Source of the DNA: a virus
IMG/VR virus record: IMGVR_UViG_3300042453_005121
Location: 86,763 to 150,762 of that record
Reading direction: 5' to 3' (one strand)
DNA: 64,000 nt
The position numbers and the translations under genes are program-made. Shown here piece after piece: positions 1-64,000 of this stretch. Within the stretch, counting starts at the first letter, position 1. Each line of letters opens with the position of its first letter. The notes under the pieces are model-generated. The model ran no database searches. It had not been told where the DNA came from and saw only the letters and a list, made by a program, of their open reading frames with translations.

Positions 1-520
1 TGATCTGAAGGAATTCCTCTATGTCCGAGTGCTCTATGGGCATGTAGGCGGCGAAAGACCCTCTTCTTGCACTGCCCTGACTGATCACCTCGGCGACCTT
101 GTCGAATATCTCCATGAAGTGGACGGCGCCGCTGCTCTCCCCACCCACGCTGATCTTGGTGCCTCGAGGGCGGAGGTCTCCGAAGAAACCACTCGTGCCT
201 CCCCCCATCTTACTCATGATTCCTACCTCGGCAGACTTTGTCAGTATGGCCTCCATGTTGTCGGAAATGAAACTTCCGAAGCAACTGACGGGCAGGCCTC
301 GCTTGTTGCCGAAGTTGGTCCAAACCGGCGTTGCTAGGGAATAGAATCCCCTGCTCATGTAGTTTTCAAACTTGTCGGCAAAACCCTTGATCTTGAGTAT
401 CTTCTCGGCGTTTTCTGCTATCTGCCTGATTCTCTGCTCTGGCGTCGTGTCCGGCTCCAAATAGCCTCTCTCAAGAAAGAGACGGCTGTGGGAGTTTAGC
501 CAGTAATATTCTTTGGTCAT
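1..520 (-). CDS. nrdA: Ribonucleotide reductase class I alpha subunit, N-terminal part (runs off the window)
   Basis: This is the first ~173 residues of the large catalytic subunit that reduces ribonucleotides to deoxyribonucleotides. The translation has the family's first active-site region (GLPVSCFGSF), a glycine-rich MGGGTSGFF stretch and the SARRGSFAAY segment typical of class I alpha chains. It begins almost at the catalytic domain, so no N-terminal ATP-cone is present, which implies loss of the usual dATP overall-activity switch. The ATG at 518-520 fits the start of homology. It lies downstream of nrdB in the same minus-strand operon. The 3' end lies outside the window. Confidence 0.93.
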   Translation of the reverse strand, partial: MTKEYYWLNSHSRLFLERGYLEPDTTPEQRIRQIAENAEKILKIKGFADKFENYMSRGFYSLATPVWTNFGNKRGLPVSCFGSFISDNMEAILTKSAEVGIMSKMGGGTSGFFGDLRPRGTKISVGGESSGAVHFMEIFDKVAEVISQGSARRGSFAAYMPIEHSDIEEFLQI

Positions 521-562
521 TTTTGTCTTTCTGGGTTGGTTTTCTACTAGAGTACAGGCGGA

Positions 563-1534
563 TCAAAACAACTCTTCGGCGGCGAAACTTTTTGAACGCT
601 TTGAATACTCCACAGGTCTTGAATGAAAAAAATCTGATTGATTATTTCCCAAAACCTGCTCGTCAAACCACGTTGTTTTTGAGATTAATTCTTTGTTTAC
701 GTCAAATATTTTCTTGAATCCTATTTCTTTGAGAGACTCGTTCATTCTGTTTTTGACAAATTCCTTGAGAATTTCAGAATTAAGTTTCTCCTCGCCGTAC
801 CCATTGACAATCCACTCTATGATTTGGAGTTCATATTTGACTGCCTCGTTGGCCTCGTGAATGATCTTCTCCTTGAGTTCTTCATCAAAGAGTTCGGGGT
901 GCTCCTTCTTGATCACGTTGATTATTTTCATCCCGATCATCGCGTGGAGATTTTCTTCTCGGCTCGTGTATTCAACTTGCTTGTTCGTGTCTTTGAGAAC
1001 ATTCTTGTACCTTCCGAACCAGCTTATTGTATAGAACTGGGAGAAGAGGGCGATGTTTTCCACGAAAAGCGTGAAGAGTATCAGCGAGTAAATGAACTGT
1101 TTCTTGTTGTCCGCATGGAACTTGTGAAGATGCTTCCTGAGGTAGTTGACCCTACCCTTTATGATATCCAATTCTAGTATTTCGTCAAACGCATCATCTA
1201 TGCCGAGCACTTCAAGAAGACGTTCGTAGGCGTCGCCGTGGATGACCTCCGTGTTCGCCATGACGTATCCCATGTCGTTGATGCTCGGGTGGGGGAGGTT
1301 GTCGCCGAGTTTGGCCCAAAACTTCTTTACGCTGATCTCTAGTTGTCCGATCGTAGCGAGAGCACGGGTCATTATCTGCTGCTCCTGCTCTGTGAGAGAC
1401 ACCCTGAAGTCTTGAATGTCGCTTGAGAAACTGAATTCCTTGTCGGTCCAGAAACCATTGTGCATGGCCTCTATGAAATCTTGGGTCCACGGATATCGGT
1501 CAGGCTTCCTGCTAATCTGTTCTTCAAAAATCAT
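563..1534 (-). CDS. nrdB: Ribonucleotide reductase class I beta (R2) subunit
   Basis: This 323-residue protein is the dimetal/radical-generating small subunit partnering NrdA. Visible ligands are E96 and H99 (EVIH), E159 (FVEN), and E194 and H197 (EENLH). The radical tyrosine is probably Y103, seven residues after E96, as in E. coli. The first ligand, Asp in most R2 proteins, appears to be Glu66 (GQLEIS), a substitution known from class Ic proteins such as the chlamydial one, although those lack the tyrosine. The acidic C-terminal tail (EELF) is the usual NrdA-binding end. A purine-rich AAGGAA precedes the ATG. Confidence 0.95.
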   Translation of the reverse strand: MIFEEQISRKPDRYPWTQDFIEAMHNGFWTDKEFSFSSDIQDFRVSLTEQEQQIMTRALATIGQLEISVKKFWAKLGDNLPHPSINDMGYVMANTEVIHGDAYERLLEVLGIDDAFDEILELDIIKGRVNYLRKHLHKFHADNKKQFIYSLILFTLFVENIALFSQFYTISWFGRYKNVLKDTNKQVEYTSREENLHAMIGMKIINVIKKEHPELFDEELKEKIIHEANEAVKYELQIIEWIVNGYGEEKLNSEILKEFVKNRMNESLKEIGFKKIFDVNKELISKTTWFDEQVLGNNQSDFFHSRPVEYSKRSKSFAAEELF

Positions 1535-1605
1535 TTTTTGTTTTCCTTATTGTAATAAACGACGAGGTATCTAAGATTGTTAATCAAAATTTTGCATCCG
1601 ATTGA

Positions 1606-2460
1606 TTAATAATAATTTTTTCTGCTACTTATGGCCGTGGAAACAAGTTCCCAAGCTCTTCTGCACGCATTTTCAAATGTGAATTTTTCAGAACAAAATT
1701 TCAAAAGTCTAGCGGCCATGTCGTTCAGCAATTCTTGATTGTTGTCCGCCCACTCGTATTTTTCAAATATATCGCCCATGTCGTGTCTCACCGGCACATG
1801 TAGATTTTGCTCCAAAATGAGCGTGTCGCTCCAGGCCAGAATTGGTCGTTCTGCTATAAACAGTGGCCTGTTGCAGAAAGGCAGCATTTTCAATCTCCCA
1901 CTACATCCTGTTCCAGAAAGGTCAATAAGATATTTGTAGCCGCAGAAGTCTTTCATGGGAGTGAATTTAGTGGGGGTTCTGCCGTGGTTCGTCCACCACA
2001 TTGAATCTCCAGCGAATTTGTCGGGATGAGTCTTGCAGAGTTCCACGTATTTGATTCTCTGGGGGACTCCTTGCAGGTTGCCCTTCCAGAACATTCTTTG
2101 ATCCTTGATGTTCTTCGGATCATTGTTTTCAACTATTTCGCGAATGAAACTATCAAAATTCACGAGGCCTATGTGCCACCAGTTTCCGAATATGTAATCA
2201 GGAAACAACTTTTGGTCTCTACCGAAAGAAGAAGTGTCAAACTCAATGAAATTAGACGCGTTCTCTTTTGGACTATCCTTAGTGGGTCCGTCGGCCGTAT
2301 TTATTCTTATGGTATAAGTCTGGTTCAATTCGCCCGACTCTTGGAGCATCTCAAAAACCCTGGTCATTATTTTGAGAAGACCTGCGTTTCTGCACTCCCA
2401 CATAGACTTGGTCATGAAGGAAAGGCTGTCGGGCGATATTGAAAATTCAACGTAGTTCAT
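1606..2460 (-). CDS. GT90 (CAP10/Rumi-like) glycosyltransferase
   Basis: The 284-residue product has the CAP10-family core: a K-Y-L-I-D-L-S-G-T block followed by a basic GRLKMLPF stretch (about residues 175-195), then a VPVRHDMGD segment and a C-terminal helix with E-rich ends. In this family the conserved G-T...R region binds the sugar donor. GT90 enzymes transfer xylose, glucose or related sugars. Here the acceptor is unknown and is probably a phage or host surface glycan. Its ATG overlaps the gp46 stop by four bases (ATGA), so it is translationally coupled within a recombination/nucleotide operon, an odd place for a sugar enzyme. Confidence 0.75.
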   Translation of the reverse strand: MNYVEFSISPDSLSFMTKSMWECRNAGLLKIMTRVFEMLQESGELNQTYTIRINTADGPTKDSPKENASNFIEFDTSSFGRDQKLFPDYIFGNWWHIGLVNFDSFIREIVENNDPKNIKDQRMFWKGNLQGVPQRIKYVELCKTHPDKFAGDSMWWTNHGRTPTKFTPMKDFCGYKYLIDLSGTGCSGRLKMLPFCNRPLFIAERPILAWSDTLILEQNLHVPVRHDMGDIFEKYEWADNNQELLNDMAARLLKFCSEKFTFENACRRAWELVSTAISSRKNYY

Positions 2461-4466
2461 TTCTTGTCCTTCATGGTTGTGAATCCTTTTCTCTTTTCAA
2501 GACTTATCAATTCACACCCATCCAGCATTTCAAGTAGATTTTGATCGTGCGTTGTTATGAACACTTGTCTATCTTTAGCAAGCTCCGAGATCATATTGTA
2601 TACCCCAACCACCCCAATTTGGTCAATGTTGGTTGTGACCTCGTCCAAGAAAACTAGACTTGGACACATGCCTGAATTCAACATCATGACGTGAGCGAAC
2701 GCTTGGGACACGGCCAAGTTCAATCTTCTTCTTTCTCCGCCGCTCATCGCATAATAAACGAATGGGTCGCCATCACTAGGGCTTCGTTGTATCTTCTCCT
2801 CCAGCTCATTGTCGAATTCCAATTTTATTTTACCATCTATCAAAAACTGAAGCCAGTAGGAGACCCTAGAATTTAATGCCGGTATGATTCCTTCTATCAC
2901 GAACTTTCTTATTCCTGTGTCGCCGAAAGCGGTTGTCCAGAACTCGTAATAGGGAAGTTCCTTTTCAAGCGAATCCAGCTCTAGTCCTTTGTTCTCAAAT
3001 TCCTCCAACTTGGATTTGATCTCCGAAGAAAGGGAATCAATCATTGGCCTGAAAGGGGTCTGACCCTCCAATTCTGATTTCTTTGACTCGGCCTGCTCCT
3101 TCAATCCATCAATCTGCTGTTCAAGGAGTTTGTTCTTAACATCATCAGATTGGGGCTTTTCAATCTTGTTGAGTTCCGAGAGTTCTTTTCTTTTTTCCGA
3201 AAGTTCTCTTGAAGTCTTGAGCATATTGTTCTTGGCAGAATCCAGGCCGACCGATATCTTGGACAGAGTCTCGTTCAAATCCTTAAGCCGGCTCTCTGAT
3301 TTTATTTTTTCGGCTCGCTCCGAATCGCACTTCTCCTTCGTCTCCTTCGTCTTGGCGAGCAGTTGTTTTGTGTATTTTCCGTAATTATCTTTTGAGACAG
3401 TGCCAAAGCATAGTTTGCATGTGGCGCCTTCGTTCTTTTCAAGTCTGGAGATTTCTTTTTCATCGTCAGAAATCTGGACTTCCAGGCCCTTTATCAAAGA
3501 CTCAGACTTAGATATCAATATTTGAAGTTCATTCTGCTTTTGTTTGTTTGAAGAAAACTTCTCTTGAGCCAGATCAAGAATCTCCTGTATCTTTATCTGT
3601 TTGCCTTCTGATTCTGGTATTTCGTTATTGAGTTCGGCTATTCTTTCTTGGGCTGATCTATATCTTGAGGACTCCGCTCCGTCCGAGGTAGATTCAAGTT
3701 GTGATTTTATTTCTTTAATTCTAGCGATTAGGTCCTTGAGTTCTCCCTTTCTCTGTTCTGTCCATTTTTCCTCTTGTTCAATCGCCATCTTGAGTCTTGA
3801 ACGCGAAACTTCCAACTCTTGTCTGGCGGTTTCGTGGGATTGTTGGGCGAGTTTTATGGCATCCTTTTTGTCTTTCCTGAGGTTTTTTGCCCTTTCGGCG
3901 AAGTTCTTGTATTTGTCCAAGGAAAGAAGATTTTCAACTATCTCTCGCTTGCTCGCCGCATCGCATTCAAGAAAGCTGCCAGTGTTGTTATCGGTGAATA
4001 CGACAACGTTCACGAAAGTTTCGTAGTTGAGGCCGAGTTTATCTTCGAGTAACTTTTGAGTCGCCGGCTGTCCTCCGAGGCTTATTTCAGTGCTGTCGTC
4101 CCACGTCCCTTCTGCGCTCTCCCATAATCTCAGGGAATCGGGCTTTCTGGTTCTTACCGCCCTGAAGTTCCCCCACCTTACCTCCGTCTTGAGACCCTTT
4201 CCGATTTGATTATTTATAACGTCCTTGTGATTGACTTTTTTGGGGTGTTTTATAGTCTTGCCGAAAAGGGTGTAGACTATGATTTCTGGGATGCTGCTTT
4301 TTCCAACTCCGTTGCTTGCGACCCTTGAGTCGCTGTCCACGACGTCAAAATTGCTTCCCCTGACGAGGACTATGTTCCCGTAATTGGAGAAATCCAACTC
4401 AAAGCCTTCGGGGCCGAAGCAAAGAAAATTCTGGGCTTGGACGTACTTGATGTCAAGACTTTTCAC
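2457..4466 (-). CDS. 46: Recombination nuclease ATPase subunit, Rad50/SbcC-like (T4 gp46)
   Basis: This 669-residue SMC-type ATPase forms, with gp47, the Mre11-Rad50-like complex that resects DNA ends. Walker A is NGVGKSS (residues 52-58). A long coiled coil is interrupted at the apex by a CKLC zinc hook near residue 350. The ABC signature MSGGERRR lies near 570 and Walker B (LVFLDE) near 605, with an ITTHD switch histidine after it. The start is GTG, overlapping the gp47 stop (GTGA). Length and order match T4 gp46. Confidence 0.96.
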   Translation of the reverse strand: MKSLDIKYVQAQNFLCFGPEGFELDFSNYGNIVLVRGSNFDVVDSDSRVASNGVGKSSIPEIIVYTLFGKTIKHPKKVNHKDVINNQIGKGLKTEVRWGNFRAVRTRKPDSLRLWESAEGTWDDSTEISLGGQPATQKLLEDKLGLNYETFVNVVVFTDNNTGSFLECDAASKREIVENLLSLDKYKNFAERAKNLRKDKKDAIKLAQQSHETARQELEVSRSRLKMAIEQEEKWTEQRKGELKDLIARIKEIKSQLESTSDGAESSRYRSAQERIAELNNEIPESEGKQIKIQEILDLAQEKFSSNKQKQNELQILISKSESLIKGLEVQISDDEKEISRLEKNEGATCKLCFGTVSKDNYGKYTKQLLAKTKETKEKCDSERAEKIKSESRLKDLNETLSKISVGLDSAKNNMLKTSRELSEKRKELSELNKIEKPQSDDVKNKLLEQQIDGLKEQAESKKSELEGQTPFRPMIDSLSSEIKSKLEEFENKGLELDSLEKELPYYEFWTTAFGDTGIRKFVIEGIIPALNSRVSYWLQFLIDGKIKLEFDNELEEKIQRSPSDGDPFVYYAMSGGERRRLNLAVSQAFAHVMMLNSGMCPSLVFLDEVTTNIDQIGVVGVYNMISELAKDRQVFITTHDQNLLEMLDGCELISLEKRKGFTTMKDKK

Positions 4467-5548
4467 GATTCAACTCTCTGGCATATTTCTGAGCCTATCT
4501 TGATGAGGAATTTTTTGTCTAAACCCTCTACGTTAGCCTGCTCCACATAACGCTCCAGCATCTCTTCCTCCTTGTAGAGTATGGCTTTTGCGTCCTTGAT
4601 CATATGATCTTCTTTTTTTTGCGATTGCTTGATTTCAAGCGTGGCGACCTTGGAACCTTCGGTGAGCCGTTGGCGGATGTCGGACATCTGCTTGTCTGCT
4701 AGGTCACTGACTTCAAGCCGAACGAACTGTCCTTCAAGTTCATGGTCGGAAATTTCATCCTCGTTCAAGATATAGTGCTTCGGACTAAAGGTGTTTTTGA
4801 CGTATTCTTTTTCGTCAGATTCCGTGTCATATATGATTAGATGCTTGTCTTGGAAGGCCTCTCCGAAGCTCAATTGCAGTGGCGATCCGACGTATTCCAC
4901 CTTCTCGTTCAATTTCTGGGCTGCGTGATAGTGACCCAGAAAAACTCTATCCCAAGAATCAAATATCTCGGGGCCGACCCTGACCATGTCTCCATCGTGC
5001 TCTATCGCCACATCACTGGTGGTGTTGTATCGCACGTTCCATATCGCGCCGTCAACGGACACATGGCCTCCGAGTATCTTTTGATTCTTTGGATTTTTGC
5101 TATTCCACTCTTGATCTATCTTTTTCAAATCCTCAATTGGATTATGTGTGTAAGGAAGCATTGCAAAAAAGAATTTTTCTTCCTTGTCAGATAGAACTTC
5201 TACGGAAGGCGAGTTCACAATTCTGACCCCCGGAAGATTTCTGAGCGGGTTGACGCTTGAGACATCCAATTTTTGGTAGTGCCACAGGTCGTGGTTTCCA
5301 AGCAAAAGAGTCAGATTTAATTCGTTTCCGCAGAGGTGTTCTTCAAATATTTCAAAAGTCTTTTGGTAGGTCAACACGTCTATTTTTTGGCGATCATGAA
5401 AGAGATCCCCCAAAAAGACTATATTTTTGATCTTTTTTTCCAATGCGGTCCTGAACGTCCAGTCAAGGGTTTGGATACAATGATCAAGCCGTTCGGCCGA
5501 TTTCTTGTGAGGGTGGATGTGAATGTCGCTGAAAATGATTATTTTCAT
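4463..5548 (-). CDS. 47: Recombination nuclease subunit, Mre11/SbcD-like (T4 gp47)
   Basis: This is a metallophosphoesterase nuclease, partner of gp46. The five phosphodiesterase motifs are present: SDIHIH (D8, H10), LGDLFHDR (D48), GNHD (84-87), GGHVS and LGHYH. I chose the ATG giving MKIIIFSDIH because family members begin one or two residues before the first beta strand; an upstream in-frame ATG at 5560 would add four residues. The stop overlaps the gp46 GTG. It is the first gene of the minus-strand operon running to nrdA. Confidence 0.95.
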   Translation of the reverse strand: MKIIIFSDIHIHPHKKSAERLDHCIQTLDWTFRTALEKKIKNIVFLGDLFHDRQKIDVLTYQKTFEIFEEHLCGNELNLTLLLGNHDLWHYQKLDVSSVNPLRNLPGVRIVNSPSVEVLSDKEEKFFFAMLPYTHNPIEDLKKIDQEWNSKNPKNQKILGGHVSVDGAIWNVRYNTTSDVAIEHDGDMVRVGPEIFDSWDRVFLGHYHAAQKLNEKVEYVGSPLQLSFGEAFQDKHLIIYDTESDEKEYVKNTFSPKHYILNEDEISDHELEGQFVRLEVSDLADKQMSDIRQRLTEGSKVATLEIKQSQKKEDHMIKDAKAILYKEEEMLERYVEQANVEGLDKKFLIKIGSEICQRVES

Positions 5549-5622
5549 GGATTTTAGCATGATCTTACCAAGACACGCCCAAGCAGTCCATAGATGTTCG
5601 TATCAATATTTTAGAATTGAAC

Positions 5623-5630
5623 AATAAATA
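5623..5630 (+). promoter_or_regulatory. Late-promoter-like box AATAAATA
   Basis: AATAAATA matches the T4/cyanophage late element (N/T)ATAAATA. It lies eight bases before the preferred ATG at 5639, so a transcript would be nearly leaderless. It is placed in the only gap between gp47 and the divergent downstream gene. Confidence 0.4.
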
Positions 5631-5638
5631 TGAATATC

Positions 5639-6388
5639 ATGAAACTAGTCATAAATTCAAATGTGAATTACGAAAAACCACTTCGCAAATTGTTTTTGTC
5701 CTTGCGTGGAGCGGGATTCAGGGATTACAAGAACATAATCGTTGTGAGGGGCCAATCAGAGTCTGACGAGGAGCCCAAAAAGGTCAAAATTTCCAAGGTT
5801 GTGAAATTGGGCATTCGTGATGAACTGACGTTAATCAACATGCGTTTGAATAACTTTGACTACACTGGGTATCATGCCCTGAATGTTTATAAAGAACACC
5901 CCCTCGTGAGTTCAGACTGGTATATGTACATTTTGGACACCGTTACGGTGAACAGCCTATTCGTGTCGTTCATCAATTCGGCATGCCCTGATCCGGATGA
6001 GTTGATGATCACCATGCGTCCTCATTCAAACATATGTGCATTTGGCAGTGAGGTGATAAAGAACTACGGAAACAATTTCGGCACGCCGTTGACAAAGGAC
6101 GAGGCAATAAGACTTGAGTTTGATTCGCCGATAGAAAAAAACGTAGCGAGCATATCAAGGTTCGGAAGAATAACTCAGATGAATACGAGATATTTGGTAG
6201 GAGAGGCCGACATATATGGAACGGGACATCCAAGAAAAAATCTTTATTACCCAGACTTCGGATTGAGCAAATGGATATTCTGGGGGAGGACTGGTGATAT
6301 CTTGGGAGACGTCCAAGAGAACAAAGTGTGGACGAGCGACGAGATCGCCAGATTCAAAAAAGAAAACAAGCCCGAATCATTTTTTTAA
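5639..6388 (+). CDS. Unknown protein, possibly glycosyltransferase-like
   Basis: The 249-residue protein has no motif I can assign with confidence. It is soluble, without signal peptide or membrane segment. The order of elements (N-terminal MKLVINSNVNYEKPL, then a hydrophobic WYMYILDT segment near residue 100 that could be a DxD-like strand) loosely recalls GT-A glycosyltransferases, and it lies among sugar genes. An earlier in-frame ATG at 5630 overlaps the AATAAATA box, so 5639 is preferred. It overlaps the convergent Pro/Gly-rich gene by 12 bases. Confidence 0.6.
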   Translation: MKLVINSNVNYEKPLRKLFLSLRGAGFRDYKNIIVVRGQSESDEEPKKVKISKVVKLGIRDELTLINMRLNNFDYTGYHALNVYKEHPLVSSDWYMYILDTVTVNSLFVSFINSACPDPDELMITMRPHSNICAFGSEVIKNYGNNFGTPLTKDEAIRLEFDSPIEKNVASISRFGRITQMNTRYLVGEADIYGTGHPRKNLYYPDFGLSKWIFWGRTGDILGDVQENKVWTSDEIARFKKENKPESFF

Positions 6389-6691
6389 CGATTTGCTCAA
6401 AGCGGTCCAGACGTCAGAACTTTTTATCTTTTGAACCGTCGTTCCGCCTGGTTGCGGCGAACTGGGATCGCCTGGGGCCGATGGCGCTCCTATGGAAGGT
6501 CCTCCCATGGGCGGTCCTCCCAAGCCCATAGGCGGACCACCGCCCCCTAAGCCTGGCGGAGGGCCGCTGCCAAATCCGGGGATGCTCGGCCCTCCCGGAG
6601 GTGGGCCTGGTGGGGGTGGTGGCTTTCCTCCACTTGGTGGAGGAGCCGGTGGAGTCGCTTCTAATATAAGGAATTGGTGAAAAGTAAGCAC
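6377..6691 (-). CDS. Small Pro/Gly-rich protein with capsid-targeting-like N terminus
   Basis: This 104-residue product starts MLTFHQFLILEA, matching the F-x-x-[FW]-L...E pattern shared by other genes here and by T4 internal head proteins (MKTYQEFIAEA). The middle (about 13-80) is a low-complexity run of Pro and Gly. The tail is basic (KIKSSDVWTALSKSLKK). The start is GTG at 6689-6691, two bases after a TATATAAT box. The GC-rich repeat also leaves the opposite strand open (6492-6680), but only this strand has the recurring N terminus and an upstream box. Function is unknown. Confidence 0.6.
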   Translation of the reverse strand: MLTFHQFLILEATPPAPPPSGGKPPPPPGPPPGGPSIPGFGSGPPPGLGGGGPPMGLGGPPMGGPSIGAPSAPGDPSSPQPGGTTVQKIKSSDVWTALSKSLKK

Positions 6692-6693
6692 GA

Positions 6694-6701
6694 ATTATAT
6701 A
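6694..6701 (-). promoter_or_regulatory. TATATAAT box
   Basis: Read on the minus strand, TATATAAT sits two bases upstream of the GTG of the Pro/Gly-rich gene. The same box precedes several other genes with the same N-terminal peptide. It is a candidate late-promoter element. Confidence 0.4.
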
Positions 6702-6744
6702 GCCCAGATAATAGATATATTTGTATGCAACAAGGAGTGTTTAA

Positions 6745-6915
6745 ATGGACGCAAAGGATTTGATGACCTTTATTGTTACCCTTTTCGTTCCGCCTCTCGG
6801 GGTGGCTCTGAAATCGGGATTCGGAACTCATTTTTGGGTGAATCTGGCTCTTACGGTGTTCGGTTTTTACATTGCGGGGATGGTTCACGGCGTTTACGTC
6901 GTGCTCAAGGACTAA
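6745..6915 (+). CDS. YqaE/Pmp3-family small membrane protein
   Basis: This 56-residue protein has two hydrophobic segments: FIVTLFVPPLGVALK and the stretch from FWVNLALTVFG to VYVVLK. The PPLGV motif in the first helix, a short loop, and the GM-x-H-x-x-Y motif in the second are diagnostic of the YqaE/Pmp3 (UPF0057) family of small membrane proteins linked to membrane potential and stress. A strong AAGGAG lies eight bases upstream of the ATG. It overlaps the stop of the convergent metalloprotease-like gene. I know of no established phage role. Confidence 0.8.
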   Translation: MDAKDLMTFIVTLFVPPLGVALKSGFGTHFWVNLALTVFGFYIAGMVHGVYVVLKD

Positions 6916-7502
6916 AAATTAATTTGCGGAATCCTTGATATCACCAAATTCCAGTTCGTCGAAACCCATTTCTTGAATGTTTCTTCGGCCTTTTTGGGGC
7001 CGACCTCATCGGTTTTGCCTTTGGTCTGAAACTCTATCTCGTGGGTTGTTTCGTGTATTATGGTGCTAGCTATTTCCAGAACGGCTTCTTTTGTGTCGCC
7101 AAACTCCCTGACTATCTTTTGTACGTTCACGTGAATCACGTCACTAGGGGCGAGCTGTCTTTCATCTATATCTGGAATGTATTGTTTTATAACTGAATTT
7201 GGTATTCTTTGTAAGTTTTGCTGTTGTGCAGCGGAATGGCCGAATTTGAACCTTATTTTATTAGAAGCGGCAGGACCTATGATTTTTTTGTTTTCTGAAG
7301 AGTTGTATAGCCCATAAACTCCGGAATATAGGGGTGCAATGGTACTTATGTTGTTCAAAAGCTTCTGTCCTGTTGATTTGGAGTACAACTGGACCAGTTT
7401 TATTGCATACTTTGCCTTGTCGTACAACTGGTCTATTCTGCTTTCCACATTTTCTGTTCCGAGGGTGGAATTCTCCCCGAGCCATGATTTGAAATGTCCC
7501 AT
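6912..7502 (-). CDS. HExxH metalloprotease-like protein with capsid-targeting-like N terminus
   Basis: This 196-residue product starts MGHFKSWLGENS, so residues 1-10 resemble the T4 capsid targeting sequence, including the [L/I]-x-E site cut by the gp21 head protease (L-G-E). A zincin motif HETTH is at 150-154, with Glu173/174 about 19-20 residues later as a possible third ligand. A longer reading frame extends 36 codons upstream, but the shared N terminus and a TATATAAT box four bases before this ATG favour 7502. It is a candidate packaged peptidase. Peptidase function rests on the motif alone. Confidence 0.7.
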   Translation of the reverse strand: MGHFKSWLGENSTLGTENVESRIDQLYDKAKYAIKLVQLYSKSTGQKLLNNISTIAPLYSGVYGLYNSSENKKIIGPAASNKIRFKFGHSAAQQQNLQRIPNSVIKQYIPDIDERQLAPSDVIHVNVQKIVREFGDTKEAVLEIASTIIHETTHEIEFQTKGKTDEVGPKKAEETFKKWVSTNWNLVISRIPQINF

Positions 7503-7506
7503 TTGA

Positions 7507-7518
7507 ATTATATATAAT
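7507..7518. promoter_or_regulatory. Palindromic bidirectional TATATAAT box
   Basis: ATTATATATAAT is a perfect 12-base palindrome midway between two divergent genes, so it offers a TATATAAT element to both strands. The minus gene begins four bases away, and the plus gene begins 12 bases away with its own GGGAG ribosome site. Confidence 0.45.
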
Positions 7519-7530
7519 CGGGAGAAAAAA

Positions 7531-7737
7531 ATGGACATTTCGTATTTTTCAATGTGGCTTTTTCCTTTGTTGTTTATTTTTTCTTTGGTTGCTATTTTTT
7601 TGCACAACAAACGAAAATCCGAGACTTTGCAGTCTCAATTCGTAGTCACAGGTTGCCTTCTAATGATTTTTTATACCGTGTGTTTTCTTTCTGGAATATG
7701 CACGATTCTTAATTTCTTATGGCGATGGGTATTATGA
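7531..7737 (+). CDS. Small two-helix membrane protein, unknown
   Basis: This 68-residue protein has two predicted transmembrane stretches (residues ~8-24 and ~38-60) joined by a basic HNKRKSE loop. GGGAG stands seven bases before the ATG, and its stop overlaps the next start (ATGA), supporting translation. No family is recognised. Size and topology would fit a holin-like or membrane-modifying protein, but nothing specific shows this. Confidence 0.6.
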   Translation: MDISYFSMWLFPLLFIFSLVAIFLHNKRKSETLQSQFVVTGCLLMIFYTVCFLSGICTILNFLWRWVL

Positions 7738-8447
7738 AAAATTTGAATCTTCTCATACGCGGGCATATAAGAAATTCTTTTGATGATGACAAATTCATCA
7801 ATCTTATACGTGCGTTCTCAGAAAGCTACAAACTAGATATATTCATACACACTTGGAACATAGTCCAGAACAACATAAGTTGGCGTCACGTTCCCGAAAT
7901 AAAAAATGACGTCAGTGAGGAACATATTCGTTTGTACTTTAAGGAGTTTGAAAAAAACATAAAGTCAATCCAGATAGATGACGACAGCAAGATAGAACAT
8001 CGCGGAAATACTTCGGGAAACATAGGTTTTACTCCGTGTCCCGTTCTTGCGTGGAAAAATATGTATTATGGTAAAATGCGTCTAGTGGATAGAGTGGCAG
8101 AAAAAGTTAATGGAAACGAAGTGGCAGTACAGACTAGATTTGATCTCCTTTCAAATAGTTTCAGTCCAGAAGTGCATGATGTAATAAGATTTTTGAAGGA
8201 AAATTATGATTCAATAGCTGAAGGCGACAACCAAGAAAAATTAAGGTTCATATGGATGCATCCATTCATAGGTATTGACAACATATACATGGCTTCAATA
8301 AGAAACATGCAGAAATTCGTAAGATACATGTATTTTGACATGGACAGAATACTAGAATTTCACAAAGAAACACGTCATCAAGAACACATAAGCTTTCACG
8401 AAAGGTTTTCGCCGTTCATAAATACACATCATAGTCTAGGCGAATGA
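7734..8447 (+). CDS. Conserved sugar-locus protein with RGHxR...IHTW motifs (putative glycosyltransferase)
   Basis: This 237-residue soluble protein opens with LLIRGHIRNSF and has an LDIFIHTW strand near residue 38, then a QTRFDLL segment. I recall RGHxR/IHTW proteins from phage and giant-virus sugar clusters, where they are treated as possible glycosyltransferases, but the function is not proven. The ATG overlaps the preceding stop (ATGA). Two earlier in-frame ATGs lie inside the upstream gene and are less likely. It overlaps the convergent DUF3431 gene by 32 bases. Confidence 0.65.
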   Translation: MKNLNLLIRGHIRNSFDDDKFINLIRAFSESYKLDIFIHTWNIVQNNISWRHVPEIKNDVSEEHIRLYFKEFEKNIKSIQIDDDSKIEHRGNTSGNIGFTPCPVLAWKNMYYGKMRLVDRVAEKVNGNEVAVQTRFDLLSNSFSPEVHDVIRFLKENYDSIAEGDNQEKLRFIWMHPFIGIDNIYMASIRNMQKFVRYMYFDMDRILEFHKETRHQEHISFHERFSPFINTHHSLGE

Positions 8448-9342
8448 TCCTGTGGGTGGCTTTTGAACCGCCACCGAGGAATGGACCGGAATATTCGTTA
8501 TCGTTCTTTTTGTAAAGTACGCATGTTGGTTTGCCAACATCATCATAAAAAGTTATTGAATCTCCAGAGGCAGACCAGAACGTCTCGTTGTGATGATGGT
8601 ACATTCCGATCTTGCCGTCCTCTCTCAATTTTATGGTTCCATAGTGCCTATTGCCGTCGGAACCACCCCAGAAACTGTAACAGTTGTGGGGTCTTTTGGA
8701 TTCGGATTTGTCCATATTGAAGATGTAATACCATAGTCTTTCGCAATAGTGTCCGCACTCAGGATTGATTGTGGCAAGTTCTTTTTGTATGAGATTTATG
8801 TATCTTGAAATATTTGATTCAAGAATAAGTTTCACAGATACTCCGAAGCAGCCGTTCCAGAATATGGGCAAAGATGTTGACATTCCGGCCCTCACGTGTT
8901 TTTCGCACCATTCTTTGACGTTGCAATTTGCCGAACTTGTTTCTCCCGCCCAACTGGGACATCTTCCCGCATTCAAGAAGTCGTAGGGATTTGACATCCT
9001 GTAGTTGTACGTGTAGTCAAGATTTTCTTCGGCCACAGCATCAATCCACCTCATTATGTTTTCTGCGTCCATTCCGTGTGGACTTCCTTGTACAAAAAAA
9101 ATGAAATCCGAAGATTCTTTGGACTTCAACTCGTCCCAACGATTGACGCAGTGCCAGATGTACGTGTGAGATTCCCTTCCGACGTTCGTCAGATAAGAAT
9201 GACACGTTTTTTCCATTGAAGAGAGATCGGGCTCTTGTTCGCTTTTTGTGTAGACAAATACATTTCCCAAAAGATTGTGTTTCAATCTCCGGACCCAGTC
9301 AATATTTTCTTTGTAGTGGGCGACTACCACGTCAAATTTCAT
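8416..9342 (-). CDS. DUF3431-type protein, putative glycosyltransferase-like
   Basis: The 308-residue product matches the DUF3431 pattern: VVVAHYKENIDWV at the N terminus, NVGRESHTYIWH near residue 55 and a hydrophobic FIFFVQGSPH strand. Proteins of this type occur in polysaccharide clusters. The last ~85 residues form a separate segment rich in Gly and aromatics (KLREDGKIGMYHHH...TFWSASG) that looks like a small beta domain. No catalytic chemistry is established. Its ATG is back to back with an ATG on the plus strand. Confidence 0.7.
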   Translation of the reverse strand: MKFDVVVAHYKENIDWVRRLKHNLLGNVFVYTKSEQEPDLSSMEKTCHSYLTNVGRESHTYIWHCVNRWDELKSKESSDFIFFVQGSPHGMDAENIMRWIDAVAEENLDYTYNYRMSNPYDFLNAGRCPSWAGETSSANCNVKEWCEKHVRAGMSTSLPIFWNGCFGVSVKLILESNISRYINLIQKELATINPECGHYCERLWYYIFNMDKSESKRPHNCYSFWGGSDGNRHYGTIKLREDGKIGMYHHHNETFWSASGDSITFYDDVGKPTCVLYKKNDNEYSGPFLGGGSKATHRIIRLDYDVYL

Positions 9343-9418
9343 GATGAAAACCCGCCTGATTTTGTTTGATGACTATAATATAGTTGAAAAAAGAGCCGTT
9401 TTTTGCTATGATGAAAGT

Positions 9419-11866
9419 ATGAAGGAAACCGTTCTCCGAATACAGAATTGCTATTCTTGGCTTTATTGCGATAAGTCAGATGTTTTGAGCGTACTTCACG
9501 AGAACATGCGGTTCAGAGAGAGGGGCTACTTCCACAGCCGTCTCTACAAACAGAAGCTCTGGGACGGGTACACCGAGTTCTTCAGCAAAAAGACGGGAAG
9601 GTTCCTCACCGGCCTGCTGCCTGAAGTGAAGGCAGCACTCACTCACATAGGCGAGGAGTACAGGATTCTTGATGAGCGGGGCGAATTTGATTTCAAATTC
9701 AATGAAATTGACGAGGATTTCCTCGGCAATGGCATAAAACTATACGATTACCAGGTTGACTTGACAAATGCGCTGATAAAGCACAAGAGGGGCGTCATAT
9801 GTGCGCCCACTGCGGCCGGTAAAGCACAGCCGCTTGATTCTCTGGTGGCGACTCCGGATGGATTTGTCCGTATGGGGGACATAAAAGCAGGCGACTTTGT
9901 ATTGACTCCCAAAGGCAAGAAGACCAAAGTTTTGGGAGTTTTTCCCCAAGGATTGAAGAAAGTTTACAAAATGCAATTCTCCAACGGAGACAGCGTGGAA
10001 TGCTGTGGTGAGCATCTCTGGAAGGTGAATGCCACATATGATCAGTGGATGGGCAAGGTATTAAATACCAACGAGATACGGAGAAGGGTCAAATGTCCGA
10101 ACGGAGCAAACAGATACAACATTGAGACGCCAAAAAACATCAGCTTCAGAAAAAGAAAAGTCACATTAGATCCTTATTTCATGGGTCTTCTCCTTGGAGA
10201 TGGTTCATTTAGGTGTCCGGGGGCGGTCACGATATCAAGTTCCGATGAAGAAATCATAGAATATGTGTCCTCATCTTTGTCGGACGGATACAGTCTGTTT
10301 TCGTGTGGCAAATTTGACTACAGAATTTCTTGTGGAAGAAGGGGCAAAGGAACTCCCAAGAACCCCTATGTGGAGTCCATAAAGAAAATGAGACTTTATG
10401 GACTCCACTCATGGAACAAATTCATACCCAAGGAGTACATGATCAATGATTTCAATACAAGACTTGCTGTGCTTCAAGGACTAATGGACACGGATGGTTA
10501 TATTGATAAAAAAGGCGGAATTTCATTTGTCAGTACTTCAAAGAAATTGACCGATGACTTGGCTTGGATTGTAAGAAGTCTTGGGGGAATTCCATATGTG
10601 TCAAAGACAATAAAGAGCTACACGTATAAGTCTGTGAAAAAACAAGGGAGGCTTGCGTTTTTGGTGAACTTCTCTTTGCCTGAGGGGATTTGTCCATTTA
10701 GACTTTCTCGCAAAAAAAACAGATTCAAGACAAAAAGAAGGCAACTCAAGAATAGAACCATCTGCGGCGTCAAATATGTCGGCAAGAAAGAATGCCAATG
10801 CATATTGGTAGAGGATGAGGATCACCTCTATATCACCGACAACTTTGTGGTTACCCACAACACCAACATAATGGTCTCCATTCTCAAGGCCTTGCCTAGC
10901 GGATGCCCAACGCTCGTGCTTGCCAACAAGAAGAGCCTTGTGGAGCAGAACTACGAGGAGATCGTCAAGTGGGGGTTTCAGAATGTAGGAAGGCTCTATG
11001 GCAAATATAAGGATCCCGGCGTCATAACCTGTGCCACTGTTCAGTCGCTACACAAGATGGAACCTCTCCTTGACAAGGTCAAGGTTCTGGTTGTCGATGA
11101 GATACACGAGAACATGAGCAAGGAGCCCAAGAAGTACTTCAACAAGATGAAGAGTTGCTCGGTCAGGGCAGCCGTGAGCGCTACTCCCTTCAAGTTCGGC
11201 GGAAAAGACCTATGCCAAAAGTGGCTCGTGAAGGGCTACTTCGGACCCTCCCTCAAGTCCAAGAGTGCCGGAGGGGTTCTCACGACAAGCCATCTGCAGG
11301 AACGGGGGATGCTCTCAAAGAGCAGGTGCATTTTCTACCCGGTGAGGGAGCCGGATCTCAAATATGAGATATACATGGATGCGGTGACGCGTGGAATAGC
11401 CGAGAACTGGCATTTCCACGAGATGATTAAGAACCTCGTCTCAAGGCTTGAGGGAAGGACGCTGATCCTTGTGGAGAGGATAGCCCAGGGGGACTCGCTT
11501 GCCTCTTTGATTCCGGGATCATTGTGGGTCCAAGGCAAAGACGACCTAGAGACAAGGAAAATGGTAATAGACAAGCTCAAGACCTCTAAAGAGCGGGTGG
11601 TTTCTATAGGAACACAGCAAATTTTCACGGCAGGAATCAATGTGATGACTCACAATGTCATAAACGCTGCTGGCGGTCAAGCCGACCACCACATCATACA
11701 GAGAGTGGGAAGAGGATTGAGAACGGCCGACGACAAGGACATCCTGAATTACTACGACTTCGTGTTTCATAATAACGACTATCTTCTGGAGCACAGCAAG
11801 AAAAGGATCAAAATACTAAAGAAAGAAGGGCATGAAATAATAATAAAAGACGATATTGACTTCTAG
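9419..11866 (+). CDS. uvsW: UvsW-like DNA helicase interrupted by an intein
   Basis: This superfamily 2 helicase rewinds and branch-migrates DNA in T4 recombination and origin control. Walker A (APTAAGK/T) is split by an intein; DEIH, SATPF and QRVGRGLR follow. Aligning the N-terminal WDG motif with T4 UvsW puts the T4 Met1 next to the ATG at 9419, so I prefer this start to the in-frame ATG at 9341, which overlaps the divergent gene's start. A TATAATA sequence lies at 9374-9380. Without the 346-residue intein the protein is about 469 residues, against 503 in T4. Confidence 0.93.
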   Translation: MKETVLRIQNCYSWLYCDKSDVLSVLHENMRFRERGYFHSRLYKQKLWDGYTEFFSKKTGRFLTGLLPEVKAALTHIGEEYRILDERGEFDFKFNEIDEDFLGNGIKLYDYQVDLTNALIKHKRGVICAPTAAGKAQPLDSLVATPDGFVRMGDIKAGDFVLTPKGKKTKVLGVFPQGLKKVYKMQFSNGDSVECCGEHLWKVNATYDQWMGKVLNTNEIRRRVKCPNGANRYNIETPKNISFRKRKVTLDPYFMGLLLGDGSFRCPGAVTISSSDEEIIEYVSSSLSDGYSLFSCGKFDYRISCGRRGKGTPKNPYVESIKKMRLYGLHSWNKFIPKEYMINDFNTRLAVLQGLMDTDGYIDKKGGISFVSTSKKLTDDLAWIVRSLGGIPYVSKTIKSYTYKSVKKQGRLAFLVNFSLPEGICPFRLSRKKNRFKTKRRQLKNRTICGVKYVGKKECQCILVEDEDHLYITDNFVVTHNTNIMVSILKALPSGCPTLVLANKKSLVEQNYEEIVKWGFQNVGRLYGKYKDPGVITCATVQSLHKMEPLLDKVKVLVVDEIHENMSKEPKKYFNKMKSCSVRAAVSATPFKFGGKDLCQKWLVKGYFGPSLKSKSAGGVLTTSHLQERGMLSKSRCIFYPVREPDLKYEIYMDAVTRGIAENWHFHEMIKNLVSRLEGRTLILVERIAQGDSLASLIPGSLWVQGKDDLETRKMVIDKLKTSKERVVSIGTQQIFTAGINVMTHNVINAAGGQADHHIIQRVGRGLRTADDKDILNYYDFVFHNNDYLLEHSKKRIKILKKEGHEIIIKDDIDF
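9824..10861 (+). mobile_element. Class 3-like intein with LAGLIDADG endonuclease, in UvsW Walker A
   Basis: This 346-residue in-frame insertion lies between Lys and Thr of the P-loop. It begins with Ala (AQPLDSLVATPDG), not Cys or Ser, and ends VVTHN before a Thr+1. The class 3 W-C-T set is visible: Trp66 two residues after the block B His64, Cys326 in block F (QCILV) and Thr344 in block G. Two LAGLIDADG helices are intact (GLLLGDGSF about 121-129; LQGLMDTDGYI about 218-227), so homing activity is plausible. Boundaries follow from the flanking helicase residues. Confidence 0.9.
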
Positions 11867-12132
11867 TTGTCTCCTATATCTTTTATCAGTTCGGAAATCT
11901 TTATTCCGTCGCTTATTTTTTTGACTATTGATCCGTAACTTCCCATGCCGTCATTGGTTTTTTTCACCACGCCGAGGTTCTTCAGATTCTTGATTATATC
12001 CGGTCCGAAATCCTTTGTGTTTTTGCCGAGTAGGTAGTTTCTCTCATCAGACGTAAGTTCACCTCCGGAGTTCAGTACTCCTAGGATGGCGTCGGAAACC
12101 TCTTTTCTTTCCATCCATGTCAAAAAACGCAT
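11863..12132 (-). CDS. Small protein with capsid-targeting-like N terminus
   Basis: The 89-residue product begins MRFLTWMERKE, a weaker match to the F-x-x-W-[LM]-x-E N terminus of its neighbours. The rest is charged and helical with no recognised family; residues 25-60 (SDERNYLLGK...IIKNLKNLG) could form a small winged-helix-like fold, which is a guess. A GGAGG stands nine bases upstream of the ATG. It converges on uvsW (3-base overlap). Its first ~50 bases overlap upstream codons of the divergent gene only if that gene used an earlier start. Confidence 0.6.
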   Translation of the reverse strand: MRFLTWMERKEVSDAILGVLNSGGELTSDERNYLLGKNTKDFGPDIIKNLKNLGVVKKTNDGMGSYGSIVKKISDGIKISELIKDIGDN

Positions 12133-12151
12133 GAAACATGACCTCCAGAAC

Positions 12152-12158
12152 TATATAT
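12152..12158 (+). promoter_or_regulatory. TATATAT box before a capsid-targeting-like gene
   Basis: TATATAT ends five bases before the ATG at 12164. No Shine-Dalgarno sequence lies between them, so either translation is leaderless or the box is coincidental AT richness. Confidence 0.3.
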
Positions 12159-12163
12159 CCATC

Positions 12164-12964
12164 ATGGGAACTTTCAAAGAATGGCTTATAAACGAGAAGT
12201 CCGACATCTTCGGATTTGAAAAACCTAGAGGGAAACAAACGCCCGAAGACTCGTATGACGGGCCAATAATACCCATAAAGCCAGAAATTTTGATAGAGAC
12301 CATGATGAAAGAGACCCTGCGGGGCCAAGAGCCGTTCTCGGCCTTTGCTGATCAAATTCAATGGGGAAGAACTACAGGAGCCATGAGGATGGTCATAAGT
12401 CCTCTTGGGTCGTTCAAGAGCATAATAAGAAAGATGCAACTTGATTTGGAAGGAAAAGAAACATGGGTTTGCAAGTCAATAATTCCCTACAAAGATTTGA
12501 TGCACGCCAACAAGAAGTTTGACGAGAACTTCGCCATGGACCTTTTTGAAAAGATTGAACAGATAGGATCACTTCAAATAGACACTCCCCAAGCCGAATA
12601 CAAGGGACTCAGGAATTTGACTGTATCTTTGGCCTCGCGCTGTAGGAGAAAAGACATCATGCCGGAGATATTCATATTCTCTGGAGTCAAGGAGATCAAA
12701 AAGGACGAGAATTATCTTATTGAGTTTGATTTGCGAGGACAGGGAGTTGAAGCCCCCGGATCGGCAAGAGTAGAGCGTTTCGTCATAGACATGAGCTACA
12801 ATCCCAAGACCGGAATGATCAAGAGTTTCGGACATGACATACAGTCCCCCACGAGGGGTCACGTTTGGTATCCTCAGCCTTCGGAGTGGGAAGAACTTTT
12901 CTCTAATGGACAAGATGCCAAGGAAATAGTAGAGACAATAGGAGCGGCATTGAGCACGTATTGA
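12164..12964 (+). CDS. Putative packaged head protein, unknown fold
   Basis: The 266-residue product starts MGTFKEWLINEKS, fitting the capsid-targeting pattern with an I-N-E cleavage site. The frame extends 26 codons upstream, but the recurring N terminus fixes this ATG. The remainder is a mixed alpha/beta sequence without motifs I recognise (segments FIFSGVKEI and IEFDLRGQG look like strands). It heads a three-gene operon with the 53-residue gene and the receiver-domain gene, separated by two bases and a GTGA overlap. Confidence 0.65.
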   Translation: MGTFKEWLINEKSDIFGFEKPRGKQTPEDSYDGPIIPIKPEILIETMMKETLRGQEPFSAFADQIQWGRTTGAMRMVISPLGSFKSIIRKMQLDLEGKETWVCKSIIPYKDLMHANKKFDENFAMDLFEKIEQIGSLQIDTPQAEYKGLRNLTVSLASRCRRKDIMPEIFIFSGVKEIKKDENYLIEFDLRGQGVEAPGSARVERFVIDMSYNPKTGMIKSFGHDIQSPTRGHVWYPQPSEWEELFSNGQDAKEIVETIGAALSTY

Positions 12965-12966
12965 AT

Positions 12967-13128
12967 ATGGGATTCAGACAATGGCTTGAAGTGATGGGAT
13001 CGGTCGGAGCAATAGTATCTTGCAAGGATTTGAAGAATCCTAATTTTCAAATACAAGGGGCACTTTCAAATCTTGGGTGCGTGAAGAAAGAAAAGACGGC
13101 GAAGATGCGATTCGGAGGAAAGAAGTGA
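12967..13128 (+). CDS. 53-residue protein with capsid-targeting-like N terminus
   Basis: This short gene begins two bases after the previous stop and encodes MGFRQWLEVMGS followed by a basic tail (KKEKTAKMRFGGKK). The F-R-x-W-L-E start matches its neighbours, although no clean hydrophobic-x-E cut site follows. Its end carries the GGAGG used by the next gene and overlaps that start. Small, basic and N-terminally tagged is also the profile of T4 internal proteins. Confidence 0.6.
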   Translation: MGFRQWLEVMGSVGAIVSCKDLKNPNFQIQGALSNLGCVKKEKTAKMRFGGKK

Positions 13129-13649
13129 AAAAAGACACGTCCAACCAAACGAACTTAAAAAATGCTATAGTGGACATAGCAAAAAGCCTAGAGTCTGTAT
13201 TCAAGAAGTACAGCAGACAAACTCGATCCAAGGCGTGGGAAAAAGTTACAGGAAAAGATGGAGAGAAGGAGATGAAGAAGATAATCAATGATCCATCAAG
13301 GCCGATAAATACATTCCAAAAATTGGCCACCCAAAAGGAGTCAAGCCAAATCGGAATCAAGGTGTGGTTGGACGACGTTCGTCCCGTTCCGGAAGGATTT
13401 GATTTGTGGGTTAAAAATTCCAAAGAGGCAATTGAAGCTTTGAAAAAAGGAGGAGTTTCTTTGATATCCTTGGATCACGATCTCGGAGAAGAGTCCGGTA
13501 CGGGCTATGACGTGGCCAAGTTCATAGAAGAGATGGCTTTCAGAGGCGATATGAGTCCTATGGAAATAAGGGTTCATTCTGCAAACCCGGTCGGAGCAAT
13601 GAATATGATGAGATGCGTGAAAAACGCCAGAAAGTTCTGGGCTGTTTAG
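13125..13649 (+). CDS. Cyclic-phosphate-processing receiver-like (cREC) domain protein
   Basis: The 174-residue product has an N-terminal helical basic half and a C-terminal receiver-like domain (about 88-174): VWLDDVRPVP, then ISLDHDLGE, TGYDVAKFIEE and EIRVHSANP. LDDxRP and LDHDLG are the conserved acidic blocks of the cREC family found in prokaryotic conflict and phage contexts. I chose the GTG at 13125 because a perfect GGAGG lies six bases upstream and it overlaps the preceding stop (GTGA). A longer frame from 13077 would begin inside the upstream gene. Enzymatic activity is predicted for the family, not shown. Confidence 0.8.
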   Translation: MKKDTSNQTNLKNAIVDIAKSLESVFKKYSRQTRSKAWEKVTGKDGEKEMKKIINDPSRPINTFQKLATQKESSQIGIKVWLDDVRPVPEGFDLWVKNSKEAIEALKKGGVSLISLDHDLGEESGTGYDVAKFIEEMAFRGDMSPMEIRVHSANPVGAMNMMRCVKNARKFWAV

Positions 13650-14905
13650 ATTTCAACCAGACCGGGAAATCTCTGGCCGTTTTCGTCCTTCAGCGCCACA
13701 AGGTAGGCATAGACGACTGGGATGTTATTGTCCTTCCACCATTTGCTCGGATATCCCGTCTCCAGCCTGTAGTTCTGGAATCTTGTCTTGGTGTTTCTGA
13801 TGTATCTCGCTTGATTGCGTCGGGTGTAGTACCAGAAACTGTTTTGGTTCCAGAATGAAACATGGGTGGGGTCTTGAAAAGCTCCCCTTCCGTCGGTGGA
13901 AGGAACTTCTATGAATGCCCATCCGCCATGAGCAAGAACCCTGTGGATTTCGCTCATGGTTCGAATTGGATCCTTGAGATGCTCTATTACGTGGCTGGCG
14001 TTGACCACATAGCAGGAATTGTCTTCCATGGGTATGCCCTCGTTAAGATCGCACTTTATTTCTCCGTCCTGTTGATCTATGGTCGTGTATCCAGGTCTTC
14101 CGTCTATGCCGCCCCCTATGTCTATCATTTTCAATCCTTTGATCTGGGCGTCTCTCTCGGCGAGTTTCTGTGCCCATTTGTTCCGCATCTGCAGGGTGTT
14201 TTTTTGTATTTCGGCGCTTCTTTCCAACCATGTATTTTTGCCGTATATCCTGTAGACGTACAGAGGCTCATTCACATGCAGAAATTTGGTTTCCAAGTAG
14301 GTTTTAATCATTAGGTCCTGATCATCTAGGACATGGAGATTTGGATCATGACCTCCTATTTTTTTGTAAATTGATTTTCTCCAAGACCTGACGTGGTCGG
14401 GAGAATACCATATGAATGACAATGAATGACTTGTGGGTTGAAACGATCTTGGCACCCACAATTCTTTTTCTCTGAACTTGAATTTATAATGTTTCCAACC
14501 ATTGTCTGAGGAATACGGGATGAATTTATCTTCGTGGTGAAATTTTGCATTGTCGGAGAATACGAATCCGACATCATTGTTCTTTTCATATTTCTCACTC
14601 AATACTTGGAGACAATTCTCCAGAAGTATGTCGTCATGGTCCACCTCAACAAGCACGTCCCCGACGCCTAATGAAAATGCCTTGTTCTTGTGGTAGCCCA
14701 CATTTTCATTTTTTGAATTGTCGGTGTATATTTTTACTCTTTCGTCATACTTTAAAAAAGAAAGGTGGTCCAACGAAGCAGACCCATTGATCCATATAAC
14801 CCACTCCCAATTGCTATAAGTTTGATTTTTTATTGAATCATACAATTCAATTATATAGTCGGTGTTCTTGTGTGTGGGGGTTATTAGTGAAAATTTTATA
14901 CTCAC
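13646..14905 (-). CDS. GT2 glycosyltransferase fused to SAM-dependent methyltransferase
   Basis: This is a 419-residue two-domain enzyme. Residues 1-~230 are a GT-A fold: FSLITPTHKNTDYI at the N terminus, VEVDHDD as the DxD metal/donor motif, and LDDQDL as the ED-like catalytic motif. Residues ~255-419 are a small class I methyltransferase: MIDIGGG (SAM loop), NASHVIEHLKDP and EIHRVLAHGGWAFIEVP. Such fusions add and cap a sugar in one polypeptide. The start is GTG, six bases after a TATAAT. It converges on the cREC gene with a 4-base overlap. Confidence 0.85.
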   Translation of the reverse strand: MSIKFSLITPTHKNTDYIIELYDSIKNQTYSNWEWVIWINGSASLDHLSFLKYDERVKIYTDNSKNENVGYHKNKAFSLGVGDVLVEVDHDDILLENCLQVLSEKYEKNNDVGFVFSDNAKFHHEDKFIPYSSDNGWKHYKFKFREKELWVPRSFQPTSHSLSFIWYSPDHVRSWRKSIYKKIGGHDPNLHVLDDQDLMIKTYLETKFLHVNEPLYVYRIYGKNTWLERSAEIQKNTLQMRNKWAQKLAERDAQIKGLKMIDIGGGIDGRPGYTTIDQQDGEIKCDLNEGIPMEDNSCYVVNASHVIEHLKDPIRTMSEIHRVLAHGGWAFIEVPSTDGRGAFQDPTHVSFWNQNSFWYYTRRNQARYIRNTKTRFQNYRLETGYPSKWWKDNNIPVVYAYLVALKDENGQRFPGLVEI

Positions 14906-14911
14906 ATAAAC

Positions 14912-14940
14912 ATTATAGCATAGACAAAATCATTTGTGAA
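14912..14940 (-). promoter_or_regulatory. Sigma70-like promoter TTCACA-17-TATAAT
   Basis: On the minus strand TTCACA (14935-14940) and TATAAT (14912-14917) are 17 bases apart, upstream of the glycosyltransferase-methyltransferase gene. The GTG follows six bases after the -10 box, so the message would be leaderless or start within the first codons. Confidence 0.45.
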
Positions 14941-14958
14941 CCATGTATTCAAAGTACT

Positions 14959-16998
14959 TCAATCGGATATTACGGTTATGGTTTCGTAAGTCACCATTAA
15001 TTGTCCACCTTGACAAGAAACATCGGTAACCACCTGTATTGTTGTGGTGTTTCCAGGTGGTCCTTGATCACCTTGTATGCCCTGTGCTCCATCGCCCTGA
15101 TGGCCTTGGTCGCCCTGATGGCCTTGGTCGCCCTGATGGCCTTGGTCGCCCTGATGGCCTTGGTCGCCTTGATCGCCTTGATGGCCTTGATCGCCTTGGT
15201 CGCCTTGATGTCCTTGGTCTCCACTTGAACCTTGGTCTCCACTTGAACCTTGGTCGCCTTGATGGCCTTGGTCGCCTTGATGGCCTTGGTCGCCTTGATG
15301 TCCTTGGTCGCCTTGATGTCCTTGGTCGCCTTGATGGCCTTGGTCGCCTTGATGGCCTTGGTCGCCTTGATGTCCTTGGTCGCCTTGATGTCCTTGGTCG
15401 CCTTGATGTCCTTGGTCGCCTTGATGGCCTTGGTCGCCTTGATGGCCTTGGTCGCCTTGATGGCCTTGGTCGCCCTGATATCCTGTTCCTTGGTCTCCCT
15501 GTGGACCCTCCGATCCTTGTGGGCCTAATTGGCCTTCAATCCCAGGAATGCCTTGATGCCCTTGTTCACCCTTATATCCTTGGTCACCTTGTGATCCTTG
15601 ATCACCTTGTGAGCCTTGATCACCCTGTGAACCTTGGTCTCCACTTGAACCTTGTTCGCCTTGTGAACCTTGTTCGCCTTGTGGACCTTGCTCGCCTTGT
15701 GAACCTTGAGCTCCGTCTGGTGGTCCTTGGGGACCTATATCGCCTTGGTCACCTTGATGTCCTTGGTCACCTTGATGGCCTTGATCTCCCTGATAGCCTT
15801 GATCTCCCTGATAGCCTTGATCTCCCTGATGGCCTTGATCGCCTTGGTCACCTTGTGAGCCTTGGTCACCTTGTGAGCCTTGGTCACCTTGTGAGCCTTG
15901 GTCACCTTGTGAACCTTGGTCACCTTGCGAACCTTGAGCTCCGTCTGGTGGTCCTTGGGGACCTATATCACCTTGATGTCCTTGGTCACCCTGTGAACCT
16001 TGGTCACCCTGTGAACCTTGGTCACCCTGTGAACCTTGGTCACCCTGTGAACCTTGGTCACCCTGTGAACCTTGGTCACCTTGTGAACCTTGGTCACCTT
16101 GTGAACCTTGGTCACCTTGTGAACCTTGGTCACCTTGTGAACCTTGGTCACCTTGTGAACCTTGGTCACCTTGTGAACCTTGGTCACCTTGTGAACCTTG
16201 GTCACCCTGATGTCCTTGGTCACCCTGATGTCCTTGATCGCCCTGATGTCCTTGATCGCCCTGATGTCCTTGGTCACCCTGTGAACCTTGGTCACCCTGT
16301 GAACCTTGGTCACCCTGTGAACCTTGGTCACCCTGTGAACCTTGGTCACCCTGATGTCCTTGGTCACCCTGATGTCCTTGGTCACCCTGATGTCCTTGAT
16401 CGCCCTGATGTCCTTGATCGCCCTGATGTCCTTGGTCGCCCTGATGTCCTTGATCGCCCTGATGTCCTTGGTCACCTTGATGTCCTTGATCGCCCTGATA
16501 TCCTTGATCGCCCTGATATCCTTGATCGCCCTGATATCCTTGGTCACCCTGATGTCCTTGATCGCCCTGATGTCCTTGATCGCCCTGATGTCCTTGATCG
16601 CCCTGATATCCTTGATCGCCCTGATATCCTTGGTCACCTTGATATCCTTGATCGCCCTGATATCCTTGGTCACCTTGATGTCCTTGGTCGCCTTGATGGC
16701 CTGCTCCCTGATATCCTTGGTCACCTTGATGTCCTTGGTCACCTTGATGTCCTTGGTCACCTTGATGTCCTTGGTCACCTTGATGTCCTTGGTCACCCTG
16801 TGAACCTTGGTCACCCTGTGAACCTTGGTCACCCTGTGAACCTTGGTCGCCCTGATGTCCTTGGTCGCCCTGATGTCCTTGGTCGCCCTGATGTCCTTGG
16901 TCGCCCTGATGTCCTTGATGGCCCTGATGGCCCTGATGTCCTTGAGGGGCTGGGGGTAATAATTCAATTATTTCGGTTACCGTAACGCAGTTAGCCAT
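14959..16998 (-). CDS. Collagen-like Gly-X-Y repeat protein (phage appendage or fibre)
   Basis: The 679-residue protein is almost entirely Gly-X-Y triplets, mostly GDQ, GHQ, GSQ and GYQ, from about residue 17 to 645. A short unique head ([19 protein letters not shown]) and a C-terminal beta-rich cap ([18 protein letters not shown]) flank it. Proline is rare, unlike animal collagen; a [10 protein letters not shown] block occurs twice and a GAG or GTG slip breaks the register in places. Collagen-like segments are known in phage fibres, where they trimerise. AAGGA precedes the ATG. It follows the LamG adhesin in one operon. Confidence 0.85.
15091..16945 (-). repeat. 18-bp tandem repeat array encoding GDQGxQ
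   Basis: About 1.85 kb of near-identical 18-base units (two collagen triplets each) with third-base and one-codon variants. The unit is a multiple of three with no stop triplet in several frames, so both strands remain open for over 600 codons. Such arrays change copy number by slippage and recombination and are prone to assembly collapse. Confidence 0.9.
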
Positions 16999-17015
16999 AT
17001 GATTCCTTATCTAGT

Positions 17016-22048
<5,033 letters not shown>

Positions 22049-22052
<4 letters not shown>

Positions 22053-23257
22053 TTTTCAACTACGAATCTGAATTTGAAAGGAAATTTTCTGTCAAGGAAT
22101 TGCTTGTCCACATCCCTTAGGGGCGAATAAGAAACAATTTCTACAAATTCGGCTGAACACCTGACCTGCTTTATGTTGCTGATTCTCAGGTGGTCTAAAG
22201 CCTCCTTGACGTCCAGTATCGATCTTCCTTTCAAGGAAAAAGGCCTGTTCTCAAGAAATTCAAATTCTCTGTACAATCGTCCGCATTCGCACCTCTGATA
22301 TGTATCTGTAATTCGGCAAAAATCTCCATTCCAGTATCTGACAAATGGGCTGGGAAGATTGAAATAATCGGTGGAAACTAATTTTTCCTCCACATCCTCG
22401 CACCACGACAAGTTGTCCATGAGATGGTAGTTTCTGTGTCTGCAGGTGAAGAAAGAAGCCCCACCATCCCAGCAGCGCATGTGATCGCAGATGTCATCTA
22501 CATGACCTTCAAAAAGGAAGGCGGCATCTTCCGACATTATTTTTTCATTGCTATTACTTAGAAGATGACAAACTTTTGATTTGAATTTTTGCTCTCTAAT
22601 GTAATGACACATTGAATTTATTGAAGGACCAGGAGAAAATATCACGTCAATTTCATTTTTTAATACGTGATCAAAAAATCCATTGAAAAATTCCTTTTTT
22701 TGATCTTGGAACATTTTGAAATTCACATAATGGGTTGTTGCCTTTCTTTTAATTCCATGGTGTTCCATGAAGTTATCTGAATCAGACCTGACAGTTATGG
22801 CTTTGTCTTTTTCATATCTTGATGTGTTGAAAAAATACAAAACATTGGGATTTTCTTTTATTTCAAACTCATCCATTATGAGATCGTAATGGTTGGTGGC
22901 CTCTATAAAATAAAGAAGAGGATCCCATCTGAGGTACGAGAATGGAAGGCCAGTTGTACTTCCACTTGTCGCCATGGACTGGGATTCGCTCAATACGGAA
23001 TTAACGTACCACGATGATTTGTCTGTAAGGTCTGACTTAGACTTGATCTCAGAAAAATTCTTGTAGATGGGACTGTTCTGCATTGCCCATAGTTGTATGT
23101 TTTTTCTGAGTATTGAAGTTACTTCTCTGACGATCTCTTCGTCCTCATAGAGAAGTCCTAAGCAAAATGGCTTGTATTCGTGTATAACCTGTTTGTTCGG
23201 GACGTCCGAAGACCTCCACTTTAGCACAAAATTCTTCAGGTCCTGTGTATTCCGCAT
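22049..23257 (-). CDS. Adenylate-forming enzyme, CapK/PaaK-like
   Basis: The 402-residue protein has the ANL-superfamily phosphate loop ATSGSTTGLPF near residue 95 and a late YWNGDFCRITD segment matching the usual GD motif. The following CECGRLYREF motif resembles the C-x-CG-R block of CapK/PaaK (phenylacetate-CoA ligase-like) proteins. Its end also has the expected small C-terminal domain. CapK-type enzymes occur in capsule clusters and are predicted to activate an acyl or amino acid group. Its operon (glycosyltransferase, this gene, LamG adhesin, collagen-like protein) suggests modification of a surface glycan or fibre; the substrate is unknown. Confidence 0.75.
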
Positions 23258-23919
23258 CCTTCTCTTATGTAGAAATTAAGCGTCACCTTTTTGGTGTGGG
23301 CCCATTCCACATAATCCCATCTGGAAACCAGGTCCCAGTCATTGCATTTGGTGACTTTTCTCCAACCGCCATACTTGTTGATTAGGTGCCTCTTGTGAAG
23401 TATTTCACTGGTGTCTATGTGGCCTGGTTTTGGAGCATGGGGGTGCATTCTTATTCCGACTATGTTCATTTCGCTGTCGTACAATCTTGTTCCCGTATAC
23501 GCCATGTCGGCGTCGTTTTCCCTAAGAGCTTTGTACAGAGATTCAAGATGATCTGGCTCAAACCAATTGTCGTCGTCCAGATATGCTATAAGATTATGAC
23601 TACTGTTCATTATCGCAAAGTTTCTCGGACCCCATCCCGCCGCTCCGCAGTTGACCGGAAGGTTATGAAAATTAAACCTCTTGTCTTCTATTTCCACTTC
23701 CTTGCAATACTTTATAGTCTCCGTACATGAGTAACACTCCTTGCACGTGTTTTTGTCAAATGCGTGGCGACAACCATCCTTGACTACCATACACTCAAAA
23801 TTTTCATAGGTTTGATTTCTGAGTGATTCTACGGCTCTTTCCACCCATTTTATTTTGGAGTGATATGTCGGAAGACAAACCAGTATTTTCTCGTTAGACA
23901 CTCCTTGTCCTATTTTCAT
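23236..23919 (-). CDS. GT2 family glycosyltransferase
   Basis: This 227-residue single-domain GT-A enzyme has KILVCLPTYHSK at the first strand, LRNQTYENFE, the DxD motif AYLDDDNWF near 118 and a CNDWDLVSR catalytic block near the C terminus. A Cys-rich insertion (CKECYSC, about 60-66) between strands could bind metal. AAGGAGG lies just upstream of the ATG. First gene of the operon leading to the LamG and collagen-like proteins; 22-base overlap with the CapK-like gene. Confidence 0.88.
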   Translation of the reverse strand: MKIGQGVSNEKILVCLPTYHSKIKWVERAVESLRNQTYENFECMVVKDGCRHAFDKNTCKECYSCTETIKYCKEVEIEDKRFNFHNLPVNCGAAGWGPRNFAIMNSSHNLIAYLDDDNWFEPDHLESLYKALRENDADMAYTGTRLYDSEMNIVGIRMHPHAPKPGHIDTSEILHKRHLINKYGGWRKVTKCNDWDLVSRWDYVEWAHTKKVTLNFYIREGCGIHRT

Positions 23920-24019
23920 CTGCCTCCTTGCGGGTCGCCGTGCGGCGGAACGCGCATTATTATTTATTCACCGAATCGGATAGGAACAAAGTTCCGGGAA
24001 AAAAATAAAACCAAAATCA

Positions 24020-24027
24020 TATATAAA
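24020..24027 (+). promoter_or_regulatory. TATATAAA late-promoter-like box
   Basis: TATATAAATG contains TATAAAT, close to the T4 late element TATAAATA. It directly precedes the exported protease gene and lies within the first possible ribosome-site region. Confidence 0.4.
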
Positions 24028-24030
24028 TGA

Positions 24031-24795
24031 ATGCGAGCGACATTGATGGCTCTATTTTCAATGTTGATTTTCACATCCTCTTATGCCGGGACAATAGACC
24101 CTTCTACCCCGGATGAAAAGTACAGGATTTACGGAGAAGAGCACGGATGCGTTGTGAGATTGAAGGGCAGATGCTTTTGCAAGAAAGAAAAGGGCAAAGA
24201 GCATGATTTTGTGGCTTCTGCGGTTGTTATCAAGCCGCACTGGGTAATAACGGCGGCTCACGTTGTCAAAGAGACAAAAAATGTTGTCGTTAACGTCGGC
24301 AAAAAGAACTACGAAATAAAGAAAATCATAGTGAAAGATGGGTACGACGAAGATATCATAGGCCTAAATGACATAGCCGTCGCGTATTCGGAAGAAGATT
24401 TCGGATTGGACTTTTATCCCGAACTTTACAGCGAAAAGGATGAAGTCGGCAAGGTTGCGAGTATTTGCGGATATGGTTTGACGGGTACCTTTTCCAGCGG
24501 TGCCGTTAGGTCCGATGACAACAAAAGGGCAGGATCTAACATCGTGGACAGAATAGACAGGAACTGTCTTGTCTGCACTAATATGGGCGGAAAGAAAACT
24601 AAATTGGAATTTCTGATAGCCAGCGGAGATTCGGGCGGAGGTCTGTTTATTGACCAGAAGCTTGCGGGAATAAATTCATTCGTCATGTCTGATGATGAAG
24701 GCCCCAACTCCGACTATGGTGACGAATGCGCTCACACAAGGATATCTCAGTATTTAGATTGGATTCTGGAACAGACCGGCTCAGCAGAAAGATAG
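24031..24795 (+). CDS. Secreted trypsin-like serine protease
   Basis: The 254-residue protein has a signal peptide (MRATLMALFSML...SSYA, cut about residue 19) and a chymotrypsin-fold domain. The catalytic triad is His77 (ITAAHV), Asp114 (NDIAV) and Ser201 (SGDSGGGL). Several cysteines (40, 48, 50, 146, 179, 182) could pair in the periplasm. The ATG at 24031 is only three bases after a TATAAA box, so Met6 at 24046 is an alternative start that still leaves a signal peptide. Exported trypsin-type proteases are unusual in phages; the target is unknown. Confidence 0.88.
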   Translation: MRATLMALFSMLIFTSSYAGTIDPSTPDEKYRIYGEEHGCVVRLKGRCFCKKEKGKEHDFVASAVVIKPHWVITAAHVVKETKNVVVNVGKKNYEIKKIIVKDGYDEDIIGLNDIAVAYSEEDFGLDFYPELYSEKDEVGKVASICGYGLTGTFSSGAVRSDDNKRAGSNIVDRIDRNCLVCTNMGGKKTKLEFLIASGDSGGGLFIDQKLAGINSFVMSDDEGPNSDYGDECAHTRISQYLDWILEQTGSAER

Positions 24796-25175
24796 ATTGA
24801 TTTGGGATTTGATCCAAGTACCATTTTTAAATAAGGACAGGCCCAAACGAGCATTTTTTCAAATTTCAAACCCTCTCCAAATATCTCATAAATCCAACCA
24901 TCCATAAATACTTTAAGCAATTCGGCCCGAGCATCACAACCACGATACCATTCGTATTCGGTCCTTAATTCAAAATCTCCAACAATGCCCTTGGCTTCGG
25001 AACCACGAAGCAGTATTTCATCCACACCAGAAACATCCGGAGGCAAATTCATCCTTGTGATCGGAGATGGAGATAGATCGTAAGTCCATCCATTATAATT
25101 TACATAAAGACGAGAGTCTTTTCTTGTTATTTTTGTGTACTCTGGCCTTGATTTATCTGGATTGAATATACTCAA
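24747..25175 (-). CDS. Unknown protein next to epimerase
   Basis: This 142-residue product is soluble and has no family I recognise. It contains a hydrophobic KMLVWACPYLKMVLG segment near residue 105. Its ATG overlaps the epimerase stop (ATGA), so it is coupled to sugar metabolism. Its 3' end overlaps the convergent protease gene by 49 bases. The acidic/aromatic stretch EYEWYRGCDARAELL has no assigned role. Confidence 0.6.
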   Translation of the reverse strand: MSIFNPDKSRPEYTKITRKDSRLYVNYNGWTYDLSPSPITRMNLPPDVSGVDEILLRGSEAKGIVGDFELRTEYEWYRGCDARAELLKVFMDGWIYEIFGEGLKFEKMLVWACPYLKMVLGSNPKSIYLSAEPVCSRIQSKY

Positions 25176-26071
25176 GACAAACTCTTCAAATAATCATCCA
25201 GATTCACCTTGGGTTCCCACCCCAAAATCCTTCTGGATTTGGATATGTCGGCGAGGGTTTCTCTCATTTCGCCGGGTCTTTGTGGTATGAATTCAATGTT
25301 GTCGGACATGGTTTTGGCTATTTCCAAAACCGAGTTATTCTTTCCAGTTCCGACATTGAAGACGGTGCCGAAATACTCATCGTCAATATCCTTTGTGGAC
25401 GCCAACACATTTGCCTCCACAACATCGGAAACATTCGTGAAATCACGACGCTGCAGTCCGTCTCCCACAACTGTCAGTGGTTGTCCATTTGCCCTTTGTC
25501 TCTTGAAAATGCCGATGACGGGAGCGTATTGTCCCTTGGTTGGTTCTCCATTTCCGTAAATGTTGAAGTATCTGAAAATGATAGTTTTCAGACCAAACAA
25601 GGAAGTGTACATTGAGCACAATTTTTCCCCCGAAACCTTGGATACGGAATAGGGATTGAGAGGATCGTCCGGCTGAGATTCTTTATTGGGAACAGGGTTG
25701 TTTCCGTAAGCGGAAGAGGTCGATGAATACATCAATCTTTTTATGCCGTTGATTCTGCTGCATTGGAGGATGTTCGCCGTACCGAGAGAATTTGTCCTAA
25801 CGGCCTTAACTGGATTCTCTATGGTCGGTCCAATTCTAGATTCTGCCGCCAAATGAAAGACATAGTCCACTCCTTTGAACAAAGGCGAAATTGAATTCAT
25901 TTCTGCTATGTCAATTTTATGATTTGAGCAGGACGGATTCCAGTTGAATGTGTCCGTGGAGTTGGAGGATTCGTCGTCAATGCAAATCACTTCATGCCCC
26001 GTAAGCAACAATCTGTCTATAAGATTTGACCCTATGAAACCCGCCCCGCCCGTAACCAGACTCTTTGTCAT
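25172..26071 (-). CDS. NAD-dependent nucleotide-sugar epimerase/dehydratase
   Basis: The 299-residue protein is an extended short-chain dehydrogenase. It has the NAD-binding GGAGFIGS loop at the N terminus, a YSSTSSAYG segment carrying the catalytic Ser, and YSVSK giving the Tyr/Lys pair. FRYFNIYGNG follows, then a GDGLQRRDFTNVSDV substrate-loop motif. The pattern is that of UDP-glucose 4-epimerase and UDP-glucuronate epimerase/decarboxylase relatives. The exact substrate cannot be read from sequence. It sits between two minus-strand genes with one-base and overlapping junctions. Confidence 0.88.
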   Translation of the reverse strand: MTKSLVTGGAGFIGSNLIDRLLLTGHEVICIDDESSNSTDTFNWNPSCSNHKIDIAEMNSISPLFKGVDYVFHLAAESRIGPTIENPVKAVRTNSLGTANILQCSRINGIKRLMYSSTSSAYGNNPVPNKESQPDDPLNPYSVSKVSGEKLCSMYTSLFGLKTIIFRYFNIYGNGEPTKGQYAPVIGIFKRQRANGQPLTVVGDGLQRRDFTNVSDVVEANVLASTKDIDDEYFGTVFNVGTGKNNSVLEIAKTMSDNIEFIPQRPGEMRETLADISKSRRILGWEPKVNLDDYLKSLS

Positions 26072-26072
26072 G

Positions 26073-26777
26073 TTAAATTCTTTCGTTTGAAAATTCCTGA
26101 GTGAAAAATTGCTCCACGAATGGAGTTATCGCAGACCTGTAATATATCTTGTCGAAATCAAATGGAATGTCGTCTCCGTAAATTTTTTTGACCCAAGGAG
26201 AAAGAAGCAGGTAGAAATATGATATTTCTCCGTTCGCACTCCACCTCTCAAGATTTTTTTTGTTCGCCGAGAAGGAATCGTAGTCCAATAAATTTTTGGA
26301 TTCCATGAAAAATCGTGTATTTTTGAGTTCAGTTATGACCTTTGATTCTTTGGTTGAAACTCCGATCTGATCAGATGTGAGAGCCTTGTTCAATTTCTTT
26401 CGGTACATTTTCTGCCATATTTTCCATCTCTTCCATGCCTTTTCGCCGACCAAGCAGTGGGGTTCTATCAACGCATGAATGTCTCCCTCTTTTATTGATT
26501 TCAATATTTGAATTTGCGACCGCACATATGTTCTGAGGTCCTTGTCTTCCAGAACTCCCTTCATTTCCCGGGCGAGTTTGTAGCAATATTTGAAAAGAGT
26601 TGATTTTCTAGGGTCGGTGTTTTTCTTGAGTTTCGCGAAAGATTCCTTTGGAATCTCTCTCCGACATTCTTCCTCCCAGATTATGGCGATCTTGAAGGCT
26701 TTCGCCTCCATATCGTTCATCTTGTATTTGATGATCGGTTCAAGTTCGCTCATTTTCCCGTATTGCAAAATGCTCAT
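26073..26777 (-). CDS. Unknown basic, helical protein
   Basis: About 234 residues from the ATG at 26777, rich in Lys, Glu and Trp (KAWKRWKIWQKMYRKK near the middle), with no recognised domain. The frame continues upstream to 26840, but those extra residues lack the character of the rest. A TATATTA lies at 26812-26818 on this strand. Another start at 26753 (MSELEPII) follows a weak GGGA. It is the first gene of the epimerase operon; function unknown. Confidence 0.55.
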   Translation of the reverse strand: MSILQYGKMSELEPIIKYKMNDMEAKAFKIAIIWEEECRREIPKESFAKLKKNTDPRKSTLFKYCYKLAREMKGVLEDKDLRTYVRSQIQILKSIKEGDIHALIEPHCLVGEKAWKRWKIWQKMYRKKLNKALTSDQIGVSTKESKVITELKNTRFFMESKNLLDYDSFSANKKNLERWSANGEISYFYLLLSPWVKKIYGDDIPFDFDKIYYRSAITPFVEQFFTQEFSNERI

Positions 26778-26870
26778 GTGTAGGTATGATCTGTTTCCGG
26801 AAACTTGAACTAATATAACCTGAAACCTGAAAACGAACAACTGTAGAACATTTGCGGTGAGATGCTGCTT

Positions 26871-27254
26871 GATTTTTCGGGGGGACCCGAACCATGCCAG
26901 TTAGAAACTCCTGGTAGTCGTCCTAAGCGTTGTGTCGAGAGGCACATGAGGTAAACCAATAACAAAGGGCTGTATCAGTCTCGCGAAAGACTTTTTGGCT
27001 AGGCGAAAGCCGTGCGTTTTTCCCGTGAAACCCGACAGTAGTTTGATCTGTCAAGGGGCCTGGGTCACGGTCCATAATGGACAAAAAATCAATAAAGTCG
27101 TATAAGCGGATATGAAGGACGGGAAGTAGGCGGTCAAGCAGAAAAGACGGAATGTCCGAACTGAGGACTGAACTCGTCTGAGATTTTCGGTTATCTAGAG
27201 TATATTCTAGATAACTATAATCTTAAGATTAGTAGGGTCCAAAGGGAAGGACCC
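26871..27254 (+). ncRNA. Candidate structured non-coding RNA upstream of the DNA polymerase
   Basis: No credible reading frame covers 26.85-27.28 kb, yet hairpins follow one after another on the plus strand. Stems: 26876-26881/26886-26891 with GGGA loop; 26895-26900/26911-26916; 26931-26936/26941-26946 with GAGA loop; 26977-26981/26988-26992; 27002-27004/27009-27011 with GAAA loop; 27034-27038/27048-27052; 27070-27074/27078-27082; 27145-27149/27175-27179 enclosing 27154-27157/27165-27168; a perfect 10-bp stem 27190-27199/27206-27215; palindrome 27218-27231; and 27235-27240/27249-27254. Three GNRA loops fit this strand. I do not see tmRNA, RNase P, tRNA or group I intron core motifs. Confidence 0.55.
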
Positions 27255-27259
27255 CCTTC

Positions 27260-27267
27260 TATAAACA
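27260..27267 (+). promoter_or_regulatory. TATAAACA late-promoter-like box
   Basis: TATAAACA differs by one base from TATAAATA. It lies just after the last hairpin of the candidate RNA and 16 bases before the ATG of the 67-residue gene. Confidence 0.35.
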
Positions 27268-27283
27268 CATAATTGGATAATGC

Positions 27284-27487
27284 ATGAACACAGATCATTT
27301 GGTCCCAAAAAGTCCTAGTAAAAGCAATAAAGATGGTAGAACTACCGACAAGAAACTCAAACGGTATCTCAGGAGGATATCCGATAGAAAAGGAATATCT
27401 TACAAGGAGGCAATTTTAAAGTTTTATGGGGTTGAATCATTGAAAAAACTAGATGAACGACTGGTTCATTCTCTTTTCAAAGATTGA
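27284..27487 (+). CDS. Small basic protein, unknown
   Basis: The 67-residue product is strongly basic in its first half (KSPSKSNKDGRTTDKKLKRYLRR) and ends in a short helical segment (SYKEAILKFYGVESLKKLDERL). No family recognised. There is no clear Shine-Dalgarno, and coding support is the intact frame and its place between the structured region and the polymerase. It could be an RNA- or DNA-binding peptide linked to the structured RNA; that is a guess. Confidence 0.45.
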   Translation: MNTDHLVPKSPSKSNKDGRTTDKKLKRYLRRISDRKGISYKEAILKFYGVESLKKLDERLVHSLFKD

Positions 27488-27525
27488 GATGGATTGTTCT
27501 AGAAAAACATGTAGAATGATTTTCA

Positions 27526-28836
27526 ATGACCGATTTTGTTGAATTCCTGCCGCGTCTCAAGGGCAAGGACGTATACTTCAGCCTGAACAAGGAAAATCCG
27601 GACTGGAACGAGTCGGTTGGCGTTGAGCTTTCCTTTCGTCACGGCGGAGAGTCGCTGACGTTGTCCTTGGATGACGTGGATCAGTCTTCTTACCTCGCCT
27701 CTTCTCTTCATCATGTTCTGGACGGCGGAAACGCGCTGATCTCTTGGTGCGCCAAGGATGTTTTTTCTTTTTTGAAGGGCCGCACCGGAATCGGATTGGA
27801 GCTGAAAGGGAAAATTTATGATCTTTCCGTCATATCTTCGTATCTCGGAATGGAGGCGGACAAGCCAAAGACGTTCAGGGAGGCTGTTGCTCTCCTGAAG
27901 TCCTGTTTGTCCGATCCCGGCTGGGAGCAATTCAAGTCTTTTTATTTCGGAGTATATGAACCACTTTTTTCTGAGGTTCTTCCCGAAATAGAGACGTGCT
28001 GTCTCGTGGACAACAAGAGAAGGAGTTGCGTCTACGCCACCTACGTGATTGAAGGTCAGGTGAACGGAAGACTCAGGACCGTCAAGACAGGGCGGAATTC
28101 TTACAATCCTCATTCAATGGGTCCTGACGACAAGCGTGATATCAGGCCACAGGACTACGACGACGTTTTTTTGTATTTTGACTACCGAAACATGGAGGTC
28201 AACGTCCTTCAATGGCTGTCGGGAGACGGGGATTTGGCAAGAGTGCTGGAGTCCGGTTCTGATCCATACAAGGAGATATGGCGGATCATCACCCGGCAGG
28301 AGCCCACAGAAGGCCACAGAAAGATATGTAAGGACATATTCCTGCCCGTGGTATTCGGTCAAGGCAAATCTTCCTTGGCGGCCAAATTGAAAATTTCGGA
28401 AGAAATTGCTTCCAGACTCATACATAGCCTTGGTAAGACATTTCCCGTTGCCTTTGACTGGGTCAACTCCCAGTCAACCAATGGCAACAACACGGCGACT
28501 GACGCCTTCGGCCGCAAAAGGACTTTTGACGGCCGGGAGCAGTACAAAGTTAAAAACTTTTGTATCCAGTCCCCAGCGAGCATGATCTGTTTGAGAAAAC
28601 TTGTGCGTCTTCACGAGGCTCTGGCCTCTAGGGCGAGCATATGTTTTCACGTACATGATGGATATTACGTCCTTTGCAAGAAAAGCGAAATCAATTCAAT
28701 TGCGGAACTCGGAATCAGAACTCTCGAGGAGGACGATTCCATGTTTCCGGGTCTCGCAATGCGTGTCTCCTGCAGGGCGGGAGACAGGTTGGATGACATG
28801 CGTTCTATAACACTAACAAAAAGGGTTTCAATATGA
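27526..28836 (+). CDS. Short family A (PolA-like) DNA polymerase
   Basis: This 436-residue protein carries polymerase A motifs: motif A as FDYRNMEVNVL (about 218-228; canonical DYSQIELR), the fingers/O-helix motif B as RKICKDIFLPVVFGQG, and motif C as FHVHDGYYV near 375. Motif C has Gly where most family A enzymes have the second acid (HDE). The N-terminal ~180 residues may be a degenerate exonuclease-like domain (IYDLSVISSYLG); no full 3'-5' exonuclease motif set is visible. It is much shorter than E. coli Pol I or T7 polymerase. Followed by an ATGA-coupled sigma-like gene. Confidence 0.78.
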   Translation: MTDFVEFLPRLKGKDVYFSLNKENPDWNESVGVELSFRHGGESLTLSLDDVDQSSYLASSLHHVLDGGNALISWCAKDVFSFLKGRTGIGLELKGKIYDLSVISSYLGMEADKPKTFREAVALLKSCLSDPGWEQFKSFYFGVYEPLFSEVLPEIETCCLVDNKRRSCVYATYVIEGQVNGRLRTVKTGRNSYNPHSMGPDDKRDIRPQDYDDVFLYFDYRNMEVNVLQWLSGDGDLARVLESGSDPYKEIWRIITRQEPTEGHRKICKDIFLPVVFGQGKSSLAAKLKISEEIASRLIHSLGKTFPVAFDWVNSQSTNGNNTATDAFGRKRTFDGREQYKVKNFCIQSPASMICLRKLVRLHEALASRASICFHVHDGYYVLCKKSEINSIAELGIRTLEEDDSMFPGLAMRVSCRAGDRLDDMRSITLTKRVSI

Positions 28837-29387
28837 AGATACACGATTCTTTCCCCGTGACAGAGGAGGAGTACCTCCTTCTAGACAGCAAGTTCGGCGA
28901 ACTTTGCGAGTATCAGGCTTGGCAACTCATAAAGAAGAACACGAGAAACAACCACACCGACAATCAAGAGGACATAGCCCAGGACATGCGGATAGCTTTG
29001 TTGCGGGCGGCGTCCTACTACAAGCGGCAGTGCTACATAGAAGCCTGCATTGATTTGTGCAAGAAGCATGCGAAAGACCCAGTCATAAAGTCTGTTGTGA
29101 AGCAACTCGCCAACCTGTGGAAGAACAAGACCAGACACGGAGCCAATAAGCAGAAATTTGGACCTCACCAAGAAAAGATGCTTGACAAGATCGTGAGGGT
29201 TCTGCTTCCCATCAAGGAACGGCCCGACAAGAAGGCCTCGCTCAGGATAGACACCAAGTTCACGACTTATTGCAAGGCCATAACATGGAATGCGCAGAAG
29301 TCGCTCGGCAAGAGGATAACGAGGGAGAAGGGCATACGGACCGGAATGGTTTCTTTGTCCGAATATGATTATCTGGGCGGTAATTGA
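28833..29387 (+). CDS. Putative sigma-like factor (gp55-type late sigma candidate)
   Basis: The 184-residue basic protein has two sigma region 2-like segments: NQEDIAQDMRIALLRAASYY near residues 48-67, and FTTYCKAITWNAQKSLGKR near 148-166. The former resembles D-x-x-Q-[ED]-x-x-x-A-L-x-x-A core-binding helices. It ends REKGIRTGMVSLSEYDY. T4 encodes a reduced sigma of similar size (gp55, 185 residues) that reads TATAAATA late promoters. The match is by pattern only. It is translated by ATGA overlap with the polymerase. Confidence 0.5.
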   Translation: MKIHDSFPVTEEEYLLLDSKFGELCEYQAWQLIKKNTRNNHTDNQEDIAQDMRIALLRAASYYKRQCYIEACIDLCKKHAKDPVIKSVVKQLANLWKNKTRHGANKQKFGPHQEKMLDKIVRVLLPIKERPDKKASLRIDTKFTTYCKAITWNAQKSLGKRITREKGIRTGMVSLSEYDYLGGN

Positions 29388-29394
29388 TATATAA
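29388..29394 (+). promoter_or_regulatory. TATATAA box before thioredoxin-like gene
   Basis: TATATAA lies 29 bases before the ATG at 29424, with room for an AAGGAGG ribosome site between. This is the arrangement expected of a T4-type late promoter. Confidence 0.4.
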
Positions 29395-29423
29395 CTGATG
29401 GCTTTTGACCAAGGAGGTCAACC

Positions 29424-29816
29424 ATGCAGAGACGGATTTTTTTGGTGGTCGGCGGAGTTTTGGCCGCCGAGTGCATTGCCGGTGAACCGACGAAGGCCAT
29501 TGCTTTGGATATTAATTCCTACGAGAGCGCAGTTAGATTTGCCAAGGATTCTGGCGGCCGGGCATATGTGCTCTTCGTCGGAAGCCGGTGCGATTGGTGC
29601 GAACGTCAGAAAGAGATTATGGAGGATAGTAGGGTCATAGACGCATTGAAGCCTTTCTTTGTCGCTTATGTGAATGTTTCGGAGAACAAGGATGTTTCAA
29701 GGTTTCATAAGGTGAGGGTGGTTCCCACGCATATGATTTTGGATCAGGAGGGCGAGGTCGTGAAAAGATTTCAAGGTTATCAGGACGCGAAAGAATTTTT
29801 GGAGTGGATCGGCTAA
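29424..29816 (+). CDS. Exported thioredoxin-fold protein
   Basis: The 130-residue protein starts with a signal-peptide-like segment (MQRRIFLVVGGVLAAECIA) and continues into a thioredoxin fold: LFVGSRCDWCE with redox Cys56 and Cys59, and the cis-proline loop VVPTHMILD. It most resembles periplasmic thioredoxin-like and DsbD C-terminal domains. It would act outside the inner membrane, perhaps on the Cys-rich phage proteins or host envelope proteins. AAGGAGG upstream of the ATG is near-perfect. It ends with a 4-base overlap with the convergent HNH gene. Confidence 0.85.
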   Translation: MQRRIFLVVGGVLAAECIAGEPTKAIALDINSYESAVRFAKDSGGRAYVLFVGSRCDWCERQKEIMEDSRVIDALKPFFVAYVNVSENKDVSRFHKVRVVPTHMILDQEGEVVKRFQGYQDAKEFLEWIG

Positions 29817-30115
29817 TCCCAGTGTTCGTTTCCGTTTTCGTCAAAGTAATGCAGAATCCATCCGGAAGTTGAATAGTATTTTCTGTCAACCTTGATTTTG
29901 CCGCTGTGTATTTTTCTATGGCAACTTGAGCAAGCCACGACCGTGTTGAGTTCAACGTACTCGCCGCCTTGTTCTCCGGGGACGATCCGATGCACGTCCA
30001 GAGTGCAGTATTCATCCGTGCCGCAGAATTTGCACCTCTTGTCGGTCTTCTTCTTGTTTGCCTTGTTGATCAACTTTTTCTTTCTCGGCATCCAATAAAC
30101 TAGCGTTGTCTTCAT
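29813..30115 (-). CDS. HNH endonuclease-like protein
   Basis: About 100 residues: a very basic N terminus (MPRKKKLINKANKKK), then a zinc-binding HNH module with CKFCG, LDVHRIVPGEQGG, LNTVVACSSCHRKIH. The two CxxC pairs and central His-Asn-His are complete. HNH proteins of this size in phages are homing or packaging-associated nucleases. The ATG at 30115 or 30091 could be used; neither has a good ribosome site. It stands between the thioredoxin-like gene and guaC and interrupts neither. Confidence 0.75.
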   Translation of the reverse strand: MKTTLVYWMPRKKKLINKANKKKTDKRCKFCGTDEYCTLDVHRIVPGEQGGEYVELNTVVACSSCHRKIHSGKIKVDRKYYSTSGWILHYFDENGNEHWD

Positions 30116-30151
30116 AATAAGAATATTGTATATTGAACCGGGAGCCATAAC

Positions 30152-31186
30152 ATGAGAATTGAAAACGACATAAAACTTGACTATTCCGACGTGCTCATAT
30201 GTCCCAAGCGATCCGAGTCGCCAAGTCGCAGGAATGTGGTTCTAGAGCGAAGGTTCAAATTTTTGAATTCGCGTGCGGAGTGGGAGGGGGTTCCCATTGT
30301 CGCGGCCAATATGGCGAACGTGGGCACATTTGGAATGGCCAAGGCCCTCGCGGGATTCAATATGCCGGCTTGTCTTCACAAGCATTATGAAATTGATCGT
30401 TTGGTTAAATTTTTTTCCGAAAACACTGCCTTTTATGCGATGGGCATCAAGGATGAAGATTTGACAAAGTTTCATGAATTTGTCAGATCGTTCGGACGTA
30501 ATCCGGATATGATATGTCTTGATGTGGCAAACGGATACACGAGGCATTTCGTGGATCACTGCAAGAAAATCAGAGACAAATGTCCCGGATCAATATTGAT
30601 GGCCGGGAATGTCTGTACCCCCGAGATGGTCCAAGAACTTCTTCTTGCTGGCGGCGTGGATATTGTGAAGATAGGCATAGGTCCGGGATCGGCGTGTACG
30701 ACAAGAGTTGTCACGGGCGTAGGATTCCCGCAATTTTCTAGCACGATAGAGTGTTCGGATGCCGCCCACGGTCTCAAGGGTCATATAGTAGCCGACGGTG
30801 GCTGCACGACTCCTGGAGACGTCGCCAAGGCCTTCGGTGCGGGGGCTGATTTTGTTATGCTCGGAGGCATGTTTGCCGGTCACGATGAATGTGAGGCGGA
30901 TTGGGAGTATGATTCTGCCGGAGAAAAAACATTCATGCGGTTCTACGGAATGAGCAGCAGGGAAGCCATGGAGAAATTCAATGGGGGCGTTGCCGGATAC
31001 CGGGCTGCCGAAGGCAGGTCTGCCAAGGTTCCGTATCGCGGACCTGTGGAGTCTACGGTTCAAGAAATACTCGGAGGTCTGAGGAGTGCCTGTACTTACG
31101 TGGGTACTGAAAGCCTCAAGGACTTCAGCAAGTGCTGCAAATTCGTCAGGGTCAACAACACTCACAACAGAATATTTGAGAACTGA
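30152..31186 (+). CDS. guaC: GMP reductase
   Basis: This 344-residue TIM-barrel enzyme reduces GMP to IMP with NADPH. Identity to E. coli GuaC is visible throughout: MRIENDIKLDYSDVLICPKR, IVAANM, HKHY, the catalytic loop GPGSACTTR (Cys182), VADGGCTTPGDVAKAFG, and FYGMSSREAM. No CBS domain is inserted, so this is GuaC, not IMP dehydrogenase. In the phage it could salvage host guanine nucleotides toward adenine nucleotides or feed altered purines. A GGGAG lies nine bases upstream. Confidence 0.95.
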   Translation: MRIENDIKLDYSDVLICPKRSESPSRRNVVLERRFKFLNSRAEWEGVPIVAANMANVGTFGMAKALAGFNMPACLHKHYEIDRLVKFFSENTAFYAMGIKDEDLTKFHEFVRSFGRNPDMICLDVANGYTRHFVDHCKKIRDKCPGSILMAGNVCTPEMVQELLLAGGVDIVKIGIGPGSACTTRVVTGVGFPQFSSTIECSDAAHGLKGHIVADGGCTTPGDVAKAFGAGADFVMLGGMFAGHDECEADWEYDSAGEKTFMRFYGMSSREAMEKFNGGVAGYRAAEGRSAKVPYRGPVESTVQEILGGLRSACTYVGTESLKDFSKCCKFVRVNNTHNRIFEN

Positions 31187-31213
31187 TCGCCGCTCCCTCA
31201 ATTAGGATCGTAC

Positions 31214-32821
31214 ATGGAAGAAATTGAAATTGAAGAGGGCGATCTTACTCCCGAAGAGCGGTCTGAACTGGACAGGCTCACCAAGGAGGCCGAGTCCTCC
31301 GAGAAGTACAAGTGGGATGAGGAGTTCCAGCGCACCATAGTTGGACTTCTGCTGAATGACAGGTGGTTTGCGACCCAGTGCAGGGACCTCATCCTGCCTT
31401 CTTATTTTCTTGATGAGCGACACCAGATCGTGTGCAAGGTTCTGTTTGACCACATGGAGTCCTACAACACGATCCCGACCCGCGTGCAGGTGATGCAGGG
31501 CGTTAAGGACAGGGTGTCCCACAAGAGCGACAATGTAATTTTGGAGTACGTGGCCGAGGCCGAACTGATATATAAGAAATTTGTGCCGGGCCTCGACAGT
31601 CGAGAGTATTTTCTGGACAAGATCGTCAACTTCGCAAAGTTGATGGGACTCAAGACCGCGTTTGATCAGTCGCTCGGCCTCATAAAGCGCGATCCCGAGA
31701 GCGAGTCGACCTGGACCAAGATACAAGACATCCTGAAGACGGCCTTGCTAGTTGATCGCAATTTTGAGGAGGGGTTGAATTACTTTGACACCTTTGAAGA
31801 GCGGTATGCGAGGATGCAGCAGGAGGAGCAGGCGAGGGAGAGGTTCACCAGTGGATTTGAGGCCATAGACGACGCTCTCCTCGGGGGAGGATGCCACAGG
31901 GGCGAGATATATTCATGGATAGGACTCAGTGGCAGCGGCAAGTCGCTTGCTCTCGTGGGGGCCGCCCTCAAGAACGTGACTCAACTCGGAAAGAAGGTTC
32001 TTTATATATCCTTGGAGATGGGTGAGGATTCCATAGCCGAGAGATTTGACGCTCAGATCGCGGGTGTGGACATCAATAAACTTCAGGAGATGAAGGATAG
32101 GGTCAAGGCGGCATTTGATGATTTTACCCATGACAAAGACGACCGCAGGATGCTCGTCATCAAGCAGTTCCCTGCGGGAAGCATGACTGTGGCCACCCTC
32201 AAAGCCTACATGCAGCAACTTCAGATGATGGGCTTCACGCCCGACTTGCTCGTCATAGACTACATCGGTGAAATGAAAGATTATCCGGGCATCCCCACGT
32301 ACGAGTCCAGATATAGGATTGTGCGAGATTTAAGAGGCTTGGCGACCGAAGACAATATCTGCATATTCACGGCCATGCAGCCCAACAAGGACGCGAGAGA
32401 GGCGCAGAAGAAGGACGGCTTGGGTGACGGCGTCATAGACGACACAAATCTCGCCGACTCCTACGGCCAGATCAGGCCCTTGGACGGGTGTTGGAGCATC
32501 AACCAGATGCAGGCCGAGAAGGAGGCCGGCATCGCGAGAATATTCGTGATCAAGCACCGTCACGGAAAGAGCAGGTTTACCTGTTGGGCGAGGTTCAACA
32601 AAGAAACCCTGCAGATGAAGCAGATCAGCGAGTTGGAATACAACAAAATATGGCGTGAATACTCTTTCAAGAAGACCGACAGGGCTGCCGACGTAGACGC
32701 CCAAGCGGACATGCTCGCTGCCAAATTGAAGAAGAGCAAGAAAAAATTCAGCGATGACATGGGATACGACGATCCCGATTCGCCCGACGTACAACCAACC
32801 TTGGAGAATAATGATGAATGA
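31214..32821 (+). CDS. 41: Replicative DNA helicase, DnaB/T4 gp41-like
   Basis: This 535-residue hexameric 5'-3' helicase drives the fork. The N-terminal helical domain (about 40-165) precedes a RecA-like core beginning ARERFTSGFEAIDDAL. Walker A is GLSGSGKS near 237; Walker B is LLVIDYIGEM; a QPNKDAR glutamine sensor and the arginine-finger KHRHGKSRF end the domain. Long acidic start (MEEIEIEEGDL). AGGAT precedes the ATG. It is followed without gap by the UvsY-like and glycosylase genes. Confidence 0.95.
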   Translation: MEEIEIEEGDLTPEERSELDRLTKEAESSEKYKWDEEFQRTIVGLLLNDRWFATQCRDLILPSYFLDERHQIVCKVLFDHMESYNTIPTRVQVMQGVKDRVSHKSDNVILEYVAEAELIYKKFVPGLDSREYFLDKIVNFAKLMGLKTAFDQSLGLIKRDPESESTWTKIQDILKTALLVDRNFEEGLNYFDTFEERYARMQQEEQARERFTSGFEAIDDALLGGGCHRGEIYSWIGLSGSGKSLALVGAALKNVTQLGKKVLYISLEMGEDSIAERFDAQIAGVDINKLQEMKDRVKAAFDDFTHDKDDRRMLVIKQFPAGSMTVATLKAYMQQLQMMGFTPDLLVIDYIGEMKDYPGIPTYESRYRIVRDLRGLATEDNICIFTAMQPNKDAREAQKKDGLGDGVIDDTNLADSYGQIRPLDGCWSINQMQAEKEAGIARIFVIKHRHGKSRFTCWARFNKETLQMKQISELEYNKIWREYSFKKTDRAADVDAQADMLAAKLKKSKKKFSDDMGYDDPDSPDVQPTLENNDE

Positions 32822-33338
32822 ATTGAACAAACTGATTCCTCAGTCCGACATTGACGCGATGAACCCCCACGCCCAGACCACCATCAAGATCGGTGGTCAG
32901 GAGGTGGTGTTGGACAACTCGAGACTGGCCTTCAACGAGGTCAGCCTCAATAATTTCATGGAGAATCTCGCACTTTGGTACGACTACTTCAGCCAGAAAC
33001 TCGCCGAGGCCGAGGCCATACTCTCCTACAAGGAGTACGAGTACGACGTTCTCTTCTCGGCTGCGTACGAGAGGAGCAAGGAAGGAGGCTGCACCGACAA
33101 GCTCGCCGAGGCCAACGCCAAGAAGGAGCCCAACGTGTGCGATGCAAAGAAGGAGATCATTGGTGCCAAGCACAAGGTCACCCTGCTCAAGCAGCACCTG
33201 AAGTCATGGGACAAGGCCCACGAGAACGCGATGAGCCGGGGGCACATGATCAGGAAAGAGATGGACAAGCTCAACACGGACATAGTGTTCAAGAGCAGGG
33301 ACGATCAGGTTTCCGGCATAGTCGGCCGGCACGGCTGA
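32811..33338 (+). CDS. UvsY-like recombination mediator (putative)
   Basis: The 175-residue acidic/basic helical protein resembles T4 UvsY in plan. A DNSRLAFNEV-like opening is followed by long helices, then a C-terminal LKSWDKAHENAMSRGHMIRK that matches the UvsY pattern of helix plus SRG-x-x-I. UvsY loads UvsX onto gp32-coated DNA. The ATG pair at 32811/32814 follows GGAG; an upstream frame from 32754 lies inside gp41. Overlap with gp41 is 11 bases. Position between gp41 and the DNA repair gene supports the role. Confidence 0.55.
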   Translation: MMNELNKLIPQSDIDAMNPHAQTTIKIGGQEVVLDNSRLAFNEVSLNNFMENLALWYDYFSQKLAEAEAILSYKEYEYDVLFSAAYERSKEGGCTDKLAEANAKKEPNVCDAKKEIIGAKHKVTLLKQHLKSWDKAHENAMSRGHMIRKEMDKLNTDIVFKSRDDQVSGIVGRHG

Positions 33339-33922
33339 TGAACTACTTAGTAGACCCCCAGAACATAACGAAGTTTGACTGCGACGAGCAGGAACTTCAG
33401 TTGTTGATTCTTTTCTGGATATGTGCGGCGGGCAAGAAGGCGACCACTGCGGCCGCGAACCTTTGTCGAATTCTTGAGCGTGGCCGTTCCTTGTTCGGGG
33501 TTGAAGAACCGTTTGAGATCATAAGCAGATTCGGTCCGGACTTGGCGGAGACCATGAGGACCCACGGCATCGGATGCTACAACAACAAAAGTAGGTCCAT
33601 GCTGGACCTCGTAGACAAGGGGCTTGATCTTTCCTCCTGTTCTGTGGCTGATCTGGAGCACGTCGTCGGCATCGGTCCAAAGACGGCCAGGTGCTTCGTC
33701 ATGCACAGCAGGAGGAACGTGAGGCACGCCGGTCTGGACACGCACGTCTTGAAGTACATGAGAGAAAGGGGCCTTGAGGTACCCAAGTCAACACCCACGG
33801 GACGTAAGTATCTGGAGATAGAGAAAAAATTCATTGAGATGGCGGATTCGTCCGGGAAAACTATTGCTGAATTTGACCTAGAGATATGGAGGAGATACAG
33901 CTCAAAATCAAGGAGTGAATAG
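33338..33922 (+). CDS. Helix-hairpin-helix DNA glycosylase/AP lyase
   Basis: The 194-residue protein contains VVGIGPKTARCFVMHSR, the HhH-GPD hairpin with the lysine used by bifunctional glycosylases, followed by GLDTHVLKYM, which places the catalytic Asp as in endonuclease III (VDTH). The four-Cys iron-sulphur loop of endonuclease III is missing. It would excise damaged bases; the lesion cannot be inferred. The ATG overlaps the preceding stop by one base (TGATG). A longer frame from 32975 runs through the UvsY-like gene and is not used. Confidence 0.75.
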   Translation: MNYLVDPQNITKFDCDEQELQLLILFWICAAGKKATTAAANLCRILERGRSLFGVEEPFEIISRFGPDLAETMRTHGIGCYNNKSRSMLDLVDKGLDLSSCSVADLEHVVGIGPKTARCFVMHSRRNVRHAGLDTHVLKYMRERGLEVPKSTPTGRKYLEIEKKFIEMADSSGKTIAEFDLEIWRRYSSKSRSE

Positions 33923-33949
33923 TATCTCATCCGGTCACTAGATTATTTT

Positions 33950-34570
33950 ATGTTGGAAGAGATCGCCGACAACATACGGCAGAAACTTAAAAACCAGCAC
34001 GTTCCTCCAAGGATACTCTTGGACAGGTTCAGGCTGATAGACGAAAACTCGCGCAGGAGCGGACAATATCTTGATCCGAACTACCTGCCGTTTTATTACC
34101 ATCTATCCAAATTCGTCCATCCCAAAGAAATCCTGCACGTCGGCTTGGACCTCGGACTTCCGAGTTGCTGTTTCCTTCTCGGATCAAAGTCCGTCACGGG
34201 GGTTCTTGGTTTTCAAAGAAAATCTAAATTTTTCTATTCTCCGAGGATCGCCGTCTCCAACATGAGGGACGTTAAGGGGAAGAGATTGAACGTGGGATTC
34301 CATTACGGATCAATTTTAGACGACGACATGCAGAAAAAAATGTCCGGAGGCGTGGACCTCGTTCTTATAACGGAAAGGTGCTCGCACGATCAAATTTCCG
34401 AGACTCTTGAAGTTTGTTGGGAAAGAACGAGACTGGACGGGTTCTTGGTGGTAGATCACATATCGGGCAAGGACGGCTTCGGAGACGTGTGTAGAAACTT
34501 TTGCAAATCAAAAAACGCACCCTTTATAGATTTGGCCACTAGATACGGCACTATGATCATACGAAAGTGA
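33950..34570 (+). CDS. Putative class I methyltransferase-like protein
   Basis: The 206-residue product has ILHVGLDLGLPSCCFLLG near 62-79, a strand and Gly-rich loop typical of the SAM site, then GVDLVLITERC and GFLVVDHISG as later strands. The acidic residue normally at the end of strand 2 is not obvious, so SAM binding is uncertain. No clear ribosome site; TAGATTATTTT lies directly before the ATG. Function unknown. Confidence 0.5.
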   Translation: MLEEIADNIRQKLKNQHVPPRILLDRFRLIDENSRRSGQYLDPNYLPFYYHLSKFVHPKEILHVGLDLGLPSCCFLLGSKSVTGVLGFQRKSKFFYSPRIAVSNMRDVKGKRLNVGFHYGSILDDDMQKKMSGGVDLVLITERCSHDQISETLEVCWERTRLDGFLVVDHISGKDGFGDVCRNFCKSKNAPFIDLATRYGTMIIRK

Positions 34571-34682
34571 GGGGGCGAACGAGTTCCATCACATGATCAC
34601 TCCTAATGTGGTGACGAAACAGGTTGAAGCCGCTCTCAATGCTTGATGTCAAGAAAGATCAATCCTCTTACTATTTTATTTC

Positions 34683-35396
34683 ATGGGATATGAAATAGTG
34701 TTTCATTACAAGGAGGCTTCTTCTCCCGGTGTCTACGGGGACGAATTGAAGACCAAGAATTGCAAGATAGGGAAGGTCACCGAGGACGTGGGTTTGGAGG
34801 TTCTCGCGGCCAAGATCATGAGCCAGTTGGCCAGAAGGAATATACTTATCACCGACGTTGAAATATATGAATTCGCCAAGAAGAAGTTGAACTACAGGGA
34901 GACTTCCGACGGCATAGTTCTGAAAAACAAAAAATTCAGTTTTGACTCGGGCACGGTCCTCACGACCGATGAATTTTCCGAGGACGAAGATTTCAAGCCG
35001 ATTCCGTCTCCATCCAGGGACTTGGCCGACCAATCGTGCCCGGTGACGAGGACTCAATCGCCGCGACCGCACAAGAGGGCCATTCGTCACGAGTTGTTTG
35101 AACCCGAGCCGCTCGCCCTCCACAAGGCCCAGCAGAAGGGGCTCAAGTTCACGGTCGGCAAGAAATATCCCATTTATTCCGAATCGTCCATGGGCACCTC
35201 GGTGATCTACAAGACCACTGACGACAAGGGGCGGGACGTGGACGTCAGTTCCGAATATTTCATGGCTATGGGGGCCGGACTCCTGCAGCAGGACGATGGC
35301 CCGAAGTACGTGGGGGCGGAGAATCAGAAGGAAGAGATAAATCTTTGGCGGAACTACGAACAGACCGACATGCCCGATATAAGAGGAAGGAATTAA
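34683..35396 (+). CDS. Unknown conserved-looking phage protein
   Basis: This 237-residue protein has an ordered N-terminal ~90 residues (GYEIVFHYKEASSPGVYG..., a VTDVEIYEFAKKK helix), a Pro/Ser-rich linker (105-150) and a C-terminal beta segment (KFTVGKKYPIYSES). No enzyme motif. No membrane segment or signal peptide. It precedes a Lys/Glu-rich gene by two bases and gp32 by about 550, so a replication or transcription accessory role is possible but unproven. Confidence 0.55.
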   Translation: MGYEIVFHYKEASSPGVYGDELKTKNCKIGKVTEDVGLEVLAAKIMSQLARRNILITDVEIYEFAKKKLNYRETSDGIVLKNKKFSFDSGTVLTTDEFSEDEDFKPIPSPSRDLADQSCPVTRTQSPRPHKRAIRHELFEPEPLALHKAQQKGLKFTVGKKYPIYSESSMGTSVIYKTTDDKGRDVDVSSEYFMAMGAGLLQQDDGPKYVGAENQKEEINLWRNYEQTDMPDIRGRN

Positions 35397-35397
35397 A

Positions 35398-35823
35398 ATG
35401 GCTACAAAAAGACAGCAGGAGAGAAAGAAGAAGGCAAGGGAGCAGAAGGCCAAGGCGAGGGTTGAGGCTAGGAGGCACAAGTTGGCCTTGGTGAGGAAGG
35501 ACGAGCGCAGATCGGTCGTTTTGAATCACAAGTTCAGAGACAAGATCAAGCCGATCGTCAATGATCCGGAGGCCAAGAAGAGACTTGAGGAGGCTGAGAA
35601 TCGCCGTAATATAAAGAAGCTTGAAAACAACGCCGAGATATTAAAAGCTCTTGAAGAGGAGTACATGAGGGAAATGGAGCGGAAAAAGACCCTGAATCAG
35701 AACCTAGAGGCTGAAGGACATCTGACACTGGAAGACAAACTCGGGGCCTTGGAGGGTAAGGCGAGGGCCTCCATGGAAGGCGAGGAGCGGGAGACCGGCC
35801 GCATTGATCTGACCCAAAGTTGA
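35398..35823 (+). CDS. Highly charged coiled-coil protein, unknown
   Basis: The 141-residue product is largely Lys, Arg, Glu and Ala. Residues 1-30 are strongly basic (KRQQERKKKAREQKAKAR) and 55-100 form an acidic/basic coiled coil. AAGGAATT precedes the ATG and the previous stop is two bases away. It may bind nucleic acid or act as scaffold; no homology is recognised. Confidence 0.6.
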   Translation: MATKRQQERKKKAREQKAKARVEARRHKLALVRKDERRSVVLNHKFRDKIKPIVNDPEAKKRLEEAENRRNIKKLENNAEILKALEEEYMREMERKKTLNQNLEAEGHLTLEDKLGALEGKARASMEGEERETGRIDLTQS

Positions 35824-35852
35824 TTTGTTCTAAAAAAATCTGCTAAAGCCTA

Positions 35853-35881
35853 TTGACTTCTTATACGATATAACCTATAAC
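35853..35881 (+). promoter_or_regulatory. Sigma70 promoter TTGACT-17-TATAAC for gp32
   Basis: TTGACT (35853-35858) and TATAAC (35876-35881) are 17 bases apart. A start near 35888 gives gp32 a leader of about 57 bases. Host RNA polymerase could read it early in infection. Confidence 0.6.
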
Positions 35882-35887
35882 ATGAAC

Positions 35888-35907
35888 ATGCGACGCAGAT
35901 GCGACGC
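35888..35907 (+). repeat. 9-base direct repeat in gp32 leader
   Basis: ATGCGACGC occurs twice (35888-35896 and 35899-35907), two bases apart, between the promoter and the GGAG ribosome site. T4 gp32 represses its own translation through a leader element, so this could be an operator; that is inference. Confidence 0.4.
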
Positions 35908-35944
35908 TTGAACTTGAGATAACCTTTAACAACGGAGAACTAAC

Positions 35945-36874
35945 ATGGGACTTGATCTTGGCTCGCTTCAGAATGACTATAAGACGCTCAAATCCACAGA
36001 GGGATCGGGCGGTTCCTTCCTTGAGAATTTTGTCAGAATGCCCGAGGGCAAGGGAAGCGTCGTGATGCGTCTTCTTCCCCCCGCTCCCAAGGGCTCCTTC
36101 GGCCGCGACGACAACCCCTTCTACCTCGTCACCGCCCTTCACAGGGTGAACGGCAAGAGCCTCCACGACATCCGCGACTATGTGGGTGGCAAGTGGGTCG
36201 GCAAGAACCCGATCGTGGAGTACATGAGGCTCCTTTGGAAGGAGAGCGAGCAGTCCGCTCCCGCCGAGGCCGAGCAGAAGCGGAACCTCTACAGGCAGAT
36301 CAAGCCGATTGAGAGGTATTACTACAACGTGATCGTCCGCGAGGAGAGGTCCGAGGACGGCACCGTCAAGAAGAACGTTGGTCCCAAGATTCTTTCAGTC
36401 GGCAAGACCGTCCATGAGATCATTCTTCGTGGCATTCTTGGCGACAAGGAGATGAACCAGCCCCAGTTGGGCGACGTTACGGAATTCAAGACAGGTTACG
36501 ACTTCAAGCTCGTGAAAACGATCCGCAAGTCGGGAGAGCAGAGTTTCCCCAATTACGAGGGTTCGCACTTCCTCGAGCAGTCGCCCGCCGGTGATCCCGA
36601 CGAGTGCAAGCGCTGGATGACGAGCCTCCACGACCTCAAGGCCCTCAGGGTCCTTAAGACCTACGAGGAACTTGAGCACGAGTTGCTTGTCCATCTGGGA
36701 CTCAAGCAGGACGCGGGCGGTTTTGATCCGTCTAAGTACTCGTCCAAGCCCGCCGTTGCTGAACAGGCTCCCGCCAAGCCCGCAGTGGCCGCCGTCAAGG
36801 TTGAGTCCGATGATTCGGACGACGACGAGATCGCCGACAAAGATTTTCTGGAAGAGTTGAGAAAGCTCGGTTGA
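35945..36874 (+). CDS. 32: Single-stranded DNA-binding protein (T4 gp32-like)
   Basis: The 309-residue protein coats ssDNA in replication and recombination. It shows the gp32 layout: an N-terminal cooperativity segment (MGLDLGSLQNDYKTLK), an OB-fold core beginning FVRMPEGKGSVVMRLLPP with YYYNVIV and VGPKILSVGKT strands, then a Pro/Ala linker and an acidic tail (ESDDSDDDEIADKDFLEEL) used to recruit partners. The Cys/His zinc ligands of T4 gp32 are not obvious. GGAG stands just upstream of the ATG. A strong hairpin follows, then UvsX. Confidence 0.92.
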   Translation: MGLDLGSLQNDYKTLKSTEGSGGSFLENFVRMPEGKGSVVMRLLPPAPKGSFGRDDNPFYLVTALHRVNGKSLHDIRDYVGGKWVGKNPIVEYMRLLWKESEQSAPAEAEQKRNLYRQIKPIERYYYNVIVREERSEDGTVKKNVGPKILSVGKTVHEIILRGILGDKEMNQPQLGDVTEFKTGYDFKLVKTIRKSGEQSFPNYEGSHFLEQSPAGDPDECKRWMTSLHDLKALRVLKTYEELEHELLVHLGLKQDAGGFDPSKYSSKPAVAEQAPAKPAVAAVKVESDDSDDDEIADKDFLEELRKLG

Positions 36875-36886
36875 TTTGATAAGAGC

Positions 36887-36922
36887 GACCTCTCCCGGGG
36901 CAATCGGGCCCCGGGAGAGGTC
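36887..36922 (+). terminator. Hairpin terminator or attenuator between gp32 and uvsX
   Basis: A perfect 14-bp GC-rich stem (36887-36900 with 36909-36922) and 8-base loop is followed by TAATTTAAT, not a pure T run. It may terminate partly, letting some reading through into uvsX, whose ATG is 37 bases on. Confidence 0.65.
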
Positions 36923-36959
36923 TAATTTAATCGTCGCACATCAAAAAAAGGAACAAATA

Positions 36960-38153
36960 ATGGCCAAGGCGAAATCAAAGAATGAGGATTCGGTCCTGGA
37001 TGAAATCCTCAATTCCACCGGAGGCGAGACACTCCGCCATGCCGGTCAAGTACCGTATTATGTGGACACCGGCAATCTAGCGATCAACTTCGCCTGTAGC
37101 GGAAAGTTTATGAAGGGCGGATTCCCCGGCGGCAGGATCATAGAGGCCTTTGGCCCCGAGGCGTCCGGAAAGTCGCTTCTTGGTTATTGTTTCCTGGGAG
37201 CGATACAAAAGCAGGGTGGAATCGCCGTGCTCCTTGATTGCGAGAGGTCAAGCGGCAGCGATTTCGCGGAGCGGTGTGGTCACGTTGATCCCGACAAGCT
37301 ACTTGTTTTTGACCCCGTGACGCTCCAGCAGGTGGAGAAGAAGATTCTTGCCGTCGTCAAGGCGATCCGGGCCAAGTTCCCCAAGAAGCCCATCGGGATC
37401 GTCTGGGACAGCATCGGCGTCAACCCGACCGACAGGGAATGGAGCGAGGTGGAACTCCCTGAGAATGCCACCAAGGCCCAGATTGACGCCGTGGGTAATG
37501 AGCGCCCCGGCGAGAGGGCCAAGTTCGCCAATAAGATTCTCCGCAGCCTCAATCCTTTTCTCAACGACAACGACGCCACCCTGTATGTGATCAATCAGGT
37601 TAGGAAGAAGATCGGCGTAATTTACGGCAACGACGAGACCACCAGCGGTGGCGGCGAGGCCCTTAAGTTCTACGCCTCGCTCAGGTTCAGGACAGGAGCT
37701 CCCAAGGCCTTCCAAGACAAGAACACCAAGCTCTCCCTCGGGGTCAACATGACCATCGTCAATAAGAAAAACAGGCACTTCACGCCCGGCGTGAAGATTG
37801 AGAATGTGCCTCTTTTCTTTGAATCGGGCATTAATCCGCTCGGGGGTCTTATGGATGCCCTTTTGATGGCCAAGAGGGTGGAGCCCGCCAAGGGGGCCGG
37901 AAAATACACGGTGCTTTCCCCGTGGAACGGGGGCGACGAAGAAGCGGTTTTCCAGCAGTCCAAGTCCTCTCCTTTTGACGCGGACATTCTCATGAAATAT
38001 CCGCTTCTGGTGGACGCCGAAAGTTCCGACGAGGTGAAGGAATACATCAAGGAGTGGTCGGACGCCATAGCACTGACCACCAGCGACAGCGTCGAGCAGA
38101 TCGCGACCGAACAGGACGTCGGTCACCTCCTCGGGAGCAAGGGAGATGATTAA
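36960..38153 (+). CDS. uvsX: RecA-like recombinase UvsX
   Basis: This 397-residue strand-exchange ATPase has Walker A GPEASGKS at 65-72, the LLDCERSSG segment after it, Walker B PIGIVWDSIG and DNA loops ending in YVINQVRKKIG. The acidic C terminus (GSKGDD) is typical. The ATG at 36960 follows AAGGAA; an upstream frame from 36876 lies over the terminator and is not used. It acts with gp32 and the UvsY-like protein encoded nearby. Confidence 0.96.
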   Translation: MAKAKSKNEDSVLDEILNSTGGETLRHAGQVPYYVDTGNLAINFACSGKFMKGGFPGGRIIEAFGPEASGKSLLGYCFLGAIQKQGGIAVLLDCERSSGSDFAERCGHVDPDKLLVFDPVTLQQVEKKILAVVKAIRAKFPKKPIGIVWDSIGVNPTDREWSEVELPENATKAQIDAVGNERPGERAKFANKILRSLNPFLNDNDATLYVINQVRKKIGVIYGNDETTSGGGEALKFYASLRFRTGAPKAFQDKNTKLSLGVNMTIVNKKNRHFTPGVKIENVPLFFESGINPLGGLMDALLMAKRVEPAKGAGKYTVLSPWNGGDEEAVFQQSKSSPFDADILMKYPLLVDAESSDEVKEYIKEWSDAIALTTSDSVEQIATEQDVGHLLGSKGDD

Positions 38154-38361
38154 GATCAAGATTGATTTGAGCGACGACCAGGTTGATCAGATAGTGTTGG
38201 AAGAGATCAGAAGGCACTCCGAACTTCTGAAATCCAATATTGCTTCTCTCAAAAGAAAGAGAAGGCGCGAGAAGTACGAGCAGGAAGATTTGGACAGGTT
38301 CATTGAAGTGCATGCCGCGATGAAGGTTATCATCGGCTACTACGGCAGCCACATCAGTTGA
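38146..38361 (+). CDS. Small helical protein, unknown
   Basis: The 71-residue protein is helical and charged (SLKRKRRREKYEQEDL). Its ATG lies within the end of uvsX and follows AAGGGAG directly. No family recognised. Coupling suggests co-expression with UvsX. Confidence 0.55.
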   Translation: MIKIKIDLSDDQVDQIVLEEIRRHSELLKSNIASLKRKRRREKYEQEDLDRFIEVHAAMKVIIGYYGSHIS

Positions 38362-38590
38362 TCTTCTTGGCTTCTAAAATTTTGAACTCAACCCTGCGAC
38401 CTTTGTAGTTCTTGTCGCAGAGGGCCGGAACGAGTTTGGCAAGGTCAAGGACCTCGGTTTTATTTATGTCGGCCTTGACCACGAACATTTTCGCGCTGAA
38501 CGCCCGGCAGTATTCCTTCAACTGTTTGTGATTGCTCACGAGCGTGAAGAATCTTTTTTTGTCGCTCGTCTCCAGCAGCAGACATTTCAT
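38354..38590 (-). CDS. Small basic protein, unknown
   Basis: The 78-residue protein starts MKCLLLETSDKKRFF and has no recognised domain; two strands (MFVVKADI, RRVEFKILEA) suggest a small alpha/beta fold. TAGGAG stands seven bases before the ATG. It converges on the previous gene (8-base overlap). An imperfect inverted repeat with T-rich loop (38611-38635) lies in its upstream region. Confidence 0.6.
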   Translation of the reverse strand: MKCLLLETSDKKRFFTLVSNHKQLKEYCRAFSAKMFVVKADINKTEVLDLAKLVPALCDKNYKGRRVEFKILEAKKIN

Positions 38591-38710
38591 TTGTTTTCTC
38601 CTATTTTGTTGATCATATCATTTTTTGATGTGATCGTCAAGGAATTTTTCCAAATTACATTCATGTTTTTGGATTTTGGACAAAGCATCTCATTTATTGT
38701 CGTTGTCAAG

Positions 38711-38718
38711 GATAAATA
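38711..38718 (+). promoter_or_regulatory. GATAAATA late-promoter-like box
   Basis: GATAAATA fits NATAAATA, and stands 18 bases before the ATG at 38737 with an AGAGGGA ribosome site between them. Confidence 0.4.
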
Positions 38719-38736
38719 AAGGTCAGAGGGAATGGC

Positions 38737-39186
38737 ATGTCAAAATTTGATCGTAAGGTTGAAATCATGCGGAATATGGCCATTGATCTCGTGCCTTACA
38801 ATTTTCCCATGGGCCCGGTTGAGCTTGAATACCACATTTCGCCGTTGAAAAAAACCGAGGTGGAGGTTGACGGCTACACGGTCGTTTTTCATCTGAACAG
38901 GGCTTCCTACAAGGACCATTATTTAGAGACTTTTCAAGTCTACAACAAATATGCACCCTTTCTGCCTTTTTGTCTCGTGACCAAACTCGCCAAAAAGGTA
39001 CTGGGAGGACATTTTCTTTCGCTTGTGGAATTCTATCAGGATGACCACAAAATTTATTGCTGGAGCGTGTGTCTTGATGACCGCGGCAGGCCGATTTCTT
39101 CTCCCATAAAAGAACAATCCAAGCCTAGGGTGTTTGAAGGATTTGAATACATGTACATGACCCCGGAGCAACTAAATTTGTATTGA
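38737..39186 (+). CDS. Unknown phage protein
   Basis: The 149-residue soluble protein has alternating strands (VDGYTVVFHLNR, FLSLVEFYQDDHKIYCWSV) and ends FEGFEYMYMTPEQLNLY. No catalytic motif or family recognised. AGAGGGA precedes the ATG, and a late-type box lies just upstream. It is followed by two more short unknown genes on the same strand. Confidence 0.6.
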   Translation: MSKFDRKVEIMRNMAIDLVPYNFPMGPVELEYHISPLKKTEVEVDGYTVVFHLNRASYKDHYLETFQVYNKYAPFLPFCLVTKLAKKVLGGHFLSLVEFYQDDHKIYCWSVCLDDRGRPISSPIKEQSKPRVFEGFEYMYMTPEQLNLY

Positions 39187-39226
39187 TTTGATTGGAATCT
39201 TTTCTTGATGATACGGAGGGCAACCT

Positions 39227-39532
39227 ATGAAGATCGCGAGCAAGAGCAAGGTTCAACAAATTTTCATGGAGCATCTCATGAGGGATGGGGCCGTGGAACT
39301 GGCCCTTCCTAATGGAATGGTTCTTGAGGTGGGCGTCACTCAAGAAAACAGATACGGGGATCTGGAGATAATGCCGGACTACTGCTGGGTCATAGCATCC
39401 CAGAAGAACAGATCGGTCAGCATAGATCGCTACAATCTCGGCCTTCGTTATTCCGGAGACAGGGAGATTGTTTGCGAGCACTCCACCATGTCTCCGGACG
39501 GAACGAACATAAAGATATTGGACGTCATCTGA
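39227..39532 (+). CDS. Unknown small protein
   Basis: The 101-residue product starts MKIASKSKVQQIFMEHL. Later sequence is beta-rich (GMVLEVGVTQENR, WVIASQKNRSVSID). GGAGG lies seven bases before the ATG, strongly supporting translation. No family recognised. Confidence 0.6.
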   Translation: MKIASKSKVQQIFMEHLMRDGAVELALPNGMVLEVGVTQENRYGDLEIMPDYCWVIASQKNRSVSIDRYNLGLRYSGDREIVCEHSTMSPDGTNIKILDVI

Positions 39533-39540
39533 AACTGATA

Positions 39541-39569
39541 TTGACCAGTCTCAATTTGTCTAATAAAAT
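39541..39569 (+). promoter_or_regulatory. Sigma70-like promoter TTGACC-17-TAAAAT
   Basis: TTGACC (39541-39546) and TAAAAT (39564-39569) with a 17-base spacer lie 58 bases before the ATG at 39627. Downstream, the gene ends in a strong terminator, so this may be a single-gene early unit. Confidence 0.5.
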
Positions 39570-39626
39570 ATACCCAGTTCTACGGACTGTTGTTGTCCGT
39601 GATTTCGTTGATTCATGGAGTTTTTT

Positions 39627-39899
39627 ATGGCAAAGGCCGTTAAGTTGGGAAAGTCCGAAGCAGGTTTGATAAAGCAGTATTGTTCTCGTGTTTCCGACGA
39701 GGATTTGATGAATCTCGCTCAACTCCTCCCACAGACCATCGCGTTTGACAGGTCCGTGGCGTGTGCCATCGTCCAGAAGGACAAGGAAGTTGACAGGTGG
39801 CTGTCGCAGGCGTCTGGTTCCGAGGATTTTTTCGCGAAGATTGACGGAATAGGCGAGCACGCCGTTGCCGAATTGGAAGTCAGGGCGAAGAAGAAATAG
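39627..39899 (+). CDS. Unknown small protein
   Basis: This 90-residue helical protein starts MAKAVKLGKSEAGLI after GGAG. The in-frame ATG at 39615 overlaps that ribosome site, so 39627 is the better start. It has its own sigma70-like promoter and a perfect terminator, the only such isolated unit in the window, which suggests strong independent early expression. No family recognised. Confidence 0.6.
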   Translation: MAKAVKLGKSEAGLIKQYCSRVSDEDLMNLAQLLPQTIAFDRSVACAIVQKDKEVDRWLSQASGSEDFFAKIDGIGEHAVAELEVRAKKK

Positions 39900-39916
39900 G
39901 TTCGGGGGGGAAGGGA

Positions 39917-39955
39917 GACCCGCCGCCGGTTTTTGCCGGCGGCGGGTCGTTTTTT
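39917..39955 (+). terminator. Rho-independent terminator
   Basis: A 13-bp GC stem (39917-39929 with 39936-39948), a TTTTTG loop, then G and six T residues (39950-39955). The helicase ATG begins on the next base. Confidence 0.9.
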
Positions 39956-41977
39956 ATGTCAATAATACATCTGAAAGATCAGCCGGAACTCGTGTCCACG
40001 TCCTCTTTTGAGTACGGGCAGTATCCGTTTGAGCAATTCAACCAGGTGCAGAGCAGGGTCTTTGAGGTCCATGGCAACAATTGCAATTGCGTGATCGCGG
40101 CTCCTACGGGCGTGGGCAAGACTATATGTGCCGAGATGTTCATGGCCCACGAGGTCAAATCCAGAGGCGGAAAAGCCATATATCTCGCTCCGCTAAGGGC
40201 TTTGGCCAAGGAGAAGATTGACGATTGGACGTCTGATAATTCAATCTTTGCTGGCTGCAAGATTTCCATCTGCACGGGCGACTACAGGCTCACCGAGGCC
40301 CGTCACAAGGAGATGGAAGAGGCCGACATCATCATCATGACATCGGAGATGCTCAACTCCAGATGCAGGAACATGCAGTCCGAGAAGAATGATTTTCTTA
40401 AGGATTGCGGAACCATCGTCGTGGACGAGTCCCATTTGCTGACTGTTCCCGGACGTGGAGATCACCTTGAGGTGGGGCTGATGAAGTTCTCTAGGATTGC
40501 ACGCGACCCCCGGATCGTATTTCTTTCGGCGACGATGCCCAACGTGGATCAAATTGCAAGTTGGGTCGGATGCAGCATTGTCCGCAAGGACACTTATCTG
40601 ATCACGTCCGACTACAGGCCGTGTCCTCTGGATATACATTACGAAGAATACGAGTCTTCCGGAACCTACGACATGACCGAGGAGTACAAGGTCTCCAAGG
40701 TCGTTGACCTCGTCAAAGAGTACAAGGGGGACAAATTTCTGGTTTTCGTGCACGCCAAGGCCACCGGCGAGAGGGTGCGAAAGGCCTTGGAGGAAAGAAA
40801 TGTCAAGTGCGAATTCCACAGCGCCGATTTGGAAAAGGAAAAAAGGCACGATGTGGAAAAAAGGTTCAAGCATGGCGATCTGAGAGTCTTGATCGCTACG
40901 AGCACGGTTGCTTGGGGGTGTAATTTACCCGCTCGCCGAGTTGTAATAGCGGGCGTACACCGGGGCATGACGGAAGTAGAGACCTACGACATATTCCAGA
41001 TGGCGGGCCGCGCGGGTCGGCCGGGTTTTGATCCGAGGGGCGACGTGCACATCCTCCTTCCGGAAGGCAATTCCGATCATCACATTGATCGTCTCTCGCG
41101 TCCAAAGAACATTGAATCTCAATTGTTGAGCCACGCCGGCAGGATAGACGATCCGCACTATAAGACTTTGGCCTTTCACATCGTCAGCGAGATTCACCAC
41201 GGCGAAATATCAACAAAGGACGACGTACACCATTGGTATGAAAAATCTCTGGCTCACTTCCAATACAAGGATTTGGACGAAACCATCGTTGATAAGACCA
41301 TAGATCTTCTCATGAGGGTCGGAGCCATAAAGGAATTGGATGGCAAGTACGAGGTGACCTCCGTCGGCAAGGTCTCCAGCATGCTCTACTACAGTCCCTT
41401 TGACGTTGCCGACCTCAGGAGGAATTTTAAGTTTCTTTTCTCCAACAATCTTCAGGGCAATGACATGGCCTTGTCTCTCGCCCTTGGCAATGTTGATTCA
41501 ATAAGAAACGGTTTTGTGACGAGGGCAGAGAAGGACGAGATGGAAGACTTTGCCGCACGCGTCCAGCGAGCCTACGGCGGCAATTATATGGAATCTTCTA
41601 TCAAGGGCGCTTACGTCTACAACTGTCTTTTGAATGGACTTAATTTGGGTCCATTCGCAGCCATGGCCAGGGGGCTTCAGTTGGATTACGAAAGGCTTTC
41701 CACGGTGTTGAACATGCTTGATTCCATGGCCGCCAAATGGAACAAGAGGGATTACTTCAGAGATGTTGAGTTGAGGGTCGCATACGGCGTGAGGCCCGAA
41801 CTCGTGGAGTTGTGTCGGCTTCCTGGAATTGGCCGGGTCAGGGCAGAACGTTTGAATGCGGCTGGTTTCAAGAGACCAGGAGACCTTTTGAAGAATCCGG
41901 TCTTGGTGAAGAAAATACTCAACATGAAGGAAGAGAAGGTGTTGGAGATATTAAAATCCATCAGGAGCGTTTCTTAG
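39956..41977 (+). CDS. Ski2/Hel308-like DNA/RNA helicase
   Basis: This 673-residue SF2 helicase has a FNQVQSRVF Q-motif, Walker A APTGVGKT, IYLAPLRALAKE (Ia), VVDESHLL (DExH), LSATMPN, and QMAGRAGRPGFDPRG (VI). A winged-helix region follows, and a C-terminal helix-hairpin-helix (LPGIGRVRAERL, about 620-632) completes the Hel308 layout used on stalled forks. The ATG touches the terminator's T run and no ribosome site is visible; GTG at 39992 is an alternative. It differs from the common T4 helicases (Dda, UvsW). Confidence 0.9.
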   Translation: MSIIHLKDQPELVSTSSFEYGQYPFEQFNQVQSRVFEVHGNNCNCVIAAPTGVGKTICAEMFMAHEVKSRGGKAIYLAPLRALAKEKIDDWTSDNSIFAGCKISICTGDYRLTEARHKEMEEADIIIMTSEMLNSRCRNMQSEKNDFLKDCGTIVVDESHLLTVPGRGDHLEVGLMKFSRIARDPRIVFLSATMPNVDQIASWVGCSIVRKDTYLITSDYRPCPLDIHYEEYESSGTYDMTEEYKVSKVVDLVKEYKGDKFLVFVHAKATGERVRKALEERNVKCEFHSADLEKEKRHDVEKRFKHGDLRVLIATSTVAWGCNLPARRVVIAGVHRGMTEVETYDIFQMAGRAGRPGFDPRGDVHILLPEGNSDHHIDRLSRPKNIESQLLSHAGRIDDPHYKTLAFHIVSEIHHGEISTKDDVHHWYEKSLAHFQYKDLDETIVDKTIDLLMRVGAIKELDGKYEVTSVGKVSSMLYYSPFDVADLRRNFKFLFSNNLQGNDMALSLALGNVDSIRNGFVTRAEKDEMEDFAARVQRAYGGNYMESSIKGAYVYNCLLNGLNLGPFAAMARGLQLDYERLSTVLNMLDSMAAKWNKRDYFRDVELRVAYGVRPELVELCRLPGIGRVRAERLNAAGFKRPGDLLKNPVLVKKILNMKEEKVLEILKSIRSVS

Positions 41978-42737
41978 TTCTTTTTCCTCTCACTCTTTCG
42001 GCTGCGAATTTTACCTTCCTCAGTAGCGCCTCCTTATTCAGTGTTATGGTCTTTCTGTCTTTATTGCTTTTTTGAATCCATATGGCTGGGGCTTGATAAT
42101 TGCAGTCTCTTTGTGTTTCGCAACACTTGAAGTTTCCTAGTAGTGATATCACTTCTACTTCTATTAAATCTCCATCTTCTACATCCGTTGCGTCCATAGA
42201 GCCATTTAGAAGCGTCGTCACTTGGCACAATCCAATGGCATCTGGATCAATGCAATTCTGAAATATGCTCCCGTCAACAGGCAAGCCGGGATATGTGGCT
42301 TTTACTGTTCCTTTTCCGACCGATTCTATGCCGCCCGAAGCCAAGTACAAGCAACACCCGTCTGTTGTCAAGTCAACTTTTACTTGTGCACATTCACAAG
42401 AGGATGAACTTGAAGAACTGCTGCTTGGGATTGACGGTATCAGGCCGCTTTCCGCGAACGTGAATCCGTTTGCCGAAAGAGTGTTCTTGGAGAAGGACGG
42501 TATTTCGAGGGGATATTTCTTTTTATTTTTCTTCTTTTTCTTGAATTTTAGTCCATTGAAGTTATAACCGTTGAACTCGCAGTCACAATTACATCCGCAA
42601 TCAAAATACAAACTGATGCTTTCGCAGCAATTGTCCGGGGGACAAAGATTGCCGCAGCAGTCCACGAAACATTGTTGTTTGGGATTGGTGGCCTTGGCCG
42701 GTTGCCCTCTCTTGAACGGTCCGCAGCAGTTTCCCAT
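41961..42737 (-). CDS. Cys-rich, poly-Ser structural-type protein
   Basis: The 258-residue product is rich in Cys pairs (MGNCCGPF, VDCCGNLC, CGCNCDCEF) in its first 60 residues, has a Lys run, a poly-Ser run next to CECAQ near 115, and ends basic (RKVKFAAERVRGKRTKK). The Ser-run-next-to-Cys arrangement recurs in the LamG adhesin, suggesting a shared structural or attachment system. GGGAGG stands before the ATG. It overlaps the convergent helicase end by 17 bases. Function unknown. Confidence 0.6.
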   Translation of the reverse strand: MGNCCGPFKRGQPAKATNPKQQCFVDCCGNLCPPDNCCESISLYFDCGCNCDCEFNGYNFNGLKFKKKKKNKKKYPLEIPSFSKNTLSANGFTFAESGLIPSIPSSSSSSSSSCECAQVKVDLTTDGCCLYLASGGIESVGKGTVKATYPGLPVDGSIFQNCIDPDAIGLCQVTTLLNGSMDATDVEDGDLIEVEVISLLGNFKCCETQRDCNYQAPAIWIQKSNKDRKTITLNKEALLRKVKFAAERVRGKRTKKRS

Positions 42738-42989
42738 CTACCTCCCAAAGAACCCCTCGGGGTACTCTATTTTCACTATGCCGTCCTTGTCGGTTTTTTC
42801 TCCTGTATTCGGGTCTTCCACCCACCATCTCACCTGTTGGACGGGTATTCCGAGTTCATCCATGTGGCAACTGTCGTCAGGGTCTACCGGCATATGGTGT
42901 TTCTGCCCGTCTACGAGTATTACCACTCCGCAGGTCTGGCTGGACCTGTCATAAAGCAGACAATTTCCACACTTGGCTTCCTTGGACAT
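42738..42989 (-). CDS. Small Cys-containing protein, possible metal site
   Basis: The 83-residue product has CGNCLLYD near residue 7, then CGVV and DSCHMDELG, giving four Cys and a His that could bind zinc or an iron-sulphur centre. It continues PVQQVRWWVEDPNTGEK. The upstream gene of a two-gene unit; its stop directly abuts the next ATG. No named family is assigned. Confidence 0.6.
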   Translation of the reverse strand: MSKEAKCGNCLLYDRSSQTCGVVILVDGQKHHMPVDPDDSCHMDELGIPVQQVRWWVEDPNTGEKTDKDGIVKIEYPEGFFGR

Positions 42990-43009
42990 TTTTTCACTTG
43001 TATCTAGGA

Positions 43010-43037
43010 TTGAAAAATCAAACTAAAGTAGTATAAT
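43010..43037 (+). promoter_or_regulatory. Sigma70 promoter TTGAAA-16-TATAAT
   Basis: TTGAAA (43010-43015) and TATAAT (43032-43037) with a 16-base spacer lie 22 bases before the dNMP kinase ATG. This is the best consensus -10 in the window. Confidence 0.6.
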
Positions 43038-43059
43038 AACGATTCAAAAGGGTTAAAAA

Positions 43060-43659
43060 ATGAAACTTATAGGCTGTGCGGGTCAGGCGAGGAATGGCAA
43101 GGATGTCACGGCGGACCACCTCGCTCGCAAACTGGGGTGGAATAGGGGTGCTTTTGCCTCAAATGTAAAGCGCATATTCTGTGACGCATTCGGGGTGGAT
43201 TATGAGTTTATAGAGCACTGGAAGACCGTTCCCAACGCCCCCGAAGACTTCCAGATGGCAGTGAGGAACGCCCTTCAATTTATAGGGGATGGATTCCGCC
43301 AGATCAAGGGCGAGGTGTGGATTGACATGCTTTTGCGGGATGAGCCTGATTCGCTAATAATATCGGACATCAGATATGTCAATGAATTGAGGGCGGTCAG
43401 AAAGAGGGGTGGCGTGAATGTATTGATTTACCGGCCCGGCTTCATGAACGACGACCCGAATGATTCGGAAGCGGTCATGCGCAGGTTTGCGACTCATTTT
43501 TTGAAGATGGGACGCGAGGGGTCGGTGAGCTCCAGCGGGGACTACGGCCTTGTGGATTTCTTTATTGTGAACGACGGTTCCGTTGACGACCTTTTCGCGA
43601 AGATAGACGATCTGGTTGTCCCTCACCTGTCGCTATTGTCTCAGGCCACGCTCGTCTGA
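43060..43659 (+). CDS. 1: Deoxynucleoside monophosphate kinase (T4 gp1-like)
   Basis: The 199-residue P-loop kinase phosphorylates dNMPs to dNDPs for replication. It begins MKLIGCAGQARNGKD with the GxxxxGKD phosphate loop, followed by TADHLARKLGW as in T4 gp1. VWIDMLL and IISDIRYVNEL correspond to later kinase motifs. AAGGG and its own sigma70-like promoter precede it. The end overlaps the convergent gene by 98 bases, which is large for this window. Confidence 0.85.
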   Translation: MKLIGCAGQARNGKDVTADHLARKLGWNRGAFASNVKRIFCDAFGVDYEFIEHWKTVPNAPEDFQMAVRNALQFIGDGFRQIKGEVWIDMLLRDEPDSLIISDIRYVNELRAVRKRGGVNVLIYRPGFMNDDPNDSEAVMRRFATHFLKMGREGSVSSSGDYGLVDFFIVNDGSVDDLFAKIDDLVVPHLSLLSQATLV

Positions 43660-44449
43660 TCATCTCTTCCTTGAGCCACGACTTGAAATCAAGTCCTTCG
43701 CTGGTCTGCACTAGGCTTCTGGTTCTTGCGTCCACGGCCTTGGGTTGCAATCTTGACTTGTCTGTCGGGATGAGGATCGGCTTGTTGTAGGTGGTGCTCG
43801 GTAATTGCTGCGGCCTGAACCCGCCCGACCCCTTTAGATCGGCCAGCCTAACTTCCGAACTTCTTCCTGTTTTATGATCGTAAAGGTTGAATTCTATTTC
43901 TTCGTCTGAATCTTCCACGCCTTCTTGGTCCAATATGTCTTCCAGGCCGCCTACGAGGTTTCTTCTTTTTGTTTCGTCAAAGCCGAACAACTCAATGTTG
44001 TCGTTCCTCACTGCTATCCAGCCTTCTTTTTTCATGACGTACAATCTTGGATCAATGTTTGATTGCGGTCTTGAATGACGATGGAGACTATAATTTCCTG
44101 ACATAATTACATGAAGGGCTTCTTTGTCCATGCCGCAGTTTTTTTCTATTTCATTCCATATTTCAACGTCACTCTTGTATAGTGGCATTTTTGGATTGGA
44201 TGGGTCCGCTTTCGTGAACAAATTTTTCAATATGAGTTCCAACAACCATTGAGCTGATTCTGTGGGTTCGTCTTGCAATGAGGACAACGAATTGGCGCTG
44301 ATTCCCAATTCCTTCGCATAGTTATGGATTGCCTCCAAATGCTCGGAGCAGACGTGTTCAATCGCGATCATCTCGTGATTTTTGTCGCCCGTGTCCCCGT
44401 CGGCGAAATCCACCTGTCCGTCCTGTATCCAGTATTCTCCCCGTATCAA
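43562..44449 (-). CDS. Unknown protein with an internal capsid-targeting-like segment
   Basis: The 295-residue protein starts MIRGEYWIQDGQVDFADGD. Later parts include an IAIEHVCSEHLEAIHNYAK helix and an acidic middle (DQEGVEDSDEEIEF). Near the C terminus it carries LDFKSWLKEE, the same F-K-x-W-L-x-E peptide found at the N termini of other genes. It may be a capsid or scaffold protein cut there, or a fusion with a former separate start. The ATG overlaps the next gene's stop by four bases. Confidence 0.6.
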   Translation of the reverse strand: MIRGEYWIQDGQVDFADGDTGDKNHEMIAIEHVCSEHLEAIHNYAKELGISANSLSSLQDEPTESAQWLLELILKNLFTKADPSNPKMPLYKSDVEIWNEIEKNCGMDKEALHVIMSGNYSLHRHSRPQSNIDPRLYVMKKEGWIAVRNDNIELFGFDETKRRNLVGGLEDILDQEGVEDSDEEIEFNLYDHKTGRSSEVRLADLKGSGGFRPQQLPSTTYNKPILIPTDKSRLQPKAVDARTRSLVQTSEGLDFKSWLKEEMIRRAWPETIATGEGQPDRLSSRKGRQRNRRSQ

Positions 44450-44832
44450 GCCATGCCTCCCGGCTGCGGCTGGAAGTCTTGAGACAATAGTTTATCTAAG
44501 TCTTCCACTGGAACTATGAAGTTTTTCTCCTCTTCTTCTTTTTCCACCCTCACCGTTTCCCCGTCCTTGTCCTTGTATATTCTTTTCTTTATGACGGGGT
44601 CGGTGATTTTTCTCACTATCGCGTGAGTTATCTTTCCTTCGTCGTTTCTCTTGAATTTGACGATTTTGTAGGAACTTACGTTGTTGGTCACTCCTCCCAT
44701 GGAGAAGAAACTGGCTATCTGCGGCTCCTTCTCAAGTTCGCTGGGGTCCAATCCGAGTTCGTCTTGGAGCGCTGAAAGATAAGGGCTTTTTTCTTCTTCT
44801 TCTAAGAACTTTCTGAACGATTTTTCGGCCAT
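44446..44832 (-). CDS. Acidic protein with capsid-targeting-like N terminus
   Basis: The 128-residue product begins MAEKSFRKFLEEEEK, fitting F-x-x-F-L-x-E. The rest is acidic and helical with a Lys/Glu segment (KDGETVRVEKEEEEK) and ends with Pro/Gln. The frame continues seven codons upstream, but this ATG matches the family pattern and lies seven bases after TATATAT. It is the first gene of a coupled pair. Confidence 0.6.
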   Translation of the reverse strand: MAEKSFRKFLEEEEKSPYLSALQDELGLDPSELEKEPQIASFFSMGGVTNNVSSYKIVKFKRNDEGKITHAIVRKITDPVIKKRIYKDKDGETVRVEKEEEEKNFIVPVEDLDKLLSQDFQPQPGGMA

Positions 44833-44839
44833 ACACGAG

Positions 44840-44846
44840 ATATATA
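44840..44846 (-). promoter_or_regulatory. TATATAT box before capsid-targeting-like gene
   Basis: On the minus strand GCTATATATC ends seven bases before the ATG at 44832. It is another instance of a TATATA-type box abutting a gene of this N-terminal family. Confidence 0.35.
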
Positions 44847-44864
44847 GCATCACGGAGGACGAAT

Positions 44865-45254
44865 ATGAGCAGCCCGGGATTCTCGGATTTTAGGGAGTTG
44901 ATGGACAAGTGGGACAATACCTCGCGGCTATTCACGGAGAGTGATTTGTGTCTCTTCTTCCGCAAGGACGATACTCTATACGGAGCGACCGAGACAGGCA
45001 GAATAACCTACGCACGAATGAAGAACCCCGAATCCAAGGAGGACGAAAACTGGAGCAAGGAGGCGACTTTCTCGGCTTATGATCTGGAAAAGTCTGCTGA
45101 CGGCAAGAACACGATGTCCGTGTTCGGCAAATCTGATCTCAAGAAGATTGAGGCCATTTCTCAAGAAGATGCCGAAAAGGAGCTGGAGAAAAAAGGCAAG
45201 AAAATGCCCGCCATATCGGAAGAAGATCAGGAGCGGACCTACGGGGAGGAATGA
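44865..45254 (+). CDS. Unknown acidic protein
   Basis: The 129-residue product begins MSSPGFSDFRELMDKWDN; a weak similarity to the F-x-x-[LM] tag is visible but no Trp-Leu-x-Glu follows. The C-terminal half is a charged helix (EKELEKKGKKMP). GGAGG precedes the ATG. It is coupled by ATGA to the next gene. Function unknown. Confidence 0.6.
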   Translation: MSSPGFSDFRELMDKWDNTSRLFTESDLCLFFRKDDTLYGATETGRITYARMKNPESKEDENWSKEATFSAYDLEKSADGKNTMSVFGKSDLKKIEAISQEDAEKELEKKGKKMPAISEEDQERTYGEE

Positions 45255-45442
45255 TGGACAAGTTCCGAACTATAGAGAGTTGGGCAAGCAACATCGGCTA
45301 TGTCGTGGAAAGGGATGAAAAGATTGGAAGGTATGTCTGGCACGAGGAGAATTCCACGGGCTTCAGTACATGCCACACCGTTTCCGAGGTCATAGAGGCG
45401 ATACTGGATGAGATCAGGCGGGGATACGAGGGGGAAAAATGA
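45251..45442 (+). CDS. Small unknown protein
   Basis: The 63-residue protein (MMDKFRTIESWASNIGYVVE...) has aromatic-rich strands and an end helix (EVIEAILDEIRRGY). It overlaps both neighbours by four bases (ATGA), supporting translation. It is about the size of a domain that could bind a partner; no family recognised. Confidence 0.55.
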   Translation: MMDKFRTIESWASNIGYVVERDEKIGRYVWHEENSTGFSTCHTVSEVIEAILDEIRRGYEGEK

Positions 45443-46101
45443 CCCTTCAATTCGGCGATTCGGGGCACAAGTACGTCTGCTTCTGTTGTGGGGTCCAGTT
45501 CTCCGAGTACGACGAGTTTAAATCTCATATCGTTGACAATCACCAAGAGGGCAGGGAATACGTGATTTGTCCTTTGTCTCACTGTCGTGCTCCGGTGAGG
45601 GACGTGAAGTTGCATCTCAAGGTCAAACACCCCGGGTTCGACCACAAAAATTTCATGGGTCAGGCTAGGGCCATAGTGTGGAACGATTTCTCCTCCAAGG
45701 GAGTAAAAAAGACCAGAAAGCCCAGGTTCAAGCAGGGCAAGTACGAGTCCACCAAAACCGGAAAGATCCTCGGATACAGATCGGGACTCGAGGAGAAACT
45801 TTACAAGATACTTGATCAACACGACGAGGTGGTTTCCTTTTATTCCGAGCCCCTTCACATAGACTACATCCATCAAGGACAAGCCCATAAGTATATCCCT
45901 GATCTTTTTGTGGTTTTCATGGACGGTCACAAGGAAATATGGGAGGTCAAGCCCACCAATCAGACTGATTTGGATATAAACAAGGACAAATGGAGGGCTG
46001 CCGAAGAGGCTTGCAAGGTAAGAGGCTGGAACTTCAGGGTTTTCACGGAACAGGGCATAGAGAAGCTTGGTCAGGAAGTACGCAGACAAAACATAGAATG
46101 A
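45439..46101 (+). CDS. C2H2 zinc-finger plus TnsA-like PD-(D/E)xK nuclease
   Basis: This 220-residue two-part protein has an N-terminal finger VCFCCGVQFSEYDEF...H-x4-H, a classic C-x2-C-x12-H-x4-H finger. A second Cys/His pair (CPLSHC...HLKVKH) suggests another. Residues ~105-205 form a TnsA N-terminal-type nuclease fold: GYRSGLEEKLYKILD, the active Asp in YIPDLFVVF, and EVK in EIWEVKPT. TnsA-like folds also occur in phage head-completion nucleases. ATGA overlap with the preceding gene. DNA cleavage is predicted from motifs only. Confidence 0.75.
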   Translation: MTLQFGDSGHKYVCFCCGVQFSEYDEFKSHIVDNHQEGREYVICPLSHCRAPVRDVKLHLKVKHPGFDHKNFMGQARAIVWNDFSSKGVKKTRKPRFKQGKYESTKTGKILGYRSGLEEKLYKILDQHDEVVSFYSEPLHIDYIHQGQAHKYIPDLFVVFMDGHKEIWEVKPTNQTDLDINKDKWRAAEEACKVRGWNFRVFTEQGIEKLGQEVRRQNIE

Positions 46102-46112
46102 CGGGGGTTGTT

Positions 46113-46925
46113 ATGGAATTTAGGAACTGGTTGTTGGGAGAGGGCGTGCGCGAACTGGTCAAGGCCTATTCGGATTCGTTGAGGAACGTCCCCCAGAATT
46201 TTGATCATCATCCCGAGGGATCGGTGCTCAACCACGTCAAGTTGGTGAGGAAGTCGGTACTCTCGGCGGCCAAAGAACTCCAGAATCTCAAGGATGATTC
46301 TGTTCTGGGCGATGTCCTTCACGATCTTGATTTCAATCTTGATGAGGAGGAAGTCAAGATTTTAAATCTTGCCGCTTGGCTTCATGACATAGGCAAGTCC
46401 ACCGCTACGACCGTGGACGGAACACACTACAGTAAGGCCCAAGGTTTGGACGGCAAAGTTCAGGCGATAGGCCACGAGTCTCCCGAGCATTATGCTCCTC
46501 AAGTAGACAAGATGATTTCTTTGGCTCCTGATTCGCTCGTCAATTTCTATGAAACCCATAGGAATTTGGTCAATTTCCTTATTGAGCGACATATGGATTT
46601 TGCCCATGGAGGATTCGGCAAAAAAATTCTTTCTTCATATTTTGTAAATGGCAGAATCAAGAACGATCGCAACATGAAATTGTTATTGGTTTTGATGTGG
46701 GCGGACAAGATGGGGAGGGGCAAGGCTCCGGAACTCGCTGGAAATATCAATAAATTAAGAACAGCCGCAGAAAAAAGTCGCGAGATGGCTGCCAAAGCCG
46801 AAAGACAGTCAAGGCCGTTTTCCGGCGGCGAGACAGAGTTCAGGAACATGCTCCGCTCAAGAGGCTTGGATCAGGCCGCAATTGACGCCGCCGTGAGTTC
46901 AAAGTTCACACCGGTTCAAGATTGA
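46113..46925 (+). CDS. HD-domain phosphohydrolase with capsid-targeting-like N terminus
   Basis: The 270-residue protein starts MEFRNWLLGEG, a good capsid-targeting match with an L-G-E cut site. The body is an HD superfamily domain: His41 (LNHVKLV), His91-Asp92 (AAWLHDIGK), His121 (IGHES) and Asp in WADKMGR. HD enzymes hydrolyse nucleotides or cyclic dinucleotides. An in-frame ATG at 46098 overlaps the previous stop; I prefer 46113 because its product starts exactly at the shared peptide. A packaged HD enzyme could act on host nucleotide signals; that is inference. Confidence 0.75.
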   Translation: MEFRNWLLGEGVRELVKAYSDSLRNVPQNFDHHPEGSVLNHVKLVRKSVLSAAKELQNLKDDSVLGDVLHDLDFNLDEEEVKILNLAAWLHDIGKSTATTVDGTHYSKAQGLDGKVQAIGHESPEHYAPQVDKMISLAPDSLVNFYETHRNLVNFLIERHMDFAHGGFGKKILSSYFVNGRIKNDRNMKLLLVLMWADKMGRGKAPELAGNINKLRTAAEKSREMAAKAERQSRPFSGGETEFRNMLRSRGLDQAAIDAAVSSKFTPVQD

Positions 46926-46960
46926 CATTGAAAATGGGTTTTTGTAGACTCTCTGAAGTC

Positions 46961-48001
46961 ATGAAAACCGATCTTTATGTTTTTCAATGGATATCTGATC
47001 TCGGGGGAGCCGACACCCGACTCAAAGAACTTCTCATACTTCTCAAGGACGACTTCAATATAACCTGCATTCCGAACGACGAGTTCAGGCTTTCGGAGAA
47101 GCACAATACTGATTTCCTTGATTCGCTTGGCGTGAAGTACTGCATGCCAAAAGTTCTTCCCAAGAATCCCAAGGGTTTTGCTTACGCGAATTGCAACTTC
47201 AGGCTCTTTCAAGAGCGAGAAAGAATAAATTTCATAAATGACAAGGGCCTGAAATTCTTGTGGTCCAACGACATGATGTGGACCACTCCTGAAGAGATAG
47301 AGGCCATAAAAAAAGGAAAGGTTGATTGCTGTCTTTTTACATCAACCTTTCATCAAGGAATTTTGGGCGAAAAGATATTCGCCGCCAAGAAGGATCAGAA
47401 GGCCGCCATACTTGACAATTATTTTGATGCCTCCACGTGGGAGTACGCAGAAAGACCCGACAGGGAAACGATGGTGTGCGGGAAAGTCAGTCGGGATGAT
47501 CAAATGAAATTTTCCGAAGACTTTCCCATGTTTTATCAAAGAGCCACCGCTGGCCTGCCCGTTTCCTACAGAATCATGGGTTGGAACAAGGAACTTTCCG
47601 AAAAGTACGACTGGTTCAAGTTTGGCGAGAATTGGGAATTCCTCTCCACGAACAAGGAGCCCACGAGGAGTTTTTATTCTTCGTTGGATGTTTTTCTCTA
47701 TAACTGCAACCACAGGTTCATAGAAAACCAGAGCCGTGCTATTGTAGAGGCCCAACTGACAGGCCTTCCTGTGGTCGCCCCCAACAAATGGAATTTTCCG
47801 AATATGATTTGGGACCAGAGAACTGGATTTTTATGGAACAACCTCTTGGAAATGAAGGAGGCCCTGTCTGACCTTGTTCACCCGGACTTCAGGAAGAAAA
47901 TGGGGCGGATGGCAAGCGAATGCGCCAGACAGATATGGTGCGATTCTGAAGTCGCCAAGAGAAAGTGGAATTCGCTTTTGAATTATGTGGAGGGAAACTG
48001 A
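46961..48001 (+). CDS. GT-B type glycosyltransferase
   Basis: The protein of about 346 residues has a C-terminal SRAIVEAQLTGLPVVAPN motif, the E-x(7)-like donor loop of GT1/GT4 enzymes. It also has a DLGGADTRLKELL N-terminal segment like the Gly loop of the acceptor domain. Upstream TTG/ATG starts at 46922 and 46934 would add 9-13 residues; MKTDLYVFQW is the natural first strand. It ends in a one-base-overlap TGATG with the next glycosyltransferase. Substrates unknown. Confidence 0.78.
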   Translation: MKTDLYVFQWISDLGGADTRLKELLILLKDDFNITCIPNDEFRLSEKHNTDFLDSLGVKYCMPKVLPKNPKGFAYANCNFRLFQERERINFINDKGLKFLWSNDMMWTTPEEIEAIKKGKVDCCLFTSTFHQGILGEKIFAAKKDQKAAILDNYFDASTWEYAERPDRETMVCGKVSRDDQMKFSEDFPMFYQRATAGLPVSYRIMGWNKELSEKYDWFKFGENWEFLSTNKEPTRSFYSSLDVFLYNCNHRFIENQSRAIVEAQLTGLPVVAPNKWNFPNMIWDQRTGFLWNNLLEMKEALSDLVHPDFRKKMGRMASECARQIWCDSEVAKRKWNSLLNYVEGN

Positions 48002-48867
48002 TGAAGACACTAATCTGGTCGGTTGCTTGGGGCGAATACAGGTATATGCTTCAGACTCTGATGGATTCAATCCGTTCGTGCGGTTTGCAGCACGACATAC
48101 TTACGTTCTCGGACGAGCCCCTGGCGAACGTGACTTCCTGCGAGGTTGACAAATCCATACAAATGGACTTCAAGCAGTATTGGAAGTTCCATTATCTGAA
48201 TAAAATCCGCGAATTGGACTATGATCTTTTTGTTTTCATAGACAGCGATCATTATTTTGTTAGAAAACCACCAAAGGAATTTCATGAAATAATAGGACCG
48301 GACCCTTGGCATTCGTTCCTTGAGTCGCCCATCAATTCCGAACTCACCAAGAGGCCCGATTGGTGGGGCGTCACCAACTCCAGTATGACCAAGATTTACA
48401 GGGACTTCGGCGTGACGCAAGACACGGTCTACAGCACGAACGGAGGGTTCTGGATGTGTCGCAAGGAATTCATGAAACAGGCGGCGAATGTCGGCTTCTT
48501 GTTCAGGGACTACCAAAAGGGCCTCGGGCTTGACCTGCCTGAGGAAGTTGCCATAGCCGTGATTTCCCACATGTTCAGTGCGGATTACTCCCAAAGATTT
48601 CACAAGAGATATATGGACATATGGGCCAGCGAGTGGACGGGAGTACTGCAGGACCGTCTTCCCGACGGATCACAATGGGAGTTTCAGGAATATATGACGG
48701 GAACAAAATCTCTTTTGAATCCGGCGATAGTACACGCGATGAGAAGCAAGAATGCTCTCGTCGGAGCGGGGAAGAGTACTTTTGAAAAGACCAAGTCAAC
48801 TAGGAAGTTCATTTCGTGGGATAAAGTAAGGTCCGGAGCCCGCTGGAGTGTCTTTGATGAAGGCTGA
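48001..48867 (+). CDS. GT-A type glycosyltransferase
   Basis: The 288-residue protein begins MKTLIWSVAWGEYRYM. It has a single DxD motif in VFIDSDHYF near residue 79 and a STNGGFWM acceptor segment, in the style of GT8 and phage sugar transferases. The ATG overlaps the previous stop (TGATG), so the pair is co-translated. A 12-codon longer frame is inside the upstream gene and is not used. It overlaps thyX by 11 bases. Confidence 0.75.
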   Translation: MKTLIWSVAWGEYRYMLQTLMDSIRSCGLQHDILTFSDEPLANVTSCEVDKSIQMDFKQYWKFHYLNKIRELDYDLFVFIDSDHYFVRKPPKEFHEIIGPDPWHSFLESPINSELTKRPDWWGVTNSSMTKIYRDFGVTQDTVYSTNGGFWMCRKEFMKQAANVGFLFRDYQKGLGLDLPEEVAIAVISHMFSADYSQRFHKRYMDIWASEWTGVLQDRLPDGSQWEFQEYMTGTKSLLNPAIVHAMRSKNALVGAGKSTFEKTKSTRKFISWDKVRSGARWSVFDEG

Positions 48868-49501
48868 AATTCTAGGTCATTTTGGCGACGACCTTATGGT
48901 GGTCAACGCAGCCAGAGTTAGTTACGGAAAGAACAAGGAGAATTTTGATGAGAAGGACGCAAAACTCATCAGGTTTCTCGTGGAGCACGGACACACCTCG
49001 CCTTTCCGTCATCCGCAATTGCAGTTCAGGATTGAGTGTCCCATATTTGTGGAGCGACAACTCTTCAAGCATCAGGTGGGCCTCACCGCAAACAGCATAA
49101 GCGGAAGATACGTTGATTTCTCGGACGAGTACTGGTTGCCCGACCAACTCAGGCTGCAGTCAAAGGACAGCAAGCAGGGAAGCAGTGGCGACCTTGATTC
49201 GGTCGCCAATGAAAATTTTAAGGACCAGATGCAGATGCTACTCAAGCACGCCAAGTCCTTGTACGACCAGATGGAGGCTGCAGGCGTCGCCAAGGAGCAG
49301 TGCAGGATCATATTGCCGCTTTGTCTTGAGACTCAATTTGTTTGGACTGGTTCCTTGGCGGCCTTTATTCATTTGTGGAAACTTAGGTTGAAGCCCGACA
49401 CCCAACAGGAAACTAGAGAATTGGCTCTAATGATGTTGGGCGCAGTTAAGTCGCTGCCGGGCTGCCCTTTCCTGCGTACGCTGGAGGCGTTCGGTCTTTG
49501 A
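48857..49501 (+). CDS. thyX: Flavin-dependent thymidylate synthase
   Basis: The 214-residue FAD enzyme makes dTMP from dUMP using methylene-tetrahydrofolate and NADPH. The diagnostic motif is present in variant form: RQLFKHQVGLTANSISGRY, where canonical ThyX has RHR-x7-S; here KHQ-x8-S. LVEHGHTSPFRH and EQCRIILPL, the FAD and dUMP regions, are intact. The ATG at 48857 gives the usual N terminus; a GTG at 48848 is an alternative. The gene replaces the ThyA-type synthase of T4. Confidence 0.93.
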   Translation: MKAEILGHFGDDLMVVNAARVSYGKNKENFDEKDAKLIRFLVEHGHTSPFRHPQLQFRIECPIFVERQLFKHQVGLTANSISGRYVDFSDEYWLPDQLRLQSKDSKQGSSGDLDSVANENFKDQMQMLLKHAKSLYDQMEAAGVAKEQCRIILPLCLETQFVWTGSLAAFIHLWKLRLKPDTQQETRELALMMLGAVKSLPGCPFLRTLEAFGL

Positions 49502-50856
49502 ACGAACTTTTGCAGCGGCTGTACGACCACAAGCCCAGAGTCGCCGTTTACGGCGATGCGATGATTGATGAGTATTACGAGGTGGATTCCGACAAGTTGA
49601 GTCCGGAATTTCCCATCCCGGTATTGCGGTCCTGTTTTTCCCAACCGCATGCCGTCGCTCTTGGAGGGGCCGCAAACGTTTGTGCACAATTTAGAAACTT
49701 TAATTTTGACGTAAGTTTGTTTGCTCTGACGAACGATAGGATCAAACGGATGGGTTCGGGCGTCAATATGGACGGATGTATCTTTTCAAGGTCGGTGCCG
49801 GTCAAAAGGAGATACTACAGCGGTGATTTCCCGCTCTGTCGCATTGACTCCGAGGTGCGTGATTACAACTACGAACAAGAGGTCTTGAAAGACCTGCAGC
49901 AAAAGATACTAGACAATCTTAGTTCCTCTGGCCCCTACGACGTGGTTGTTTTTTCAAACTATGAAAAAGGAATGTTTTCCGGGCTTGATAATTTTGCGTC
50001 TTTCGCGGGAGACGCGATAACGATCGTTGATCCCAAGTCCGGTCCCCCCGAGCGATGGAGGGGTTGCACGATAATCAAACCCAATGCCAAGGAGGCCAAG
50101 GAGATAACCGGGCTTTCTGACTGGAAGGACCAATGCGCCCTTCTCATGAAGGCCACGGGATGTCAGGCTGTGGTTATCACGCGTGGCGGCGAAGACGTCG
50201 TGGGGAACGTGCAAGGTTTGTGGTTTGAATACAAGCCCGAGAGTCCCGTCCGAGCCAACTCCGTCGTGGGCGCGGGCGATTGTTTCGTTGCCTTTCTCGC
50301 CATGTGCATGTGCCATTCAATAGACATCAGAAGGTCGGTGGAGATAGCGTTTGAGGCCTGTTCTCTTTATGTCCGCGAATCCCACAATAGGCCGATTTAC
50401 CCTTATCAGATTGAGCCCACAAAATTCGTGGATTCTAGGAATCTGATTAATCGCGATTTTAAACTGGCATTCACTAATGGCTTTTTTGATATTTTGCATC
50501 CCGGTCACGTGGAACTTCTCAAACACGCCAAATCAAAGGCCGATTCGCTCGTTGTCGCCCTGAACACGGACGACAGTGCCATCAGGCAAAATAAATCCCA
50601 CAGACTGGTGAATGGTTTGGACTATCGCAAGTCCATGATTGCGGCCTTGGAGTGCGTTGACTTCGTTTTAGACTTCGGCGAGGACACCCCCTACGAATTG
50701 ATTAAAAGAGTCAGGCCGGATGTCCTTGTCAAAGGCTCCGACTGGCCCAATCCTGTGGGATCGGACCTTGTGGGCGAGGTGTGTTCTTTCGGTTTGGTGG
50801 GAAATCATTCCACTACGGGTATAATTGAAAAAATATGGTCAATTGCCCCTAGATAA
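49498..50856 (+). CDS. hldE: HldE-like bifunctional heptose kinase/adenylyltransferase
   Basis: The 452-residue protein matches HldE. Residues 1-~305 are a PfkB-type kinase with YGDAMIDEYY at the N terminus and NSVVGAGDCF as the anion-hole Asp motif. Residues ~325-452 are a nucleotidyltransferase with TNGFFDILHPGH (HxGH) and LVKGSDW. It makes ADP-heptose precursors for lipopolysaccharide core in Gram-negative bacteria. The start is TTG overlapping the thyX stop (TTGA), with GGAGG 10 bases upstream. No heptose isomerase or epimerase is in the window. Confidence 0.88.
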   Translation: MNELLQRLYDHKPRVAVYGDAMIDEYYEVDSDKLSPEFPIPVLRSCFSQPHAVALGGAANVCAQFRNFNFDVSLFALTNDRIKRMGSGVNMDGCIFSRSVPVKRRYYSGDFPLCRIDSEVRDYNYEQEVLKDLQQKILDNLSSSGPYDVVVFSNYEKGMFSGLDNFASFAGDAITIVDPKSGPPERWRGCTIIKPNAKEAKEITGLSDWKDQCALLMKATGCQAVVITRGGEDVVGNVQGLWFEYKPESPVRANSVVGAGDCFVAFLAMCMCHSIDIRRSVEIAFEACSLYVRESHNRPIYPYQIEPTKFVDSRNLINRDFKLAFTNGFFDILHPGHVELLKHAKSKADSLVVALNTDDSAIRQNKSHRLVNGLDYRKSMIAALECVDFVLDFGEDTPYELIKRVRPDVLVKGSDWPNPVGSDLVGEVCSFGLVGNHSTTGIIEKIWSIAPR

Positions 50857-50859
50857 GGC

Positions 50860-51135
50860 ATGAATAAATTTAAAGACTGGCTTTGTATGAGGGAGCAGAT
50901 GACACCCGCCAAACCGGGCCAGCTCCTTAAACCAACTAATTCTGCGGCCCTCAAAGACGATGGGGCCAAGATTGACACTATGATCAAAAAGACAATAGCG
51001 GCGAACATGAAGAAGCCCAAGCAGATGCAGAAGGCCGCTCTTGAGACGCTCGGCAAGCAGGTTGCGAGCAATCCAGGAACCACGCCCAAAGACCTAAAGA
51101 AGATAGCCGACGTGATTTCCGACGAGGGAATGTGA
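50860..51135 (+). CDS. Small Lys-rich protein with capsid-targeting-like N terminus
   Basis: The 91-residue basic protein starts MNKFKDWLCMREQ, matching F-x-x-W-L. It is rich in Lys and short helices (KKTIAANMKKPKQMQ), the size and charge of T4 internal head proteins that enter with the DNA. The start lies four bases after the hldE stop. Coupled to the next similar gene by GTGA. Confidence 0.65.
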   Translation: MNKFKDWLCMREQMTPAKPGQLLKPTNSAALKDDGAKIDTMIKKTIAANMKKPKQMQKAALETLGKQVASNPGTTPKDLKKIADVISDEGM

Positions 51136-51311
51136 CTTTTCGTGAATGGCTCTTGGAAGAAGGCGGCAAGGGTTCTGGACCCAAGTTAACCGCCACGGGC
51201 CTTAACGCCGGGGGAATGACCCAGCACGGGATGCGATACCGGATGTCGGCCAAGCCTGCCAAGCCAGCAAGGCCATTCGCTCCCATTTCTCCTTTTAAAA
51301 ATCGCACCTGA
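51132..51311 (+). CDS. 59-residue basic protein with capsid-targeting-like N terminus
   Basis: A GTG start overlaps the previous stop (GTGA) and follows GAGGG. The product begins MTFREWLLEEGG, the closest match in the window to a capsid targeting sequence with a hydrophobic-x-E site (L-L-E or L-E-E). The remainder is Gly, Ala, Lys and Pro rich (RMSAKPAKPARPFAP) and probably unstructured. Confidence 0.65.
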   Translation: MTFREWLLEEGGKGSGPKLTATGLNAGGMTQHGMRYRMSAKPAKPARPFAPISPFKNRT

Positions 51312-51325
51312 ACTCTATTAGTTTG

Positions 51326-51793
51326 ATGGTTCATGCGATTCCAAACTCAATAGCGATAACTTGCAGCTGCGTCCCGTGTCACGACTGGATGTCGTTCGCT
51401 TCTTGGTATTCCATCAGGAAATGGCTTCCTGATTGCGATGTTTCTCTGGAAATGAACTTGGACAAACCCCTTTTTAAATGGGCCCCTCGCGTGGGAGTCC
51501 GTATATCAAGGAATGTCAAGGCAGAAGTGAAGATCAGACCCACCGTCATGATCTTGCGGGAATTCAATGGCTCTTGTGACCCAGTCTCTTCCAAGAGCAA
51601 CAATCAGGCCTCGTTCATAGATTATTCCGACGGCTGTGGTAATTTTGTTGTTGACAAATGGATAAATAATCAAGAGGTTCCTTTTTACCGTGCGATGAGA
51701 AGATTTAGAACTCACGACCTTACCGTCAACGAGGTCGCTATATTAAATTTCTGGGAGCGATGTGGTTTCGTCTACAAGTCGGTTGGAGGATGA
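51326..51793 (+). CDS. Unknown protein
   Basis: The 155-residue soluble protein starts MVHAIPNSIAITCSCVPCHDW. Cys residues occur early (14, 16, 19) and later. A NEVAILNFWERCG segment ends it. No signal peptide or recognised domain. Coupled to the next gene by overlapping ATG-TGA. Function cannot be assigned. Confidence 0.6.
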   Translation: MVHAIPNSIAITCSCVPCHDWMSFASWYSIRKWLPDCDVSLEMNLDKPLFKWAPRVGVRISRNVKAEVKIRPTVMILREFNGSCDPVSSKSNNQASFIDYSDGCGNFVVDKWINNQEVPFYRAMRRFRTHDLTVNEVAILNFWERCGFVYKSVGG

Positions 51794-52047
51794 TGAGACG
51801 ATTTTATTTCGATGAAGAGGGTCGTGGTGATGACGAGGAGGATGCGGAGGACATGGAGGGCATGGGTTTCATGCCTGAAGAATTTATAACCATGACCCCT
51901 ATGTCCAATCCGGAGCATCATCTGCTGGATTGCGCCATTAAATTCTGCGAGAAGTCAATACTTTGGAGATTCATGGGAAACTCCTCCCGTCTCAAAATGC
52001 TGGAAGACGTATATGTTAGAATCAGAAACATGATGGAAGGTGCTTGA
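51790..52047 (+). CDS. Small acidic protein, unknown
   Basis: The 85-residue protein is very acidic at first (DEEGRGDDEEDAEDMEG) and helical later (DCAIKFCEKSILWRFMGN). Starts at either of two adjacent ATGs after GGAGG. Its acidic start might mimic DNA or bind basic proteins; this is a guess. It precedes an FmdB-type zinc-ribbon gene by one base. Confidence 0.55.
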   Translation: MMRRFYFDEEGRGDDEEDAEDMEGMGFMPEEFITMTPMSNPEHHLLDCAIKFCEKSILWRFMGNSSRLKMLEDVYVRIRNMMEGA

Positions 52048-52048
52048 T

Positions 52049-52399
52049 ATGCCAAGATATGAAATGAAATGTGAAAAGTGCGAAGAAGTTTACGACGTTT
52101 GGTCAAACATGTCCGAAAAGACTGAAAACGTCGCCAATGCCGAATGTCCGTCCTGCGGCTCTCGAGAAAAAACGGAGATAATGGGTTGTCCTTCCGTAAA
52201 ATTCGCCAACCCAGTCGGAACAGACAGATGGAACAGCGAGAGCAAGGGACACGACTACAGGTTCAAACACAATATGGATAAGCCCGGAGGAACAAGGGAT
52301 CAGCGTGCCGCTGCGGCGAAGGCGTCCAGAGTCGGGGCCGAACCGTACAGGAAGATAGACGACATATCAAGCGGCAAGCACTTCGGCGATGTCAAGTGA
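52049..52399 (+). CDS. FmdB-like zinc-ribbon protein
   Basis: The 116-residue protein begins MPRYEMKCEKCEEVYDV, the FmdB regulatory-domain opening, with two Cys pairs (CEKC and CPSCG) forming a zinc ribbon. The rest is charged and probably disordered. Such proteins are common in phages and bacteria; the molecular role is not known. It ends seven bases before the prkA promoter. Confidence 0.8.
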   Translation: MPRYEMKCEKCEEVYDVWSNMSEKTENVANAECPSCGSREKTEIMGCPSVKFANPVGTDRWNSESKGHDYRFKHNMDKPGGTRDQRAAAAKASRVGAEPYRKIDDISSGKHFGDVK

Positions 52400-52405
52400 T
52401 CGGGA

Positions 52406-52433
52406 TTGATTAATTATTTATACACACTAGAAT
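52406..52433 (+). promoter_or_regulatory. Sigma70-like promoter TTGATT-16-TAGAAT for prkA operon
   Basis: TTGATT (52406-52411) and TAGAAT (52428-52433), 16 bases apart, stand 31 bases before the prkA ATG, in the only gap before a three-gene operon. A TTATAC at 52418-52423 is an alternative -10. Confidence 0.45.
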
Positions 52434-52464
52434 AAATTGTTCTGAAAACTGAAAGGAACAATAA

Positions 52465-54543
52465 ATGAGCGACAAGCTCCAGAAACTCTCCTCAAGGTTT
52501 GATAAAGAAAAATTCAAGAAGTTGAACGAGGAGATGTCGTTCTCCGAGTATGTTGATCTTCTGTATGAACGCCCGCGTCTCGCAAGGACGGCCTACCAGT
52601 ATCTGTACGACATGATACTGAGCAAGGGCACCAGCAAGGTTGACAGGTACAGGAAGACCTACATCAAGTACAAGTTTTTTGAGGAGTCCGACACGCCGAT
52701 ATTCGGATTGGACGAGACTCTCCATCAACTGGTTCAGTTCTTCAAGGGAGCAGCCGGAGGATACGGACCGGACCGCAGAGTTTTGCTCCTGCACGGACCT
52801 GTGGGGAGTTCCAAGTCAACGATACTGCGTTGCATCAAGAAGGGCTTGGAGAAGTACTCCCTCACCGAGGAAGGCGCTTGGTACACGTTCAAGTGGGTCA
52901 ATCTGCCAACCGGCAAGGATGACGGAATCTACACGCAGGCCGAGGACGAGTCGCCCATGCATGAGGACCCTCTTAAGTTGCTGCCGAGCGACATGAGGAA
53001 GGAGGTCATCGCGGACCTCAACAAGATTCTGGAGGAAGGCACTCCCGACAAGGAAAGGACTTCGTTGTACAGGATAACCATGGAAGGTGATCTGGATCCC
53101 CGTTCAAAGAAGTTCATGCAGGAATTGCTCCTCAGAAACGATGGTGATTGGGGCAAGGTCGTGGAAAATCACATTCGCGTTGTTCGCAAGACCCACAGTG
53201 AGTCTGACCGATGTGGCATTGCGACATTCCAGCCCAAGGATGAGAAGAACCAAGACAGCACCGAACTCACCGGCGATATCAACTGGGGAAAACTGCCCCA
53301 TTTTGGTACGGACTCCGATCCAAGGGCCTTTAACTTTGACGGCGAGTTCTGCATAGGCAACAGGGGACTGGTTGAATTCATAGAGATGCTGAAGCTCGCC
53401 AAGGAGTTCCTCTACGACCTTCTCGGTGCGTCTCAGGAGAAGCAGATCAAGCCCAAAAAGTTTCCTCAGGTCGCCGTGGATACAGTCCTCATTGGGCATA
53501 CGAATTCACCTGAATTCCTCAGGCTCAAGGGCGACCAGACCATGGAAGCTCTCAGGGACAGGACTGTGAAGATAGACGTGCCGTATCTCCTGAGGTGGAG
53601 CGAGGAACTCAAGGTCCTAGAGCATCAGTACAACAATGAAAGGATAAAGCAACATATCGCCCCGCACACCCTGGAGATCGCCGCCCTCTGGTCGGTTCTC
53701 ACGAGGCTGCAGGACGACAAGGACGGAAAAATGACCCTCGTGGAGAAGGCCAAGCTCTACGACGGCAGAAGCCTTCCCGGCTGGACGGAGGACAGCGTCA
53801 AGGAACTAAGGGACAAGTATCCCGATGAGGGGATGATAGGCATCAGCTGCCGCTACACCCAAGACAAGATAAGCAATTGTCTCAGTTCGCACTATGACTA
53901 CATAAATTTCTTCATGGTACTCAATGAACTCAAGGCCGGGATAGACCACCAGTCGCTTCTCAACAATGAGGAGGACAAGGCGAAGTACGTGGCGTGCATA
54001 GACCTTGCCAAGAAGGAGCTTGATGAAATCCTCAAGACCGAGGTTCAGAAGGCTCTTGTCGGTGACGAGCATGCCATAGAGAGGCTATGCGGCAATTACA
54101 TAGACAATGTAATGGCCTACATCAACGGGACCAAGATCAGAAACCCATTCACCGAGCAGGATCAGGAGCCCGACGAGAGACTCATGCGCTCCATAGAGGA
54201 AAAGATAGACATTCCCGAGGTCGGAGCAGACGACTTCAGGAGGATGCTCGCGGGATTCATCGGACATCTGGCTCACGGCGGCAAGCAGTTCAAGTGGGAC
54301 TCAAATCCCCAGTTGAAGAAGGCCCTTGAGGCGAAGTTGTTCGAGGACACCAAGGATCACATCAAGTTGTCGGCCCTTAATATCAAGGGAGCCACCGTCG
54401 TGGACAAGGAGGTTCAGGAGAAGATTGATGCGGTGAAGCAGAGGCTCATAAAGAATTACGGATACAACGAGCAGAGCGCCACTGACGTGCTTGATTACTG
54501 CGGTTCTATATTCGCCCGAGGGGATGTGGCTGAAGAGGACTGA
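52465..54543 (+). CDS. prkA: PrkA/YeaG-like AAA+ serine protein kinase
   Basis: The 692-residue protein has the PrkA layout: an AAA+ domain with P-loop GPVGSSKST at 111-119, IYTQAEDESPMHEDP, VLIGHTNSPEFLRLKGD and the R-rich EALRDRTVKIDVPY segment; then the C-terminal PrkA domain. PrkA phosphorylates proteins in the starvation response (E. coli YeaG with YeaH). It heads an operon with yeaH and spoVR; E. coli PrkA is about 644 residues, so this one is full length. AAGGAAC precedes the ATG. Confidence 0.93.
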   Translation: MSDKLQKLSSRFDKEKFKKLNEEMSFSEYVDLLYERPRLARTAYQYLYDMILSKGTSKVDRYRKTYIKYKFFEESDTPIFGLDETLHQLVQFFKGAAGGYGPDRRVLLLHGPVGSSKSTILRCIKKGLEKYSLTEEGAWYTFKWVNLPTGKDDGIYTQAEDESPMHEDPLKLLPSDMRKEVIADLNKILEEGTPDKERTSLYRITMEGDLDPRSKKFMQELLLRNDGDWGKVVENHIRVVRKTHSESDRCGIATFQPKDEKNQDSTELTGDINWGKLPHFGTDSDPRAFNFDGEFCIGNRGLVEFIEMLKLAKEFLYDLLGASQEKQIKPKKFPQVAVDTVLIGHTNSPEFLRLKGDQTMEALRDRTVKIDVPYLLRWSEELKVLEHQYNNERIKQHIAPHTLEIAALWSVLTRLQDDKDGKMTLVEKAKLYDGRSLPGWTEDSVKELRDKYPDEGMIGISCRYTQDKISNCLSSHYDYINFFMVLNELKAGIDHQSLLNNEEDKAKYVACIDLAKKELDEILKTEVQKALVGDEHAIERLCGNYIDNVMAYINGTKIRNPFTEQDQEPDERLMRSIEEKIDIPEVGADDFRRMLAGFIGHLAHGGKQFKWDSNPQLKKALEAKLFEDTKDHIKLSALNIKGATVVDKEVQEKIDAVKQRLIKNYGYNEQSATDVLDYCGSIFARGDVAEED

Positions 54544-54551
54544 GGTGAATC

Positions 54552-55748
54552 ATGCCAAGACGGATCGATCAAGACCACAAGGACTTCCAGGACGTCTATG
54601 GCGGCATAAGGCGCAGGGAACTCAGGAAGTACATCAAGAACGGAAGCATCTTCAGGAACAGGGGCAAGAACGGCAAGGTAGTCGTGACGATCCCCAAGAT
54701 AGACATCCCCCACATAGTCTACGGGGAGAACGACGAGGGGATCGGCAGGGGAAAGGGCGACAAGGGTGATGTAATAGGCCGAGATCCTCAAAAGGGGAAT
54801 GGAAAAGGCAATAAGGCAGGTCAGGACGAGGGCGACGGCATAGAAATCGCCGTGGACATGGAGGACGTCCTCAAGTTCATGCAGGAGGAGTTGGAACTCC
54901 CTGAGATGAAGCCGAAGCCGGGCGACACCTACGAGCAGGTCATAAAGAAATACAACAACATATCGCTCGTGGGTCCCGAGAGCCTTCGTCACAACGCGAG
55001 GACGCTCAAGCAGGCCCTCAAGAGACAGTGCGCAGACGGATCAATAAACAAACTTCATCAGATACCCGGCTTCGCGAACCCGGTCAGACTCATCACCCCC
55101 ATAAACAGCGACAAGAGGTATCGTCAGTTCAACGAGATAAAGATACCCTCGAGCAACGCCGTCATATTCTTCGCCCGAGACGGCTCCGCCAGCATGGATC
55201 AGTACAAGTGCGACGTGGTCAGTGACATGAGTTGGTGGATAGATGCATGGATCAGGAAGTTCTACGACAAGGTGGAAAGGGTCTACGTCTGGCACGACAC
55301 CGTGGCCAAGGAGGTGGACGAGAAGAAGTTTTACAAGTACAGGTATGGGGGCGGCACAACCTGTTCCACGGCCCTCAAACTCATATCAAAGATGTTTGAG
55401 AACAGGTATGATCCTGTCAAATGGAACATATATCTCTTCTACTTCACCGACGGCGAGAACTGGGACGATGACAATTCTGTCTTCGCCAGAACCCTCAAGG
55501 AGGAATTCTCCGCCAAGACAGTAAACATGGTTGGGATAACGCAAATACTCTCGTGGAATTATGAAAACAGCCTGAAGCAGTACGTTGACCAGAACTGCAA
55601 GGCCCCAAACATACGGACCGCCCAGGTCGGAACCATGCCAAATCCTATGACGGATGAGGAGAGGGACAAGCAAATCAAGAACGCGATCATGGACTTGCTC
55701 GGCAAGGGAAGATCAAGGGAAAACAACTACTGGCAGGTGATGGGATGA
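54552..55748 (+). CDS. yeaH: YeaH-like (DUF444) von Willebrand A-fold protein
   Basis: The 398-residue protein begins MPRRIDQDHKDFQDVYGGIRR as in YeaH. Basic and Gly-rich N-terminal half; C-terminal von Willebrand A-like domain with FFARDGSASM (MIDAS D-x-S-x-S near 211) and YFTDGENWDDD. In E. coli it is co-transcribed with yeaG and works with YcgB/SpoVR. The start follows the prkA stop by eight bases; the end overlaps spoVR by ATGA. Confidence 0.92.
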   Translation: MPRRIDQDHKDFQDVYGGIRRRELRKYIKNGSIFRNRGKNGKVVVTIPKIDIPHIVYGENDEGIGRGKGDKGDVIGRDPQKGNGKGNKAGQDEGDGIEIAVDMEDVLKFMQEELELPEMKPKPGDTYEQVIKKYNNISLVGPESLRHNARTLKQALKRQCADGSINKLHQIPGFANPVRLITPINSDKRYRQFNEIKIPSSNAVIFFARDGSASMDQYKCDVVSDMSWWIDAWIRKFYDKVERVYVWHDTVAKEVDEKKFYKYRYGGGTTCSTALKLISKMFENRYDPVKWNIYLFYFTDGENWDDDNSVFARTLKEEFSAKTVNMVGITQILSWNYENSLKQYVDQNCKAPNIRTAQVGTMPNPMTDEERDKQIKNAIMDLLGKGRSRENNYWQVMG

Positions 55749-58570
55749 ACCAGAACAAATTCATGCTCGGATCGCCCGTACTCATGGGCAACAATACTAT
55801 CCCCGGCGTTCCGATGCCAGAGGAGTTGAAGAGGCTTCTGCCCGAGATATTCAGGAGGGTGAGCGAATTCGGCTGCGACTTTCCACCCACCGTAGTTGAG
55901 ATGCTCACCTACGACGAGATCAGCGAAATCGCTGCGTATGGAGGATTCCCGGTTAGGTATCCGCACTGGAAATGGGGGATGGAGTACGAAGAACTTCAGC
56001 GCGGATATATGCACGGCATGCATAGGATATACGAGATGGTGGTCAACACAGACCCCTGTTACCTCTATTGCCTAGATTCAAACACGCTCCTTGACAACGT
56101 GACGGTGGTGGCCCACGCCCTAGGCCACGCCGATTTCTTCAAGAACAATATTTACTTCGCTAAGACGAGCCAGAACATGATGAACGAACTGGCCAACCAC
56201 GGCACGAGGATAAGGAAGTACATGAGCCGTTGGGGCAAGGAAAGGGTCACGGAGTTCATAGACTATGTGCTCCGCATAGAGACCCTGATAGATCCCTCCA
56301 AGGCTTGGCAACCCAAGCGGTACAAGGACAACATTCACCGGGACAGTAGGAAGTACCGCCATCCCAACCGTCTCAAGGTTGAGGATGGCCACGATTACAT
56401 GGAGGAGTACGTCAACACTGACGAGTGGATCAAGAAGCAGCACGAGCAGATAGAAAAGATAGAGGCGGCCGAGTACCTTGATATGTTCGTTGGTTCCACC
56501 AAGGACATAATGGGCTTCATAAGGGACAACGCTCCGCTCAAGCCATGGGAGAGCGACATCGTCTCCATGCTCTACGAGGAAAGCATGTATTTCGCGCCGC
56601 AGAGGATGACTAAGACAATTAATGAGGGCCATGCATGTGTAGGTCCCGAAACGCTTATAGCCACTGATGGCGGGCTTTTGACGGCACGAGAGTTGGTGGA
56701 GAATAAAATATCGTGCAATGTATCAGACGGCGAAACCAATAGAAAAGTCAGCAACTGGTTTATTTTTAAGGACAGGGATACCGTAGAAATAGAAACCAAA
56801 AGAGGCTACAGGATATTGGGTTCCGACAACCATAGAATTATGGATTCCAATGGCCAGTGGGTTTATCTTAAAGACATCAGAAAAAAACACGAAGTAAAGA
56901 TCGGCGTTTCTGATGTGTGGCCCCCAAAGATGGTCAGAATAAACTACAAAGAAGAAGAAAGGCTTACTACCTCCAAGATAAAGAAAATTCTTGGTTCAAG
57001 ATATTGGAAGTACAACTACTACCGAATGGGAATGCAGACCGACGAGCAGGCGGGATCAAAAGTTGTTGAGTTGAGCAAGTTGTTTGATGAGCAGTTCTCA
57101 AGAATGGGACAAACCCAACTGATTAGAAGAAAAAAAATTTCAATACCTTCATCGGTCACAGAAAGCCTCGCAAGTTTTCTTGGTTACATGATAGGAGACG
57201 GACACATTTCAGAATTGGGCAGGTCTCTAGGACTCACATCGGGAGACCTTGATCAAATTCAGGAATATGAACGCCTATTGAATTCTCTATTTGGATTGAC
57301 TAGCAAGAGAAAATGGGACGGCAGTTCAAAAAATGGAAGGTGGAGAATTTCGTGCTCTTCAAAAAGTCTTCAGGAATTCTTGAAAAGCCTTGGTTTTTTG
57401 ACCGGAAGGTGCGCAAGACAGAAGACAATACCCGAGTGCATTTTAAGGTCTCCAAAAAATGTGATGTCGGCATTCTTGCGTTCTTATTTTGACTGTGATG
57501 GCTATGCCGGCAAGGCAGGCGTCATATTGTCAACCTCTAGCGAAAAGATGGGAGAACAAGTTCAGACTATTCTTTTAAATTACGGCATATTGTGTAGCAG
57601 AAAGAGAGCGAAGTCTTGCGACAAGACCAAGATTCATATATGGCATGTTAGAATGGGCAGTTCGCAAGCCAAAAAATTCATGGAGCAAATTGGTTTCGGA
57701 TTGAAGAGAAAGCAAGACTCACTTTCAAAATATGTCAACGAAAGAAGATGGTTCGTAAAGGAAAAATGGTCCGACGAGGTTGTCTCAATCCGAAAAGGCA
57801 AGGAGACCGTATATGACATGACCGTGGACGAAACTCATCGCTATTCTGCCCACGGATTTATCAACCACAACAGCTGGGTTGACTACCACATAATAGCAAA
57901 ACAGGGGCTGAGCGGACTCGGACAGGAGCATGACAGTGCGGGCATCATAGAGTACGCCAAGCACAAGATGGGTGTTCTCGGGGGCAAGTACAGCATGAAC
58001 CCATACAAGCTCGGATTTAATCTTCTTTGCGACATAGAGGAACGTTGGGACAAGGGCAGGTTCGGTCGCGAGTGGGAGGAGTGCTCGGATGCGAGCAAGA
58101 AGCAGGATTGGGATTTGAAGCTCGGGCTCGGCAGAGAAAAGGTCTTCGAGGTCAGGAAACTATACAACGACCTAACGCTGATTATGGAATTTTTTACCCC
58201 CGAGTTCTGCGAGAAGTACGAGTTCTTCGAGTGGAAGAAGTATCCAAATGGGGAATATAAGATAGAGAGCAAGGACCCGCACAAGATCAAGGCCAAGCTT
58301 GTCTCTAGGCACATGAACGGTGGTCTTCCCGAGATCAGGCTCATGGATCCGAATCACAGGGGCAAGGGCATAATGCTGCTCCAGCACAAGTGGACCGGAC
58401 GCCCACTTCACGAGTCCTATGTGGGTCCAGTCCTTGAATCGTTGCGTCGTTTGTGGAAGAACGACGTTCATCTCGTCACTGGGGACAGGTCGGGTCGTGA
58501 GACGGTCTACAGGTGCCGTGGGGATTCCTGCGAGGTGGATATGGTCCCGAGGGAGGAATACGGCTCCTGA
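55745..58570 (+). CDS. spoVR: SpoVR/YcgB-like protein interrupted by an intein
   Basis: Without the intein the protein has 529 residues, close to E. coli YcgB (510). It contains HWKWGMEYEEL near 74, TVVAHALGHADFF with the conserved His cluster near 120-132, and the TINEG-H-A...-W motif around the intein. The final part shows LRRLWKNDVHL. SpoVR proteins act in spore cortex formation in Bacillus and in stress in enterobacteria with unknown chemistry. Third gene of the prkA-yeaH-spoVR operon; a strong terminator follows. Confidence 0.92.
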   Translation: MNQNKFMLGSPVLMGNNTIPGVPMPEELKRLLPEIFRRVSEFGCDFPPTVVEMLTYDEISEIAAYGGFPVRYPHWKWGMEYEELQRGYMHGMHRIYEMVVNTDPCYLYCLDSNTLLDNVTVVAHALGHADFFKNNIYFAKTSQNMMNELANHGTRIRKYMSRWGKERVTEFIDYVLRIETLIDPSKAWQPKRYKDNIHRDSRKYRHPNRLKVEDGHDYMEEYVNTDEWIKKQHEQIEKIEAAEYLDMFVGSTKDIMGFIRDNAPLKPWESDIVSMLYEESMYFAPQRMTKTINEGHACVGPETLIATDGGLLTARELVENKISCNVSDGETNRKVSNWFIFKDRDTVEIETKRGYRILGSDNHRIMDSNGQWVYLKDIRKKHEVKIGVSDVWPPKMVRINYKEEERLTTSKIKKILGSRYWKYNYYRMGMQTDEQAGSKVVELSKLFDEQFSRMGQTQLIRRKKISIPSSVTESLASFLGYMIGDGHISELGRSLGLTSGDLDQIQEYERLLNSLFGLTSKRKWDGSSKNGRWRISCSSKSLQEFLKSLGFLTGRCARQKTIPECILRSPKNVMSAFLRSYFDCDGYAGKAGVILSTSSEKMGEQVQTILLNYGILCSRKRAKSCDKTKIHIWHVRMGSSQAKKFMEQIGFGLKRKQDSLSKYVNERRWFVKEKWSDEVVSIRKGKETVYDMTVDETHRYSAHGFINHNSWVDYHIIAKQGLSGLGQEHDSAGIIEYAKHKMGVLGGKYSMNPYKLGFNLLCDIEERWDKGRFGREWEECSDASKKQDWDLKLGLGREKVFEVRKLYNDLTLIMEFFTPEFCEKYEFFEWKKYPNGEYKIESKDPHKIKAKLVSRHMNGGLPEIRLMDPNHRGKGIMLLQHKWTGRPLHESYVGPVLESLRRLWKNDVHLVTGDRSGRETVYRCRGDSCEVDMVPREEYGS
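56636..57871 (+). mobile_element. Class 1 intein with LAGLIDADG endonuclease, in SpoVR
   Basis: A 412-residue in-frame insertion sits between A297 and Ser of the conserved TINEGxA-x-W region. It starts with Cys (CVGPETLIATDGG) and ends FINHN, followed by Ser+1, so standard class 1 splicing residues are complete. Block B SDNHRIM is present, and both LAGLIDADG helices (LGYMIGDGHIS; SYFDCDGYAGK) look intact. It is unlike the UvsW intein in mechanism class and sequence. Confidence 0.92.
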
Positions 58571-58582
58571 AATTGCGAAAAA

Positions 58583-58603
58583 CCCTTATTTTAAGGGCTT
58601 TTT
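58583..58603 (+). terminator. Rho-independent terminator after spoVR
   Basis: CCCTTA (58583-58588) pairs with TAAGGG (58592-58597) over a TTT loop, followed by C and five T residues. Confidence 0.65.
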
Positions 58604-58673
58604 GGGTTGGTTTTTTGCCTGTCGGCGGGGCTAAATATGGTGTCATTTCCACTAGACTAATACGTGGTGCACC

Positions 58674-59360
58674 ATGAATTCAATCACGAAGAGAAGTGTA
58701 TCAGTAGAACAGCTGATAAGCGAGATACACAACCACCACATCAACAATCTTAATCGTGAGATATACCTCCACGGGTACGTGGACGCCGAGGAGGAACCGG
58801 GCGTGGAGTACAGGATGGCCACGTCCTTCGTGAAGAACCTGCACATATTGGAGTGCCAGAACAGTCAGAACATACTTGTTCACATGCATACGATCGGCGG
58901 AAACTGGAGCGACGGCATGGCCATATTCAACGCCATAAGGTTGTCTAAGGCTCCTATGACGATACTCGGATACGCCCAGGCGAGCAGCATGAGTGGCATA
59001 GTGTTTCAGGCAGCCGACAAGAGGGTTCTGATGCCGGACTGCGAGATGATGATTCACCACGGTTCCATATCTCTTGAGGACAACACCATGGCCGCCAAGA
59101 GTGCGATAGACCAGAACGAGAGGAACTGCAAGAGGATGCTTGAGGTTTTCGCTGAGCGGGCCGTCCATGGCAAGTATTTCAAGGACAGGAAGTTCAGTTT
59201 GAGGAAGGTCAACAACTTTATAGACCAGAAGATAAAGCAGGTCGGCGACTGGTATCTCATGCCGGACGAGGCTGTGTACTATGGCTTGGCAGACGGGATT
59301 CTCGGCGAGAAGGGTTTTGAGAACATGTCAAAAATCAGGGGTGGAAGGAAGAGTAAATGA
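58674..59360 (+). CDS. ClpP-family protease
   Basis: The 228-residue protein has the ClpP fold motifs: HMHTIGGNWSDGMAI, the nucleophile Ser105 in AQASSMSG, His128 in MMIHHGS, and Asp in GDWYLMPDEAVYYGLAD. It has a longer N terminus and an MVSxx-free opening compared with E. coli ClpP. Phage ClpP-like proteases may process head proteins or redirect host proteolysis. The downstream end is basic (RGGRKSK). Confidence 0.85.
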   Translation: MNSITKRSVSVEQLISEIHNHHINNLNREIYLHGYVDAEEEPGVEYRMATSFVKNLHILECQNSQNILVHMHTIGGNWSDGMAIFNAIRLSKAPMTILGYAQASSMSGIVFQAADKRVLMPDCEMMIHHGSISLEDNTMAAKSAIDQNERNCKRMLEVFAERAVHGKYFKDRKFSLRKVNNFIDQKIKQVGDWYLMPDEAVYYGLADGILGEKGFENMSKIRGGRKSK

Positions 59361-59430
59361 TGTTGAATGTTCTCTTTTAATTTATTCGGTTTTTTGTTAA
59401 ATTGAATCAAACAAACAGAAAGGTGTAGAA

Positions 59431-59646
59431 ATGAACGAGCATGAGTTGTTGCTTTCCGAGGAATTCGCCGCATTTTCCCAAGCGGTCGCCGCCGTCCACG
59501 AGGAGAAGAAGGTCTTGGAGGAGGATTTCAAGAAGCACTTTGAGGAATACAAATCTAGGAAGAAGGAACTTGAGTCCAAGGTGGCTCAGGCTAGTTCCAA
59601 GTGGGAAGAATGGAAATCGTCCCAAATCTCTAAGAAAGACAAGTGA
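59431..59646 (+). CDS. Small coiled-coil protein
   Basis: The 71-residue protein is a charged helix (EEKKVLEEDFKKHFEEY) with a basic end. AAAGGTG precedes the ATG. It directly precedes the DNA methyltransferase by six bases, so it may be a partner, but no family is recognised. Confidence 0.55.
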   Translation: MNEHELLLSEEFAAFSQAVAAVHEEKKVLEEDFKKHFEEYKSRKKELESKVAQASSKWEEWKSSQISKKDK

Positions 59647-59652
59647 CGACCG

Positions 59653-61221
59653 ATGAGGGCGATTGATCTTTATTCCGGCGTTGGAGGATGGTCTCTCGGT
59701 CTTTCCATGGCCGGAGTCTCTGTGGAATCATCCTATGAATGGTGGGGTAAGGCCAATCTCACAAATGAGAGGAACAACGGCCACAAGATCGTGATGGCCG
59801 ACGTGAGGGGACTTCCTTTGTCTGGATTTCCTCAGGCGGACATTGTCGTCGGCAGCCCGCCCTGCACTCAGTTTTCTCTCGCCAACAGGGGAGGCAAGGG
59901 AAACATACTAGAAGGCCTCAAGGACGTGGAGAAGTTTCTGGAGGTCGTGGAAGCCGTCGGGCCTAGGTTTTGGGCCATGGAGAACATTCCCCGCCTCGCC
60001 GCCATCATGAGAAGCGAACTCAATCAGGGCGGCGTCCTGCACAGGTTCTGCGGTTTGAATCCGACCATACTTGTCTTGGATGCCAGTGAGTGGGGCGTAC
60101 CCCAACGAAGGCAGCGGTGCATAATAGGGAATTTTAATTCCGATCTGCTCCTAGCCTACAGGGATAAATCAATTTCTAGGACCTTAGGATGCGTTCTAAG
60201 GGCCCTTTCTTCGCCGTTGGCCCACGACCCCGTTTACGGCACAGAAATCCCTCAGGAAGCCCTTGTTGACCACGAGAAAGAGTTGTCTCTCTCTTGGGAG
60301 GAGGAAAGGATCAACAGGGAGACCAAGACCCACCATCCCGTCTACAACAATATGTCTTTTCCCGACCGTCTGGACAGGCCTTCTAGGACCGTCACGGCCA
60401 CCTGCACGAGGGTGTCAAGGGAGAGCATAGTCGTTCCTGAGGGGGACGGCTTCAGGCGTCTTAGCCTACGCGAACGTGCGTGCCTTCAGTCTTTTCCTGT
60501 GGCCTATCAGTTCTACGGCGACACTCACCCGCAGAAGCAGAAGATGATAGGCAACGCCATTCCGCCGCTTCTTTCCTATCACATAGCCCACGCCATGCTC
60601 GGGACCCTGACGGACGATCTTCCTTCTCCGTCCGAGTCAATCAAAAATTTTGTTCCGCCTTCCGCTCCCAAGGCCACCCGTCCCGACAAGCCCGGCTATT
60701 CATTCGCCATCGATAGAAAATTCAGGGCGGCTATACCGGGGTTGAGGTTCAAGAGCGGTGTCCGTTTTGAACTTTCCAATTCTTTTCCCGGTCCCGAATG
60801 GTCCATCAAATTCTTTTATGGAAATTCCAAGAATATAAAAGAAATCATTCTGGGCTCTGGTCTATTGGGGGAGATCAAGAGCGTGGAAGGAACGGGAGTG
60901 TGTGTTTCCAAGGCCACCAACGCCCTTTTTGAAATTGGTGGAATTATGGATTCTTTGGACCCGGTTGGACTCCAAGGAGCATGGAGCCACACCCGTGAAT
61001 ACAAGCATCCTTATGAATTGGTGGACTCCTTGGGTCGTGCGGTGGAACTTTTCATGAGCGAGGACGAGGGAATCGCCGAATCGGTCGTTTCCGGAATCAT
61101 GGCATCAAGGAACAATCCTCAGGGATGCAAGAAGGTAATAAGGCACGCCAAGGCCGTTTTCTCTGGGCTTTTGATTGGTTCAATTTTCAACGATACTATA
61201 AGTCAATTACCCACCCCCTAA
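59653..61221 (+). CDS. DNA (cytosine-5) methyltransferase with C-terminal extension
   Basis: The 522-residue protein has C5-methyltransferase motifs: DLYSGVGGWSLGL (I), the catalytic GSPPCTQFS (Cys71), AMENIP (VI), ASEWGVPQRRQR (VIII) and GNAIPPLLSYHI (X). The target-recognition region between is variable. About 180 residues past motif X form an extra domain without a recognised match. It would methylate cytosines in phage DNA, perhaps to evade host restriction. No partner restriction enzyme is in the window. Confidence 0.88.
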   Translation: MRAIDLYSGVGGWSLGLSMAGVSVESSYEWWGKANLTNERNNGHKIVMADVRGLPLSGFPQADIVVGSPPCTQFSLANRGGKGNILEGLKDVEKFLEVVEAVGPRFWAMENIPRLAAIMRSELNQGGVLHRFCGLNPTILVLDASEWGVPQRRQRCIIGNFNSDLLLAYRDKSISRTLGCVLRALSSPLAHDPVYGTEIPQEALVDHEKELSLSWEEERINRETKTHHPVYNNMSFPDRLDRPSRTVTATCTRVSRESIVVPEGDGFRRLSLRERACLQSFPVAYQFYGDTHPQKQKMIGNAIPPLLSYHIAHAMLGTLTDDLPSPSESIKNFVPPSAPKATRPDKPGYSFAIDRKFRAAIPGLRFKSGVRFELSNSFPGPEWSIKFFYGNSKNIKEIILGSGLLGEIKSVEGTGVCVSKATNALFEIGGIMDSLDPVGLQGAWSHTREYKHPYELVDSLGRAVELFMSEDEGIAESVVSGIMASRNNPQGCKKVIRHAKAVFSGLLIGSIFNDTISQLPTP

Positions 61222-61249
61222 AGGGACTGGGTTTCCTTGCCGGATTCAG

Positions 61250-62803
61250 ATGAAGACAATAAGCGGAAATCACACATCAATTCTTCAACTTGACGACTTT
61301 TCTTCCGTCGTCGCGTTCATGCTTCTGGAGCATTTGGATGAGGAGGCGAGGTCCGGCGAGTTGTTCGTCGTCGGACGCCACTCGAGGCGTAATCCCGAAT
61401 CAATAAGACAGTTGTTTCCGGACAAGAAGATCATTGCCTACCAATCAAAACAGATGATGGGGCTGGGCGACTGGAGAAATGTGAAGTTGACCATTGAAAA
61501 TCTTCGTGGTTACGACGAAGTTTGGGACTGCGATCCGATCAATGCTCATTTCCTAGCCCAACGGGGCATTGTGGTTCACAATGTATTTCCTTTTGTTCAC
61601 GCGTCTTGTCTTGAGAAGATAGAATCAAAAGATCATCCGAGCATAGATGTCCTTTTCTATGGAGAAATGACCGACAGAAGAAGCGAGGCTATAGCAAGAC
61701 TCCAGAAAAATTGCCCTAATCTTCGTATGGTTTGGGTCCGGGGCGATCCGGACTTGGACAGGTACATATCGGATTCCAAGGTCGTTCTGAACATACACGC
61801 TTTTGAGCCTTGGAACAGGCAGGAGCAGGCGAGAATTTTTTATCCTTTGATAAACGGGAAGACCGTCGTTTCGGAACCCAGTCAACACGAGCACTTTTCC
61901 GATCTGATCATCCGGTCTGATTTGGAGAGCATGCCTTCGGTCTTGAATTCCGTGTGTTCTTCTGACCTTTGGAGATCGTTCGGAAAATTGGCTTCGGTCA
62001 ATTTCAAGAAAAAGAACGTGCGGGAGGCTCCGGCCGCGTCTCCTTTGAAGACTCCATGCAGTCCCGATTTGGGAGACAGAAATGTATTTATTTATTGGGT
62101 TGGATATGAATATAAACTCATATCAATCTTGAGGAATCTAATTTATCTTCATTCAAATAACGGCGTAGGTTATAAAGTACACTTTATAAACGACAAAAAT
62201 GTATCAAACTACACATCAACACCGCACTATTTTCACAAATTGAATCCGGCTCATCAGGCTGATTTTGTAAGGGTAAATGTGATTTGCGATTATGGTGGAA
62301 TATGGCTTGATAGCGACGCCGTGGTGATGTCTTCTATTGATCCCCTATTTGATATGATTGATGAAAAAAATGGATTTTTTGTCGTTGAAAATAATTTGAA
62401 CTTATGTAACGGCATATTCGGCAGTAAGAAAAATACCGAATGCATGAAGAGATGGCGATCGGAAATGATAAAAATTACAGATCGCAAGATGCAAAATCTC
62501 AATTGGACAGAAATAGACAACCAATTATTGGATAGGATGTATTATACCGAACCCAAGTTGTATGACGACTACAATATAATGAAAGGATTGGACTCAATAT
62601 ATCCAGTTAATTGGGACAAGTGTGTTGATGAATTCATAAGATCACCATATTCAAATTACACAAAAATATTACGCGACTTCCAGCCTGTCATAATGCTGGT
62701 AAATAGTGTTTACAAGGAATTAGAGTCATTTGAAATCAATGATATATATGAAAAAACTCCTTTGGGTTACTTTTTGAAAAAGTCATACAAGAGCATTACA
62801 TGA
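61250..62803 (+). CDS. Two-domain glycosyltransferase (N-terminal GT-B-like, C-terminal GT32-like)
   Basis: The 517-residue protein ends in a GT32/OCH1-like domain (about 285-517): QADFVRVNVICDYGGIWLDSD with its DxD motif, and GFFVVENNL. The N-terminal ~260 residues look like a GT-B half: DVLFYGEM, RMVWVRGDPD, and RIFYPLINGKTVVSEPSQ. A Lys/Pro-rich linker near 270 joins them. Base composition drops toward AT in the second half, so the two parts may have separate origins. The stop overlaps the next ATG. Confidence 0.78.
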   Translation: MKTISGNHTSILQLDDFSSVVAFMLLEHLDEEARSGELFVVGRHSRRNPESIRQLFPDKKIIAYQSKQMMGLGDWRNVKLTIENLRGYDEVWDCDPINAHFLAQRGIVVHNVFPFVHASCLEKIESKDHPSIDVLFYGEMTDRRSEAIARLQKNCPNLRMVWVRGDPDLDRYISDSKVVLNIHAFEPWNRQEQARIFYPLINGKTVVSEPSQHEHFSDLIIRSDLESMPSVLNSVCSSDLWRSFGKLASVNFKKKNVREAPAASPLKTPCSPDLGDRNVFIYWVGYEYKLISILRNLIYLHSNNGVGYKVHFINDKNVSNYTSTPHYFHKLNPAHQADFVRVNVICDYGGIWLDSDAVVMSSIDPLFDMIDEKNGFFVVENNLNLCNGIFGSKKNTECMKRWRSEMIKITDRKMQNLNWTEIDNQLLDRMYYTEPKLYDDYNIMKGLDSIYPVNWDKCVDEFIRSPYSNYTKILRDFQPVIMLVNSVYKELESFEINDIYEKTPLGYFLKKSYKSIT

Positions 62804-63519
62804 AGATACATCTTTACGCTGTTGCTTGGAATGAAGAGTTCATGATGCCGTTTTTTATGAGGCATTATGCAAAATTTTGTGAAAAAATAATTATTTACGA
62901 CAACGAATCTACTGACGGGACTGCAGAAATAGTGGAAAAAATGGGCGGAGAAATACGAACGTGGTCTAGCAACAATAAACTTGATGATTCAATGTACTTG
63001 GAGATAAAAAACAATGCATATAAAAAATCCAGAGGGTCGGCGGATTGGGTGATTGTGTGCGACAGTGACGAATTTATATATCATCCAAATTTAGTGAATC
63101 TGCTTAGTGAGTACAAGTCTATGGGAATAAATTTCCCCAAGACGGAGGGCTATGAGATGATTCCGAATTGCTTCATAGAAAAGGATTGTGATTTGGTTGA
63201 TAATTACAAATATGGATCAAGATATGTCAATCTTGATAAACGTGCTATATTCAATCCCAATCTGGAAATCAAATATGGTCCCGGATGTCATTCTTCAAAC
63301 ACTCCTGAATTGGCCGTCCAAAGCGAGAATGCCGACATCAAGATTTTGCATTACAAATACCTGAACCCGAATTACTTAATACTCAGACACAAATTGTTGG
63401 GCTCAAGACTGAGCGATAGTAATATTCAGCATAATTGGGGCGTGCAATACACGTGGAACGAAGAAATAATGAAAAAAAGATACAATGAAATATTGTCCAT
63501 TAGGTCAAAAGTCATATGA
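62800..63519 (+). CDS. GT2/GT92-like glycosyltransferase
   Basis: This 239-residue protein begins YAVAWNEEFMMPFFMRHY, has IIIYDNESTDGT (first GT-A strand) and VCDSDEF as DxD near 88, and ends with basic residues. Such single-domain enzymes are common beside sugar-nucleotide genes. ATGA overlap with the previous glycosyltransferase. Sequence is AT-rich compared with the replication genes, suggesting recent acquisition. Sugar unknown. Confidence 0.8.
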   Translation: MKIHLYAVAWNEEFMMPFFMRHYAKFCEKIIIYDNESTDGTAEIVEKMGGEIRTWSSNNKLDDSMYLEIKNNAYKKSRGSADWVIVCDSDEFIYHPNLVNLLSEYKSMGINFPKTEGYEMIPNCFIEKDCDLVDNYKYGSRYVNLDKRAIFNPNLEIKYGPGCHSSNTPELAVQSENADIKILHYKYLNPNYLILRHKLLGSRLSDSNIQHNWGVQYTWNEEIMKKRYNEILSIRSKVI

Positions 63520-63575
63520 ATCTCTGCGGTCTTGATGACATTGCAATTTATATTTTTTTTCATACAATTTAGATT

Positions 63576-64000
63576 ATGAATAAGGCTTTAATCACCGGAA
63601 TTACTGGGCAGGACGGATCTTATCTTGCTGAATTTCTTCTTGCCAAGGGATACGAAGTTCACGGCATCATCCGCAGATCAAGCATGTTCAATACTCTTCG
63701 CATTGACCATGAGTTTGATCATTTGCACCTTCACCATGGAGATGTGTGCGATGGGACTGCTATGGCCCGTATTGTTAGAAACGTACAGCCGGACGAAGTC
63801 TATAATCTCGCTGCTCAGAGTCATGTCCGCGTTTCTTTTGAACAGCCTGCCTACACTGCTGATTCCACGGGTTTGGGAACTTTGCGCGTTCTGGACGCCA
63901 TCAGAGACCACGCTCCTCAGGCGAGATTTTATCAGGCTTCTTCAAGTGAGATGTTTGGTGGATTGTTGCGGCCCGGCGACGCCTTTTTGTGTGAATCCTC
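63576..64000 (+). CDS. gmd: GDP-mannose 4,6-dehydratase, N-terminal part (runs off the window)
   Basis: The first ~141 residues match GDP-mannose dehydratase: [20 protein letters not shown] with the NADP loop, [25 protein letters not shown], and QASSSEMFG. It makes GDP-4-keto-6-deoxymannose for fucose, rhamnose or perosamine. The ATG at 63576 fits the family start; a TTGCAA-16-TACAAT pair is just upstream. The 3' end lies beyond the window. Confidence 0.93.

Follow-up and report, generated by a model that had tools for sequence, protein, structure and literature searches.

A phage-borne prkA-yeaH-spoVR operon with an intein inserted in a conserved motif of SpoVR

What does a virus do with a complete copy of the bacterial prkA-yeaH-spoVR trio? 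We analyzed a 64,000-nucleotide stretch of viral DNA (G000:C1:86763-150762; hereafter the window), the terminal part of a linear virus record of 150,762 bases. ORF and family searches showed that the three genes form a single coupled operon on the + strand, with all three open reading frames complete, an 8-bp gap between prkA and yeaH and a 4-bp overlap (ATGA) between yeaH and spoVR. The complete and tightly coupled trio described in the initial annotation was thus borne out, as was its claim that the operon has its own promoter-like sequence and terminator: the promoter-like site begins exactly at 52406 and a credible hairpin lies at its other end. The operon and its immediate neighbors comprise:

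52040..52399, + strand: FmdB-like zinc ribbon, 119 aa, two CxxC pairs (Pfam Zn_ribbon_8, E=1.9e-8)
52406..52433, + strand: promoter-like site TTGATT-16-TAGAAT (consensus match 9/12, weak alone)
52465..54543, + strand: prkA, AAA+ ATPase "serine protein kinase", 692 aa (Pfam PF08298 and PF06798)
54552..55748, + strand: yeaH (DUF444), VWA protein, 398 aa (Pfam PF04285, E=2.6e-61, 208 bits)
55745..58570, + strand: spoVR precursor, 941 aa, made up of 529 aa of SpoVR and an intein (Pfam PF04293, PF24755, PF14890 and PF14528)
58578..58605, + strand: intrinsic terminator-like hairpin (58578-58602; 11-nt arms, 91% complementary) and T-run
58674-59360: ClpP-like serine protease (matches head-maturation-protease PHROGs)

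Promoter-like sites are not rare in shuffled sequence (1 found against 6.7 expected), and TTGATT-16-TAGAAT is statistically weak; a TTGATT plus ACTAGA[A/T]T element nevertheless occupies the same place in the close relatives L006, L007 and L013. The phage-specific promoter motif ACTAGANT was not enriched within the window (8 against 4.6 expected), and a tRNA scan found no tRNA.

The Walker A and MIDAS motifs of the first two proteins are preserved. Window PrkA matched the AAA_PrkA domain (E=6e-76) and the PrkA C-terminal domain (E=1.5e-77) of Pfam with 256 and 261 bits against cut-offs of 25, its Walker A motif GPVGSSKST is intact at the invariant positions, and it has a relative in the PDB (9xip). 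In YeaH, the MIDAS motif DxSxS...T...D is intact, with D210, S212, S214, T269 and D300 invariant, and the predicted model has a VWA fold whose matches include the AAA+-partnered MIDAS of Rea1/MDN1 and NorQD. Loss of the PrkA or MIDAS motifs on alignment, which the initial annotation had named as an outcome that would speak against its reading, was therefore not what we found. E. coli YeaG K426 aligns to D467 of window PrkA, with an invariant Lys one residue further on. Fully purified B. anthracis PrkA had neither kinase nor protease activity, and PrkA has been classed in AAA+ clade III rather than MoxR (PMC13001217). Kinase activity, disputed in that work, is unsupported for the window PrkA and should not be assumed.

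SpoVR matched its profile with E=6.6e-94 (315 bits); its intein-free relatives are about 500-540 aa long, compared to 941 aa in the window. The description of the trio as full length holds insofar as all three ORFs are whole, while the length of SpoVR includes a 412-aa intein that the initial annotation overlooked, together with a His-to-Asp change in the same protein, the zinc-ribbon partner upstream and the precedents in phage records (the phiYS40 annotation). Without the intein, SpoVR is 529 aa and colinear with its intein-free relatives. The relevant features within spoVR are:

56636..57871, + strand: SpoVR intein, 412 aa (Pfam Intein_splicing and LAGLIDADG_3; empty site in L006)
57167..57394 (G000:143929-144156), + strand: LAGLIDADG motif region 1, homing endonuclease (Pfam)
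57461..57694 (G000:144223-144456), + strand: LAGLIDADG motif region 2, homing endonuclease (Pfam)
57881..57883, + strand: Asp codon, SpoVR extein residue 301, at the position of the bacterial invariant His (alignment)

The intein junctions read NEGHA|CVGPETLIA...GFINHN|SWVDYH, splitting the invariant SpoVR motif NEGxA|S. A first Cys, a final His-Asn and a +1 Ser are the splicing residues of class 1 inteins. All are present here, as Cys1 (C298), the penultimate His, the terminal N709 and the +1 nucleophile Ser710. The insert scored 41.9 bits with Intein_splicing (cut-off 35.8) and 77 bits with LAGLIDADG_3, both endonuclease motifs keep their acidic residues, and a phmmer search matched solved archaeal inteins. 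Because the intein breaks the most conserved SpoVR motif, mature SpoVR presumably requires splicing, and the residues retained suggest that the precursor would be spliced in vivo. We considered a pseudogene or insertion damage of spoVR and rejected it, as the frame is open, the splicing residues are intact and the gene is under purifying selection.

Two SpoVR motifs are invariant, HAxGHxDFFKNN and NEGxAS, and H124, H128, N293, E294 and G295 were 100% conserved in an alignment of phage and bacterial SpoVRs. In bacteria the second motif reads NEGWA[STV]xWH in 48/48 sequences. The last residue, however, is Asp in 76/76 phage SpoVRs of the window's clade, compared to His in all 48 bacterial SpoVRs; at the same position, Thermus phage phiYS40 has Asp, and MN1 and Lalka8 have His. 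This His is conserved in the sampled bacteria, but it is not a known defining residue of the family, and the profile membership of the Asp lineage variant therefore stands. With the change fixed, SpoVR activity could be altered or lost. An AlphaFold2 model of the intein-free SpoVR of L006 (pLDDT 87) places both motifs in helices. A fold search of the SpoVR model against the PDB gave no credible solved match (best E=0.15, TM 0.12), and weak peptidase matches were set aside; against viral models there was one match, to a 617-aa protein (E=1.4e-11). SpoVR is probably a metal-site enzyme; it has no solved structural relative, and metal binding is proposed from the conserved His, Glu and Asp.

A scan of viral contigs returned 134 PrkA relatives, and the best 80 of the 134 were fetched. 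The synteny that the initial annotation had proposed to look for in phages was present in 76 of these 80 IMG/VR loci, with prkA, yeaH and spoVR in the window's order and strand; the remaining four contigs end first. In quick trees of 57 phage and 47 bacterial trios, the bacteria having been picked by PrkA similarity, each of the three proteins formed a phage-only clade (SH-aLRT 99-100). Furthermore, phage distances were correlated between the trio genes (r 0.88, 0.89 and 0.78), with 0 of 1000 permutations as high. These trees argue against three unrelated acquisitions, the other outcome named beforehand as adverse. Across prkA, yeaH and spoVR, dN/dS was 0.006-0.10, several of the dS values being near saturation and those of L049/L050, L021/L025 and L007/L013 not. 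Judged from sequence, the trio genes share one history and are under purifying selection.

Of 57 non-redundant phage loci, 56 have a zinc-ribbon homolog upstream of prkA, in 44 cases no more than 250 bp away, compared to 0/47 bacterial loci; in the sole exception, L010, the contig begins within prkA. The zinc ribbon thus appears to be a fourth member of the phage module. Its C-terminal tail is often conserved (PY..IDDISSGKHFGEVK-like). Directly after spoVR, the ClpP-like gene is found in the window and in 24/57 related loci, and an HldE-like gene is near the trio in 49/57. Around the trio (59653-61221, 61250-63519 and 46922-50856) we also observed a cytosine methyltransferase, glycosyltransferases, ThyX and a bifunctional HldE/RfaE-like heptose enzyme.

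The initial annotation had mentioned PrkA/SpoVR-type genes in some large T4-like phages, and the G000 record fits a carrier of this type, with a T4-type core of gp23-like major capsid protein, gp46/47, gp41-like helicase, UvsX and gp32-like SSB. The trio and the capsid protein co-occur in G000, LR756511, G005 and G016 at a distance of ~130-230 kb, a spacing that makes it probable that the window's record is only part of a far larger genome. At least three phage groups, distant from one another, carry the trio. Both prkA and spoVR were missing from a 532-kb record whose capsid protein is related; the trio, sampled here in fragmentary records, may therefore not be universal in the lineage.

Comparison of phage and bacterial SpoVRs revealed inteins at three positions overall. 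Site 1 follows Asn101 (YEMVVN|C...HN|TNP) and site 2, occupied in the window, follows Ala297; the third, in the huge phage LR756504 (NEG|C...HN|CATF), holds 129 aa, in which an endonuclease would not fit. Among the 76 loci and the window, site 2 was occupied in 18, site 1 in 14 and both in 8, counts that are not de-duplicated and include L002, which comes from the virus of the window or from one identical to it. Bacterial SpoVRs also carried site-2 inteins, in six genes that are complete and two that are cut short; their carriers are Chloroflexota, Planctomycetota and Myxococcota. Huge-phage and bacterial SpoVR inteins were observed in L165 (LR756504; shifted site), L094, L097, L098, L100, L109, L120, L122 and L144, and in L025, L041, L047 and L061 two inteins per SpoVR give ORFs of 1374-1378 aa that are more than 60% intein.

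Intein presence varied between near-identical phages. L021, L023 and L025 have identical SpoVR exteins with no intein, a site-2 intein and both inteins, respectively, and the pair L049/L050 provides the contrast of with and without for site 1. In both sets the flanking DNA is ~95-98% identical (~95-97% for L021, L023 and L025), and the similarity is interrupted precisely where the intein starts and stops. The SpoVR of L006 is 86% identical to that of the window and its site is empty. In L007/L013 the intein dS was 0.074, compared to 0.70 for the surrounding SpoVR, a difference that recent movement of the intein would produce. The site-1 inteins formed one clade (100/100) in the intein tree, and the bacterial site-2 inteins clustered together at 91/77; phage and bacterial site-2 inteins adjoin, with no supported exchange between them. 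Within viral contigs, the window intein had close relatives in the SpoVRs of this virus and of five viruses near to it and nowhere else, so that no wider donor was identified. By these comparisons the SpoVR intein is a mobile homing element, and site 2 is a homing site common to phages and bacteria.

The bacterial trio (E. coli yeaG-yeaH and ycgB; B. subtilis prkA, yhbH and spoVR) is homologous in all three proteins, with the motifs kept, and its gene order is the same as in the phage in Myxococcota, Planctomycetota, Chloroflexota and Bdellovibrionota. These phyla, among others, also hold the closest cellular PrkAs, which are 52-56% identical. In contrast to the bacterial trio, the phage clade is separate, its SpoVR carries the His-to-Asp change and the zinc-ribbon gene is extra; the window SpoVR also contains an intein, and some bacterial SpoVRs contain one too. 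The Thermus phages phiYS40, TMA, phiLo, MN1 and Lalka carry YeaH, SpoVR and PrkA as well, and the phiYS40 record DQ997624 names SpoVR and a serine kinase. These belong to a distant phage group, with the order yeaH-spoVR then prkA, a PrkA only ~30% identical, no intein and no zinc-ribbon gene seen beside the trio. Closer to the window, the huge phage LR756511 (595 kb) and its relatives fall in the same clade, with a trio 55-67% identical and a capsid protein 78.6% identical, although the SpoVR of LR756511 lacks an intein and its record is without annotation. Known LAGLIDADG inteins of phage and bacterial proteins share with those of SpoVR the block residues, the endonuclease, insertion in a conserved motif and sporadic presence. 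The usual intein hosts are replication and nucleotide enzymes; here the host protein is SpoVR. Phages have been described as intein carriers (PMC5050341), Ralstonia phage RsoM2USA provides a further PrkA/SpoVR precedent (PMC8504454), and viruses of an oxygen minimum zone have been reported to carry spoVR (PMC8940887). Phage-borne PrkA/SpoVR is thus already known from phiYS40 and its relatives and from RsoM2USA. SpoVR and an intein appeared together in no searchable paper, and with subscription journals and intein databases outside the search, priority is uncertain. As far as could be checked, the new elements are SpoVR inteins at three positions, one of them common to phages and Chloroflexota, Planctomycetota and Myxococcota, intein-bearing and intein-free versions of near-identical phages, the fixed His-to-Asp change and a phage-only zinc-ribbon gene upstream of prkA.

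How might the module work? We give an even chance to a phage-adapted PrkA-YeaH-SpoVR stress module in which an AAA+/VWA pair acts on SpoVR, slows the host and depends on intein splicing. PrkA (AAA+ ATPase) would be paired with YeaH (VWA/MIDAS) as its adaptor, in the manner of NorQ-NorD or MoxR-VWA, and the two would remodel or activate SpoVR as their substrate or client; the SpoVR intein would be spliced out of the second motif before SpoVR could act. The module would, most likely, keep the infected host in a slowed, starvation-like yet productive state, and a lineage of large T4-type phages would be keeping its genes together. The strict linkage, the joint evolution, the retention of the MIDAS and the VWA fold match favor an AAA+/VWA machine with SpoVR as its target, and from them we infer the ATPase-adaptor-substrate relation. 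The MoxR/NorQ systems (NorQD, jumbo-phage MoxR-vWA) likewise combine an AAA+/VWA gene pair with a third protein; the published placement of PrkA in clade III, however, limits this analogy to gene pairing, and membership is not claimed. A slowed host as output would follow from the bacterial module, in which YeaG works together with YeaH as a "metabolic brake" when E. coli is starved of N (PMC10954441). Manipulation of host dormancy by the phage trio, as initially suggested, is plausible but unsupported. In a more elaborate version, which we consider doubtful, a neofunctionalized machine of four genes (zinc ribbon, AAA+, VWA and a SpoVR with the His-to-Asp site) would be gated post-translationally, its activity awaiting the removal of one or two inteins from catalytic motifs, and SpoVR would serve as an intein hub, with homing elements moving between phages and bacteria.

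The main and serious rival to a role in host physiology, itself in our view unlikely, is virion assembly, with PrkA-YeaH as an AAA+/VWA chaperone and SpoVR as an enzyme that processes structural proteins. For a jumbo-phage MoxR-VWA pair with a metallopeptidase domain, a role in virion assembly has been proposed, and an archaeal virus reportedly needs a MoxR-VWA pair to assemble its tail (PMC7824862). Furthermore, the trio of Thermus phage Lalka8 lies between portal/minor head genes and TerL, and the ClpP-like gene after spoVR, here and in the 24 loci, matches head-maturation proteases. The window trio, in contrast, is ~130 kb from the capsid genes of the same record and beside metabolic genes (ThyX, HldE/RfaE-like, glycosyltransferases), and the bacterial trio works in starvation and sporulation. 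The uniform Asp in phage SpoVRs, within a motif otherwise invariant, would also suit a dominant-negative or competing copy that counters host starvation or dormancy, an inactive SpoVR still occupying the host complex; yet the other conserved SpoVR residues are kept under strong purifying selection, and prkA and yeaH, which a decoy would not need, are fully retained, making this reading improbable. Host-derived genes are common in large phages, so that passive cargo, acquired by chance and hitchhiking with a SpoVR decayed by insertion, might be imagined; it is very hard to reconcile with synteny conserved across divergent phages, dN/dS of at most 0.10 and an intein whose splicing residues and reading frame are intact, and we regard it as highly improbable.

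For the favored stress module, the natural phage variants, comprising near-identical pairs with and without inteins and the fixed His-to-Asp change, make PrkA-YeaH-SpoVR function directly testable, and as a set they show a stress module selected as a unit within phage genomes. Repeated intein invasion at the most conserved motif of SpoVR marks an enzyme whose exact site matters, and the intein sites point to testable residues in the protein. The window holds a second intein (9824-10861, 346 aa) in a UvsW-like DNA helicase (9341-11866, + strand); it follows the Lys of Walker A without a gap (APTAAGK|AQPLDS...THN|TN), and its first residue is Ala in place of Cys. Elsewhere in the record, a homing-endonuclease-like ORF at 10754-11926 (- strand) of L172 (G000:1-20000) adjoins the major capsid gene.
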